Source of the DNA: Sycon ciliatum
Lineage: Eukaryota > Porifera > Calcarea > Leucosolenida > Sycettidae
Length of the DNA stretch: 64,000 nucleotides
Assembly: GCF_964019385.1 (NCBI RefSeq)
Contig: NC_088645.1
Span: 28,489,294-28,553,293, forward strand
Direction of reading: 5' to 3'
Of this stretch, positions 1-64,000 are shown piece by piece. The notes beneath the pieces are model-generated. The model had not been told where the DNA came from, searched no databases, and saw only the letters and a program-made list of their open reading frames with translations. How positions within the stretch are numbered: the stretch's first letter is position 1; each line of letters starts with the position of its first letter. A program made the translations under genes and the position numbers.

Positions 1-1515
1 TGAGAGTATCTACGGGATATGGGAACTCCAGCTCAGGTCGTCGTAGATGGTAACACTCAGGTAACTTGCTGAGGACAACGTAGCAGATTCATCCCTATTA
101 CAGCGGACGAGACAAAGTGGGTTTGACTGCGCTCGTGGCTTTACGAACATGAAGTGGGCTTTTCTCTTACTAAGGAGGAGCTCGATTTCCTCCAGCCATT
201 TAGCGAGCTTGGTGATGCCCTCCAAGAGAGTCTGAACAGAGAACAATGGGTCTGAGTGTGAAAAGTCAATGATGATGTCGTCTGCAAACTCCTGGTGGAT
301 AATGGTGAGCAGGACTTCATTTTTAGCGTGTATGTACAAAACAAACAGAAGCGGACAGATGACAGTTCCTTGTGGCACACATCTGCTGCTGGACACTTCA
401 GCAGACAGCTTTCTGCCAACTTTTATCCGTTGGTGACTACCCGTCAAGTAGCTGATGAAACAGTCAAAGATGATACCATGAAAAGTTCAAAAACCCAGTG
501 AATGCTGCTCTATGATGAGGCATTGATGTTGGACTTGGTCGATTGCTTTCGACATATCAATCATGACATAGTCAGTAGTTCACGTCTGGATCTGTGCGTC
601 CTCCCATAGGTCCACTGCTCGCACAAGCGCATCCTCCGTCGAGCGACCGAAGCGGTATGCATATTGCGTGGTAGGGAGCAAGCCTTTCTCGTTGAGGTAT
701 TTGTTCAGTTGGTCCTTGACAATTTTCTCTCAAGCATAGTTCACAAGCGACGCAACGGTGACGGTGCAGGACTTACGGGCCTGTTGGGACGGCTGAGGCG
801 AGCGGTAAAATCTTGTACGATTCCAACTTTTCCCTCCACTTCAAGATCAGTACGTTAGTACGCTGTGTTCCCGATCCTGGTGTTCACATTGGACGCTGTC
901 AGACAGTCCTGTCCCTTCCAGTCGATTCTTACGTTGCGTCCCGTCCCGCCCCGTCGAGTGTGAACTAGGCGGGACACGATCGAAACCAGAGGTATCGCCG
1001 GGACTACCGTTATGGCGACGGTCGGTGTCCCCACTTTGAAAAGGGGAGAAACATAAGAGAGCTTGAATGCAGCTGGCACTTTCCCTGGTCACAAGGACTC
1101 GTAAAGAAGTCACTGAAGGAAAGGGCAAATGTGTAAGAGGTCATTTTAAGGGCCAATTCTGGAAGACCGTCACACCCCGTACTTAGCTTGCGCTACCCTG
1201 AGCGAGCAGCTTGTTTACTTGGGCTGGGGTCAATGATTGTAAGCGGAGAATACCCTTAAGAGGACTTGTGGTCCGTCACGACTTAGCCGGACCTTGTGCT
1301 GAGGTTGTCGAACGATGCCTGAGGTTCTTGTTGCGACTTTGATCGGCCAGTAACTTAGTCGATAGTTCGCAGAGCAAATTCATGTGCATGTGTACTGAAT
1401 GACTTAGGAATGGCTTTACAACCGCTGGCGGACCAGTTAGTCTCTCTGGCTCTTTTGTGAACCGTGAATATTTCTCCACAGATCTGATGTTATGCCATTC
1501 TCTTTCTTGTTTCAC
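1..1515 (-). pseudogene. Decayed LINE (non-LTR retrotransposon) reverse transcriptase
   Basis: Read on the minus strand from about 1515 down to the window edge, pieces of a non-LTR reverse transcriptase appear in order but in shifting frames. First comes a pre-RT linker (QVNKLLAQGSAS near 1220). Then the FKLSYVSPLF segment near 1060, an LNKYLNEKGLLPTTQYAYR-like stretch near 680, a VPQGT block near 380, the catalytic FADDIII box near 285, and a YLSVTIYDDLSWSSHI stretch near 40. RT order and motif spacing are normal for a LINE, but stops and frameshifts break it at several points. The fragment continues beyond the left edge. The clade cannot be fixed from this piece. Confidence 0.8.
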
Positions 1516-1541
1516 TGCTCATGTTTGTTTTAATCTTTCAG

Positions 1542-1601
1542 TCAACTCAACACCTGGATCAACAACAGGATCAACACGTGAATCCTGCACGACAACTAGC
1601 G
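1542..1601 (+). CDS. Receptor gene 1: Ser/Thr-rich stalk exon
   Basis: This is a 60-bp candidate exon between a pyrimidine-rich acceptor (…ctttcag) and a donor (gtacgt). Both boundaries fall in phase 1, matching every other module exon in the window. The open frame reads as a Ser/Thr/Gly-rich linker (NSTPGSTTGSTRESCTTTS), the sort of O-glycosylated stalk that sits just outside a membrane. The next exon I can place on the same strand is the transmembrane/tail exon at 4237, whose start is also phase 1. The upstream part of the gene lies off the window. A chance open frame is possible at this length. Confidence 0.45.
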
Positions 1602-1985
1602 GTACGTACAATCTCAAATGAGTTGAAGAAATCAAGTTGTATAAGACAGTAGTAGTACTCTATTATTTTAAAACATCGTGGAGGAAACAAAAGCCGTAGT
1701 ATTGAAATGAAAACAAGTATTGAAAATCAACTATTCAATGCTTTAAGGGAAAGACACAAACAGGAAAAGTCTGAAGCCAAAATTGACTGCCATCAGACAA
1801 GGGGACCACCAAGATTCGAACCATGAATCTTCGCTTGAAGCCAGTGATGCTCTAACCACTGAGCTAAGATGTAGACGTCATCAGAACAGAGACCGTTGAC
1901 CACTTTCTTCAGACTACGTAACTCACACTTCCTGTGAATCCTAACTGGCGGGTGGGACACTGTAACTTGGGGCTCCCCGCGTCTT

Positions 1986-2626
1986 TACAGCCTCTTTTAC
2001 GGGCAAAATAAACACAATGAATATTTTTCCCAAGTGTTCCAAAAATTGCAACTCTAAGTTCTAGAAAGAAAGAAAAAAAAAGAAAAAACAAGCAAAAAAA
2101 CAAAACAGCATCATAATGTATACACCTACTTAAGTAAACAGCAGCAAGTTCAACTTCAAGTCAATATTCCACTCACTGATACCGCTCGTGCACGCTAAGC
2201 CCTTACCTGGGCCTCTACCACTGCCACCGCAGCAGAGGTATCACCCACAGCCACGGCAGACTGGCTAGAGAGCCTTCTGCACCCTCGGAGGCACATGATG
2301 CAGGACCGCAAGAAGGAAAAAGCGATCCTGCACCTGATGAAAGCCATCACATGAGAGTACTGCTCCCTCTTTTTGTCGCCAACAGAGAGGCCACTCGTTT
2401 GTAGAGGGCCGTTGCTGCCTTGCCCATGCCTCCGCTCGCAGACATCACAGCCGGGACAAAAGCGGCATACTCCACTTGTCTCACTCTCTCTTCGTAGTGC
2501 CTTCTTTTCTCTCGTTCGTGTCGATGATACAGAGTAGTACGTGGTGCACACTGATTTGAGCGAGCATAAGGATTAAAAACCCGTACATCAATACGGGTTC
2601 GCTCAAATCGACTGCCCCACAACCAC
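1986..2626 (-). mobile_element. 5'-truncated retroposon fragment with 15-bp target duplication
   Basis: Minus-strand coding text is the conserved region found after the RT domain in many marine-invertebrate retroelement proteins: VRVFNPYARSN, the Arg/Glu-rich RREKRRHYEERVRQVE-type helix, VMSASGGMG, and a CLRGCR end. It is split between two frames by a frameshift near 2350-2400. The 15-bp sequence GGCTCCCCGCGTCTT occurs directly before (1971-1985) and after (2627-2641) the fragment, as expected for target-primed insertion. The 3' untranslated part (near 1987-2010) matches that of the related insertions at 44545-45180 and 46831-47466, so all three are one family. Unlike those two, this copy has no long poly(A) tail. 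Confidence 0.7.
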
Positions 2627-2641
2627 GGCTCCCCGCGTCTT

Positions 2642-4236
2642 AGTTAGTACGTGAAGTGTGTGGGTTACAGTGAATTATTGTTCGGCCATAACAAACGAAT
2701 AGTTTATTTTAATGTAAAATTATTATGTAGGTAGAATGAATAGTTTTTTTGCAGCAACTGTAAAATACTGATAAAACAGGTGAAACTCGATCCAAGCACC
2801 TTTCAAAATTAGTTTGTATTTTCAAGTTTCTCAGAGGTTTTAGCTCTCAGGCACCTGTATCTCGCTGGAGGTAGCGGCACATAAGTCGGTCGACGCACCC
2901 TTACACCATGCGCCCGAGTCCAAACCAAAAAACTGTCCAGCCGATCCACGGACCGCCAGGGCTGTTTTCTTTATCAAGTCCTGGAAGCAACACATCCGGA
3001 CTTGGCACAACAGGCGCGAGGTGTTTCTGACGCAGAATATCACCAACCCCGCAATCAGTGCCGCCCACTGGCAAAGACTGCTCTTTCCCGCAATACCTGT
3101 GTAACAGCGTGAATGCGAGTGCTGAATTACAGCTGTAACGTGCCAGCTTACTCTTACTAGGCTACGGTCTGTTAGCGCGATGTGCACCTGCAATTCATCT
3201 ATACAATAGCATTATTGTTCTAAGAACAGTGTCGAATCTACCAACTCTGTCCTTCTGTGTGCGCTGAACGGTTACAAACTGAGTATATGAACGGCTGCTG
3301 TAACTCTGCCCTGGTCCCTACGTTTACCAAACTGGCGTAGTCGATCATCATCAAAGCAATCCCCTATGACCAGACCTACCCGTAAACCCAGGTTGGATAG
3401 TGTCGCTCTCGTCGAGGAGCTCAGTAAGATTTCCACCTTTCCATAACCCAAGACGACGCGCCAAGTGTTTGGCGCACTTCTTGGCCGCAGTGGCACGCCC
3501 CACGCGTTGTAGTAATAAAGAGGGTAGCTTGAAGACTCTATACAAGGAATCACTATCCACACTCTGAGATATATTGGTTTTTCGTAGTTCTATAGCGAGC
3601 ACAGAACAAAAGTATTGCCGGAGGCGCCATTGCGCAGAACAAAAAGATTTTGTTGCCATCAAGTAACCTTGTAAAAGGTACATATGACAGTATCGCATAA
3701 TAGGCCTGGAGGGTATGCCTTCCTTTGAGGGCATTGAGACAGGTGCATTATCCGACCCATTAGTAGGGCCTTCACTATGCGGTCAGTCAACACAATGAGG
3801 CCGCCCGGAACATTTCAGATCAGGCAAGCGCCCATCCATAGCCATTTTTGTAGGGTTCTCAGAAATCTGTCAACATTCTGGGGAAACCGATCATAATATT
3901 TGATTATATTATCTTCATTATTGGCCATGGGCCACCGTAGAAATATAGAATAATGTAATAATAGGTTCCGCAGAAAGGCGTGTATGCATTGTCATTGCGC
4001 CAGGTGTGTTTCCAACAGTTCCATACAATTTGCGTGAAAAATATGAATACAGCACGTTCGGATTTTCCATTCAGTTCTCATGACCTTTTTTTTACTTCCA
4101 AAGCTGTACATTGTGATGGAAAGCCATAAAAAATAAAAACAACTCTGTTCAGGTATCCAAAAAATTGAGTTTAAAACGCATGCACGGTGTCTGTAGATGT
4201 TGGAACGTACAATGTGCTGTGTTCTCTCACCTACAG
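2642..4236. other. Non-coding stretch, mostly intron of receptor gene 1
   Basis: Apart from the RT fragment at 3272-3734 I see no supported gene. The last ~50 bases before 4237 closely resemble the intron end before the paralogous tail exon at 38969 (shared ctgtagat-ttgga pattern), showing that the duplication of the two receptor 3' ends included intron sequence. Confidence 0.5.
3272..3734 (-). pseudogene. Fragment upstream of an RT domain (retroelement), frameshifted
   Basis: The minus strand reads ARRLGLWKGGNLTELLDE followed, after a frameshift near 3360, by QFGKRRDQGRVTAAVHILS. This pair resembles the region before the RT core in the large retroelement proteins of cnidarians and sponges (an ALxRRLxxWxxGDxxxLLxE block followed by FAxLMxxGKVxAAxRLL). 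It may come from the same family whose C-terminal part lies at 1986-2626, but the two pieces are out of order and separated, so they need not be one insertion. Assignment rests on motif memory only. Confidence 0.4.
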
Positions 4237-4511
4237 CGGAAAATCAAACTCAGACGTCATACACACTTGGCAGTGTGATCGGCGGTGTTGTCGGCGGAAT
4301 CTTTATCGGGGTAATAGCAACGATGGTGGTGGCCACAATAACAAATCGGAAGATACAAAGCAAACTGATTCAGCCTGAAGTTCCGAGTCAGACACAAAAT
4401 GCAGCCTATGAAGACGCTGATGTTGCGGAGAGTTCCCTTACCAAAAGTGATGCTTATGGTGTCGTAGAATCCGCCCCGCAACCACAGTATGAATTTGTTT
4501 GCCCGCAGTAA
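4237..4511 (+). CDS. Receptor gene 1: transmembrane and cytoplasmic-tail exon
   Basis: This is the terminal exon of a type I membrane receptor. It opens after a ctacag acceptor in phase 1 and ends at a TAA stop at 4509-4511. After a short Gln/Thr-rich juxtamembrane piece comes a hydrophobic, Gly/Ile/Val-rich transmembrane helix of about 24 residues. A basic stop-transfer signal (NRKIQSK) follows, then a short tail with three tyrosines in NAAYEDAD, DAYGVV and PQYEFV contexts. Two are YxxV-type sites that could serve as SH2 or endocytic signals; that is inference. A paralogous exon at 38969-39228 has nearly the same tail. No kinase or other catalytic domain is present in the tail. Confidence 0.75.
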
Positions 4512-5434
4512 CTCACTGATTGGGTGCATTTCATCATTTTCTGTAATTTGGTTTGCTTCTCTGTGTTCTTTGCCTATTGTTTTTCCTCAGCACAATTCAT
4601 CTCAGTATAAATTCTTGCATTTTTACCCCGTTGCATCGATTTTCCTAATACGTTTTTTGACAATTCCTCAGTTTGGTGTTTAGTTTTTAATAGTTTTATT
4701 CCAAGAAATACGTGGCTGGGGCAGCCAATGACCACTTTTCGTGGCGATTGCAGGTTATTTTATAGCCAACCACAGCGTACTCTCCATCGCATCCTCTATT
4801 CTCATTCTATCTTTGGATTATGTTGCTCTCCTAACGTGGTCCCAGGGAATTCAGGGATTGACTTAAGGGCCGTCGCTCTTTTTCTTGCTGCTCAAAAGAG
4901 TTCATTTCAAAATCGATTCCTTTAACTCACGTTGTCCTCAGCGCAGCAAACAACTCATCTATAGGTAGGCTAATCACACACTTCAACAACTTCCCCCAAG
5001 CAAAACTTGCCATTAATCTCGTTAATCCTTTTTCCAGGGTTATTGGAGGCACTTAATATGTAGATTGTTTTCCATCAAGTAACTTGTAATGTTGTTTCTT
5101 CTTTTCTAATATTCTCTGACCTACTCCATATGCATACACACACTTCACCTCGTCCTTTCTTCTCAATTCCTATTCCGCGATTATTTCTCACTTTTCTCGT
5201 TTAAAACTGGTTCATGTTTCTTTACGTTTTCAAGATGTGTTTTTCCAAGTACATGTAAAAATTAAATTTCACGGTTCGCGTGAGACTCGGCTGGAAGCAC
5301 ATGTAGGTTGCTAAATAAATATGAAACTCCATTGGAAAAAGAATGTGATTGATGCATAGGGCGTTTGGGATTGCAATAAACAGAACCAGCTAAATCCTCA
5401 TTTCATGAAGGTGTTATTGATATGTCAAAACATA
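4512..5434. other. 3' flank of receptor gene 1, no gene seen
   Basis: AT-rich sequence after the receptor stop codon, presumably 3' UTR and intergenic DNA. Only short unsupported open frames occur here. Confidence 0.4.
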
Positions 5435-5775
5435 TGTAATAGGTAGCCGAGTGGTAGGCGCGGTGAAATCAACAATAATTACTTTTATTCTACTTTCAGG
5501 TACACACCTGAGATATAATCGTTCGTGAAAGAAGATGCGGCAAAATAACTGACTTTCTCTCCGGTGCTCACCTAGAGGCTGAATCCTTATTCTTCGAGTT
5601 AGCTTTCATTGCTATCCAATCTAATCTAATCTTCTCTTCATCAAAACAGAAATGCGCAGCCGCTTATATGCAGCAGACGACGTAAGCTTTCATACGGAGA
5701 TACACTAAATATACATCAGGCAAGCTCCGTATTAGTTCCGTACTGCTTCCGTATTGGTCGGGCAGGGATACTACA
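5435..5775 (-). repeat. 3' LTR of the short LTR element
   Basis: 341-bp LTR, nearly identical to the copy at 6683-7023, which suggests a recent insertion. One difference I noticed is in the ACGTAAGC/ACGTACGC stretch near 5680 and 6930. A related but diverged LTR lies at 36926-37255. Confidence 0.88.
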
Positions 5776-6331
5776 CCCTCCCTTCCTACAGATAATCACG
5801 CCCTCGTGATTTTCAAAAATTAGTGAAGAGTTACGAACTCAGCGTCAACCGGAAGATGGCAAATTATATCGGAAATGATAACGTTTAGAGTAGACAGAAG
5901 AAATGAACTGATAACAAATCATAAAGTAGAAGCACACCAGGTTCACACGATCTCACGGGGTCAAAAGGGGAAAGAACTGTCCTCCAAATAGGACCTGAAG
6001 CCACAGCACTCTTGCTGCACTACGCTGGCACAACCCGCCAGGAACATCGCAGTTCAAAAACCGAACTGAATACACTATAACTATAAGGGGTGTTGTCACA
6101 CACATTGTCCCACGTTAGCTGGGTAAGCCGTGGCTCACCATGATCAGACGCCTACCAAACTAAACTGGATTCACACACTCGCATAAAGGAAGACTGAAGA
6201 GAACAGGGAGACTGAAGGAAGACAGGAAAGAAAATGCCATACCTGGAATCAGCGTTAGTAACCACGGCGGCGGCTGGAGCTATGGCGGAGGGCGAGCCAG
6301 GTTTTATCTTCATCTTGGTTGAGCCGGTGAC

Positions 6332-6589
6332 TCAGAGCGGCTGCTGGTCTTGGTGAATACCCTCCTTGTCTTGGGCAGCAGCCTGCCTGTTGTCGTCCTC
6401 ATCAGCTTCGCCATCACCACCGGTAGTATACATGTACGTAGCGGGTCGCTTGGAATCGCCATCGGAGTCTCCAGTGAGTGCCATGCGGAGAGAAGGGTGA
6501 TCTACGCTAGCACCCTGACTGTGCTGCAGGCTAATAGTAATATTATCAATCAGGGCCAAGCCCAGGAAGGCAAGAAACATGATTCTCAT
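6332..6589 (-). CDS. Small putative secreted protein carried by the LTR element
   Basis: An 85-residue ORF starts at the ATG at 6589; a longer reading would need a GTG at 6604. The N-terminus (MRIMFLAFLGLALIDNITIS) looks like a signal peptide: one basic residue, a hydrophobic core of about 12, then a more polar stretch. The rest is hydrophilic and acidic, rich in Asp, Glu, Gly and Gln, with no Cys. It is the only sensible ORF between the two LTRs, lies in the sense orientation of the element, and starts about 95 bases from the 5' LTR. It does not resemble gag, protease, RT or integrase. It could be a transduced host gene fragment or a chance ORF in a deletion derivative. No function is assigned. 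Confidence 0.45.
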   Translation of the reverse strand: MRIMFLAFLGLALIDNITISLQHSQGASVDHPSLRMALTGDSDGDSKRPATYMYTTGGDGEADEDDNRQAAAQDKEGIHQDQQPL

Positions 6590-6682
6590 CTTGATTCGTC
6601 GCACGGAGCTGTAGCGGGTTGAGGCATCGGAGTCTGGGGTCGAATCACGTTGTTTTATTTAAAACTACACCGCTGCCACCAA

Positions 6683-7023
6683 TGTAATAGGTAGCCGAGT
6701 GGTAGGCGCGGTGAAATCAACAATAATTACTTTTATTCTACTTTCAGGTACACACCTGAGATATAATCGTTCGTGAAAGAAGATGCGGCAAAATAACTGA
6801 CTTTCTCTCCGGTGCTCACCTAGAGGCTGAATCCTTATTCTTCGAGTTAGCTTTCATTGCTATCCAATCTAATCTAATCTTCTCTTCATCAAAACAGAAA
6901 TGCGCAGCCGCTTATATGCAGCAGACGACGTACGCTTTCATACGGAGATACACTAAATATACATCAGGCAAGCTCCGTATTAGTTCCGTACTGCTTCCGT
7001 ATTGGTCGGGCAGGGATACTACA
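6683..7023 (-). repeat. 5' LTR of the short LTR element
   Basis: 341-bp LTR, adjacent on its inner side to a tRNA-Leu-type primer-binding site at about 6667-6682. The LTR end next to the primer-binding site, read on the plus strand, also resembles the 5' half of tRNA-Leu (GGTAGCCGAGTGGTAGGCGC). Confidence 0.88.
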
Positions 7024-7402
7024 CATATTCTTGTGAAAATGGTGACGGACAAAGAAATACAATGAATGTGATGGGAATGTAATGTGAAGAACAATAATAG
7101 GAACGATGAGAAATATCTTACCGTACTCTCGCGATTGAGAGCCCTCTCTTGAATAGTGCCCCGAGAGCTTGTAACCATGAGCAAGTGCACGTTTGATGTT
7201 CGTTTGCTGTTGTTCTTGTCCTTACCATTGTACTGGTGGTTTCAGGATCAAGATGACAGTTCTTGTTGCCGTTCCTGTTGAGTCGGGATAGTGTATAGTG
7301 AACGTTTGGCTCTGTTGTTCTTTTCTGCCTTTGTTTTTATGCTGGATGACCTACATTTACCAGCATTGAAAAGTGCCCTCTCTTGTAGTACCCTCTCTTC
7401 AG
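7024..7402. other. Repeat-derived, no gene
   Basis: Contains a 41-bp stretch (7254-7294) that recurs at 7466-7506 (GTTCTTGTTGCC and GAGTCGGGATAGTGTA in both) and several short CTCTCTTG/AGTGCCCC motifs, so it is probably old repeat debris. Confidence 0.4.
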
Positions 7403-7900
7403 TTAAATAGTGCCCCATCTGTATCTAAATGCAAATTGAACAAATAGTGCCCAAGGGGCACTAATCACAGTTCTTGTTGCCATTCCTAGTGAGTCGGGAT
7501 AGTGTAAAAGCCAGCATTGCGGATGTATTGCCTTGATGGCTCGCTCCTGCACCCAGTCCAGCCGATTCAAGTGGGAAAGAGCTGCCCCCATCCAGACGAT
7601 TGGGCAGTACTCCATAACCGGCCGGACAACGGCTTTGTAGGCTCAAAGCCAGGCAGGAATAGTCAGCAAGTGAAATGCCTTGCGCAAGGCTCCAAGTCTC
7701 TCCGTTGCTCGTACTACAACAGTTCGGATATGCTGGCTGAATTTTAGCTGATGGTCAAACGTGACGCCGAGTACTTTGATGGAGGGCTGCTCCTCGACAG
7801 GAGTTCCATTGAAGACAATGGGGGTATCGGCCAGTCCCGACGATGGGGGAAATTGTAAGGGCCTGAGATTAGTGCCCTATTATAGAGCCCCACCTGTGAT
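7403..7900 (-). pseudogene. LINE C-terminal fragment
   Basis: The minus strand reads, across frame changes, a TLKVLGVTF-like block, an RATERLGALRKAFHL block and then MEYCPIVWMGAALSHLNRLD and WVQERAIKAI. This is the classic region after the RT core in non-LTR elements (YxLxRSxLEYxxxxWxGxxxxHLxxLDxxQxRAxRxI). Stop codons and a frameshift interrupt it. Confidence 0.75.
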
Positions 7901-8511
7901 GCACATTGAACAAATTCTGCCGAATGGGTATTAATCAGGCGGGTACGGTACATATCGCGTATAAAGTATAAGTTCTTCGAGACAGGAAACGTATGAAATA
8001 AATAAAAAAAACTACAAATCTCAAGCTATGGGCGACACCGTGCTCGGTGTCTCGGCCATCTGAACCTGTTAGAAACTATTTATATTGTATTAGTATTATT
8101 CTTTTATTCCACGATGGCGTGCCGCCAATAAGGACGATTGATAAGTGCTATAGAACTGGTATTAGCCAGAAACAGCTAGATGGAAATTAACCGGGGAGGC
8201 AAAAAGCAATGGATGGTACCCAGCTACCGTTGCGTAAAAAAGCAAGATGTAATATTTCTCAAGTTGTAGACTAACACTCCTGACCCCACTACTTAATATC
8301 ACGGTGGCATGGTAAATGATTAAAACACAACACCAAAAAATGAAAACATTTGTATGCAGAAAGGAAAAGGACATATGGAAACGAGTTATGAGTAACTCTC
8401 CACCACGGTAACTAGATAGTCAGAAAGTGAAACAACTAGGCAAAAAACTGGCAGAGTACTGAGACATTCGACGTCCTGACACCAAGCTTCAACATCGGAG
8501 CACTATGGAGG

Positions 8512-9007
8512 TTGCGTGGCTGCTTGACTCATCAGAGCCGAATTCTCTACTTTAAAGCGACCATCATGTCAGACCTGATGCACGGATCCAATGCGTTTTC
8601 CCAGCTTCTTACTGCCAACCAATTGGATCGGCTACAAGTCATGCAGAATCGGGAGGCAAGGGCGGTTTTCGGACTCTCGTATCACACCTCCGCGAACCCT
8701 CCTACTGAAATTGGACACCTACAGAATATCCGAGATATTCAGGCAGAAGTTCATCGTTCTTGTCTGGACGTCTCGGAATGGGCAAGCAAGCTCCGATCTG
8801 CAAGCCCTCGTAGTTCCTTTGTCAGCTGGCCCAGCTAGGTTGCACTCCACCATGGGTCTGCGCCAACCGCCAGTTTGCACCAGGTTCGGCAAGGGTCGAC
8901 TCGCGTTCCGGAGCGCCCAGCTGTGGAACACCTTGCCAAGCCATAATTATGCGTGCCATCTTCACGCTCCGCAAGTTCCGCGCCAGCAAGATCCCGCACA
9001 CCCTTAG
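8512..9007 (+). pseudogene. LINE C-terminal fragment
   Basis: Plus-strand frames show LTANQLDRLQVMQNREARAV followed in another frame by RFGKGRLAFRSAQLWNTLPS. These are the end of a non-LTR polyprotein: the LxRLQxxQNRAARxV block and the FRxxxLWNxLP block. The order is right, but a frameshift separates the blocks and no RT core is left. Confidence 0.72.
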
Positions 9008-10135
9008 TACCTAGAGTACCAAACGTCTTGTTTGATGATCCGCTGGCTTAGTATTTCTCCACCTCTATCCTTATTACATCCCTCCCCAATTTTATTAATT
9101 ACTGCTTTCTATCTGCATTCGCCACCTTTTCATTGTGCAGATCTGCCCGTTTGGTTTGCGAATTAAAATAAGCATAACAATAACATATCTCCGTAGCGCT
9201 AACCGACAGCCTTCCAACTTGGAAGGTTCAAGGTTATGGAAAGACCAAAGAGGGGAAGGCAGGCGCAACGAAAACGAGCACAAGCTACAGTCCCAACGGA
9301 ACAAAGATGGTCGATTGTTACCGGACGATGACAAGACCAGTAGGATATTTGACAAAGTGGTCTAACTACAATTCGAAGCAGCAAAGCAGCACACCACCCA
9401 ACTTGAGTGGGTCATATAATATATCAAAGATAAGTAAAGAAGGGGGAGCGTGGCGAAAACGAATTGTACAAGCCGAAAGCCAAACTCCTACACTACTCCT
9501 CATGCATGAAAAATTAATTGTGATGGACTAGTTGACTACAAAACAAGATTTCAGTTTTTTGCCTAGTTGTTGCACTTTCTGACTGTATATAGTATCTAGT
9601 TACAGTGGGGGAGAGTTAATCTTAACTCGTTTCCATATGTTCTTTTCCTTTCTACTTTTATTATTGGCTCAATACCGGAGTTTCAAATAAATTGCACATC
9701 TGATGAGCCGTCATGAACCATACAGCGAAACTTACGTCGTGTGATGCTTTATAACGGTCTGTTTTGAAATTTGTTAATCAGGACAACGATGCTTCCTGAA
9801 GAGCGTTGTACGAAGGCTAGTTCGATGCATTCTTATATTGCTCATCGCTCCTATCATTGTTAAAGAGAAAAGGTCGTATGCGCTACGAATAACGAAAGCT
9901 TATGACTGACTATATTTTTTTATTTTTTATTTTGAAAGAACACAAAGCCGGCTCGAGACAAAAAAAGAACAAGAAAGATAACAAAGTTGCATGCAGGGAG
10001 AACGAAGAAATGACTAGAACACAGAAATTGAGGGTTGACAGAACTAACAACAGTTAAAATAAATTAATAAAAAATCATTTTTAAATTTACTATTGAGTCT
10101 GGGCTGATTAATAGTATCTACTAGCTCAGCTGTGT
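9008..10135. other. No gene seen
   Basis: AT-rich, with short open frames only; antisense and sense frames at 9095-9530 overlap each other with no recognisable domain. Confidence 0.4.
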
Positions 10136-10235
10136 AGGTGGGGCGTTGTGGATTCCTCCGACCAAAGGTCTCCGTATAATGGCACTCCAGGCGCACCAGG
10201 GGGGAGTTAAAAAAAAGAAAGAAAGAAGAAAGAGT
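10136..10235 (-). repeat. LINE-type 3' UTR repeat, copy 1
   Basis: A roughly 100-bp block with the pattern GTGG-CTCCGACCAAAGGTCTCCG-GGCACTCCAGGCGCACCA recurs at 12440-12545 and 16072-16165, each time in the same orientation. The shared shape and dispersed positions suggest 3' ends of one truncated retroelement family. The family itself is not identified. Confidence 0.5.
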
Positions 10236-10500
10236 TAGGCCATCAGGCAATATGCTAGTCTGTGGTGTACATGTCGCCAGCAGTCCTACAAGTTTGCTCC
10301 AGGAGGTACTTGTACACTGCTACTTTGAAGCGTTGCAGCGCTGCCTTGGATGGAGGACCTTCCCTCATCCAGGCCAGTGTGGTTGGGCATCATCTGTTGC
10401 TTCTGCCAATTCATGGTATAGTTCACCTGAAAATATAAACCCACGGAGATTTGTAGCAATGAGCTTTCACCAATGTAATTTGTGTCTAATTGCATCTGTT

Positions 10501-11770
10501 CAGACTTGAGTATTATGCTCCCTAGCGTCAGCAATGTCGTCAGGTTGAGCACTCTTACCTTAGCGCGAACCCTTGCCGCTCGCCTTGTGCAGCGCTCACT
10601 GCTCTTGGAGCATTTTGAGCACTCTTGGCGGGGTTTGCAGCTTTTTATAAAAATGCTTTGCTTTACGGAAACGTATTTCATTGCGAAGAGCTGCGCTTCG
10701 GTCCTCTGAGCTGTGCTGATGAGCTCTAACAGAGCGAAACAGTTGCTGTCCACAGACTTGAGTATTATGCTCCCTTGCGTCAGCAATGTCGTCAGGTTGA
10801 GCTCTCTTACCTTAGCGCGAACCCTTGCCGCTCGCCTTGTGCAACGCTCACTGCTCTTGGGGCATTTCGAGCACTCTTGGCGGGGTTTGCAGCTCTTTAT
10901 AAAAATGCGTTGCTTTACGGCAACGTATTTCATTGCGAAGAGCTGCGCTTCGGTCCTCTGAGCTGTGTTGATGAGCTCTAACAGAGCGAAACAGTTGCTG
11001 TCCACAGACTTGAGTATTATGCTCCCTAGCGTCAGCAATGTCGTCAGGTGGAGCACTCTTACCTTAGGAGCCCTTGACGCTCACCTTGTGCAACGCTCAC
11101 TGCTCTTGGAGCATTTCGAGCACTCTTGGCGGGGTTTCCAGCTCTCTATTAAAATGCTTTGCTTTACGGAAACGTATTTCATTGCGAAGAGCTGCGCTTC
11201 GGTCCTCTGAGCTGTGCTGACCAGCTCTAACAGAGCGAAACAGATGCTGTCCACAGATTTGAGTATTCTGCTCCCTAGCGTCAGCAATGTCGTCAGGTTG
11301 AGCACTCTTACCTAAGCGCGAACCCTTGCCGCTCGCCTTGTGCAGCGCTCACTGCTCTTGGAGCATTTCGAGCACTCTTGGCGGGGTTTGCAGCTCTTTA
11401 TAAAAATGCTTTGCTTTACGGAAACGTATTTCATTGCGAAGAGCTGCGCTTCGGTCTTCTGAGCTGTGCTGATGAGCTCTAACAGAGCGAAACAGTTGCT
11501 GTCCACAGACTTGAGTATTATGCTCCCTAGCGTCAGCCATGTCGTCAGGTTGAGCACTCTTACCTAGCGCGAACCCTTGCCGCTCGCCTTGTGCAACGCT
11601 CACTGCTCTTGGAGCATTTCGAGCACTCTTGGCGGGGTTTGCAGCTCTTTATAAAAATGCTTTGCTTTACGGAAACGTATTTCATTGCGAAGAGCTGCGC
11701 TTCGGTCCTCTGAGCTGTGCTGATGAGCTCTAACAGAGCGAAACAGTTGTTGTCCACAGACTTGAGTAAT
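10501..11770. repeat. Tandem array, five ~250-bp units
   Basis: Five head-to-tail units begin at TTGAGTATTATGCTCCC-type sequence near 10506, 10758, 11010, 11258 and 11509, with a sixth truncated start near 11761. Unit length is about 252 bp (246-254). Because 252 is divisible by three, the minus strand stays open across neighbouring units, giving an 84-residue repeat with a Cys/Lys/Arg-rich core (CKPRQECSKCSKSSERC). That frame breaks in the units with indels. The array is bracketed by TAATTGCATCTGT on both sides (near 10489 and 11767). Coding is not established; a local satellite is the simpler reading. Confidence 0.85.
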
Positions 11771-11994
11771 TGCATCTGTATATAATTCAATAACAATTCG
11801 GTGGGGAACAGGAGAGTAGATCTTCCTGTTGTTAATCTCTCATGTCAACGTACATTTCAGTGCAACAGCAGAACACTACAACACAATTATTTTGACGAAG
11901 TATACAAGCCAGTGTCCTGACTATATTTTCTCGCCAGGGAGCAGTATTTATTTTGATGAAAACTACATTCTCCAATGCACCATCGAGGACAGTA

Positions 11995-12423
11995 TTACAC
12001 TATTAGCACGTACCGGTTTTCAAATTCAGATGACTTCGATCCAGCCGGCTGATGGATCGTGTCTAAATAGCCGCGCAGTGCAATACAAATGTAGAGTGCG
12101 TGCTGGTTTCTGCAGCCTTCTTCGAACTGTGAGGTCCAAGTAATGCAGCCAGACTCGCTAATCGCTGCCGATTCAATAACATCTTTGCAGCAAATGCAGT
12201 CGTTCCGCAATAATTGAACTACGCATTTGCCAAATTCACACCAGGATGTAGTGCGAACGCTATCGCCAGGTGGCCAGCAGTTCTCTAAGCAAACAGGAAG
12301 GTCAGTGTCGGCAGCAGCCGCTGCAGCTTCGTCAGCATTTACATCAACTTGCTCCGCACTCGACATCTCCATGATCTCATCCTCGGTATTATTATTATTT
12401 CTTTTTTTCTCTACAAAATCCAC
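11995..12423 (-). CDS. P2X7-like intracellular (Cys-rich) domain protein
   Basis: A 142-residue ORF starts at the ATG at 12423. The N-terminal ~55 residues are acidic and Ala-rich. The C-terminal half carries a pattern close to the zinc-binding cytoplasmic domain of P2X7 receptors: SWCEFGKC near residue 62, then CICCKDV, then GCITWTSQFEEGC. In the usual pattern (WCxCGxC…CCxE…CIT…GFxxxC) this protein has Phe in place of the second Cys. Stand-alone P2X7-like ORFs are common in invertebrate genomes and often sit among transposons. No channel part is present. An acidic coding segment lies upstream on the same strand (12740-12986), separated by a repeat insertion. Plausible gene or gene remnant. 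Confidence 0.5.
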   Translation of the reverse strand: MDFVEKKRNNNNTEDEIMEMSSAEQVDVNADEAAAAAADTDLPVCLENCWPPGDSVRTTSWCEFGKCVVQLLRNDCICCKDVIESAAISESGCITWTSQFEEGCRNQHALYICIALRGYLDTIHQPAGSKSSEFENRYVLIV

Positions 12424-12439
12424 ATATCTCCAGACACTG

Positions 12440-12545
12440 GGGTGAATGATGGAGTGTGGTGGTGGGACCCATTAAGCTCCGCCGACCAGAGGTCTCAGCT
12501 TCATAGCTCCATGGACGCACCAAAGGGAGATTGGGTAGGGAGGAT
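12440..12545 (-). repeat. LINE-type 3' UTR repeat, copy 2
   Basis: Shares the CCGACCAGAGGTCTC core and the flanking G-rich pattern with 10136-10235 and 16072-16165. It separates the P2X7-like ORF from the acidic segment upstream. Confidence 0.45.
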
Positions 12546-12739
12546 TAAATTGACAAAGAAAACAGAAGAAGAAAATGGAAAGATTGTATTGCCCAGTGAG
12601 CAAAAGAATAAGTTGAGGATTGATGTAAACGCTGCTAGACTTTTAAATTCAAGAGGAGACTGTCTGTGACGAGAGATTACATGTATGTCCAAGCAGGGTA
12701 TGACACTGTACCCTCTTACTCGCGTATGCTATGAGTGGC

Positions 12740-12986
12740 CCAGTGTCAGTTCGTTTATTCAAGTTCCTTTGCGCACGCAAGGATATCACTGGCGTCCAAC
12801 TCGCTCTCCTCAGATTCACTGTCATCTCCTGACAAGGAGCTAGGCCTACTGTCTGAATCGTCGCCGCTCATACTGTTTCCGCCTTGGACATTCACGACTT
12901 CACTTTCTTCTCCGTCCAACTCCTAGTAAAACTTCGGAGCTCCAGGAGCTGCTCTATCTCTTTGACGTCACAGCTCCGCGACGCCA
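12740..12986 (-). pseudogene. Possible 5' coding segment of an acidic protein
   Basis: On the minus strand a strong Kozak context (GCCGCCATGG) starts an open frame at 12986 (MASRSCDVKEIEQLLELRS…). About 65 bases on, the adjacent frame opens into a highly acidic Ser/Asp/Glu-rich stretch (GDDSDSRPSSLSGDDSESEE) ending at a TAA near 12745. A one-base shift or tiny splice would join them. It lies upstream of the P2X7-like ORF on the same strand and could be its original N-terminal part. GC-rich sequence around 12950-13010 is compatible with a promoter. Weak evidence. Confidence 0.3.
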
Positions 12987-13242
12987 TGGCGGCGCCAAAA
13001 ACATTGATCCAAGGGATATTTCAGTTGCGTATATCTCCGGTCACAGTCACCGGATGAAGACGAGACAAGCACCATTTGACAGGCTGATATTTCCTAATAA
13101 CATATCTGATGTTGATTTGAGGGTGCACTTCCCCTTTAACAGCTTAAAGTAAAGTAATAAGCAAGCGAGTAGAGAAAGAGCAGAAGATTAGGGTTCCCAG
13201 TAAAAAGCTACGCCTGTTGGGTGTTCCCTATTACAATAATGA

Positions 13243-13269
13243 ATTCTACTACTACTACTACTACTACTA
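13243..13269. repeat. (CTA)n microsatellite
   Basis: About nine uninterrupted CTA triplets. The flanking 13000-14140 holds no recognisable gene. Confidence 0.9.
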
Positions 13270-14148
13270 GATACTATTAAACAATTTGGTAGAAGAGTTT
13301 GTGGAGCGTTTTCTGGGCATAACGCAAAATCGGGTGAAATTTTCACTTGGATACCAGCATGCACAGTAGTAAGAGATAGTACCCGACAAAACAATACATT
13401 CTTGCATTATTGAATTGCTTACTCTGTTCACGTCAAGCGCTCATTATCTAGAGCTGTATTTGATGTGTTTGGATCAGGGGACATACTTTTTCAAAAACTT
13501 CCCCACCTGTAAGTATATGCACATGCAAACCAGCGGCAAGGAGCTCCATATTTCATGATTCTTTCTCCATTGTAACAATGCCGCTTTTTTTGACAGACAA
13601 CAGTGTTGCCGTAGTTATCCATGACTTGTGTGTGAATAACTGATAACAGGGCTGGGTACTATCTGTCATGTGGTTGCACTAGCTGCATGAGCTGACTGCT
13701 CTAATATATTTCTAGACTTGAACAAGTTGAGTTCCAGACCTACTGTCAAAGTTTATGATCGGCCATGAGACACGATTCAGGTATCCGTAAATTCTAGCCA
13801 CATTACATCGCTACAACACTACACAAAGATGTAAATGTTCTAGTCCAATGTGAGGACAGCCAAATCGTTCGTCAATATACAGCCTAATCAGGTGATCTGA
13901 GTGAAGTTGACCCAGTGGAGTGAACTAAGGATCATGAACATCTTACGAGTGTATAATGTGCTTCCCTGTGGCTAGTGATTTACCATTCAGAGTGTTGATA
14001 CATTAGGGCACTGCTGTTCGCCAGAGCAGACTTTATCGCTGATGTGACTGCTCCCATGCATGGCTAATCCGCACGAGAGCCAGGTTGAGCTACTCCCATC
14101 ATCCAAGTGATGTATACTACTCCTTTCCATATTGAATATACATACTAA

Positions 14149-14591
14149 GAACACTGTACGCAAGTACACCAGTAGTGCTGGATAGCTTTCAAACTCCTTC
14201 CTCCTCCTTCTGTAGTAATGGTATCTCTACAGGAGATTTGTGTGGAATGTACCCACGCGGCTAGTGCCTCGCACAAAACTGTCAGGCAGCAGCCAAATAG
14301 GCCCTGGGGGTGTCAGTGACAGATGGAATCCAGTTGTTTACCAGCTGACATGAACATACACTGCACTCAGAACACTGTACGCAAGTACCCCAGTAGTGCT
14401 GGATAGCTTTCAAACTCCTTCCTCCTCCTTCTGTAGTAATGGTATCTCTACAGGAGATTTGTGTGGAATGTGCCCACGCGGCTAGTGCCTCGCACAAAAC
14501 TGTCAGGCAGCAGCCAAATAGGCCCTGGGGGTGTCAGTGACAGATGGAATCCAGTTGTTAACCAGCTGACATGAACATACACTGCACTCAG
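14149..14591. repeat. 221-bp tandem duplication
   Basis: Two direct copies, 14149-14369 and 14370-14590, differ at only a few positions (for example TACACC versus TACCCC near the start, GTTTACC versus GTTAACC near the end). No convincing coding content; minus-strand frames in both copies end in the same Cys-containing stretch. Confidence 0.9.
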
Positions 14592-16071
14592 ACAGACTGT
14601 GACTGGCGTTCAATGTGTTTGGGAAACAGCTGGACTGCTTCTGGACGCCTTGGAAAGAAATGCCCTGCCTCAGAATGAAATTTAGAAAGAACCCGATTTC
14701 TGTAATGGCTTGCTGCTGCATGTATCCAGTTTCAGCTTTGTTGTGTATATGGCGTACAGAATGGAATGGAGACGCAATGCCATTGGCGTGCATACCGGCT
14801 TTAGAGGTGAGTCATTAATTCCTGTGGGTGCGATTGGATGATTTGTTGGAGGCCGCTGCACGACTGATGGGCATGGAAAGAGGAGGTGGACAATGCATTT
14901 CGAAAACTTAACGAATCCTGATCTTACCATAAACTAGTTTGGGACATATTCATTAGAACATATATGCCGCAGGATAGATGACGGCATATGACCATGCAAG
15001 CATGCAAGTAGGTGAAGGGACAGAATAGTTTTCCAGAAATGGAAAAAAATGATAATACCGGTATGTACTCGCACATCATTGTGAAAAGAATGATACGCAA
15101 ACATATCGATATCATCAGAGCATCGCACTGACAATGAGGCCGAATCTGATATCAATGACATTGACAATGATGTTTCCAAAGCGAGATTAATATTAGGCCT
15201 GAATCTAACTTGCTGGAAAGCTGAAACTGAAAAGCAGGTGAGTTCTGCGTTTCCAAAGAACAAGATATACTGTAACGATATTTGATTAGTCCTGATTACC
15301 TTTACACAGGCACATGTAGATATCCTGAGTCTGACCTACGCGCCGAAGGTAGGCAAAGTGGGTTGGCCAAAGACCATGATTGAGATACGAGAGGTACCTG
15401 GTTCAAGTCGTGCCTGGGAGCGGTTTTTCCAGGCATGCTGCTACCCACAGTCAACTGGGAACTTGTGGCCAGGCACAAGGGAAACATGGCTGCGGCTAAT
15501 GGGGTCTTTCTTGGCACTTGTGTCAGTGGTTGTGAGACTTATCCACTCACCACCACAGTTAGGCGCTGCATCTGACGCCAGGGTTTACCAGGTGTTAGCA
15601 GCTGTCGTGAGCTCCTTTTGGAAACGAACATGATAATTACTTTTTTTTAATTTTTGTATACCGCCCTAGATGTATGTTGACTATTTTCATAGACGCTGTG
15701 TGGCAAATCTTTTCTACCTTTTCATACTTTATAAACCAAGTACCGGCATTCACGGTTTGCGTTCACGTGAAGGCAACATAATTATTACAAGTATAGTATG
15801 GAATACTGAATGTGACTAATTGATGGTGAATGTTCTTATCGTCGGTATATTCAATGTACAGCGTGCTGGCTCATGGCAGTATGTATCTTGTTGGAGAACC
15901 AAGCTGTGAAAGGTAATCATTTATTTATTTATTACTTGTATTTTAGTATTATACACAACACAAACCCAGCTCGTAGTATACATGAGAATCCAAAAAGTAT
16001 TCTTTCTAGACCATAAATATACATATATATGTGGGAAAAAAAACAAGCAGCTACTGAGTAGGTGCTTTATT
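14592..16071. other. No gene supported
   Basis: Short frames only. A box-B-like GGTTCAAGTCG near 15403 hints at an old tRNA-derived SINE, but no A box or tail could be placed. Confidence 0.35.
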
Positions 16072-16165
16072 GGGCAGCAGTGATGGTGAGGTGCAAGGGG
16101 CTCCACCGAGCAAAGGTCTCCGTTTCAATGCCACGAGCACGCAAGAGGATAAAAGGAAACAGAAA
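16072..16165 (-). repeat. LINE-type 3' UTR repeat, copy 3
   Basis: Carries GAGCAAAGGTCTCCGTTTCA and matches the blocks at 10136 and 12440. A TTTATTTATTTATTACTTG stretch at 15922-15940 lies on the expected tail side. Confidence 0.5.
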
Positions 16166-17379
16166 TGTAAAGCGAAGCTAGATCTACTTATGGAGAGGTA
16201 GAATGGGTACAGCGAAGGTAAAAGTGCCGGTATACCGGTATGTGTTTAGAAAAAGATAAATCAGACACAAAGAAAGATATTGTAAATTATCAGTGTTTGG
16301 TTTGATGTACCATGCATGCAAAACACAGCTGAGAACTCTGAGCAAGGCCAGGTACGCGATATAGCGGGTCTTCATGTTTTTTTTGGTTGTTTTTTATTTC
16401 ACTCCGCACATTCAAACGGGATGACGACCCAATAAGATGACGGCTAAGGCATAACCTAGAAGTGGCTATGAAAGAACACAGTAAAGGCTATGGAAGCACA
16501 TAGTAAGAGAATAAGATAGTAATAACAGCGAGTAAACGGGGGGGGGGGGGGAGAGCGAATACGATGTATCTGTGATACTATCTGTGATACTACGTGAGGA
16601 TTACTGAACTGCACGGGGAGGGGTAGCAGAACTATCAGCAGCAACTCGAACTACTCCCTACGTCTGGCAAGCAAGGAGCTCGACAATAACAGGAAATCTG
16701 TTGCCCAGTGCCAGTTGCGGTCTCTCAAGTGTCTGTATACTTTTCACTCACAAAGCGACTGTTCAGTACATGGGGTAGTGGTCTACCAGAGCAATCACAC
16801 TCACCACCGTGGTGGTTTTCCAGAAATGAGTAGAAGCAAAAAACCACACTCGCAGCCACATAATAGATAAATAGCCGAAAAACATCTAAATCTATCAAAG
16901 AACCGCCAGCAAGCGGAAGAAAAGGCCGTGAAATCAAGTGAAACAGCATGGCCAGTGGTGAGCATGGGTGACTGGGCAGCAGGGGAGCGCCTGAAAAACA
17001 ATGACTCCCTACATTCCTAGCCGCGACCGCGCAACCGGGCTAGAGGAAAAACACGCCTTTCGGCCAAAAAACCTTTCTATTTCATTAATTCCTGCCCCGC
17101 TGCCAGTCAGACCCAAGAATAGAGATAGCAAGAAATGGTATGTAATAACCGGTGTATGTCATAATCATAAGCCACACACATAGGCATAGATTGTCAAGAA
17201 GAACAGCGGACGACTCCCATGAAACCAGGGTGGGTGGGCGGGCAACTTCAACTACCAGGAGGAAAAACAAAGACCACGATGGCAGGTTCAACGGAGTTGC
17301 GCAGAACAAGAGCAAATGCACGAAAATATTTGTGAGTGAAAAATACGTTTTTTGCACTCTTTCGCTACGCTGAGCCGTG

Positions 17380-17990
17380 AAAAAACAAAACTTTTGCCTT
17401 GATTGACTAAAAAGGTGTTTTTTAGTGTGGGCATAGCGACAGCACGCAGCGTGTAAGGAAGGGAGTTCCATGCACTAAAACAGCAGCAGTTTCTAGAACG
17501 ACTGCTTCAAGACGGATGGAGTGGAGACATGGAGCGTGTCTGACAAAAATTGATAGCCGTGGCTACTGGCATTACTGTGGCGGTTCCCGTTTCTGGGGTT
17601 GGCTGGAGAAACGCTATGTGGTCGCAATACAGCAAGTAGCTGAGGATGATCAGCGATGAAATGCAATGTTACATGCACGAGACAGCAGCAAAAGGCCGGC
17701 GGACAGCCAGACTAGGGAGAATTGCTCCAGGGCCAATGATCCACAGTGCGCAGCGTTGAACATTATCCAGGTGTTGAATGTGGCTGGCTGGGGAGCCCAT
17801 TCACACAAGCTGGGCATACTCCATCAGGGACCTGACGAATGCCTTGCAGACAGCCCTTTGGCTAGCTGGCGTTAAAATGTGAGCCGTCGGAGAAAGCTCA
17901 GGCGCTCCTGGTTTCTGATAGTCACGGTCCCGAGGTGACTAAGGAAGGACAGTTTGGAGTCAAATCGAACCACCGTGCCTCTTGCAGTAA
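17380..17990 (-). pseudogene. LINE C-terminal fragment
   Basis: Minus-strand frames give SLMEYAQLV, then a stop, then MGSPASHIQHLDNVQRCALW near 17760-17880, and MELPSLHAACCRYA or NSLPYTLRAVAMPT near 17430-17470. These are the HLxxLDxVQRRALRIIG and WNxLPxxLR blocks of a non-LTR polyprotein C-terminus. Two or more frameshifts. Confidence 0.7.
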
Positions 17991-18009
17991 AAATCAAGAA
18001 TCGCGCTCA

Positions 18010-20288
18010 GGACTTAAGAGAGCATGTCTGAGAAAACCAGAACATATGTGCAAGTCGATCTCTCAGATTTCGCTCAAATTTTGCAGGTAGGTTTGCTTTG
18101 GGGTGTAGATCGACATTCCAAAGCCCGCGCAAAATCTTTTGAAGGGAACCATGAAATTGGCATGCCCCTCAATATTGGCCCAATATTGGCACGATTTATG
18201 GGTCTACAAACGAGCCACGGCACAGCGTACAAGAACAAGCTACGAACAAAACTCCATCAAGCCATCATTACCTCACCTTAGAAGAGTTCTTGGGGCAGCA
18301 CCACTTAGCCACGCCAGCATCCCAGAAGACGAGGGAAATCATCCCTTGACGCCACAAATGATCGTCTTGAAAATAGCCAAGTTACAAGCGCTGATAAAAC
18401 AGCGAGCTACGTCCTCAATTAGCAAACACTATACACCGGCAGATAGTAGAACACCTCTTCTAGCACTGAGGACATGTCCCCCATCATCCTTTTGGGGTTT
18501 TCTTGAAATAAACAATTTTGAATTTTTCCACTCGACCATTCTGAAATACGTCCAAACTCATACCTGCGCAGGAAAGCTCGCCCCTCCGCGACGTCTAGTC
18601 AGCAATTTCTACTCCAACACCACTCCCAACGCTGCAGAACAAAGTGTATTGTTGACTCTGACAAGGAAAAGCAGCGGTGATCACTTGTCACTCCAAACGA
18701 CAAGCTTCTCCTTGCGCCACCAACATTTTTCGTTGCAACAGTTGATGCAAAAGTGACTGAATTTTTGCGTGTAGTTTTTGGATTTTACTGCAAGAGGAAT
18801 GATGAAATCACGTGCCTCGTGACACAAGAATGCCAGGTCTCGTAGATCACGGTTCAGCAGTTGTTCCGAGTCACCTAGATCAAGCGCTCCTGCACTACAT
18901 GGATCACCCGTTGATCTAGATCGGATCAAGTGCATCTTGATGTCCAGCTCAAGAGCACGCATGTCGTGTTGTAGGCCTTCCAGCTGGGACTTTCCCTCAA
19001 CATGCAGCACAGAGACTATGGCGAGTAGGGTCAAATCACGTTGTTCATGACGTAAGAAATCTGCCCTGTGGGCGCGCCACATACTTCATGGAACCAGTGT
19101 TGGCCGCGCGCTGGTCAACTCCAAGCGACCTTGATGCCAATGATGGCATGGACCACGCTCATTCCTTGCTGTTGCAGATCTACGTGGATCATCAGCATGT
19201 AAACCAGCCGTAGTTCCTGTTGAACCATGTTCGGGATGAGCGAGGTTAGTGTGAAAAAATGCATCCCAGTTCTTACTGCAAGAGGAAATATCTCCAAGAA
19301 TTCTTGCCAATGCAATACTGCTAGCGTTATAACGATAGTTTCTGCATGTTCTGAGCAGAGCATGCAAGAAATATAATGCATCTTACCTCCTCCCTCATGG
19401 TCCGTTTCGAATAGCGCCTCAGGAACGATCGTGATCGTGTGCATTGTGTCGTGTACCAGAAAGCATTATTCTACGTCACGATCCACGTGATTTCTTCATT
19501 CCTCTTGCAGTAAAATCCAAAAACTACACGCAAAAATTCAGTCACTTTTGCATCAACTGTTGCAACGAATAATGTTGGTGGCGCAAGGAGAAGCTTGTCG
19601 TTTGGAGTGACAAGTGATCACCGCTGCTTTTCCTTGTCAGAGTCAACAATACACTTTGTTCTGCAGCGTTGGGAGTGGTGTTGGAGTAGAAATTGCTGAC
19701 TAGACGTCGCGGAGGGGCGAGCTTTCCTGCGCAGGTATGAGTTTGGACGTATTTCAGAATGGTCGAGTGGAAAAATTCAAAATTGTTTATTTCAAGAAAA
19801 CCCCAAAAGGATGATGGGGGACATGTCCTCAGTGCTAGAAGAGGTGTTCTACTATCTGCCGGTGTATAGTGTTTGCTAATTGAGGACGTAGCTCGCTGTT
19901 TTATCAGCGCTTGTAACTTGGCTATTTTCAAGACGATCATTTGTGGCGTCAAGGGATGATTTCCCTCGTCTTCTGGGATGCTGGCGTGGCTAAGTGGTGC
20001 TGCCCCAAGAACTCTTCTAAGGTGAGGTAATGATGGCTTGATGGAGTTTTGTTCGTAGCTTGTTCTTGTACGCTGTGCCGTGGCTCGTTTGTAGACCCAT
20101 AAATCGTGCCAATATTGGGCCAATATTGAGGGGCATGCCAATTTCATGGTTCCCTTCAAAAGATTTTGCGCGGGCTTTGGAATGTCGATCTACACCCCAA
20201 AGCAAACCTACCTGCAAAATTTGAGCGAAATCTGAGAGATCGACTTGCACATATGTTCTGGTTTTCTCAGACATGCTCTCTTAAGTCC
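18010..20288. mobile_element. TTAA-flanked fold-back transposon, copy 1
   Basis: A 2.3-kb element with ~800-bp inverted arms (18010-18812 and 19486-20288) that are nearly identical, around a ~670-bp unique centre. Outer ends read TTAAGAGAGCATGTCTGAG and its complement, with TTAA at both ends, the target of piggyBac and Kolobok transposons. The 205-residue ORFs in the arms are mirror copies of one sequence with no recognised domain, and they occur again in the copy at 28471-32938. No transposase is visible, so the element is non-autonomous. The centre has short minus-strand frames without recognisable function. Confidence 0.75.
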
Positions 20289-21030
20289 CTTTTGCATCAA
20301 CAGTCGCACAAAAGAATTGTTGGTGGCGCAAGGAGAAGCTTGTCGTTGGGAGTAACAAGTGATCACCGCTGCTTTTCCTCTTCAGAGTCAACAATATAGT
20401 GTGTTCTCCAGCGTTGGGAGTAGTGTTCGAGTAGAAATTGCTGAGGAGACGGCGCGGAGGGGCGAGATTTCTTGCACAGGTATGAAATTGGCCATATATC
20501 AGCATCGTAGAGTGGAGAAAATTGCAAAAAGTTTATTTCAAGTAAACCCAAAAAAAGATTGGGGACATGTCCTAAGCGCTAGAAGAGTTGTTCTACTATC
20601 TGTCGGTGTATAGCTCTTGGCAATGGAGTGCGTAGCTGCCTGTTCTGCCAGCGTTTGTAAATTGGCTATTTTCAAGACGATCAGTTGTGGCGTCAGGGGA
20701 TGATGGCCCTCGTACGTCTTCTGGGATCCTGGCGTGGCTAAGCGGTACTGCTCCAGGATCTCTTCTCAGGTGAGGCACTGTTGGTTTGATGGAGTTTGTT
20801 CCTAGCTTGTCGGTATATGATGCGGCGTGACTCGTTTTTAGACCTATAAAATTAATAAGGTGATATTTCGACCATTTTTGAGGGGTATTCAAGTTTCAAG
20901 GTTCCCTTCAGAAACTTTTTCAAGGGATTTGCACAATCGATATACGCCCTAAAGTGAACATCCCTGCAATTTTTACGCGAAATCGTAGAGATCCACTTGC
21001 ACACATACTTTGGTGCTCTCTGACATGCTC
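20289..21030 (-). mobile_element. Diverged arm of the TTAA fold-back family
   Basis: Directly abuts copy 1 and repeats the arm sequence in the minus orientation (GCATCAACAGTCGCA… to …CTGACATGCTC), clearly older because of many substitutions. It ends near TTTAACTTAA at 21022-21031. Confidence 0.65.
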
Positions 21031-21488
21031 TTTAACTTAAAAGAAAATCAAAGAGGTGTTGATGATGTGAAAGGTCCAGAGCAGATTCACTTACAGTGGA
21101 GCTGTGATGGTGAAAACAGTCGCTGTGACATAGCCATTTGCCGAGCACTGACTTATGCATTAACTGGACTGAAGTATGTGTATGAGTATATCGCCTGGCG
21201 TGCATCGGCGGTGCGACATGAGCAAACTGATACACATGGTGAATAAAAAAGCACTCTGTTTCTGAAATTTCCTGCTCAGAGAGTGGTTTTAGAAAGGCGT
21301 ATACGCCGTCTCGACAGTCAGGTGTAGCTCTGTGCTCTTTTGTTTGTAAAGTATCTTTCATTTCCTTCCCCAGTGGTTGTATAGCGGTAAATGAAGCATT
21401 GTTTTCCCGGTAGAGTGTACGTAGTCCCAGTGTTAGTGATGTAATGAGCTAGTTTTGTAACACTGTACTGTTGTGAATGTTCATGCAG

Positions 21489-21812
21489 GTCAAGTTGTCA
21501 CTCTAGCTGCTAGTGGTACAGGACAATCAGTATCACCATTCCGTGTGACATTTGGTGATGGACAACCTACAGCCGATGTTACCAGTTACTTACCTGTATG
21601 TATTGTGATCAGTGGATCAGGATCATTCATTCGACTAGAGAAGACTGATGGTAGTCTAGTGTTGGCTGAGACAGGTGCCTTCTCAGGGAGTTTCAACGGT
21701 GCAACGGTGAACAGGACAGCACATCCGATACTGGACACATCTTACACTGGACTGTACCATTGCAGAACAGCGGATAGCAACTCAACACAGACATACCAAC
21801 TCAACATTGTTG
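21489..21812 (+). CDS. Receptor gene 2: Ig-like domain exon 1
   Basis: A 324-bp phase 1-1 exon (acceptor …tcatgcag, donor gtaagt) encodes one extracellular Ig-like module of about 108 residues. The B-strand region begins QVVTLAASG. The F-strand shows the typical DTSYTGLYHCRTAD (DxGxYxC) motif, followed by a TYQLNIV G-strand. The cysteine expected in the B strand is not in its usual place: the nearest upstream Cys is in LPVCIVI, so the fold may use a shifted disulfide. Symmetric phase lets this module be skipped or duplicated without a frameshift. No signal-peptide exon was found upstream; it may lie before 21 kb. Confidence 0.7.
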
Positions 21813-22167
21813 GTAAGTATGAACCGGCATCTTTCTTTCTGATGCTCTGAATGTGAAGAGAAATACAGCAGTGATTTAAAACGAGGCGCCCGAGCAACAG
21901 AACGCCTCATCCATGAGCACGAAGTTGCATATGACGCAAGCAATGTATCAGACGAGTTGCGGAACTCTTGGTTGCAATAAGACGCAAAGTGTATAATATT
22001 ACTTTAAAAGCATGCTGTGTACCATTTATCCATGCTGTAGTCAACAATGAACAGTTTTAGAGGTTTTTTATTCAGTTCCTTGCCTCAACAGGACAAAGTA
22101 CACACAAACTTACACCTACACTGAACACCTTCTACCCGCCGACCGAGTAACTCAGACACAACATATT

Positions 22168-22199
22168 CACAGTGACAGTGACAGTGACAGTGACAGTGA
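22168..22199. repeat. (ACAGTG)n short tandem repeat
   Basis: About five hexamer units, GTGACAGTGACAGTGACAGTG-like. Confidence 0.85.
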
Positions 22200-22276
22200 A
22201 ACTCATCCATACATGCACATGATGCCTGCTCACATTTACGATGACGGAGTAGTCACATAGCAGCGAAACTAAATGC

Positions 22277-23460
22277 ATGCTGGCAGAGCATGTCTCTACT
22301 GGGTTCCTGGTATGTGGCACTGGCAGTGTCGATGCCGATCATCTCCCGATGTATATTGCTGGTCAACAGTTGGAATGGATCTCGTCGTTTGTGTATCTAG
22401 GCAGCTTCATATCGCCGGATGCCAGCGTGCCAGCTGACCACGCCGGATTGCCAGTGTATCAAGAGCGTTCGGTGCTCTTCGCTGCATCTTTGATGATGGA
22501 AACCCGTCATTGTGCACCAAGAGACTGATTGTCAGCGCATGTGTGGTGTCGGTACTACTGTACGGCACCGAGTTTTGGCCAGTCCTGCGACGTATCGACT
22601 TCCGAATTGATGGTTTTCACCACTCCTGCTTGCTTTTCATTTTGCCTCCTTGCCGAGTTTTCCCATTGCTGGGCTACTTGGACCTCATTCGTTTCCTTGT
22701 CATTGGACATGTTCAGTCCGTTCGGTTTGCGATTTTAAATAAACACAACAAACGCAATCATCTGGGGTGGTTCTCGGCAAGATCAACAGTCAGATTCGCT
22801 GACCAATCCAGAGCTGAGGTAAAGATGGGGAAAGCCAGAGACGTTACCCACCTGCACCTGCAAGCGACCCATGAAGTGGCTTGGACATATTGCACGTATG
22901 CAGGATACCAGGCAACCTAAGCAGTTGTTGTTTGGATGGTTTAGCAAGGATAGTGCGGCCCTAGGTCCACGCCTTCGAATCAAGGACCGTGTTCATCACG
23001 ACCAACGCTCCTTGAATACACAATGGTTTGCAACAACCCAGGATCCACCTTTGTGGAGATTGAGTGTCGTTGATGTAGTGCCTCTACCACCACCGTCTAA
23101 GCCAACTTTGCGACCGCCATCTAAGTGAGTCTGCCGGGGCACAGGCGGCATAAGTCCAGTGCAGCCCGTCAACTTCCTGTCAGCCAACAGCCTGGTGCAA
23201 AGTCGTGTCAAAGTTGTGGTAGGTGGTTCAGGAGTGCTGGTGGGCTGAAGATACATAAGTACCCTCTCGCAGGTCCAACAGCCATCGGACTATCTGCACC
23301 TCGCCTAGTTGCTCATTGCTAATTCCACTGCTCGTCATGTGACCAGAGCTTTCGATCTACTGGTGGATTTAAGCGACGCAATTGCGAGCGTGGCAAGCGA
23401 CCAACAGCGATGGGAAGGTCTTGAGTTCAAGTTCTCCTGTGCGTACGGCGAGAGGTAACG
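22277..23460 (+). pseudogene. LINE 3' fragment with two C2H2 fingers
   Basis: The plus strand carries WISSFVYLGSFISPDASV, then SACVVSVLLYGTEFWPV, then after a ~230-bp interruption KWLGHIARM and RQPKQLLFGWF. This is the C-terminal half of an endonuclease-reverse transcriptase protein. Downstream come CQSCGRWFRSAGGLKIHK (about 23208) and CSSCDQSFRSTGGFKR (about 23332), a paired zinc-finger end seen in some such elements. Frames change several times and the RT core is missing. It lies in an intron of receptor gene 2. Confidence 0.75.
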
Positions 23461-23579
23461 CAGGCAGCAAGATCTGCAACGACATAAGGCCGGATGTTCT
23501 GCCGCGACGCCATGATGCTACTACCCCTTTGTTTCCCTCCTCATGAGTGAAGCTTAGCTGTTTAATGGCAGCTATATGT

Positions 23580-23810
23580 CAAGGTCAAGGTTGAGGTGTT
23601 TGTGTTTGTTTGTGTGTGTGCGTGAGAGAGGATTAATGTGAGCGTATGTGTGAAAGTGTGTGAGAGTGTGGAATTCGGTGCGTGTCTGGGTGATTGATGA
23701 CGTGTGGTCGTGTGTTGGAGTGATTGTATAGGTTTGTGTGTTGTTGTTTATTGCACGCGCGCGCACGGGTACGTGCACGGGTACGTGTGTGTATGTGCGG
23801 ATACGAGAGC
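23580..23810. repeat. GT-rich simple repeat region
   Basis: Imperfect GTGTGTTT/GTGAGAGTGTG microsatellite with an inner GCGCGCGC run at 23756-23763. It produces spurious His/Thr-rich frames on the minus strand. Confidence 0.85.
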
Positions 23811-24223
23811 ATGTATATGCGTGGTTCCACTGTATTCCTTGACCGTATTCCCCGTTTCATACCAGAACCGTGTTTCCTGATGACAGGGCAAGCGTGAAAC
23901 TCTGAGTTCCAATGAAAATTCTGTTCCTACTTACTTGTAATAATATCTTCGACAAATTATTGTTCGAGGTTTCTGCCCTCCAAAGTCTGTGTCTCAGAGA
24001 GTCTTTTTTCAGGCGTGAGGGCTTGCAAGCTCACTCCATCTGTATACGCCACTGGCTGAGGCTACGTCTGCAAACATTCCTTTATCGTACAGGAAGCGGC
24101 TTTTCCCGTCACTGCACGATCAGTTGTGTATTTTGTCTTCTTGGGTGCATTATAGACTGTACTGACCTGGGCAGTCTTTTCATACATTTCATTATACTGT
24201 TTTCATGTGTCCCTTTTGTACAG

Positions 24224-24613
24224 CTCAACAAGTTCAGTCAGGACCATCCCCTACACCATTGACATTGACCTACACTGGTGATACTCACACCATACCATGC
24301 ATGTCAAGTGGAAACTTCCCTCTCACCGGATCTTGGAGCTCAACATTATCTCCGGACTCACAGATGATACAGACAACTGGGCCTGCCAATATGGTGAACT
24401 CAACGTTCACCTTCGTGCAGAATGATTCCCAGATCGTGTTTACAGAAAGTGATACATCAGGTGTTACCTTCAATGTAACCTGTACGACATCGTATACTAC
24501 AAACTTTGATTGTGTTGCAAATGGTTCCACTCCCGCACGTCTACAAAGTGTAATTGACAGATGTGTAAATGCTTCCAAGCCAATACCTACCACTGTCTCT
24601 GTCACTATCCAAG
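24224..24613 (+). CDS. Receptor gene 2: Ig-like domain exon 2
   Basis: A 390-bp phase 1-1 exon (acceptor …ttttgtacag, donor gtttgt) encodes about 130 extracellular residues. It starts AQQVQSGPSP and contains LTLTYTGDTHTIPCMSSG (B-strand Cys), a GSWSS core Trp, FTFVQNDSQIVF, and VTFNVTCTTS (F-strand Cys). There are two N-glycosylation-type NxS/T sites. The pattern Cys…Trp…Cys and the β-strand alternation fit an Ig-like or Ig-related module, somewhat longer than usual. It shares phase with its neighbours and lies 2.4 kb after the first Ig exon. Confidence 0.65.
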
Positions 24614-25019
24614 GTTTGTACTTGTTCAGAATTATTTGGTTTGAGTGCATAACAAGTGTGATGAGGCGACTGAAAACTTGAGATATCACTGTCACAGTAG
24701 AGTGTAGTTGACAAACCTTCATGCTGTCCAAAACACATGATTTCCTCATGACGGTTGTAGTACATACAATTTACTGAAGTAGGTAACATATTCTCTAGTG
24801 CTGAAAGATTGCGAGCAACTTGGTCAGAGTGTTGGGCACCTACTTCGAAGTATCTATTTAGTCTGGGAATTTACGCATGTAATCAACACCGCCTCTCCCA
24901 CCAGAAGTGTCGTACTACAAAAATCTAAAAACAGCCTGCAGATACTGGGCTTTACCTTCTTTCAAAATGTTTTGGACCCTCGTGATCGAAATCAAAACTT
25001 TTTTATACGAATTACTGTC

Positions 25020-26040
25020 ATGTCAAGAAGAGCACTGATAGATTCAGGGGATTTGGAGGTGTCGCTCTTCTAGTCCGATCGGATTTTCCAGGTACAGTTA
25101 AACATCGCACTGATCTACACCTCCCCACATTTGAGGCCACGTGGGTTGAAATAACAGATCATGCATCGACCTCATCATCTGCACCTCCTGAGTCTCTCAG
25201 TACTGGATGCGGTTACAGGCCACCAAATGCGTGTTCCACTGATATTGACAAATTTGTGGGCTGTCTGAAAACAGTTCTTCAGACGACCAGACACACCACT
25301 TCCTCTATGTTTATGATGGGTGATTTGAATGCCAAGTGTAGTGACTGGCACGGCAATATCACGGACACTGCTGGACACCAGCTGCAATGCCTGCTAAGAA
25401 TGTTTTCCCTCTCCCAGTCAGTCAACTTCCCTACTCACCACACTCCATCCGGAACAGGAGCAGCCTTGCGTTTCCATTTCAGACATTATTGCTCTTCTGG
25501 GTCAGTCTGACCACGACATCGTGTTGGTTCGTATGGAAGCGCCTAGCCTGCAACATAACCAAGCACCAACGTACTCTCCTGCATCAGGTACAGCCTATGA
25601 GCGCTCGCCGTCCACGCCAGATGACTTGACCGGCAGTTTACCGCCCCGCTATCATTTCTCTACGATCACAAATGGCCAGTGGAACTGTTTACGCCAGCAG
25701 CTTACTTCCGTGGATTGGAGGGAGCTTCTTGGTAACACAAGTATTGATGTCGCATGCAAGAGATTCTCGTCTGAACTCTCTGCTGCTCTCGCTAAGTATC
25801 AGTCCCCAGCTTCTCCTTTTAATCGCCCCTCTTCACAGGGTCGTTCCGTCGACAGGCCAGCACGTCCACCCTGGCTGACGACCTCAGAAAATAAATGCAG
25901 TCAGCAATAAACGGACTATCTATAGCATCTACAGGATGTTTCCCACAGCAGAAAACTTTGCTCGCTATAAGCCCGAACGCAAGTTGGTCAAGCACCTCTC
26001 TCGCCGTGCGCACAAAATGAGCCCGGGCTTACTAGATATT
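25020..26040 (+). pseudogene. LINE 5' fragment: endonuclease domain
   Basis: Apurinic-endonuclease-like (EEP) domain of a non-LTR retrotransposon: DRFRGFGGVALLVRSDF at about 25031-25085, CGYRPPN near 25208, FMMGDLNAKCSDWHG near 25310 (the catalytic GDxN), and FPTHHTPSGTG near 25428. After a frameshift an SDHDIVLV block (SDH motif) appears near 25508, then a pre-RT linker ending PWLTTSEN near 25870. The RT core is absent. It sits in the intron between the second Ig exon and the CCP exon of receptor gene 2, in the same orientation. Confidence 0.8.
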
Positions 26041-26138
26041 CTCTCATTCTAATGGTATTTAAACATTGCAGGACTTGTATCGTTGAGATTTTCACCTATT
26101 CTGAGTGACCGCCCTGAATTATGTCTCTTCGTGTCTAG

Positions 26139-26324
26139 CGCAATGTCCAAATCTCACTGACAGCCAAGTCAATTACAAACCTATTGCCAGATTCGACACA
26201 CCACCAGGTACCCCAGTATCCATCGAGTGCAGAACAGGTTTTCTGTCTGACAATAGTATGGAAGTAACCCAGTCTACATGCCAGGGCAACGGCAGGTGGC
26301 AACCCAGTCCACCATTGTGTGAAA
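26139..26324 (+). CDS. Receptor gene 2: CCP/sushi domain exon 1
   Basis: A 186-bp exon, phase 1 at both ends (acceptor …gtgtctag, donor gtaagt), encodes one complement-control-protein module of about 61 residues. The four-Cys sushi pattern is complete: QCPNL (C1), SIECRTGF (C2), STCQGNGRW (C3 and the conserved Trp), PSPPLCES (C4). Gly and hydrophobic positions between them also fit. CCP modules normally bind proteins outside the cell. The last part of the exon and the first intron bases are duplicated just downstream (26391 onwards). Confidence 0.88.
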
Positions 26325-26490
26325 GTAAGTCTGTATCCCAGTAGTCCAAGGAATTACCAATTCTGCTCACAGCATACTGATATTTTCCAGTCCACCATTG
26401 TGTGAGGGTAAGTCTGTATCCCAGTAGTCCAAGGAACTCCCAATTCTGAAGGAATATTCCGTCCAGTTTCTGCTCGCAGCATACTGATAT
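26313..26490 (+). repeat. Duplicated exon end with candidate 17-nt microexon
   Basis: The segment CAGTCCACCATTGTGTGA with the following donor and ~45 intron bases (from 26306) recurs from 26388. In the second copy a good acceptor (tattttccag) precedes 26391 and a good donor (gtaagt) follows 26407, leaving a possible 17-nt exon, 26391-26407. Including it would shift the reading frame of the receptor transcript. Confidence 0.55.
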
Positions 26491-26661
26491 TTTCATTTTG
26501 GTTTCCCTCATTAGTCAGATGAACAATATGGTAGTACAGTATTATAAAAGACATCGCAATGTTTATCTCATACAGTATTAACACAATGAGCACTAAGAGG
26601 CTTCTGTGGAATTTGATATGAGTTTTACCAGCTTTTTTCTTACATGAAGCTGTAGCTACTA

Positions 26662-27607
26662 CTTCCTCCGTATACAATAACTTCGTGACTTTTTTTGAAC
26701 GGTGTTTGACCAAGAACCTGCTCAACGAACGGCGCCAAAGGCTGTCATCGACAACCCACGTCGAGGTTAGTTTGGTTGATCCAGAACAGATTCTCCACGT
26801 ACGCCATGGGTGTAAGGACGTTGCCGACAGAAACTCAAGAGTCAAATGAAAAAAAACTAACACCTACTTGCTCGAAACTGACACAGTGACGAAGTGTAGC
26901 TCGTGGCTGGAACACGGAGTCACGCGGCACTCGCTGCCCTGGAACTGGCCAGGCTCGTACTTGCGGTGCGCGGTCCCATATCTACTCAGTGTGAGAACAT
27001 CGATTTGTTTCGCTGGCACGGCAAGATGAAACATTTCAGTCGTCGTGCAATCAGCGCAGACTCAGGATCAGAATGTCGATGGCCTGGCTTTCGTCGCCTC
27101 TCTCCAGTCAGGCGCCTCCTTTGTCACCAAGGGGAATCGCAGGGACCTCCTCGATACCATTGTAGAATGCTTGGGAGGATTATCCTGGCGAGAAAATGCT
27201 AAGCGTGTGGATGCGCTTGTACGACTCGTTTCACGGCATAATGGAGGTTGCGGGTTGGAACAACTGAATATAGTTGACACCGATTCGTACACAGCTCTAG
27301 AGATGAAGAGGACGTAGCCAAAGTCCAGCGTCGGATCATCACTGCAGGTGACAAGAATCTGAACGAAATGCGAGCGGAAGCAGCGACTGGTGGCGATTCG
27401 GAGTCAGCGTCGTCAGGTGACCATGACATGAGAGACGAAGACTCTGAAAAAACTCAATCTCATTCGTCTAAGTTGCTTTTTTCTTTGTATATAGCTTATA
27501 AACAGGTTAGACAATGCCACGAGTGTTATTCTGATTCAAACGGAACAATTTCAGAGCTGTGCGCAGCTTTCAAAAAAAAGTCACGAAATTTTTGTATACG
27601 GAGGAAG
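26662..27607 (+). mobile_element. TA-flanked TIR element A
   Basis: A 946-bp element bounded by ~32-bp inverted repeats that start CTTCCTCCGTATACAA and continue AACTTCGTGACTTTTTT, flanked by TA on both sides (26660-26661, 27608-27609). TA duplication and the CTTCCTCCG-type end resemble Tc1/mariner-type short elements such as Stowaway. Inside is a plus-strand frame (27045-27317) with SFVTKGNRRDLLDTIVECLG, which is related to ORFs in elements B (42223) and C (43398). No transposase motif was seen. Confidence 0.7.
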
Positions 27608-27811
27608 TACCAGTTGCAGATTGGTGTTTCATCTTGTAATTGTGTGGTTTATGGATGCTATTTTAAATGTTCATGAGAGGGGATGGGTCAGGGAGTAAGG
27701 CCAAGTACAGGGAAATTAAAAAATCTAAAAAAAGTATGTAAGTTCAGCTGTCATCACGAGATGAATCATTTTCATTGGAATATTGTTTGGGTTCTATATG
27801 CTGCCTTCTAG

Positions 27812-27946
27812 ATTGCTCCATGATTTGCAATAATGCCAGTGTTACCAGATGTGCCAGGATCACTGTGTCTAACATACCAGGCATAAATTGCCCATGTATC
27901 AGTACAGATGAAATCTGGACAAGGTCTCCCAGTCCGGGTTGTGTGC
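27812..27946 (+). CDS. Receptor gene 2: Cys-rich module exon
   Basis: A 135-bp open stretch with acceptor ccttctag, donor gtaagt and phase 1-1 boundaries. It encodes about 45 residues with six cysteines spaced C-x3-C-x7-C-x12-C-x-C-x14-C and ending IWTRSPSPGCV, which resembles the end of a sushi module (Trp, Pro, Cys). It could be a truncated or diverged CCP, or a small Cys-rich module of its own. Position between two CCP exons and matching phase support it as a real exon; the fold is not recognised. Confidence 0.5.
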
Positions 27947-28123
27947 GTAAGTAATTATGTACCACTGTTAGGTGATGTAACGTCCGTTTTTTTCTCCACA
28001 TTGATGTATCCGCCTGGTTTGGTGAACGCCTCATGAGTCCTTGGAGTATTATTTGCACAACTCCTTTGCACTGTCAGCAGAGTGTGCTTTTACCTTTTTC
28101 TTCTCGACTATTCCCATCTTCAG

Positions 28124-28294
28124 CAACCCATTGCCCAGCTCAAGAAGGAAACTCCCTCTTCGATGATATTCCGAGATTGAAAGTGAATAATTCTACGTAT
28201 GTGGCTTGCAATGATAACTACACTTCAACTGAAAATGGGCGGAACGTCACTTGCATGCTGAACGGGACCCTGTCTAACCTACCAAATTGCACAG
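28124..28294 (+). CDS. Receptor gene 2: CCP/sushi domain exon 2
   Basis: A 171-bp exon, phase 1-1 (acceptor …catcttcag, donor gtaaga). It encodes a compact sushi module of about 56 residues: THCPAQEGN (C1), TYVACNDNY (C2), NVTCMLNGTL (C3), NLPNCTG (C4). The usual Trp between C3 and C4 is replaced by Leu (GTLSNLPNC), seen in some divergent CCPs. Three N-glycosylation motifs (NST, NVT, NGT) support an extracellular location. It is the last module exon I can identify before the membrane exon at 38969; the intron between is filled with transposons. Confidence 0.8.
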
Positions 28295-29362
28295 GTAAGA
28301 ATTCTGTAGTTGAGGTTTATCTTTAAGAATTTCTCCACTGCAGTGTTGATCTAGCTGGAGAATGTTTGGAAGAATCATGGCTAGGAGAGCATATTTAAAT
28401 CTGGTGGCGATGAACCGTATCACTGCCACTTTTATTTTATTGCGTCTACGCAGACTACACATCATGTTTAACTTAAGAGGCATGTCTGAGAAAACAAGAA
28501 CATATGTGCAAGTCGGTCTCTCAGATTTCGCTCAAATTTTGCAGGTAGGTTTGCTTTGGGGTGTAGATCGACAATCCAAAGCTCGCGCAAAATCTTTTGA
28601 AGGAAACCATTAAATTGGCATGCCCCACAATATTGGCCCAATATTGGCACGATTTATGGGTCTACAAACGAGCCACGGCACAGCGTACAAGAACAAGCTA
28701 CGAAGAAAACTCCATCAAGCCAACATTACCTCACCTTAGAAGAGTTCTTGGGGCAGCTTCACTTAGCCACGCCAGCATCCCAGAAGACGAGGGCAATCAT
28801 CCCTTGACGCCACAAATGATCGTCTTGAAAATAGCCAATTTACAAGCGCTGATAAAACAGCGAGTTACGTCCTCAATTAGCAAACACTATACACCGGCAG
28901 ATAGTAGAACACCTTTTCTAGCACTGAGGACATGTCCCCCATCATCCTTTTGGGGTTTTCTTGAAATAAACAATTTTGAATTTTTCCACTCGACCATTCT
29001 GAAATACGTCCAAACTCATACCTGCGCAGGAAAGCTCGCCCCTCCGCGACGTCTAGTCAGCAATTTCTACTCCAACACCACTCCCAACGCTGCAGAACAA
29101 AGTGTATTGTTGACTCTGACAAGGAAAAGCAGCGGTGATCACTTGTCACTCCAAGCGACAAGCTTCTCCTTGCGCCACAAACATTTTTCGGTGCAACAGT
29201 TGATGCAAAAGTGACTAAATTTTTGCGTGTAGTTTTTGGATTTTACTGCAAGAGGAAAGATGAAATCACGTGCCTCGTGGCACAAGAATGCCAGGTCTCG
29301 TAGCGTGGTAGATCACGGTTCAGCAGTTGTTCCGAGTGACCTTGATCAAGCCCAAATGCACT

Positions 29363-29640
29363 TAGGGCCCGGTCACACATGCACTCGAAAGTAGCGTATA
29401 CGCTGAAGCGAGGTCGCAGGAGCGAAAAATGGCATGGCGACGGCGAAAAGCGGAACTTCCGCTTCAGCGGAAACTCCAATCCGCTTCCTCCAAATTTTTC
29501 GAAGCGAGACTGTCGCTTCTGCGGATTCGCTTCAGCGGAAAACACCGCGGTCTGCTGTATATGGACTTGCCACGAGAAATTTGTATGCGTATGATGTCCA
29601 TGCAACAAAAATGCGTGCAAGATAGTCATTGAACTCGTCT
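29363..29640 (+). mobile_element. Harbinger-like terminal fragment
   Basis: Starts TTAGGGCCCGGTCACACATG, the typical outer sequence of PIF/Harbinger-group short elements that duplicate TTA or TWA. It is followed by G/C-rich, CGCTTCAGCGG-containing inverted motifs. The opposite end is not found: LINE sequence follows at about 29690. Confidence 0.5.
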
Positions 29641-29689
29641 ATTCTCCGTACCGTATGCACCACAGTCTCATTTTACGCCAAAGTATTTT

Positions 29690-31867
29690 GTATTTTTTGT
29701 ATTTATATCATTATCTCATGGCACATCATGATGACGGCCAATAAAACTGAGACAAGGGTGAAAGCCAACCACAGCAGTAAAACAGATAAAAGAATACAAA
29801 TAAGAGGCAAAGAAGGCAAAGGAGGAGACAAACCAGCAGGATATACATGAAACCTATAATTGAGCAGAGATTTTAGCAACAAAATTATCCATCGACGTGC
29901 TGGTCTTGGCCTGCGTTGGTAATGTTGCCCAAAACACATAGCCAGCAAAGATCGGGGATCTAGTGAATAGGGTGGAGGCAGCGCGTGGGAGACTGAGTGA
30001 GTTCCGGGTGTTCCGTGTTTCGGAGAACCAATTATAAGCCTGCATATGCAAGGGTATTTTATTTAGTAATATTTTATGTATGAGAACACAGAGGTGGAAC
30101 TTATGTCGAGTGGAAAGGGGACTGATCTTGGCAATTTCGTAAAGACTAGCGGAGGGAAAGCGACGATCTTTGCTAAATAAGATTTTAAGGAGCATGCGGT
30201 TATGGGTTTCTAGCTTGTTCAATACAGTAGTAGTTATGCCACACCAAGCAGTATCACAGTAGTCAAGTAAGGGCAATATATAGCAACGATAAAACAAGCG
30301 TTTGCAAGAAAGAAATGGCTGACACCTGGGGCAGTATCGGGGAGGTCATTAATATACAGGAGAAATAGCAGTGGCCCAAGGATTGAACCCTGGGGGACTC
30401 CAGAAGTAACGGGTAAAGGCTCCGATAACACAGTTGAGAGGCGTACAAGCTGATGTCGGTTAGAGAGATACGATGAGAGCCAGCCGATAGCCTTGCCATC
30501 AATGCGATATACTGTTCGCAGCTTAGCTAAGAGACCCCTGTGCCAAACAGTGTCGAAGGCCTTTGCGAGATCGAAGAAAACTAAACCAACATGGTTATGG
30601 GCGTTCCGGGCGGTGTGGATGTCTTGCACGAGGCGGGTAACCTGGTACCTGGTGGAGTCACCCCGACAAAAGCCCGACTGTGCTGGCGAAAGTGAAATGC
30701 GAACATGATCATAAATGATGTCATATACAACACGTTCGCACACTTTTGATAACGTAGAGAGCAATGAGATAGGGCGATAGTTGCTGGGGGTGGTGCGTGG
30801 TCCTCTATTTTTGTAGGTGGCCACGACTACCGCAGTTTTCCACATTTATTTATTTATTTATTCAACATCTCCTGGCCCGTCCGAAGACTGCCAATAAACA
30901 TGAGAGGTCAGGTGATAGCCAACCACGGCAAGCTAAAAGGGAGAAAAAGAAAGATGCTGTCAGAGAGGGAAAGGAGATAGGGAGAGAAAAAGAAAGGGAG
31001 GCACATTAGTAATACATGGGATCACTTCGGATGAGACAGTGTGGAAAGCTGGACTTTGAATTTCCTGATATCCTGGCATGTCTTAATGCTAGTAGGCAGG
31101 TTAGACCAAAGGGAGTATGCTGAGAAGAAAGGGGATTTCAAAAACAGGGAGGAACTAGCTCGGGGCAGTGATAAGGCATTGCGTGTTGGTCTAGTGGTAA
31201 CAAACCAGTTGTACTTGGCAATATGTTTCGGGACTTGGGCTAGGAAGATTTTTTGCACAAGGATACAAAGATGCTGCTGATGTCGGGCAAGAAGAGGGTG
31301 CGTGGAAGCAAGTTTATAAAGACAAAGGGAGGCAAATGTACATGGCTGGGAATTTCCCTTCACGAAATGACATATTCAAGATAATTGACACAGGATAGGC
31401 AACAGACGGAGCAAGAGCTCTCCAAACTTCGTTGGTAATTCCGTCTTGACCAGGGGACTTGCCAGTTTTCAGATTACGGAGATATTTCCTCACTTGGACT
31501 GTACCAGTCGACAATGATAGGAGGGACGCAGGTATTGAGGGTGAAGGGGTGAGTGGTGGTATAGGCCACGTAGGGTCGTCAGGAAGTCCAAACGACGTAA
31601 ACTGCGTGTTCAATATGTCTGCTATGTCTGCGGGATCTGTTGCTACCGTGCCGTCTGAAGCTGTCATTGATCGGATCGGCTCCCGACTACAGTTCTTACG
31701 GAGATGGCGGAGAAATTGATGGAGACTAGGGCGATCATGGGAAGACAGGGTGGCATGAACCGACTGTACATACTGACGATGGAGGGTACGTGACAAACAT
31801 TTCACTTCGTTACGCTTGCGCTTAAAGGCAATGAAGTTTTCACTGGTTGGATTTGTGCCCTGTTTGT
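29690..31867 (-). pseudogene. LINE copy A, RT with deleted catalytic box
   Basis: Minus-strand coding order: RKNCSREPIRSM and TGKSPGQDGITNEVW (31805-31380), then, after removing insertion [47 protein letters not shown] and [20 protein letters not shown] (30845-30330). Then comes a deletion that joins directly to the C-terminal region [16 protein letters not shown] (about 30290) and ends SLPRAASTLF (about 29960). The FADD catalytic box and thumb are lost at about 30310. 5' truncated (no endonuclease). The open N-terminal 203 residues are otherwise well preserved. Confidence 0.85.
30846..31339 (-). mobile_element. LINE copy B inserted in copy A
   Basis: A 494-bp 5'-truncated copy of a related LINE: C-terminal coding (NALSLPRASSSLFLKS, SLWSNLPTSIK) and a 3' end in TTTA repeats at 30846-30861. 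The 4-bp duplication ACAT lies at 30842-30845 and 31340-31343. Removing B restores continuous coding across the RT start of copy A, which shows B arrived later. Confidence 0.85.
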
Positions 31868-33055
31868 ATCACCCGTTGATCTAGATCGGATCAAGTGCAT
31901 CTTGATGTCCAGCTCAAGAGCACGCATGTCGTGTTGTAATTGTAGGCCTTCCAGCCGGGACTTTCCCTCGACATGCAGCACAGAGACTAGGGCGAGTAGG
32001 GTCAAATCACGTTGTTCATGACGTGAGAAATCTGCCATGTGGGCGCGCCACATACCCCGGCTTCATGCAACCAGTACAGTGCAGTACAGTGTAGGCCTCG
32101 GGCTGGCACATGGTCAACTCCAAGCGACCTTGCATGATGGCATGCATGAACCACGGTTATTCCTTGCTGTTGCAGATCTACGTGGATCATCAGCATGTAA
32201 ACTAGCCGTAGTTCCTGTTGAACCATGTTCGGGATGAGCGAGGTTAGTGTGAAAAAATGCATCCCTGTTCTTACTGCAAGAGGAAGTATCTCAAAGAATT
32301 CTTGCCAATGCAATACTCCTAGCGTTATAACAATAGTTTCTGCATGTTCTGAGCAGAGCATGCAAGAAATATAATGCATCTTACCTCCTCCCTCATGGTC
32401 CGTTTCGAATAGCCCCTCAGGAACAATCGTGATCGTGTGCATTGTGTCGTGCACCAGAAAGCATTATTCTACGTCACGTGACGATCCACGTGATTTCTTC
32501 ATTCCTCTTGGAGTAAAATCCAAAAACTACACGCAAAATTACAGTCACTTTTATCAGCGCTTGTAATTTGGCTATTTTCAAGACAATCATTTGTGGCGTC
32601 AAGGGATGATTGCCCTCGTCTTCTGGGATGCTGGCGTGCCTAAGTGGTGCTGCCCGAAGAACTCTTCTAAGGTGAGGTAATGTTGGCTGGATGGAGTTTT
32701 GTTCGTAGCTTGTTCTTGTACGCTGTGCCGTGGCTCGTTTGTAGACCCATAAATCGTGCCAATATTGGACCAATATTGAGGGGTATGCCAATTTCATGGT
32801 TCCCTTCAAAAGATTTTGCGCGGACTTTGGAATGTCGATCTACACCCTAAAGCAAACATACCTGCAAAGTTTGAGCGAAATCTGAGAGATCGACTTGCAC
32901 ATATTATGTTCTGGTTTTCTCAGACATGCTCTCTTAAGGTATCTCGTGTTTGTCTCTTTCTCATCATTGGGCTTATGCAGGGAATAGGGCAAACTAATTT
33001 AGACAGAAATTATTGTGTAGCTGCACTGAACGTGGAAGCTTGCGCTTCCTGCTGA

Positions 33056-35043
33056 CTGGTTTGACACTTGAATGACTTACGCTTGCTATTCAGAGCACAT
33101 GAACAGCCTGTCGCACCTGCCACTAGGCAAACTTGCAAGAAAGCCCTCCCTCTTTAATATAGAGGGAATTGACCGATTATCGGCTCGGCTTGTGTAGGCC
33201 TTGTAAGGTTCTGCTCCAAGAGGACTGAATTACGAAGTGTTTTTCAAGTCCAATTATGACTAGGGAGATGTGGGGTTCCAACAGGAGGACGTCATACTCT
33301 CCAATCACAATAATGGACAACGAGAACTGGTAGGTGGAACATTTATTACAGGGGACGAAGATAAAGAGACCAAGACAAACGGAACGACTACATTGTGTAA
33401 GAGAGAAAGAAGAGGTCGAGATCAAGTGTGAACGGCAAGATAAAGGGCCTGGGTAGCTATGGCAATTATGGGCGCGCAAGTAGCTTCCCAGGCCAACGAA
33501 CCAGAAGGAGACAAAAGCGTACGAGGGTGCATGCAGGCCAGTTTGGATATGGTTGTAGAAGTACGGGAGGAGGTACCTTACAGAGATCTTGCACATTTGC
33601 TCGATGCATTTATTCGGCATCAGGAAATCAGGGTATACTGTTGTTGCGTGAATGTACGGAATCAGTGCGCAAAGCGTAAAACTCAACTGACGCTTTTTCT
33701 TGCTCCTATTCAATGAAATTTGCTCACAGAAGTAGCAGTAATAGTGCAAAAATTGTGAAACAATATATTAATACTTAATTTATTTTTTATTAGATTTCAG
33801 CTTGATAATTGCTATCAGTGTTCTGACAAAGTCAATATGAGTTTTCCAAGGTCCACATGTTGTTGTGCTCTAGGTTTTGAGTGAAGTTATTGTATCTGTG
33901 CGTGTCGTTGTGTCTATAATGCATGTGCGTGGTGGCGCTGCTGGCTATGCGAAGTCAATCCTACGAATCCAACGACTACCGTGGGCAAGTTGTATTTCGT
34001 TTACTGATTTACTCTGCATATGAAGTAAATGCACAGAGCACTGAGTATTTGAATACACAGCATGGTCACGTTCATGCATGGAATGGTTTCCAGTGAATTT
34101 GATATTTATCTCGAAATTCTCTAAGATGGGGCACATTACTAAAAATGTATAGATTTTCCTGTGGGCGGTGGCATGCAAATGCAACAGTCCATTCCCTAGC
34201 ACTGAAAGGAACGTGGGAGACTGCAGAGCAACTAATAGAATAGACATGACCATGACATCAATGACAACACCGTGCAGCAAGATATGCTAGAGTGCTAGGT
34301 GCACGTGGCTTTTGGTGGAATTCTCATTGCGTACCTGTCTGAATATCCCTGTCAGCGTAGTTACTTGGTATCGCACTATCTGACTGTATAATATCTCACT
34401 ACGTTGGCAGGCTGTTAGTCATAATCCGAAAGTATTGGTCCTTTCTTAATTGGCGCAACATCCGAGTGGTTCTGAAGCCATAGTATGCTTTCCTTGTCCA
34501 GGATCATTACGGACATATCTTGGCGAAAGGGTGTGGGGAAACAACTTCTGTATTTAAACATTTGGTCCAATATAATATTATAGAAAGTGCCAAACCCCTT
34601 GTTATTGCACTAGCTGACTGGATAGTTTCTCGTTACTTTGATGCACTCTTAGTCATAACTCCTAACTTAGTGGTCCTCTCTTTTTGTTAATTTTAAAATA
34701 TTATTCCCGTAGCTATGCAGAAGACGTTACTTCAGTAACGTCTGGCGCTAGCCAGTGTCCACACAGCTTTAATTTGGTGTTTGTTTGTTTGTTTGTGTGT
34801 TTGTGTCACGCCTGGAGCTATCCCGTATCTGTGCCGTACCTTTCCCGTATCTGTGACTACAAAGGCTCTACAGGATTGTACATAACAGCTGTCCACAATA
34901 TTTGCTGGCTTCCGTATCTGTCCAGTACCGCACCAATATTCGTCGTATTATGTATACGACTCCCTGATGTAGACGGAGATTTGGAAAGAAATAGGGAGAC
35001 GAGGAGGAAATGAAATTAGAATAGATGCTGAATAGGTGACAGG
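33056..35043. other. Intron sequence, no gene supported
   Basis: Opposed open frames at 33177-33749 have no recognisable domain. Repeated TTAGTCATAA and similar words at 34419 and 34648 suggest old repeats. Confidence 0.35.
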
Positions 35044-35715
35044 ATGCGTCAGCAAAAACATACTTTGGAAGAGAGATCCGTTCGTCTCCATAATAAGCGT
35101 AAACGGGTGATTCAGCGCCGGTCACAGGAAACGTTGGAAGAGAGATCCCGTCGACTCCAGAACGCCCGTGATCGGCAGAGTCAGCGCCGGTCACAGGAAA
35201 CGTCAGGACAGACATCCCGTCGACTCAAGAACGCCCTTGATCGGCAGAGTCAGCGCCGGTCACAGGAAAGGTCAGGACAGACATCTCGTCGAGTCCAGAT
35301 CGCCCGTGATCGGCAGAGTCAGCGCCGGTCACAGGAAACGTCAGGACAGACATCCCGTCGACTCCAGAACGCCCGTGATTGGCAGAGTCAGCGCCGGTCA
35401 CAGGAAACGTCAGGACAGACATCCCGTCGAGTCCAGAACGCCCGTGATCGGCAGAGTCAGCGCCGGTCCCAGGTAACGTCGAACGACACAAATGCAAGAA
35501 ATGAGCATAGGAGGCTTAATCGTGCTGATTCGCGTCATGCTACTGCAGCTGCGCACATGGAAACTGTGCGGTCTATGGTAGAGGAAAAAAATCATGCAAT
35601 GGTGTCTTCTTTGACGCGTGAAGAGCGCCAGCAGTATAGCCACCTATACAATGATGTGGTCAATCAACGGAAAAAATACATTTCCATCAGTTCTGATAAC
35701 ATGTACGATGCCTAG
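35044..35715 (+). CDS. STPR (23-residue repeat) DNA-binding-type protein
   Basis: A 223-residue intronless ORF starts at the ATG at 35044 (MRQQKHTLEERS). Residues ~5-140 are six tandem 23-residue repeats (69-bp DNA unit) of the pattern RRSQETSGQTSRRLQNARDR. This length and the RR-ET-RL-R-R spacing match the score-and-three peptide repeat (STPR) of Bombyx FMBP-1, an Arg-rich helical DNA-binding repeat. The same repeat type is also seen in proteins linked to Helitron elements. The first two repeats (TLEERS) are more diverged than the later ones (SGQTSR), so the array grew recently. The C-terminal 80 residues are hydrophilic with a helix-prone HMETVRSMVEEKNHAMVSSL. A nuclear role is inferred. 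It lies in an intron of receptor gene 2. Confidence 0.65.
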   Translation: MRQQKHTLEERSVRLHNKRKRVIQRRSQETLEERSRRLQNARDRQSQRRSQETSGQTSRRLKNALDRQSQRRSQERSGQTSRRVQIARDRQSQRRSQETSGQTSRRLQNARDWQSQRRSQETSGQTSRRVQNARDRQSQRRSQVTSNDTNARNEHRRLNRADSRHATAAAHMETVRSMVEEKNHAMVSSLTREERQQYSHLYNDVVNQRKKYISISSDNMYDA

Positions 35716-36925
35716 CTCATCAGCTAGGCAAAAAGCATAAAAGCATAGCGAAGGGTCCTGAGCTTCCAAGCTCTCTCGTTGCCTCAACAACATCCGAGTG
35801 TTTTGGCCAAAAACAACAAGACTCATTAGACAGGACGATTGCGCTAGTGTTCCAGATGTTGTTGTTTCAATAAACTCAAAACCGTTCCGTCCTTGACGAC
35901 GTATTGCCCAGTCCTGCTGTCTGAGGCTGCATCCATGGGGTACTTTATTGAGGCGGGATGGGCTAAGCTTCGTTGATGAAACATCTGTGTTAGCTCTGGG
36001 GCGACATAGGCCTAGTGGCGGGGTTTGGAGAAAGCTGCGCGATTCTGGGTGACGACTGCTGCAGGATCATCTAGCGCTGTCGTGAAACTTTGTCGCCCGT
36101 GGCTTGCGGCTCCATTTAGCCTGCAACTGATGTTTCTTTTTCATTTCTCCTATTCTTCAAGATAATTATAACATGGGATTCGAACGCGCACTATATCCTT
36201 ACATGCATTTCCTGGATACGCTTTACATTCACACATTCTTCCCAGTTGATTCACCTAATGATGTGTACATTCATGGACACGTAGCACGACGTGACTGAAT
36301 CAAGCCCGAGTACGCACGACGGAGGCGGCGATCCGAGGCGCGTAACCCCGAGGACTGCCGCCGACGCGGTGCGTACGAAAGCTTGGTTCAGCCACATAGT
36401 CATGCTACATGTCCGTGATTGTGGTTCAGGTTTTCACGCTTGCGATATGTCAGTACACACAGCTCAACTGTTATGTTCGAGTACAGAGTACGAGAGTCCA
36501 TATGATAGAAGCAACACCAGTGAAACTGGCACCATGGACCACGGAACTGGGAAATAATTGATTGACTGCTATTCAGGTAGACTTGGATGAGATTTCCTAA
36601 TGCGGTGATGAATTTTCAAAGAAGAATTCAATGTTGAAACCGGCTTGCTCTGGTGAAGGGGCCGGTACATGTAGCCGATGACGACGAGCAAGATCAATAT
36701 CCGGCTTGTGACAGGTGTTGAAATTGCTCCTTGTTTTCCTTGCCTCGTAGGTCATATCCCGACAGATAGAGGGAACACATGTGTCATATTTGGCGGTTTT
36801 GTTACACTGCAGTGCAGACGTAATCGCAAATGTTTCTTTCAACATGTACATATATATGTACGTGTAGCTTCAAGGAAATTGTTCAATATTTTCAAATTCC
36901 GGGTCTGCGAACAGACAGGAACATG
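35716..36925. other. No gene supported
   Basis: Includes an 88-residue plus-strand frame at 36291-36557 without a recognisable domain and a short inverted word pair around the STPR stop (GCCTAGCTCATCAGCTAGGC, 35708-35729). Confidence 0.35.
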
Positions 36926-37255
36926 TGTGGTATCCCTGTCTGGCGAATACGGAGTAATACGGAACTAATACGGAACTTTACCTGATGTATATTTTAGTGT
37001 ATTTCCGTATGTAACCGTACGGCATATGGTGCATAAAAGCTGCTGCGCATTTCTGTTTCGATAAGATTTTATAGCACCAACAAAGCCGAGAAGAAGAAGT
37101 ATTCAGCCTCCAGGTGTGCACCGAAGAGAAACTCCTATGTATTTGCCGCTTCTTCTTTTACTTATAATTATATCCCAGGTGTGTACCTGAGAGAAGAAGA
37201 ATAAAAGCTAACTCTTGTTGATTGCACCGCGCCTACAACTCGGCTACCTGTTACA
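36926..37255 (+). repeat. LTR with adjacent primer-binding site
   Basis: A 330-bp LTR (TGTGGTATCCC … CTGTTACA) related to the LTRs at 5435-7023 but in plus orientation. It shares the AATACGGA words, a CATAAAAG TATA-like box and an AATAAAAG signal. Directly after it, 37257-37286 reads TGGTGGCAGCGGTGGGATTC and on, complementary to the tRNA-Leu 3' end over about 28 bases, so this is a 5' LTR and not just a solo LTR. No matching 3' LTR was found downstream. The broken kinase gene starts 216 bases after it. Confidence 0.75.
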
Positions 37256-37470
37256 TTGGTGGCAGCGGTGGGATTCGAATCCACGCCATCGAAATACTTA
37301 TTTGCGAACGTTCTCATTGAATTTGTCGTCCTCAGCATTCTAAGCACTGCTCAGCGCATGGCAAATGTTTGAAATTCCTGCACAAGATTTCTCCGGCTTT
37401 TTGTCAAACGCTAAGCCGTCTTTCCTGATCTTTCACCTCGTGCAGTGTTCCGTTTCCCCGTACTGACGTC

Positions 37471-38034
37471 ATGGCTGAAGGAAATGAGATCACTCTCAGG
37501 AGCCCCTGGGCTGACTGCCAATATGTCGCCGATATGTCTTCTAGACTGGGAATAGGTGCGTTCTCTACATTGCACCGTGCAGAGACCCTTGTGTCCAGAA
37601 CGCCTGTAGCGGTAAAGATGTTTTCAAGTGCTAACTTTGATGAGGAAATGGTGAAGGAGGAAATGCGCATAATGGGTGCGACGAGTGCATCTGGAGGACA
37701 TCCCAATGTCCTCAAAATGATTGACGTGGTCCAGACGGCTGGTGAAGAGGCAGGCGAATATGCTTAAAGGAGTCACTTAGTAATAGAGCTATGCGACTAC
37801 CCACTCCGTACTATCGCCCGAGACTACAGCGAAGAACCGTTTCCGTATCGACAGTCGACACCACCCGCTAGTGTTCAAAGTGGAATTGACACGACAGCTT
37901 CTGTCTGACCTAGCACATATCCACAAGAACAACATTTGTCACAGTGATATCCATTTCGGCAATTTCATGGTGCACAAGGCGAGTGGAATGGTGAAATTCA
38001 TAGATTTCGGCATTGCCAAGGAGGTGAAGAACTG
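37471..38034 (+). pseudogene. Broken intronless protein kinase
   Basis: Ser/Thr-kinase-like catalytic domain in three frames. 37471-37767 (good Kozak ATG) has the glycine loop LGIGAFSTLH, the ATP-binding Lys in VAVKMF and the αC Glu in VKEEMRIM. A frameshift near 37767 leads to LVIELCDYPL, a hinge-like stretch. A second, near 37880, leads to LLSDLAHIHKNNICHSDIH and FIDFGIAKEV. The HRD motif is HSD, while DFG is intact. No introns and no C-lobe end beyond DFG. It lies just downstream of an LTR and primer-binding site in the same orientation, which fits a transduced or retroposed gene copy. Host parent gene unknown. Confidence 0.7.
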
Positions 38035-38968
38035 ACTATGTCAACCCGACATCTTCCGCCGCTTTTCAGAAATGCGCAGCAGCTTTTACATGAACCTGCT
38101 ATTGTAGTTCGTGTATCCATTGTTTGGCACTTCTGTATCCGTGATACACTGGCTCTTGGTATTGCTCCCCACCCTTTCGTGACATGGTAACATAGCACTG
38201 AACAAGAACGTCGTTGACCTGCCCAACGTATTTTATTTCTTCAAATCAAGGTTGAGGTTCGATCATTTTCATAAATTCTTGGGACTTTTCCATCCTTGAA
38301 GCTGTTCTTTCTTTTGTAGACTTCTGCACGAGTACAACCAACTCCGGCTCTGCTTTTCCTAGTTCACCGGCTTATCTATTACGGAAGCCAATCTTTCGGC
38401 ATATAGAAGTGTTCCAAATCCCTTCGCAATTCAGACCTTCCAGCAACCGATGCAGAAGTACAACTGCTCTGATTGCGTTTGAAAAAACCCCGACATCGCT
38501 TCGGCTCTTATCAAGTACATTGGCATTAGAAAAACTCGCCGGAACCCAGTTCTTGCTGTCGATGTCTCATCATACTGGTCGTCCTTTTTTATCCATGTTT
38601 GCTTTGGCTCACCATTGGAGTTCAAATATGTAGATGAATATTTCTTATTTGAACTTGGATGGTGAGACAATTTCATAACTCGCCACAGGTTGTCCTACTC
38701 TGGTTTACCAAACTCTTTCGTATGTGTGCACAAACTGTTACACCAAGCATATAGTGCCATTATGTGCATCTTTAAAGTATCACAAGTATTTCACACCGTG
38801 TACAGTAGTCTCTCTGTGTGTCCGAGTTTGTGGAAAAGGAATACCTTGTTTGCTGAAGAAGTACCAGTGGATCATAGAGCTGTTTTAAGTCCCCAAACTC
38901 GTTTTGTTGACAGCGCATGTATCTGTAGATATTGGAGCATTCAATGTACTGTGTTTTGTCGACTGCAG

Positions 38969-39228
38969 CAGTCAGTCAAACCTCATCGTTATACATCCTT
39001 GGCGCAGTGATCGGCGCTGGTATTGGCGGGATATTAGCAACGTTGGTGGCCGTAATAGTGTATCGAAAGATGCAAAGCAAACCGGTGCAGACTGAAGTTC
39101 CAAGTCAGACACAAAATGCAGCATACGAAGACGCTGATATTGCGGAGAGTTCCCTCACCAAAAGTGATGCTTACGGTGTTGTAGAATCCTCCCCGCAACC
39201 ACAGTATGAATATGTCTGCCCTCATTAA
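38969..39228 (+). CDS. Receptor gene 2: transmembrane and cytoplasmic-tail exon
   Basis: The terminal exon starts in phase 1 after a gactgcag acceptor and ends with a TAA at 39226-39228. It encodes a short extracellular piece (VSQTSSLY), a Gly/Ile/Leu/Val-rich transmembrane helix, a basic YRKMQSK stop-transfer signal and a tail with NAAYEDAD, DAYGVV and PQYEYV motifs. The tail is nearly the same as that of receptor gene 1 (4237-4511), while the helix differs more, so the tail is under stronger constraint. The phase matches the Ig and CCP exons upstream, supporting one gene of about 18 kb: Ig-Ig-CCP-Cys-rich-CCP-TM-tail. Exons may be missing between 28.3 and 39 kb. Confidence 0.75.
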
Positions 39229-40600
39229 CTGATTAGGCACGTTTTTCATTCGCCTCTGTTCTTTGGGCTGCTTTTCCTCAATTCTCTGATTCCGTAAAGA
39301 TTCCCTCGGAATACATTATTCCATTTCTACCCTGGTGCATTTTATTCCGGCTAGATTTTCAAAATTAACCTTTCGCATTTCCTCACACTGTCGCATTCTG
39401 TACAATTTTGATATCATATCTCCCCAGACGCATTGTGTTCCTTAGGGTCCTTTTCCGGGAATGTGCAAGAATAGTTCACCTATCTTTCTATTTCAGCTTT
39501 CTTTCGTTGCAGTTCACATATATGCTTCAAACTAACATTATCCTTAGGGGAACCCACAGCTCTTCCTTAGCGAGCCTCATTGTAACACTAAAACTATTCA
39601 CCCTATACGTACAAGAGATCTCCTGTATTCCTCCTCTGCATTAATAATTAATAATATTTCCCACGGATCGCCGAAGTCGCACCGACCTCTTCTTCACATT
39701 GTACTGCTGGCTTTTATCTAGGGCTATACGTGATGAATTAGTACGTACTGTTCTCACTGAGGTGATTTGTAATGTTGTTCTCTCTACAAAATTCTTCGTT
39801 TAACTGCATGCACCTCCTCGCCTCGTCCTTATCTCCTATATTTTGTTCACAGGACACCTCCAAGTATCTCTTTTTCAGATGTGTTTCGTCCATGTAATGC
39901 CATTGATTCATCGCGCTGCTAAATACATAAAGCTGTGTGAGTATTTTTGTAAATATTTTCGTTATAGTTTTCTTCCAAAATGATGCTCATGTTGAGATAA
40001 GACAGTGGACAGTGGTTGGGTTTACCTTCGTTCAGCATGTGCTGATTATTGATATCAGTATTGCACAATTCTACCTTACCTGTAGTGTATAATAATATAT
40101 GAGGCCAGAGTTGATATCAGTGCCAAGTATATTAGAATAAAGGGACATGTGGCTAGCATACGACCAGAACAGATTTAATTCGGGTGCACAGCCAGCAGTG
40201 AAGGATACACAGAAACGGAAATATCTCTCCATTTTTGTCAGATGTTGATGATGTGCGAGTGTTTCATGTATCTGATCGAGTAGTTTCTGTGGGAAATTAT
40301 GTAAAGGACACAACCTACAACAAGGATGAACACTACCAGTCACGTGGTTGCACCACCGGGCGGTTTTAGCCTATTGCCAGACTTGAGTTCCAGCTTAGCA
40401 TTTGTAACTACAGCTGTACTCTAGGATACAAACCAAGCAAGCAAAACAGACTAGAACCTTTACTGCGCTCTAACACTGCAAAAAATGTAAACGTGCATGC
40501 CCACTATCCTAACAGCCAGCGCTTTCGACAAATCTCATCAGCCGAGGGGACTAGAATGGTTTGAGCTACTTAAAGTACGAATCATATTGTATTTGTATTT
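39229..40600. other. 3' flank of receptor gene 2, no gene seen
   Basis: AT-rich; only short unsupported frames. Confidence 0.4.
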
Positions 40601-40609
40601 GTATTGTAT

Positions 40610-41092
40610 TTATTTAAAAGGATTCTCCAAAAGCAAATGGATGCTTATCATGGAAGTCTCCCACATACGCAAAGAAAAATGGGGAAATGGGGGAGAGGAG
40701 AGTGTTTGTTTTTGTTTGTTTGTTTGTTTGTATTTATTTTGATTCGCAAGTTCAAACGGGCATAGAACCCAATAACATGAAAGCGAATATTGAGTGGAAG
40801 ATGAAGAATGGGAAGAAGGGAAACAAGTACCTAAATATCGAGGTATAAAAGCAGGAAAGAAATCGACGAGGGAAGAAATCACCTCTGCCGATAATAGCGG
40901 GACATTTAGATGAAAAAACACCCAGCAAGGATTAATTTCAAGAAAAAAAAATTCTCAAACGGAAAAGTTCAGAATTCCAGTCAGAGAATATCTATGCTGA
41001 GAGTAATGAGCCTTTAGAGCAATGCGAAAATTGACAGAGGACTGAACGCAGCAGATGTGTTCTGGAAGTTTGTTCCATTCCACAGATAAACT
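40610..41092 (-). pseudogene. LINE 3' fragment
   Basis: The minus strand from 41092 reads EWNKLPEHICCVQSSVNFRI, the WNxLP block at the end of non-LTR polyproteins. It is followed by a 3' UTR whose TTCAAACGGG-ACCCAATAA-ATGA words (40751-40785) recur at 16412-16445. A TTTATTTAAAAG tail-like run lies at 40608-40620. Confidence 0.55.
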
Positions 41093-41830
41093 GTGATATC
41101 AGAGAATATTCAAGTATGTGTGGAATTTGATGCCTCCGATTTGGCTGAAAATTTGCAGTAAGGCTCCTTTTGGAGCCTGGATCGACTTTGCAAATCCAGC
41201 GAGAAGGGTTCTGAAGAAAACCTTGCAACTTGCATACCCCTCGTAAATGGCCGAAAACTCACATTATTTGTGGTCTACAAACGAGTCACGCCACAACGTA
41301 CATGAACAAGCTACGAACAAAACTCCATCAAGCCAACTGCGGTTCACCATGGAAGAGTTCCTGGAGCAGTGCCACTTAGCCACGCAAGCATCCCAGAAGA
41401 CGAGGGCCATCACCCCCTAAAGCCACACATGATCGTCTTGAAAATAGCCAAGTTACAACCGCTGATACAACAGCCAGCTATTTCCCCGATTAGCAAAAAC
41501 TTTACACCGGCAGATAGTAAAACATTTCTTCTAGCAGTGACGATATGTCCCCCAGTTTCGTTTTTAGGTGTTCTTGAAATAAACCTTTTTGAATTTTTCA
41601 ACTCCAAATTCATACCTTCGCAAATAAACTCGCCCCTTCGCGCCGTCTCCTCGGCAATTTCTGCTCCAGCACAACTCCTACTGGCGCAGAACTAAGTGTA
41701 TTGTTGACTCTGACAAGGAAAAGCAGCCATGATCACTTGTAACTCCAAATTAAAAACCTTCTTCTTCCACCTTCAGAATTTTTGGGCGAGTGTTGATGCA
41801 AAAGTGACTTGAGGCCTGAGCGAAGACCCT
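41093..41830 (+). mobile_element. Old, diverged arm of the TTAA fold-back family
   Basis: Follows the arm sequence of 18010-18812 with many substitutions: AGTATGTGTGGAATTTGATG…, CATCAAGCCAAC…, CGTCTTGAAAATAGCCAAG…, GTTGATGCAAAAGTGACT. The outer TTAA end is not preserved. Confidence 0.6.
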
Positions 41831-42222
41831 TAATTTTAGTGCAAGAGGCACTGTGAAATAACGTGCCCCATGAAGTGGAGTGACGCGTCCGGCAACACGA
41901 CACGAAACAATCACGATCGTGCATGGCCCGCTACTCTGAACTACTGGTATCTCATACAAAACTGTCCGAAAGTAGCTTTTAATTTCTATAACGGTAGACT
42001 CTGGGGGTCAGCGATAGATGGTAACCTGTCCGTATGAACACAATTCCCACTCAGCTGTACTTTGACTTGTATTCCTGGGGCGCATCGAACAATAATTGAT
42101 CCTGCCACTGTTTTCAAAACGTTCAAATCTCAACTTGCGCAACTTTCTTGCGCACTTCCTCATTTTTCGTGTGCCTTCACTCTCCGTTTACTCCTTTCCA
42201 GAGAAGCAATAGATCTACGGTA

Positions 42223-43198
42223 CTTCCTCCGGAAACAAACACTTCGTGACTTTTTCACTTATTTCCGCTGTTGTTCTGGTAAGCGGACAGTCATCGCAAG
42301 GCAAAGCTGGCGTGCTGGAAACCAAGGGAAGCGGCTATGTTTTGTACTATTGTCCACCAGGCATATTGCCAACAAAAGCATTGCGCTCACTGCTCGTCGT
42401 TGCTAGTTTAAGGTTCAGAATGAGGAAGAGCAGGACAATAGAAGTGAGGAGTAAGAAGAGTGTGAAAAGGATAACAGCTAGAATTTTGAAATATGCGTCA
42501 TCCCAAAGAACACCAGCCAAAGTGCGAATAGGTCGTCAAGGTGTCTAAACTCCAAATGCAAAGATGTGACACCAGCCAAAGTGCGAACAGGTCGTCAAGG
42601 TGTCTAAACTCCAAATGCAAAGATGTGAACTCAGAAAAGCTACAAAATTTCATATCAAAGTCGTCGTTCAGTGGAAGATCTTGCCTTTTTCAGCAGCCTC
42701 CACTGCGATGTCTCCTTGGTAGCATAGGAGGACAGGCGAGATCTCCTCGCAGCGGTCGTGACGTCTCGGGACGACTACAACGCGGAGAGAACTGGGAAGT
42801 GTTTGGATTTTCCTGTACAGGTAAGCGTCGTTCCGAGGCATTCTCCAGAACCAGGTTGACACCAGAGTACCAGTACCATCGCGGTCTCCACCTAGATTCT
42901 AGGGAAGGCACCAGTGTAAATCACGTACTAGTAATAGCAAAGACGACCAAGGGAGCTGAGACGCTGCTCCGTGACGTTCGAAAACGAGTCGATCCACCTG
43001 CACTTTGGTTGGTTCCAGCCGTGATGAATCGAGCGATGGCGACGCAGTCTGAGACTCTATTCCCATCAATTGATTTTGTAGGTATTGTCCATTGAGCATC
43101 TTGAAGTGTTTCTCTTCCATTAGAACACTTTTTTTGAGGACAGTAATCCCTTGAAACGTCATGAGAAAAAGTCACGAAGTGTTTGTTTCCGGAGGACG
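42223..43198 (+). mobile_element. TA-flanked TIR element B
   Basis: A 976-bp element bounded by inverted ends CTTCCTCCGGAAACAAACAC and complement, with TA at 42221-42222 and 43199-43200. The right end has one change (GGAGGACG). It contains a plus-strand frame (about 42690-43095) with YHRGLHLDSREGT, RKRVDPPALW and related blocks shared with element C. A 54-bp tandem duplication (GTCGTCAAGGTGTCTAAACTCC) lies at 42531-42627. Confidence 0.7.
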
Positions 43199-44107
43199 TA
43201 GTTGTGTTATGTGCATTCGGTTATTCGTCCACTGAAGTGATGCAGGATGCGTGCATGAAACAGGTTACATTCACGGTGCAAAGTAGCAATTCACCGTAGG
43301 AAAGGGTTTAGATTTTGCTGTCAATTTTTTCGGTAGCTTTTGGTATCAGTTTAGGCACAAGGACACCCTCATGCTAGGTTCTGATGTTAGCAACTTACTT
43401 CCTCCGGAAACAAAAACTTCGTGACTTTTTTCACTACTTTTCGCTGCTGTTATTTCGCTCTTTCTCCCTGGTTCTGTCAGCCTGAAACACTGACATGACA
43501 TTTCGGAATCGTAGGAAAGCATAATTCATATTCTGGAGAGCCGACAGTCGTCGCAGAGCAAGGGTGTTGACGTTGCAAACAAAGCAAAGCGCATGTCTTT
43601 TTTTCATTTTCGTCCACCAAACGCAATGAGAAGAAACGCACTGCGCTCACTGCTCTTCGTTGCTATGTTTTAGTTCAGAACTTAACAGAGCAGGACAATG
43701 GAACCTAGGAGCAAGAAGAGTGGAAAATGAATAGCAATAGCAGCTAGCGTTTTGAAATTTGCGCCATCCCCGTAACGCCTGTCGGCATGCGAACAGATCG
43801 GCACGATGTCAAAAATATAAAACGATGTCAAAACTATAAAACGATGTCAAAACTATAAAACGAAGCAGAGCAAGATGAACAAGTTCAAAATAGAAGTCAA
43901 CGCTCAGCCACTGCAGAGCCCAGATCTCAGCGTGGATGATGTCGCCTTTTCCAGCAGCCTCGACGATGTGTCCTTCGTCGCAAAGGAGAACAGGCGAGAT
44001 CTGATCGGGGCAGTCGGGAAGTGCTGGTACGACTATGATATCCCTCGGAGGAAATTTGAAATGTTTGGCTCTGCCTGTGTTTGTCCTCGAGCGAGAGCGC
44101 AGGCGGT

Positions 44108-44113
44108 AATGTG
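44108..44113. repeat. Target site duplication (left), AATGTG
   Basis: Six bases immediately before the AGTAGTAAG terminus; repeated at 62324-62329 after the CTTACTACT terminus. Six-base duplication is the Polinton/Maverick signature. Confidence 0.85.
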
Positions 44114-44543
44114 AGTAGTAAGTGCGGGGCGGGTTCTGGTGCACTTTTTGACCTTTGACCTTTGGGCCAAATAAGGCACACTGTGTCGGGCTCGTTTGGT
44201 CTGGCTCGGGGACTCCCCCAGGGTTTGACCTTTGGGTTAAATCAGGCACACTGTGTCGGGCGCGCTTGGTCTGGCCCCGGGACTCCCCCAGGGTTCGACC
44301 TTTGGCCCTGCCATGCCATAAATGTCATCATGTTCTTTTCCGTGGCGACCGTGCACTTGTGCAAGTTCGTTGTATTCGCACCAGGGAGTAGTAAAATACG
44401 TACTATTCCCTGATTTGCACATCGTAGATGTGCAGTGAATGACATATTGCGCATGCGCGCATACGCACGCGGAGCGTGCGACCTTCAGTGGCCCTGCGTG
44501 TGGAAAAGACGTATACGCAAGGTGTACTAGTACACGTGTCATT

Positions 44544-44544
<1 letters not shown>

Positions 44545-44579
<35 letters not shown>

Positions 44580-45180
44580 TCACACGGAAAACTGAGCCTC
44601 TTGTACGGGCAAAATAACACTTTTTGTGAAGAATCAACACACAAAAAAACGAATCATCAGATACAGTATTTACAGAGTCTGTCACTCAGTAGGATCACTG
44701 CACTGTGCAGGTTCACTGGATGCGTGCCTCCGCCGCCACTAGCACAGCAGGGGACTCAGGCATGGCAGGAGCAAACATGCTCCTTGAGCCACGCAGGCAC
44801 ATAGCACCACAACGCACCAGGGCAAACCCAAGGCGGCAGCGCAGCAAGGAGATAACCTGCCCGTATGGCTCCTTACTCTTCTCAGCCAGGAGAGAGGCGA
44901 TCCGCGTGAAAAGAGCATTGGCATGCTTGCCATAGCCACCAGAGGCAGAGAGCACAACGGGCACGAAGGAGGCATGCTCAACTTCACGTACTCGCTCCTC
45001 GTACTTCCGGCGCTTTTCCTGTTCATGGCGTCTGTAGCTAGCAGCGAGGGAGGTGGCACGATTCGAAGACGCAAAAGGGTTGAACACCCGTACAGCAATA
45101 AAGATGCGCTCGAATCGGCCACCCCACACACCACTAGCCGCAACGTCCAGCCGAGCTTGCTCCTCCGTGACAGCTGTGCG
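44545..45180 (-). mobile_element. Retroposon fragment in the partial copy
   Basis: Same insertion as 46831-47466, duplicated with the element end. Target duplication ACGTGTCATTG at 44534-44544 and 45181-45191. Confidence 0.85.
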
Positions 45181-45275
45181 ACGTGTCATTGTAGGGTGAT
45201 AGCCGACCTCATATACGCTGTACGGGGAGATTATTTCCTCAGTATGTTGTAGGCAGTGCTGGAGGTGACGTGACG

Positions 45276-46399
45276 ATGGCGGAGCCAAGTGCAAAACGAT
45301 CTAGGCAGCCCAGACAGCCCACCTCGAGTGCCGTGCGTGGGTTTTTGAAAAAGTTTTCTTTGCCAGGTTCAGGCACTGATCCTCTCGTCTTTTTCAGCAG
45401 CCATCATGACGAGCTCAGACAGGTTCTCCTCGAGGAGCTTCAGTCTCACCCTTTCAAGGTGGTTTTAGTTTTGAGGGTGGAGATGACACGAGAGTCGGCC
45501 ACGGGTAGTACGTCTGCCGTCCCGTTTTTTAGAAGTAGACCGGCTCGGATCCTCAGCGAAGGGGATATTGATAGTGCAGTCAAGACGATGGTGGCGAGGA
45601 TCACTGGTCTTATTGATAAGTGGGTGCAGAACGGATCCGACTGGACCGTTTCTCGAGTGAGACAGCTGGATGTGTCGACAGCAAAGTACACTCCTCTTCG
45701 AGGTGAGTTTCTGTTCATCCGGCAGTGTTTGTTCGAAGCCTGTCGAATTTCTTGTGGAAAGTTGTAGATGTTTTGTACTAGATGTACAGTTTTTCGTGAT
45801 TGTCGAGAGGGTGTAGTTGTGATGTGGTGTTACTCTGAGCAAAGCCTTCGTTGTATTTTTGTGGTGTACTGTAGGTGGTGCAGCTGATATCCCACCGAAA
45901 TTAGAAAAAAAGAAGGCCATCATTAACGTAAAGAACAACGATGACAGGTGTTTGATGTGGGCGTTGTTGTCAGCGCTGCACCCCGTCGAACAGAATGCTG
46001 AGCGGGCATCCAAGTACACCCAGTATGTTGATGAGCTGCGGTTCGATGGTGTGATGTTCCCTGCAACGCTCCGTGATGTACCCAAAGTGGAGTTACAGAA
46101 TGGTCTTGCAATCAATGTGTTTGGCTACGAGGGGAATCTGTACCCACTCTATCTCAGCGAGCGACATGAGACTCCAATCAACCTCCTTCTACATGACAAC
46201 CACTTCACATGGATAAAAAACTTCAGTCGTGCATGTGAGAATAAGAACAAGCGGGCAACACACTACTGCTTGCGATGCCTCTCCGCACACAAAACAGCAG
46301 ACTCCCTGCAGCATCACAGCGAGAGATGTCAGGTGATGAAGCCCGTGCCAGTCATCATGCCCACAGCAAAGGACAGCATTCTCAAATATACAAATTTGA
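45276..46399 (+). pseudogene. Truncated PolB gene (first 1.5 exons)
   Basis: Exon 1 (45276-45702) and the first 525 bases of exon 2 (45875-46399) of the family B DNA polymerase described at 47562-52106. The reading frame runs into a TAG at 46402-46404 created by the start of the next element copy. It keeps the N-terminal domain and the CCHC-like finger but none of the exonuclease or polymerase motifs, so it cannot make an active enzyme. Confidence 0.85.
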
Positions 46400-46433
46400 A
46401 GTAGTAAGTGCGGGGCGGGTTCTGGTGCACTTT

Positions 46434-46600
46434 TTGACCTTTGACCTTTGGGCCAAATAAGGCACACTGTGTCGGGCTCGTTTGGTCTGGCTCGGGGACT
46501 CCCCCAGGGTTTGACCTTTGGGTTAAATAAGGCACACTGTGTCGGGCGCGCTTGGTCTGGCCCCGGGACTCCCCCAGGGTTCGACCTTTGGCCCTGCCAT
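46434..46600 (+). repeat. Subterminal 70-bp repeats (left)
   Basis: GACCTTTG-initiated units start at 46443, 46513 and 46583, each followed by AAATAAGGCACACTGTGTCG in the first two. The mirror set is at about 62123-62290, and another is in the partial copy at 44157-44315. Subterminal repeats of this kind often bind transposition proteins; that is inference. Confidence 0.8.
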
Positions 46601-46829
46601 GCCATAAATGTCATCATGTTCTTTTCCGTGGCGACCGTGCACTTGTGCAAGTTCGTTGTATTCGCACCAGGGAGTAGTAAAATACGTACTATTCCCTGAT
46701 TTGCACATCGTAGATGTGCAGTGAATGACATATTGCGCATGCGCGCATACGCACGCGGAGCGTGCGACCTTCAGTGGCCCTGCGTGTGGAAAAGACGTAT
46801 ACGCAAGGTGTACTAGTACACGTGTCATT

Positions 46830-46830
<1 letters not shown>

Positions 46831-46866
<36 letters not shown>

Positions 46867-47466
46867 TCACACGGAAAACTGAGCCTCTTGTACGGGCAAA
46901 ATAACACTTTTTGTGAAGAATCAACACACAAAAAACGAATCATCAGATACAGTATTTACAGAGTCTGTCACTCAGTAGGATCACTGCACTGTGCAGGTTC
47001 ACTGGATGCGTGCCTCCGCCGCCACTAGCACAGCAGGGGACTCAGGCATGGCAGGAGCAAACATGCTCCTTGAGCCACGCAGGCACATAGCACCACAACG
47101 CACCAGGGCAAACCCAAGGCGGCAGCGCAGCAAGGAGATAACCTGCCCGTATGGCTCCTTACTCTTCTCAGCCAGGAGAGAGGCGATCCGCGTGAAAAGA
47201 GCATTGGCATGCTTGCCATAGCCACCAGAGGCAGAGAGCACAACGGGCACGAAGGAGGCATGCTCAACTTCACGTACTCGCTCCTCGTACTTCCGGCGCT
47301 TTTCCTGTTCATGGCGTCTGTAGCTAGCAGCGAGGGAGGTGGCACGATTCGAAGACGCAAAAGGGTTGAACACCCGTACAGCAATAAAGATGCGCTCGAA
47401 TCGGCCACCCCACACACCACTAGCCGCAACGTCCAGCCGAGCTTGCTCCTCCGTGACAGCTGTGCG
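46831..47466 (-). mobile_element. 3'-tailed retroposon fragment, left arm only
   Basis: 636 bp with a ~35-base T run at the left (its poly(A) tail on the minus strand) and coding for the post-RT conserved region (VRVFNPFASSN, RKYEERVREVEHASF, VLSASGGYG, CLRGSRS). The target duplication ACGTGTCATTG lies at 46820-46830 and 47467-47477. The right arm keeps a single uninterrupted ACGTGTCATTG (complement at 61894-61904), a clear empty site. It ends 95 bases before the PolB start codon, so it may disturb that promoter. Confidence 0.88.
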
Positions 47467-47561
47467 ACGTGTCATTGTAGGGTGATAGCCGACCTCATAT
47501 ACGCTGTACGGGGAGATTATTTCCTCAGTATGTTGTAGGCAGTGCTGGAGGTGACGTGACG

Positions 47562-50500
47562 ATGGCGGAGCCAAGTGCAAAACGATCTAGGCAGCCCAGA
47601 CAGCCCACCTCGAGTGCCGTGCGTGGGTTTTTGAAAAAGTTTTCTTTGCCAGGTTCAGGCACTGATCCTCTCGTCTTTTTCAGCAGCCATCATGACGAGC
47701 TCAGACAGGTTCTCCTCGAGGAGCTTCAGTCTCACCCCTTCAAGGTGGTTTTAGTTTTGAGGGTGGAGATGACACGAGAGTCGGCCACGGGTAGTACGTC
47801 TGCCGTCCCGTTTTTTAGAAGTAGACCGGCTCGGATCCTCAGCGAAGGGGATATTGATAGTGCAGTCAAGACGATGGTGGCGAGGATCACTGGTCTTATT
47901 GATAAGTGGGTGCAGAACGGATCCGACTGGACCGTTTCTCGAGTGAGACAGCTGGATGTGTCGACAGCAAAGTACACTCCTCTTCGAGGTGAGTTTCTGT
48001 TCATCCGGCAGTGTTTGTTCGAAGCCTGTCGAATTTCTTGTGGAAAGTTGTAGATGTTTTGTACTAGATGTACAGTTTTTCGTGATTGTCGAGAGGGTGT
48101 AGTTGTGATGTGGTGTTACTCTGAGCAAAGCCTTCGTTGTATTTTTGTGGTGTACTGTAGGTGGTGCAGCTGATATCCCACCGAAATTAGAAAAAAAGAA
48201 GGCCATCATTAACGTAAAGAACAACGATGACAGGTGTTTGATGTGGGCGTTGTTGTCAGCGCTGCACCCCGTCGAACAGAATGCTGAGCGGGCATCCAAG
48301 TACACCCAGTATGTTGATGAGCTGCGGTTCGATGGTGTGATGTTCCCTGCAACGCTCCGTGATGTACCCAAAGTGGAGTTACAGAATGGTCTTGCAATCA
48401 ATGTGTTTGGCTACGAGGGGAATCTGTACCCACTCTATCTCAGCGAGCGACATGAGACTCCAATCAACCTCCTTCTACATGACAACCACTTCACATGGAT
48501 AAAAAACTTCAGTCGTGCATGTGAGAATAAGAACAAGCGGGCAACACACTACTGCTTGCGATGCCTCTCCGCACACAAAACAGCAGACTCCCTGCAGCAT
48601 CACAGCGAGAGATGTCAGGTGATGAAGCCCGTGCCAGTCATCATGCCCACAGCAAAGGACAGCATTCTCAAATATACAAATTTGAAGCACAGGATGGTGG
48701 CTCCATATATCATTTACGCTGATACGGAGGCCATCATTGAGCCGATGGAGGAACAGCATGGCAGCAGCACTGTACGCACAGCACGTCACGTGCCATGCAG
48801 CATCAGGTATGTTTTGTTGTTGGTGTTGTTTTTGACTAATGTTTGCTGTACTCGGGCCTGCACAGTGCTTGCTGTTATTCCTTCTTGTCTTGTTCACAAA
48901 TTAGGTGTTCGTGTTGTAGTATGTGCATTTTGTGTGATTCCATTTTTTCAAAATCACTTATTCTTACTTTCCCTCTTCTTTTATGCTCTTGTAGATATGC
49001 TGCCATCCGATCCAACGGTGAAGTCCGGGGCGAGTTTGACGACTGCAGTGAGAATGCCATTCACAACTTTTTCGACAGTCTCAAAGAGTTGGAAGGCAGT
49101 ATCCAGGAGGATTTGGCTGATATCAAGCCAATCCGCATGACAGCAGAACTGGAGCTTGAGTTTCAGAACGCAGTCAACTGCTGGATATGTGACGAAGTAC
49201 TTGGAGAAGATCGTGTTCGTGATCATGATCATCTCACTGGTAAGTATTATAATTTTTTTGTTTATTTTTGTTGTTTTGCAGTTGTGTGTAGATATGCACA
49301 TGATGTGTATAGTGCATTTTCATGTCTTTGTAGCTGTTTGCGTCTGTGTTTTATCACGGTGTATTGAATTGTATTGTCTGTGGTATCACCTTCACTGTAG
49401 ATGTTTACTATGTTTGTGTATTCCCCTCTTTCTGAATATCTGCACAGGCGACTATCGTGGTGCCGCACACTACCAGTGTAATATTCAGCTGAGTATCTAC
49501 CCAGATCGCCAGATCATTCCGGTTGTGTTTCACAACCTGAAAGGGTATGATGCCCACCACCTCATCGCCCACATTGGTATGACCGAGGTTGAAGAGATGG
49601 AGTACGAGGATTCTAACCAGCGTAAGCGGATTAGGAAGGTTGGTGAGATCAGTGTCATCGCCAACAACATGGAGAAATATATTTCATTCAAGTGGCGTCA
49701 GTACCGCTTCATTGACTCCATGGCCTTCTTGAACTCCTCTCTTGACTCGTTGGTGAGCAACACCCCGGAAGATGCCTTCAAGCTTACTCGTACATTAGCC
49801 CATCATGACCTTCTCCGGCGTAAGGGTGTCTACCCCTATGAGTACATGGACTCCTTTGCTCGGTTTGATGAGACACAGCTGCCACCTAAATCAGCATTTG
49901 AGTCTAGTTTGACTGGAGAAGGTATCAGTGATGCCGACTATGCCCATGCTCAGAACGTATGGCAGGTAAGCAGCTTGTGCCTTCTGTATTGACCCTCGGA
50001 ATTTCCCTGATGCCATGCTTTTTGCATTATTGTGCTCTACTTATGACTTTGTATGCTGTTGTGATGTGCCCTACACATTTTTTTTGTACTCATTGCTCTC
50101 TATCCGTGGATATGTGGATGCTTGTGTGTATGGATGTGTGCATGCGTGTGTGCGTTGCTGTTTTTTGTTTTGTTTGTTTTTTGTTTTGCAGACATTTGAG
50201 TGCAGTACAATGGAGGCCTATCATGACCTCTATTTGCAAACAGATGTCTATCTTCTAGCAGATGTCTTTGAGCATTTCCGCAAGACGGCATACAAGACGT
50301 ATGGGTTGGATCCAGCTCATTACCTTACTCTCCCAGGTATGTTCATCAGTCTTTGTTGTTGTCCAATGTATTCTCTCCTTTAGATGGTGTTCTCTGTTAG
50401 TATTCTTGTGCTTTCTTGTCGGTGTATTTTTATACTTTTTGCACGGTGTATTGACTTTCGTGTTTGTGTTCTGGTGTGTTGCATGGTGTTATGTAGGATA

Positions 50501-52106
50501 TGCATGGGATGCTCTACTACGGTTCACCCAGATTGAACTGCAGCTGCTCACGGATGTAGACATGCATCTGTTTGTCGAAGCCGGTCTACGTGGGGGCATC
50601 TCAATGGCGTCGCAGCGGTACGGCAAGGCCAACAACCCAACGATGGGTCAGTACAATCCTGCCGAGCCCACATCATACCTGCTATACCTTGATGCCAACA
50701 ACCTGTATGGCTGGGCTATGTGCCAAAGTATGCCGACATCTGAGTTTGCCTGGTGTGATAAGAACCTGTCCGAGATACTGGCACACCCTGTAGATTCGAG
50801 CACTGGGTTCATTGTGGAGTGTGATCTTGAGGTACCCTCTTCGCTTCACCACTACTTCAATGATTATCCACTCGCACCGGAAGTGATGAGAACATTCTCA
50901 GATAAGCTATCACCATACCAACAAGCACTTGTGGAGGAGCTCAAAGTGTCAGCCGTAGATGGAGTCAAGTTGACACCCAGTCTCCTACCCAAGTCCAAGT
51001 ATGTGTTACACTACCGTACACTGCAGCTGTATTCGCGTCTGGGCATGGTGGTGACCGCTGTTCACAAGGTGTTGGGATTTCAGCAGAGTGCCTGGATGGC
51101 TCCCTACATCAATCTGAACACTGCACTTCGCACGAGGGCTACAACCGACTTTGAGAAGAGCTTTTACAAGGTAAATGCAACCGTTGTGTGCAGTCCCGTA
51201 TGTTGTTGTTGTTGTTTTGTCACAATGTCATATACATGTATGGTGCAAGTGTGACGTGGAGTATGCTAATTGAAAATATGCTGATGTGAAGGAATGGCAT
51301 GATATGATTCTCATGTGTCATGTTTGCCTGTTTGTGTGCTGCAGCTGATGAACAACTCAGTCTTTGGCAAGACGATGGAGAACGTTCGTAATCGAACACG
51401 CATCGATCTCTTGCGAGAAGAAAGTGAGGAGCAGGTACTGAGGGCAGTGAGCAAGCCTACATATGTGCGGCATGACATTTTCCCGAACGGGCTTGTCGGA
51501 ATAGAAAAGCAGTACACTGAGATCAAGCTCAACAAGCCGGTCTATGTGGGTATGTCGATACTAGACCTGTCAAAGGTACACATGTACTCCTTCTACTACG
51601 ATGTGCTGAAGGAGCAGTATGGTAGCAGAATCCGGCTGTTGTACACCGACACCGACTCTGTTATTGTGCACATCACCACCGGTGATGTTTATGCAGAGAT
51701 GGATCTGTCTCTGTATGACACCAGCAACTTTCCCACTGACCATCCTCAGTACACTTCTGCCAATAAGAAAGTGGTTGGCAAATTCAAAGATGAGCTTGGT
51801 GGGAAATCCATGGTGGAGTTTGTAGGTCTAAGATCGAAGATGTACTCCTACATCGGACTGGAATCGGCCAAACGGGCCAAGGGTGTGCGAAAGGCAGTCC
51901 TGGCAAATACCATCACCCACAAGGACTATGTAGATGCACTGCTCAGTCATCGTGTGTCTTCCAGGCCTATGACGGGTCTCCGATCACATTGCCACACAGT
52001 GTATGAGGAGGTAACCACCAAGGTGGCATTGTCTCCATTCGACTGCAAGCGGTACATACTGGATGATGGCATGGCCACACTTGCATATGGTCACAAGGAC
52101 ATTTAA
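47562..52106 (+). CDS. polB: Protein-primed-type family B DNA polymerase, left arm, seven exons
   Basis: Exons: 47562-47988, 48161-48806, 48995-49239, 49448-49965, 50192-50336, 50497-51170, 51345-52106. All introns (150-225 bp) are GT-AG and phases join cleanly, giving 1138 residues. In order: N-terminal domain; CCHC-like finger HYCLRC…HHSERC (about 274-294); Exo I IIYADTEA (about 330); a Cys2/HDH insert, CWIC…RDHDHLTG-DYRGAAHYQC (420-450), like endonuclease VII; Exo II FHNLKGYD (about 468-474); Exo III YLLADVF (632-638); motif A YLDANNLYGW (724-733); motif B NNSVFGKTMEN (888-898); motif C YTDTDS (985-990). All catalytic Asp/Glu are present. Family role: element replication with proofreading. 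The start is the ATG in MAEPSAK, since an in-frame GTG lies 6 bases upstream. Confidence 0.9.
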
Positions 52107-52502
52107 TGGACAGGACCCCACATTGAACATGTTTCATCATTTTCATACAAAAACTCCCCGCCGTTCTTCTGTCATTAATTCCTCCTATCTTGGCATGTCG
52201 GGCCGGCTCCAACAATATACATTTTTTGTTAAATATTTCAGGCTTGTGCCTCAATCATATTGCAGGATATAGTGCATCGTGCGGTATAATAATCTTCATT
52301 GTATCATCAAATATTACCCTACACACTTTGGGTTGCAGTGTGTGCACAGCATAGTCCATATATCATCAAATTGATCAAGTTCAGTATCTGCGGGCATATA
52401 TTTCCCCAGCTTGAGAAAATGCTTATATACTTGCGTAAATTTATGCTCACAATGATTACATTAAAATGAGATTAACTCTGCCACACATTATATTACCAGA
52501 CA
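52107..52502. other. PolB 3' flank, AT-rich
   Basis: About 400 bases without an ORF; mirror at 56868-57263. Confidence 0.5.
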
Positions 52503-53314
52503 CTGTTGTTGTTGTTGTTGTCGTCGTCGTCGTTGTTGTTGTTGTTGTTGTTGGTTGTTGTTGGCTGTTGTTGGCTGTTGTCGGTTGTTGTTGGTTGTTG
52601 TTGGTTGTTGTTGTTGGTTGTTGTTGTTGGTTGTTGTTGTTGGTTGTTGTTGTTGGTTGTTGTTGTTGGTTGTTGTTGTTGGTTGTTGTTGGTTGTTGTT
52701 GGTTGTTGTTGGTTGTTGTCGGTTGTTGTCGGTTGTTGTTGGTTGTTGTTGGTTGTTGTTGGTGGTTGTTGTTGGTTGTTGTTGTTGGTTGTTGTTGTTT
52801 GTTGTTGGTTGTTGTTGGCTGTTGTCGGTTGTTGTCGGTTGTTGTTGGTTGTTGTTGGTTGTTGTTGGCTGTTGTTGTTGGTTGTTGGTTGTTGGTTGTT
52901 GTCGGTTGTTGTTGGTTGTTCTTGTTGGTTGTTGTTGGTTGTTGTTGTTAGTTGTTGGTTGTTGTTGGTTGTTGTTGTTTGTTGTTGGTTGTTGTTGGTT
53001 GTTGTTGGTTGTTGTTGGTTGTTGTTGTTGGTTGTTGTTGTTGGTTGTTGTTGTTGGTTGTTGTTGTTTGTTGTTGGTTGTTGTTGGCTGTTGTCGGTTG
53101 TTGTCGGTTGTTGTTGGTTGTTGTTGGTTGTTGTTGGCTGTTGTTGTTGGTTGTTGGTTGTTGTTGTTGGTTGTTGTCGGTTGTTGTTGGTTGTTGTTGT
53201 TGGTTGTTGTTGGTTGTTGTTGGTTGTTGTTGGTTGTTGTTGTTTGTTGTTGGTTGTTGTTGGTTGTTGTTGGTTGTTGTTGGTTGTTGTTGGTTGTTGT
53301 TGTTTGTTGTCCCA
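52503..53314 (+). repeat. GTT-rich minisatellite, left arm
   Basis: About 810 bases made of GTT triplets and TTGGTTGTTG units with scattered GGCTG and TCGG variants. Higher-order blocks repeat within it: the run GGCTGTTGTCGGTTGTTGTC occurs twice, near 52816 and 53086. All long frames across it are products of the repeat and are not called as genes. Confidence 0.92.
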
Positions 53315-53997
53315 TGGGACAATGAAACTACAAAGGAAAGTGGCTACTGACTAGGCACCTGTGACCACGCCAATGCCTGAAACTGATGAAGCTGAGGAAC
53401 GGAGGATCCTTGAGTTGGCCCTTAGCCGACTTGAGCGTGATTAACGCAGTGTTTACACTCTCCTCAGCAAATCCCATCAAATCGGAGCACATGTTGACGG
53501 GAGCTTAGAGTTGGCACTGCTCAGTAATGGCAAAATAATTTAAATGGCCGCCAAGACCTTGCTCAATAGGCGGAAGAGTCACCTGTATGCAATACGTTGT
53601 ATATGTCGTGTGTGTGTATTGTATATGCATTGGGCTCGAGTAACTCAAGAGCATTCGCTCAGTAACACTCAACACTCCCACCATCAAATGGGAATACACG
53701 TGTTGAAGCAAGCTTAGAATGAGCGTTACTTGGTAATAACAGAATGAACCCGATGACCTACATGTACGTAAACAGGTGGCTAAATCACTGGTACACAAAT
53801 GCATTCGGGATGAGATAAGCATTAACTCACTCATCAACTGTAATATGTTCCATGCGGTCGCCAGGTGTGTGTCTCTGCTAGGTAAATGGACGGGATAAGG
53901 TATTATGTTCAGTTCATGTTCGAGTCCGTTGTAGTTTTGACAGAGATCGAGATGTCACGCTGGCTGCTGAATTGGATGACGGCAACGCAACCCAATA
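53315..53997 (+). other. Between minisatellite and transposase
   Basis: A short reading, MKLQRKVATD…ETDEAEERRI…LSRLERD (53322-53444), looks like the acidic, helical C-terminal end of some protein. In the left arm it has a TAG stop at about 53352 where the right arm has GAG. A frame at 53886-54089 is acidic and Arg-rich (DTSDSDEDERRRKC) and may be the start of the transposase region. Confidence 0.35.
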
Positions 53998-54665
53998 GTG
54001 GTCAGGAAGTTGGTCCACGAGCTGCTGTTGTCCAACGGAAAGATGATACTAGTGATAGTGACGAAGATGAACGCAGAAGAAAGTGTTAAATTTGTTCTCA
54101 GGAAGAGGAAGAGAGTGACGATATCATCCTTGCTCCTACCTGTCATGTTGAATCCAGGATTTCTGGGTTTTGTAGGATCGTTGCCACGCAAGCGTCGGTT
54201 CTGGTCGGCTCATGCTGATGGCGACGATGATGGTGTTTGGGAAAAAGAGATCTTGGGGACATGGAGTAGACTTGGACAAGACTTCCAAGGTGTCCAAGAT
54301 GAGAGGTTCATCGAAAAGTTTCGAGTGACCAAATGCACATTTCTGGCTGTGCACGATTTGGTCAAAGATACCATTGATTGTCAGACGACGCACTTGCGCA
54401 AGTAATCTCTGGGAAAAACGTCTTGCAATATTCCTCCAATGGATGGCTCATGCCGAGGAATTCCAGCAGTTGGCAAAAGAGTATCGCATTAGTACTTCTA
54501 CAGTCCATAGCATCGTGCAAGCGTGTGTATCTACATTCCGGCAACTTGCCCCTAAGTTCATTGTCTTTCCCCAAGACCAGCTCAATGTAGCTGACGTTGT
54601 CTCCGGCTTTAAATCTCTGTGCCACCTACCTGGCTGTGCTGGTGCCATTGACGGCACTTTCATGA
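53998..54665 (+). pseudogene. PIF/Harbinger-type transposase (HARBI1-like), left half-gene
   Basis: N-terminal half of a DDE_Tnp_4-type nuclease. Segments: DERFIEKFRVTKCTFLAVHD (the conserved RFxxxFRVxxxTF helix), then after a one-base frameshift near 54400 the EKRLAIFLQWMAHAEEFQQL block and a helix-turn-helix-like YRISTSTVHSIV. Next come LPGCAGAIDGTF, the first catalytic Asp motif (GxIDGT), and the palindrome axis, where coding turns into its own antisense. The second and third catalytic acidic residues are therefore missing. Both arms share the frameshift, so the gene was broken before or at formation of the palindrome. Cannot be an active transposase. Confidence 0.8.
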
Positions 54666-54686
54666 TTTTCATGAAAGTGCCGTCAA
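54648..54686. other. Palindrome axis
   Basis: ACGGCACTTTCATGA, spacer TTT (54666-54668), TCATGAAAGTGCCGT. Self-complementarity continues outwards for kilobases. The first mismatch I see is 10 bases beyond this core (CCATTGAC versus the mirror CCGTTGAC). Confidence 0.95.
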
Positions 54687-55336
54687 CGGCACCAGCACAG
54701 CCAGGTAGGTGGCACAGAGATTTAAAGCCGGAGACAACGTCATCTACATTGAGCTGGTCTTGGGGAAAGACAATGAACTTAGGGGCAAGTTGCCGGAATG
54801 TAGATACACACGCTTGCACGATGCTATGGACTGTAGAAGTACTAATGCGATACTCTTTTGCCAACTGCTGGAATTCCTCGGCATGAGCCATCCATTGGAG
54901 GAATATTGCAAGACGTTTTTCCCAGAGATCACTTGCGCAAGTGCGTCGTCCGACAATCAATGGTATCTTTGACCAAATCGTGCACAGCCAGAAATGTGCA
55001 TTTGGTCACTCGAAACTTTTCGATGAACCTCTCATCTTGGACACCTTGGAAGTCTTGTCCAAGTCTACTCCATGTCCCCAAGATCTCTTTTTCCCAAACA
55101 CCATCATCGTCGCCATCAGCATGAGCCGACCAGAACCGACGCTTGCGTGGCAACGATCCTACAAAACCCAGAAATCCTGGATTCAACATGACAGGTAGGA
55201 GCAAGGATGATATCGTCACTCTCTTCCTCTTCCTGAGAACAAATTTAACACTTTCTTCTGCGTTCATCTTCGTCACTATCACTAGTATCATCTTTCCGTT
55301 GGACAACAGCAGCTCGTGGACCAACTTCCTGACCAC
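54669..55336 (-). pseudogene. PIF/Harbinger-type transposase (HARBI1-like), right half-gene
   Basis: Mirror of 53998-54665, with the same frameshift and truncation at the axis. Differences: GAVDGT instead of GAIDGT, a Lys near the axis where the left has Ile, DCRTTH instead of DCQTTH, and NVDD instead of NVAD. The two halves meet head to head, so neither can be completed from the other. Confidence 0.8.
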
Positions 55337-56020
55337 TATTGGGTTGCGTTGCCGTCATCCAATTCAGCAGCCAGCGTGACATCTCGATCTCTGTCAAAAC
55401 TACAACGGACTCGAACATGAACTGAACATAATACCTTATCCCGTCCATTTACCTAGCAGAGACACACACCTGGCGACCGCATGGAACATATTACAGTTGA
55501 TGAGTGAGTTAATGCTTATCTCATGCCGAATGCATTTGTGTACCAGTGATTTAGCCACCTGTTTACGTACATGTAGGTCATCGGGTTCATTCTGTTATTA
55601 CCAAGTAACGCTCATTCTAAGCTTGCTTCAACACGTGTATTCCCATTTGATGGTGGGAGTGTTGAGTGTTACTGAGCGAATGCTGTTGAGTTACTCGAGC
55701 CCAATGCATATACAATACACACACACGACATATACAACGTATTGCATACAGGTGACTCTTCCGCCTATTGAGCAAGGTCTTGGCGGCCATTTAAATTATT
55801 TTGCCATTACTGAGCAGTGCCAACTCTAAGCTCCCGTCAACATGTGCTCCGATTTGATGGGATTTGCTGAGGAGAGTGTAAACACTGCGTTAATCACGCT
55901 CAAGTCGGCTAAGGGCCAACTCAAGGATCCTCCGTTCCTCAGCTTCATCAGTTTCAGGCATTGGCGTGGTCACAGGTGCCTCGTCAGTAGCCACTTTCCT
56001 TTGTAGTTTCATTGTCCCAT

Positions 56021-56867
56021 GGGACAACAAACAACAACAACCAACAACAACCAACAACAACCAACAACAACCAACAACAACCAACAACAACCAACAACAA
56101 CCAACAACCAACAACAACCAACAACAAACAACAACAACCAACAACAACCAACAACAACAACCAACAACAACCGACAACAACCAACAACAACAACCAACAA
56201 CCAACAACAACAGCCAACAACAACCAACAACAACCAACAACAACCGACAACAACCGACAACAGCCAACAACAACCAACAACAACCAACAACAACCAACAA
56301 CAACCAACAACAACCAACAACAACAACCAACAACAACAACAACCAACAACAACCAACAACAAACAACAACAAACAACAACAACCAACAACAACCAACAAC
56401 AAACAACAACAACCAACAACAACCAACAAGAACAACCAACAACAACCGACAACAACCAACAACAACAACCAACAACCAACAACAACAGCCAACAACAACC
56501 AACAACAACCAACAACAACCGACAACAACCGACAGCAGCCAACAACAACCAACAACAAACAACAACAACCAACAACAACAACCAACAACAACCACCAACA
56601 ACAACCAACAACAACCAACAACAACCAACAACAACCGACAACAACCAACAACAACCAACAACAACCAACAACAACCAACAACAACAACCAACAACAACAA
56701 CCAACAACAACAACCAACAACAACAACCAACAACAACAACCAACAACAACAACCAACAACAACAACCAACAACAACCAACAACAACCGACAACAGCCAAC
56801 AACAGCCAACAACAACCAACAACAACAACAACAACGACGACGACGACGACAACAACAACAACAACAG
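56021..56867 (-). repeat. GTT-rich minisatellite, right arm
   Basis: Mirror of 52503-53314 but 36 bp longer, the main length difference between the arms inside the retroposon. On the plus strand it reads CAACAA/CCAACAACAA. Confidence 0.92.
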
Positions 56868-57263
56868 TGTCTGGTAATATAATGTGTGGCAGAGTTAATC
56901 TCATTTTAATGTAATCATTGTGAGCATAAATTTACGCAAGTATATAAGCATTTTCTCAAGCTGGGGAAATATATGCCCGCAGATACTGAACTTGATCAAT
57001 TTGATGATATATGGACTATGCTGTGCACACACTGCAACCCAAAGTGTGTAGGGTAATATTTGATGATACAATGAAGATTATTATACCGCACGATGCACTA
57101 TATCCTGCAATATGATTGAGGCACAAGCCTGAAATATTTAACAAAAAATGTATATTGTTGGAGCCGGCCCGACATGCCAAGATAGGAGGAATTAATGACA
57201 GAAGAACGGCGGGGAGTTTTTGTATGAAAATGATGAAACATGTTCAATGTGGGGTCCTGTCCA

Positions 57264-60200
57264 TTAAATGTCCTTGTGACCATATGCAAGTGTGGCCATG
57301 CCATCATCCAGTATGTACCGCTTGCAGTCGAATGGAGACAATGCCACCTTGGTGGTTACCTCCTCATACACTGTGTGGCAATGTGATCGGAGACCCGTCA
57401 TAGGCCTGGAAGACACACGATGACTGAGCAGTGCATCTACATAGTCCTTGTGGGTGATGGTATTTGCCAGGACTGCCTTTCGCACACCCTTGGCCCGTTT
57501 GGCCGATTCCAGTCCGATGTAGGAGTACATCTTCGATCTTAGACCTACAAACTCCACCATGGATTTCCCACCAAGCTCATCTTTGAATTTGCCAACCACT
57601 TTCTTATTGGCAGAAGTGTACTGAGGATGGTCAGTGGGAAAGTTGCTGGTGTCATACAGAGACAGATCCATCTCTGCATAAACATCACCGGTGGTGATGT
57701 GCACAATAACAGAGTCGGTGTCGGTGTACAACAGCCGGATTCTGCTACCATACTGCTCCTTCAGCACATCGTAGTAGAAGGAGTACATGTGTACCTTTGA
57801 CAGGTCTAGTATCGACATACCCACATAGACCGGCTTGTTGAGCTTGATCTCAGTGTACTGCTTTTCTATTCCGACAAGCCCGTTCGGGAAAATGTCATGC
57901 CGCACATATGTAGGCTTGCTCACTGCCCTCAGTACCTGCTCCTCACTTTCTTCTCGCAAGAGATCGATGCGTGTTCGATTACGAACGTTCTCCATCGTCT
58001 TGCCAAAGACTGAGTTGTTCATCAGCTGCAGCACACAAACAGGCAAACATGACACATGAGAATCATATCATGCCATTCCTTCACATCAGCATATTTTCAA
58101 TTAGCATACTCCACGTCACACTTGCACCATACATGTATATGACATTGTGACAAAACAACAACAACAACATACGGGACTGCACACAACGGTTGCATTTACC
58201 TTGTAAAAGCTCTTCTCAAAGTCGGTTGTAGCCCTCGTGCGAAGTGCAGTGTTCAGATTGATGTAGGGAGCCATCCAGGCACTCTGCTGAAATCCCAACA
58301 CCTTGTGAACAGCGGTCACCACCATGCCCAGACGCGAATACAGCTGCAGTGTACGGTAGTGTAACACATACTTGGACTTGGGTAGGAGACTGGGTGTCAA
58401 CTTGACTCCATCTACGGCTGACACTTTGAGCTCCTCCACAAGTGCTTGTTGGTATGGTGATAGCTTATCTGAGAATGTTCTCATCACTTCCGGTGCGAGT
58501 GGATAATCATTGAAGTAGTGGTGAAGCGAAGAGGGTACCTCAAGATCACACTCCACAATGAACCCAGTGCTCGAATCTACAGGGTGTGCCAGTATCTCGG
58601 ACAGGTTCTTGTCACACCAGGCAAACTCAGATGTCGGCATACTTTGGCACATAGCCCAGCCATACAGGTTGTTGGCATCAAGGTATAGCAGGTATGATGT
58701 GGGCTCGGCAGGATTGTACTGACCCATTGTTGGGTTGTTGGCCTTGCCGTACCGCTGCGACGCCATTGAGATGCCCCCACGTAGACCGGCTTCGACAAAC
58801 AGATGCATGTCTACATCCGTGAGCAGCTGCAGTTCAATCTGGGTGAACCGTAGTAGAGCATCCCATGCATATCCTACATAACACCATGCAACACACCAGA
58901 ACACAAACACGAAAGTCAATACACCGTGCAAAAAGTATAAAAATACACCGACAAGAAAGCACAAGAATACTAACAGAGAACACCATCTAAAGGAGAGAAT
59001 ACATTAGACAACAACAAAGACTGATGAACATACCTGGGAGAGTAAGGTAATGAGCTGGATCCAACCCATACGTCTTGTATGCCGTCTTGCGGAAATGCTC
59101 AAAGACATCTGCTAGTAGATAGACATCTGTTTGCAAATAGAGGTCATGATAGGCCTCCATTGTACTGCACTCAAATGTCTGCAAAACAAAAAACAAACAA
59201 AACAAAAAACAGCAACGCACACACGCATGCACACATCCATACACACAAGCATCCACATATCCACGGATAGAGAGCAATGAGTACAAAAAAAATGTGTAGG
59301 GCACATCACAACAGCATACAAAGTCATAAGTAGAGCACAATAATGCAAAAAGCATGGCATCAGGGAAATTCCGAGGGTCAATACAGAAGGCACAAGCTGC
59401 TTACCTGCCATACGTTCTGAGCATGGGCATAGTCGGCATCACTGATACCTTCTCCAGTCAAACTAGACTCAAATGCTGATTTAGGTGGCAGCTGTGTCTC
59501 ATCAAACCGAGCAAAGGAGTCCATGTACTCATAGGGGTAGACACCCTTACGCCGGAGAAGGTCATGATGGGCTAATGTACGAGTAAGCTTGAAGGCATCT
59601 TCCGGGGTGTTGCTCACCAACGAGTCAAGAGAGGAGTTCAAGAAGGCCATGGAGTCAATGAAGCGGTACTGACGCCACTTGAATGAAATATATTTCTCCA
59701 TGTTGTTGGCGATGACACTGATCTCACCAACCTTCCTAATCCGCTTACGCTGGTTAGAATCCTCGTACTCCACCTCTTCAACCTCGGTCATACCAATGTG
59801 GGCGATGAGGTGGTGGGCATCATACCCTTTCAGGTTGTGAAACACAACCGGAATGATCTGGCGATCTGGGTAGATACTCAGCTGAATATTACACTGGTAG
59901 TGTGCAGCACCACGATAGTCGCCTGTGCAGATATTCAGAAAGAGGGGAATACACAAACATAGTAAACATCTACAGTGAAGGTGATACCACAGACAATACA
60001 ATTCAATACACCGTGATAAAACACAGACGCAAACAGCTACAAAGACATGAAAATGCACTATACACATCATGTGCATATCTACACACAACTGCAAAACAAC
60101 AAAAATAAACAAAAAAATTATAATACTTACCAGTGAGATGATCATGATCACGAACACGATCTTCTCCAAGTACTTCGTCACATATCCAGCAGTTGACTGC

Positions 60201-61808
60201 GTTCTGAAACTCAAGCTCCAGTTCTGCTGTCATGCGGATTGGCTTGATATCAGCCAAATCCTCCTGGATACTGCCTTCCAACTCTTTGAGACTGTCGAAA
60301 AAGTTGTGAATGGCATTCTCACTGCAGTCGTCAAACTCGCCCCGGACTTCACCGTTGGATCGGATGGCAGCATATCTACAAGAGCATAAAAGAAGAGGGA
60401 AAGTAAGAATAAGTGATTTTGAAAAAATGGAATCACACAAAATGCACATACTACAACACGAACACCTAATTTGTGAACAAGACAAGAAGGAATAACAGCA
60501 AGCACTGTGCAGGCCCGAGTACAGCAAACATTAGTCAAAAACAACACCAACAACAAAACATACCTGATGCTGCATGGCACGTGACGTGCTGTGCGTACAG
60601 TGCTGCTGCCATGCTGTTCCTCCATCGGCTCAATGATGGCCTCCGTATCAGCGTAAATGATATATGGAGCCACCATCCTGTGCTTCAAATTTGTATATTT
60701 GAGAATGCTGTCCTTTGCTGTGGGCATGATGACTGGCACGGGCTTCATCACCTGACATCTCTCGCTGTGATGCTGCAGGGAGTCTGCTGTTTTGTGTGCG
60801 GAGAGGCATCGCAAGCAGTAGTGTGTTGCCCGCTTGTTCTTATTCTCACATGCACGACTGAAGTTTTTTATCCATGTGAAGTGGTTGTCATGTAGAAGGA
60901 GGTTGATTGGAGTCTCATGTCGCTCGCTGAGATAGAGTGGGTACAGATTCCCCTCGTAGCCAAACACATTGATTGCAAGACCATTCTGTAACTCCACTTT
61001 GGGTACATCACGGAGCGTTGCAGGGAACATCACACCATCGAACCGCAGCTCATCAACATACTGGGTGTACTTGGATGCCCGCTCAGCATTCTGTTCGACG
61101 GGGTGCAGCGCTGACAACAACGCCCACATCAAACACCTGTCATCGTTGTTCTTTACGTTAATGATGGCCTTCTTTTTTTCTAATTTCGGTGGGATATCAG
61201 CTGCACCACCTACAGTACACCACAAAAATACAACGAAGGCTTTGCTCAGAGTAACACCACATCACAACTACACCCTCTCGACAATCACGAAAAACTGTAC
61301 ATCTAGTACAAAACATCTACAACTTTCCACAAGAAATTCGACAGGCTTCGAACAAACACTGCCGGATGAACAGAAACTCACCTCGAAGAGGAGTGTACTT
61401 TGCTGTCGACACATCCAGCTGTCTCACTCGAGAAACGGTCCAGTCGGATCCGTTCTGCACCCACTTATCAATAAGACCAGTGATCCTCGCCACCATCGTC
61501 TTGACTGCACTATCAATATCCCCTTCGCTGAGGATCCGAGCCGGTCTACTTCTAAAAAACGGGACGGCAGACGTACTACCCGTGGCCGACTCTCGTGTCA
61601 TCTCCACCCTCAAAACTAAAACCACCTTGAAAGGGTGAGACTGAAGCTCCTCGAGGAGAACCTGTCTGAGCTCGTCATGATGGCTGCTGAAAAAGACGAG
61701 AGGATCAGTGCCTGAACCTGGCAAAGAAAACTTTTTCAAAAACCCACGCACGGCACTCGAGGTGGGCTGTCTGGGCTGCCTAGATCGTTTTGCACTTGGC
61801 TCCGCCAT
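57264..61808 (-). CDS. polB: Protein-primed-type family B DNA polymerase, right arm, seven exons
   Basis: Mirror of the left gene. Exons in transcript order: 61382-61808, 60564-61209, 60131-60375, 59405-59922, 59034-59178, 58200-58873, 57264-58025; splice sites and reading frame are intact. Differences I could see: one amino-acid change (EEVEYED here, EEMEYED on the left) and four silent changes (GCC/GCT and CTT/CTA, in exons 4 and 5, plus ACG/ACA and GAT/GAC in exon 6). All exonuclease, HDH-insert and polymerase motifs are kept. This copy has no retroposon in its upstream region, so its native promoter is more likely to work. Transcribed away from its own terminus and toward the axis, as is the left gene. 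Confidence 0.9.
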
Positions 61809-62122
61809 CGTCACGTCACCTCCAGCACTGCCTACAACATACTGAGGAAATAATCTCCCCGTACAGCGTATATGAGGTCGGCTATCACCCTACAATGACA
61901 CGTGTACTAGTACACCTTGTGTATACGTCTTTTCCACACGCAGGGCCACTGAAGGTCGCACGCTCCGCGTGCGTATGCGCGCATGCGCAATATGTCATTC
62001 ACTGCACATCTACGATGTGCAAATCAGGGAATAGTACGTATTTTACTACTCCCTGGTGCGAATACAACGAACTTGCACAAGTGCACGGTCGCCACGGAAA
62101 AGAACATGATGACATTTATGGC

Positions 62123-62290
62123 ATGGCAGGGCCAAAGGTCGAACCCTGGGGGAGTCCCGGGGCCAGACCAAGCGCGCCCGACACAGTGTGCCTTATTTAA
62201 CCCAAAGGTCAAACCCTGGGGGAGTCCCCGAGCCAGACCAAACGAGCCCGACACAGTGTGCCTTATTTGGCCCAAAGGTCAAAGGTCAAA
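62123..62290 (-). repeat. Subterminal 70-bp repeats (right)
   Basis: Mirror of 46434-46600. Confidence 0.8.
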
Positions 62291-62323
62291 AAGTGCACCA
62301 GAACCCGCCCCGCACTTACTACT

Positions 62324-62329
62324 AATGTG
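62324..62329. repeat. Target site duplication (right), AATGTG
   Basis: Matches 44108-44113; directly follows the CTTACTACT end. Confidence 0.85.
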
Positions 62330-62678
62330 TAACAGTGCTGCAGCGGTACCGCGGTCTTCGCCGAGATTTTGGAGAAGGCATTCAGGTAACAACTAAGACG
62401 ATAAGGGACGCGGAGATGCTTCTTCGCAGCATACTACATCGTGTCGATCGACCTGCCAATTGGACCAGTTTCAGCCGTGATGAGTGGAGCGATGGCGACC
62501 CAGACTGCGACTCTACTTCCACTAATCGATCCTGATGATACTGTAGATATGTAGATTGAATGTGTTGAAGTGTATCTCTTGCAAAAGAACACTTCTGTTG
62601 AGCACAGTAACTCCTTGAAAGATCATTTAAAAAAGTCACGAAGTTTTTGTTTCCGGAGGAAGTATGAGCTTTTTTTCG

Positions 62679-62770
62679 CAGCTAGCTGGCCTCTGCGTAC
62701 ACCACAGACACACCCACACACAACAGAAAGTTACAGATCACAGTAGTAGTGTGGTCTTTGTTCACTCACG
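62679..62770. repeat. ~90-bp dispersed direct repeat, copy 1
   Basis: CTCTGCGTACACCACAGACACACCCACACACAAC … GTGTGGTCTTTGTTCACTCACG type block; second copy at 63508-63599 with a few substitutions. Confidence 0.8.
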
Positions 62771-63012
62771 GTGGAAGATGGAAGAGCTTAGCGTAGTGTT
62801 TAGATGAGCATGAAGAAGGGCATGCCACCTCACACATACACATGTAAACGTATGTACCAGACCAACATGATGCAAAAACTGAACCACTGTGGCAAATGGT
62901 GCCGCCGGATAATTAACCAGCCCGAAGCTGGCGGAAAAAACCTCAGGACCCCGGCGGAGGCACAACCCTGAGGAAAAACCGGTAAGGATAACTGTGTGAG
63001 TTGCCAGTATGA

Positions 63013-63184
63013 TGCAAGCCAGATATGGACTGATCGAAGAAGGATAGATTTACCATCACTGTGGATAAGAGTCATACTGTAGCTCAGTTGGTTAGAGCAT
63101 TGCTCCCGAATAGCAAGGTCCCTGGTTCGAGTCCCGGAGGTGTGACTGATGATTTTTTCTATTTTTCTTTCATATCTGGCTTGC
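63013..63184 (+). repeat. tRNA-derived repeat between short inverted repeats
   Basis: 63073-63145 folds by eye as a tRNA: D arm GCTC…GAGC, perfect anticodon stem TTGCT/AGCAA, T arm CCTGG-TTCGAGT-CCCGG (one mismatch), acceptor CATACTG/AGGTGTG (6 of 7 with wobble). The anticodon loop CCCGAAT lacks U33, so it is unlikely to be a working tRNA (nominal anticodon CGA). TGCAAGCCAGATATG (63013-63027) and its complement CATATCTGGCTTGCA (63170-63184) bracket it. A SINE or tRNA-carrying short TIR element. Confidence 0.6.
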
Positions 63185-63507
63185 AAGTGGTGAGTTTCGG
63201 AGAGAAAAGAGCAGTACGTGGCATGTGGCCTCTAATTTCCTAAAACTGTGAAATTCTCCGTGAAGTCCAAATTTAAAATTAGAATATCCCCATATGATAA
63301 ATGAACAAAACGTAGCCTGCAGGACCTATCCCGAAGTGAGAATAAAGGAGAGGGCGGGTGGGAAACTACAACGAGAAGAGACAGTTTGAGAACACTGACA
63401 AAAGCTGTCGCAATCCTGGTACCGTAACTATAGTGAAAATACTGGCAAAAAATACATTTTTCATTTCATTCGCTAAGCTCAGGCAACGAAAACTAACACT
63501 TTTTGCC

Positions 63508-63599
63508 AGCTCGCTGGGCTCTGCGTGCACCGCAGACACACCCACACACAACATAAAGATACAAATCACAGTAGAAGTGTGGTCTTTGTTCACTCACGA
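63508..63599. repeat. ~90-bp dispersed direct repeat, copy 2
   Basis: See 62679-62770. The rest of 63185-64000 has no gene I can support. Confidence 0.8.
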
Positions 63600-63766
63600 C
63601 GAATTGGATAGCCGACCCGATAGTCACTGGTGCAGTATCCCGAGACACCTACAGCATGTCCTTGAGGGAATCCTCCACATACATGTTCTTACATGAGGAT
63701 GACTTCCAACCCCCTTGCCGCTGAAGAAGGCGCTCTGGCACGCCACCATTGGCCACTGCCGCCGCT

Positions 63767-63782
63767 CCCCCCCCCCCCCCCC
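63767..63782. repeat. Poly(C) run
   Basis: About 16 consecutive C; length likely uncertain in any assembly. Confidence 0.9.
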
Positions 63783-64000
63783 GAGCGGAGACTGTGCGTG
63801 ACACACCCTGTGGGGTCTTCACCTATGCGGGCAAGAGCTGTGTGGATCAATTCGCGCGCCCATGCGTATGTCATCTTTCCCCGCGCGAAAGACTAAAGGG
63901 ACCGTCACTTAATTTTTGCCGACTACCCGCCAAAAAAATCTTTTCGTTTCACGTGTCAGACACGTCCGCGAGGCGCGAGCACGCACGACTCGCTACTACC

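Follow-up and report, generated by a model that had tools for sequence, protein, structure and literature searches.

The palindrome at positions 46400 to 62323 of the 64-kb stretch of Sycon ciliatum DNA analysed here (the window) belongs to a family with at least 18 palindromic loci in the same genome, all checked on extracted DNA. We consider it quite probable that the window locus is a member of an integration-defective Polinton subfamily of palindromes that carries its own PolB, originated by snap-back and obtains its integrase in trans. The case is built on the palindromy itself, axes shared between loci, target duplications of the element's own, a single PolB lineage among the sampled loci, coexisting ordinary Polintons, near-identical arms, and further palindromes with other break points.

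The left arm (46400..54665, + strand, 8,266 bp) and the right arm (54669..62323, - strand, 7,655 bp) meet at a TTT spacer (54666..54668) that forms the axis, in agreement with the arms of about 8.3 and 7.7 kb and the 3-base spacer reported in the first-pass annotation. When the arms were aligned with the split at 54667/8, leaving out a poly-T insert and a minisatellite, 17 columns differed, two of which were the spacer itself. The GTT-rich minisatellite (52505..53310, + strand, in the left arm; right-arm counterpart 56024-56866) contributed 56 further differing columns. This likeness is far beyond chance, and a Polinton-like element that has become nearly all inverted repeat, as had been proposed, is supported. 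The outer tips read AGTAGTAAG...CTTACTACT, so that the ends do begin with AG (AGTAGT...ACTACT), and the first ~430 bp (46400..46830, + strand, tip AGTAGTAAG; mirror copy 61893-62323) are a terminal repeat of the ordinary-Polinton type. Next to it, the left arm holds the insert left out of the alignment, a poly-A retro-insert of 636 bp (46831..47466, - strand) framed by the 11-bp repeat ACGTGTCATTG; the right arm has the empty site. The body of this insert was found at 96-100% identity in at least 38 further places when 40 of 1206 candidates were scored.

Relative to the ordinary Polinton at C12:16.43 Mb, a junction falls at 52475..52476, with Polinton-derived sequence to its left and extra sequence, comprising the minisatellite and a transposase piece, to its right. 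The PIF/Harbinger-like piece spans two frames (53998..54665, + strand; mirror 54669-55336) and breaks off at the axis, following GAIDGTFM. It matched HTH_Tnp_4 at E = 0.0011, under the Pfam cut-off, and does not amount to the complete DDE transposase of a PIF/Harbinger element. A relative, L060, has a 536-aa frame (DDE_Tnp_4, E = 6.8e-25) that runs on beyond the break point; the gene beyond the axis was absent in all nine loci that share this axis and in the fragment L031. The piece was ruled out as a mobility gene because it is cut at the axis. A database protein, P0121, reads across the axis and was the first pointer to further palindromic copies.

The boundaries of the inserted unit differ from those first annotated. 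An exact 6-bp pair, AATGTG, does flank the element, as had been claimed, but its copies lie at 44108..44113 and 62324..62329, and the left one is not the neighbour of 46400; a palindrome bounded by AATGTG at 46394 was rejected, as that sequence is absent there. The inserted unit is therefore 44114-62323 (18,210 bp), and 46400 does not stand as the left boundary of the mobile element, since 2,286 bp precede the palindrome inside the duplications. This extra segment, D (44114..46399, + strand), repeats, in direct orientation, the outermost 2,286 bp of the left arm and holds the TIR tip, a second copy of the retro-insert (~44545-45180) and the 5' part of PolB. It is 99.7% identical to 46400-48687, has one private substitution found in neither arm, and is either a true duplication or an assembly error; it falls outside what a fold-back model predicts. 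The unit interrupts a ~1.05-kb repeat with 65-bp inverted ends (43396..62664). Its joined flanks aligned across the junction with an uninterrupted paralogue at 42275-43201 (67% over 966 bp), which bears out the earlier statement that the insertion lies within a third recognisable element.

PolB was found by tblastn with the PolB of L001 (residues 189-1281) as the query. Seven matched pieces, with canonical GT-AG signals at several borders, make up the left-arm gene (47817..52106, + strand), and a second copy lies in the right arm (57264..61553, - strand). With these strands the genes are convergent, not head-to-head as first described. The pieces are collinear with the L001 protein at 26-54% identity by piece, with E values down to 1e-52; the first piece is a weak match (E = 0.28). 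Searches of the pieces against Pfam gave no PolB match, one piece gave nothing useful against PDB sequences and one gave no match against phages, and PHROGs returned one weak DNA-polymerase match (E = 0.005). Relatives carry PF03175, and the enzyme appears to be a PolB of the protein-primed kind. The last exon was free of stops in all 17 rows compared, which came from 8 palindromic loci, 5 ordinary loci and one undetermined locus, and in the 35 palindromic copies listed. Its nonsynonymous/synonymous ratio was 0.20-0.45, while two ordinary copies compared with each other gave 0.30; these ratios derive from 2-6 changes per kind. In a 16-row tree the palindromic rows, from 8 of the 18 loci, were separated from five ordinary ones by a 100/100 branch.

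The idea of a palindromic class fared well, as did the proposal to look for several loci on one axis. Nine loci share a single axis, two centre types occur among the 18, and 15 of the 18 have AGTAGT tips flanked by exact 6-bp target duplications; at the other three, one tip was not found at the predicted place. Convergent PolB pairs were present at 17 of 18. Within 16 loci the arms differed at 0-5 positions over ~820 bp. At C3:4.4 Mb there was 1 difference between the locus's own arms and 11-12 to the nearest other locus, and at C6:0.9 Mb the corresponding values were 5 and 18-21. Arms within loci are thus homogenised, which could be due to chromosomal gene conversion. At C10:26.1 Mb the palindromy of the element is no longer complete.

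Ordinary Polintons coexist with this family, with the same tips, PolBs 97-99% identical to the palindromic PolB and an rve integrase above the Pfam cut-off. Their capsid-like frame, which had no convincing match in Pfam, PDB sequences or PHROGs, is for that reason named from Polinton gene order, which we assume to hold here. The first-pass annotation had named as its counter-case a genome in which other copies are ordinary and only this locus is palindromic; the ordinary elements exist, but the window locus is not the sole palindrome. At C12:9.68 Mb this family also has a palindrome of the capsid side, self-inverted over 8,885 bp at 99.0%, which rules out a doubling restricted to the PolB side. 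Two divergent Polinton lineages have palindromes of their own (4/4 loci examined); no 6-bp duplication or AG tip was seen at the extracted edges of two of these, C10:8.87 and C3:2.88 Mb. Together these amount to at least four separate foldings with different break points: the PolB side and the capsid side of the window family, and the two other lineages.

From these sequences we infer a snap-back step, replication as a palindrome and integration in trans. The precursor would have been a Polinton already fused to the minisatellite and to part of a Harbinger-like transposase gene. During protein-primed strand-displacement replication, the growing 3' end would fold back at a short inverted sequence, such as the CATG-TTT-CATG at the centres of C5:19.1 and C1:15.3 Mb, and copy its own strand. 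The product would be a linear palindrome with a PolB-side terminus at each end, which could be replicated because it has two origins and two PolB genes. The integrase of ordinary Polintons, probably the suppliers of the missing function, would act on the same tips and insert the palindrome with a 6-bp duplication, and the PolB-bearing fold-back derivative would have become an amplifying subfamily. It is possible, and we suggest it tentatively, that in several lineages, in one of them at both ends, independent folding gave recurrent satellites that use ordinary Polintons as helper viruses and interfere with them. PolB-doubled palindromes measure ~14-15 kb and an ordinary Polinton 15.5 kb, lengths so similar that ordinary Polintons may replicate the palindromes, select them for size and perhaps package them.

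A single founding palindrome made in the chromosome by host replication or repair, and later mobilised by Polinton integrase and PolB, would explain the family-level observations equally well, including the one PolB lineage among sampled loci. We nevertheless regard this origin as unlikely: at least four foldings with different break points occurred in Polintons of one genome and centre type 2 requires an additional fold-back, so a recurrent, element-driven process is favoured.

We also weighed a separate autonomous class, in which the palindrome is moved by PolB alone. Its PolB frames are open with a low nonsynonymous ratio, and the tips occur 347 times. Against this, the tips and 6-bp duplications match those of the ordinary Polintons with their rve integrase, and two integrase queries gave no tblastn match in the window. 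Protein queries from L001 and L088 likewise found no relatives of capsid, ATPase or protease there, in line with the gene losses first reported. Among the matches listed, 0 of 40 for integrase and 0 of 42 for capsid fell within the 18 palindromes (the edges of three intervals were predicted). An autonomous self-synthesising transposon codes for its replication as well as its integration; in the palindrome PolB was found but no integrase relative, and the label self-replicating, in the sense of autonomous, is not supported. This alternative is very improbable.

Fold-back repair of chromosome breaks yields inverted duplications, and an already inserted Polinton could have been turned palindromic separately at each site, as may apply to the singleton at C12:9.68 Mb and to those at C10:8.87 and C3:2.88 Mb, at whose extracted edges no duplication was seen. 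For the window family this has next to no chance of being right: it would not be expected to produce one axis at many loci, with different duplications, or to leave the two copies of one end enclosed by an exact 6-bp duplication, and the sampled palindromic PolBs form a single lineage. Long perfect palindromes are a known class of assembly artefact, from missed-adapter or chimeric reads, and the D copy could be such an error, but we give an artefact hardly any credence: the unit is bounded by exact duplications and interrupts a repeat whose paralogue is uninterrupted, the flanks run in direct and not mirrored order, 14 other loci have exact duplications, the retro-insert faces an empty site, and the arms carry private changes.

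The Polinton/Maverick literature gives the end motif (AGT)2//(ACT)2 (PMC8097293) and perfect 6-bp duplications, a length of ~15 kb and intronless intact vertebrate elements (PMC8097293, PMC6431247). The palindromes share the motif, the duplications, the approximate length, a PolB apparently of the protein-primed kind and ordinary kin in the same genome. They differ in arms of 7-8 kb that meet at an axis, in two convergent PolB copies, in a PolB with introns, unlike the vertebrate Mavericks described there, and in that no integrase, protease, ATPase or capsid relatives were found. L001, a Polinton-like virus contig (IMG/VR 3300028392_002905) with a collinear PolB, differs in having that PolB in one frame, an A32-type ATPase, an rve integrase and what we take to be a capsid-like frame, and the 13,008 bases analysed contained no inverted repeats of at least 40 bp. 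Its contig was the sole match in a profile scan of viral contigs, none of which showed the tip pattern, and GTDB contigs gave nine short metagenome-bin loci. No palindromic Polinton was recognised in the titles and abstracts listed by searches of open-licence literature. A study of cryptophyte elements accepted terminal repeats between 100 bp and 8 kb in length, so its tables may include very long repeats (PMC12220804).

Foldback transposons and MITEs have very long inverted repeats, are non-autonomous and are mobilised in trans, as we infer here, but the sponge palindromes encode a replicative DNA polymerase, and their tips and 6-bp duplications are those of Polintons. Protein priming is held to be the mode of Polinton replication, but to our knowledge there is little direct evidence for free intermediates of that process. 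Palindromes inserted as whole units are what such intermediates would be expected to leave in a genome, and they offer a recurrent and testable way for non-autonomous Polintons to arise. Filters that drop palindromes during assembly or annotation would conceal such elements in other genomes. In palindromic defective adenovirus genomes and snap-back parvovirus genomes one end is doubled in mirror image and the missing functions come from a helper. The sponge palindrome likewise has a mirrored end around a short-hairpin axis, as in adenovirus-type defective genomes, and probably needs a helper; unlike them, it is integrated, present at many loci and retains PolB. Palindromic Polintons may thus be a transposon counterpart of defective adenovirus genomes.

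The locus is one member of a palindromic Polinton subfamily that is integration-defective and has kept PolB. Self-comparison of the window revealed an inverted pair at 47467-61903 (99.1% identity) and a terminal 432 bp at 99.8%. The left (46400-54665) and right (54669-62323) arms are separated by the 3-base spacer that the first-pass annotation had proposed, and the axis reads GGCACTTTCATGA-TTT-TCATGAAAGTGCC. The arms, once aligned, differ in 17 columns, of which the spacer accounts for two, when a GTT minisatellite (56 more differing columns) and a 636-bp block were set aside. This block is present in the left arm only, and the right arm carries the uninterrupted site. It starts with 35 T and is framed by ACGTGTCATTG, and its body was found at no fewer than 38 further places in the genome among the best 40 of 1206 candidates scored. 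The simplest reading is a poly-A retro-insert, acquired by one arm of an already existing palindrome. No Pfam family matched its frame, and the label LINE was therefore withheld. The self-comparison also revealed a tandem repeat at 10501-11768 (period about 250 bp, copies 94-97% identical) and an inverted pair at 18010-18823 and 19475-20288, with 814-bp arms that are 99.5% identical and about 650 bp apart. The latter is possibly a separate fold-back repeat; relatives of its arms lie near 20284-21035, 28471-29351, and 31865-32938.

The searched assembly comprised 538 Mb in 313 contigs (the window is C3:28489294-28553293). An axis-side query, with 24 of 24 candidates scored, matched many loci as inverted pairs. 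Fetched DNA confirmed the window's axis at nine loci: the window, C12:12.43, C5:19.10, C1:15.32, C3:4.43, C6:0.87, C12:26.34 (centre rearranged), C10:19.75 (centre deleted), and C10:26.13 Mb (one arm mostly deleted). A fragment at C1:52.06 Mb ends just beyond the axis. An inverted inner 450-bp block marks a second centre, present at nine more loci (C9:33.31, C12:28.93, C8:6.83, C4:36.45, C1:13.23, C209, C3:30.77, C10:16.21, and C12:16.58), six of which were checked against the arm and three (C8, C4, and C1:13.23) against the C9 copy. At C209:94216-101215 (L055) the centre block is repeated asymmetrically, a further rearrangement at an axis.

In tblastn searches of the window, PolB pieces were collinear with residues 189-1281 of the PolB of L001, a Polinton-like virus contig (IMG/VR 3300028392_002905), on the plus strand in the left arm and the minus strand in the right. 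Canonical splice signals were present at several PolB exon borders. The last exon contained stop codons in none of 17 rows, and in none of 35 palindromic copies among the matches listed. Oppositely oriented PolB pairs were found at 16 or more of the 18 verified palindromes (PolB DNA query, best 40 of 163 candidates scored); the pair at C3:4.43 was added by protein search, and C10:26.13 has a single PolB. L001 also encodes a Pox_A32-type ATPase and an rve integrase; seven L001 proteins other than PolB had no relative in the window at E <0.01 (tblastn), and no relative of six proteins of an ordinary sponge Polinton was found within it. The axis falls inside a Harbinger-like transposase piece with a sub-cut-off HTH_Tnp_4 match. 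In a 536-aa relative at C4:41.38 Mb (66% DNA identity), the DDE domain runs on past the axis point.

An ordinary relative at C12:16428894-16444384 has the same tips as the palindromes, a 428-bp terminal repeat, a PolB 97% identical over 1.1 kb, and no inverted arm within the fetched part. Its rve integrase exceeded the Pfam cut-off, and chromo and adenovirus-protease matches were sub-cut-off. A frame with weak AAA matches is tentatively named ATPase, and another is taken to be the capsid gene on the basis of Polinton gene order. Capsid-gene DNA was found at full length in at least 34 further places (99-100%; best 40 of 167 candidates scored) and integrase DNA in at least 33 (98-100%; best 40 of 119), and the ordinary family has therefore probably been active recently. 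Among the matches listed, none of 42 capsid-gene and none of 40 integrase matches fell inside the intervals of the 18 palindromes, whose edges are predicted in three cases. Palindromic and ordinary sequences diverge at window 52475/52476.

Palindromes of this kind formed more than once. At C12:9.68 Mb two capsid-gene matches face each other, and the fetched 8.9 kb (C12:9678600-9687500, L129) is self-inverted over 8,885 bp at 99.0%. It follows L088, an ordinary Polinton element, from 8284 to 3770 and then from 3896 to 8300 at 99.5-99.8%. This is the same family's palindrome of the opposite, capsid-side end, with the fold in the ATPase frame; such palindromes occupy at least one locus among the matches listed. 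A PolB protein search (best 148 of 461 scored) returned at least 12 convergent pairs (59-62% identity) with less than 10 kb between their members. Four were fetched (L121-L128): C1:9.92, C10:8.87, and C2:16.36 Mb form one lineage and C3:2.88 Mb another. Their cores are inverted at 98.2-99.6%, with a 245-bp spacer in C3. PolB is retained in the arms together with portions of the integrase and of a 222-aa gene, and an ATPase piece sits at the spacer of C3; the fold therefore lies elsewhere in the element. The C10:8.87 and C3:2.88 Mb palindromes are about 13.8 and 15.2 kb long, and their edges showed no 6-bp duplication.

In a PolB tree of 16 rows, with palindromic rows from 8 of the 18 loci, a 100/100 branch parts five ordinary rows from the palindromic rows and one unclassified row. 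Second-centre rows (two loci) group at 100/98. At 16 loci the two arms show 0-5 differences over about 820 bp. Arms differ by 1 at C3:4.4 Mb, versus 11-12 to the nearest other locus, and by 5 at C6:0.9 Mb, versus 18-21; the remaining loci are too similar for this comparison. Both arms therefore come to share changes, as though each cycle, or conversion, copied one from the other. At C5:19.1 and C1:15.3 the centre reads CATG-TTT-CATG across the axis, giving a 4-bp stem and a 3-base loop on which a 3' end could fold back. From such a centre the window's shorter one may have been derived by a 16-bp loss. A fold-back origin and helper dependence of the palindromic subfamily are most likely but unproved.

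The tip AGTAGTWAGTGCGGG occurred 347 times (168 + 179; positions listed for the first 100) and its reversed control 0 times. Exact 6-bp duplications flank 15 of the 18 palindromes: the window, seven others (GTCATT, TTGCTG, GCCATT, AACCGT, AGCCAC, TAGTCA, and AAGGGC), and seven more (GAGCGC, CACAAG, GTGCGG, ACCATC, CAAAGA, ACCATT, and ATCACA). At three loci (C9, C12:28.93, and C209), one or both tips were not found at the predicted position. Two terminal repeats lie in tandem on the same strand at C13:14271094 and 14272586, 1.5 kb apart. The palindromes measured 13.9-15.5 kb (median 15.1, n = 11), omitting the enlarged or cut loci (the window, C1:13.23, C12:12.43, and C10:26.13) and the three without both tips. 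Ordinary elements with known tips measured 14.2-16.4 kb (median 15.5, n = 9, omitting an interrupted 21.1-kb element at C2:27.05). Both ranges fit a possible size filter such as packaging.

In the window, the AATGTG that the first-pass annotation had placed at the palindrome's left edge is absent at 46394 and was found at 44108 and 62324. Between the former and the left arm lies a direct copy of that arm's first 2,286 bp (44114-46399, 99.7% identical), which shares the retro-insert with the left arm and has one substitution present in neither arm. The joined flanks form a repeat, 67% identical over 966 bp to a paralogue at 42275-43201, and the alignment crosses the junction; the unit between the duplications is therefore 44114-62323. 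Duplications were compared in 13 elements: the first seven of the further palindromes above, four that contain capsid-gene matches, and two unclassified ones. They matched in 13 of 13 when the outer right end of the C7 element was taken; its inner end was mismatched. In that element, C7:27010008-27043064, the outer tips share ACGAAC, the mismatched inner tip lies at 27027623, and capsid and integrase genes are each present twice. It appears to be two ordinary Polintons stacked, and it is like the window's direct copy in having an internal tip.
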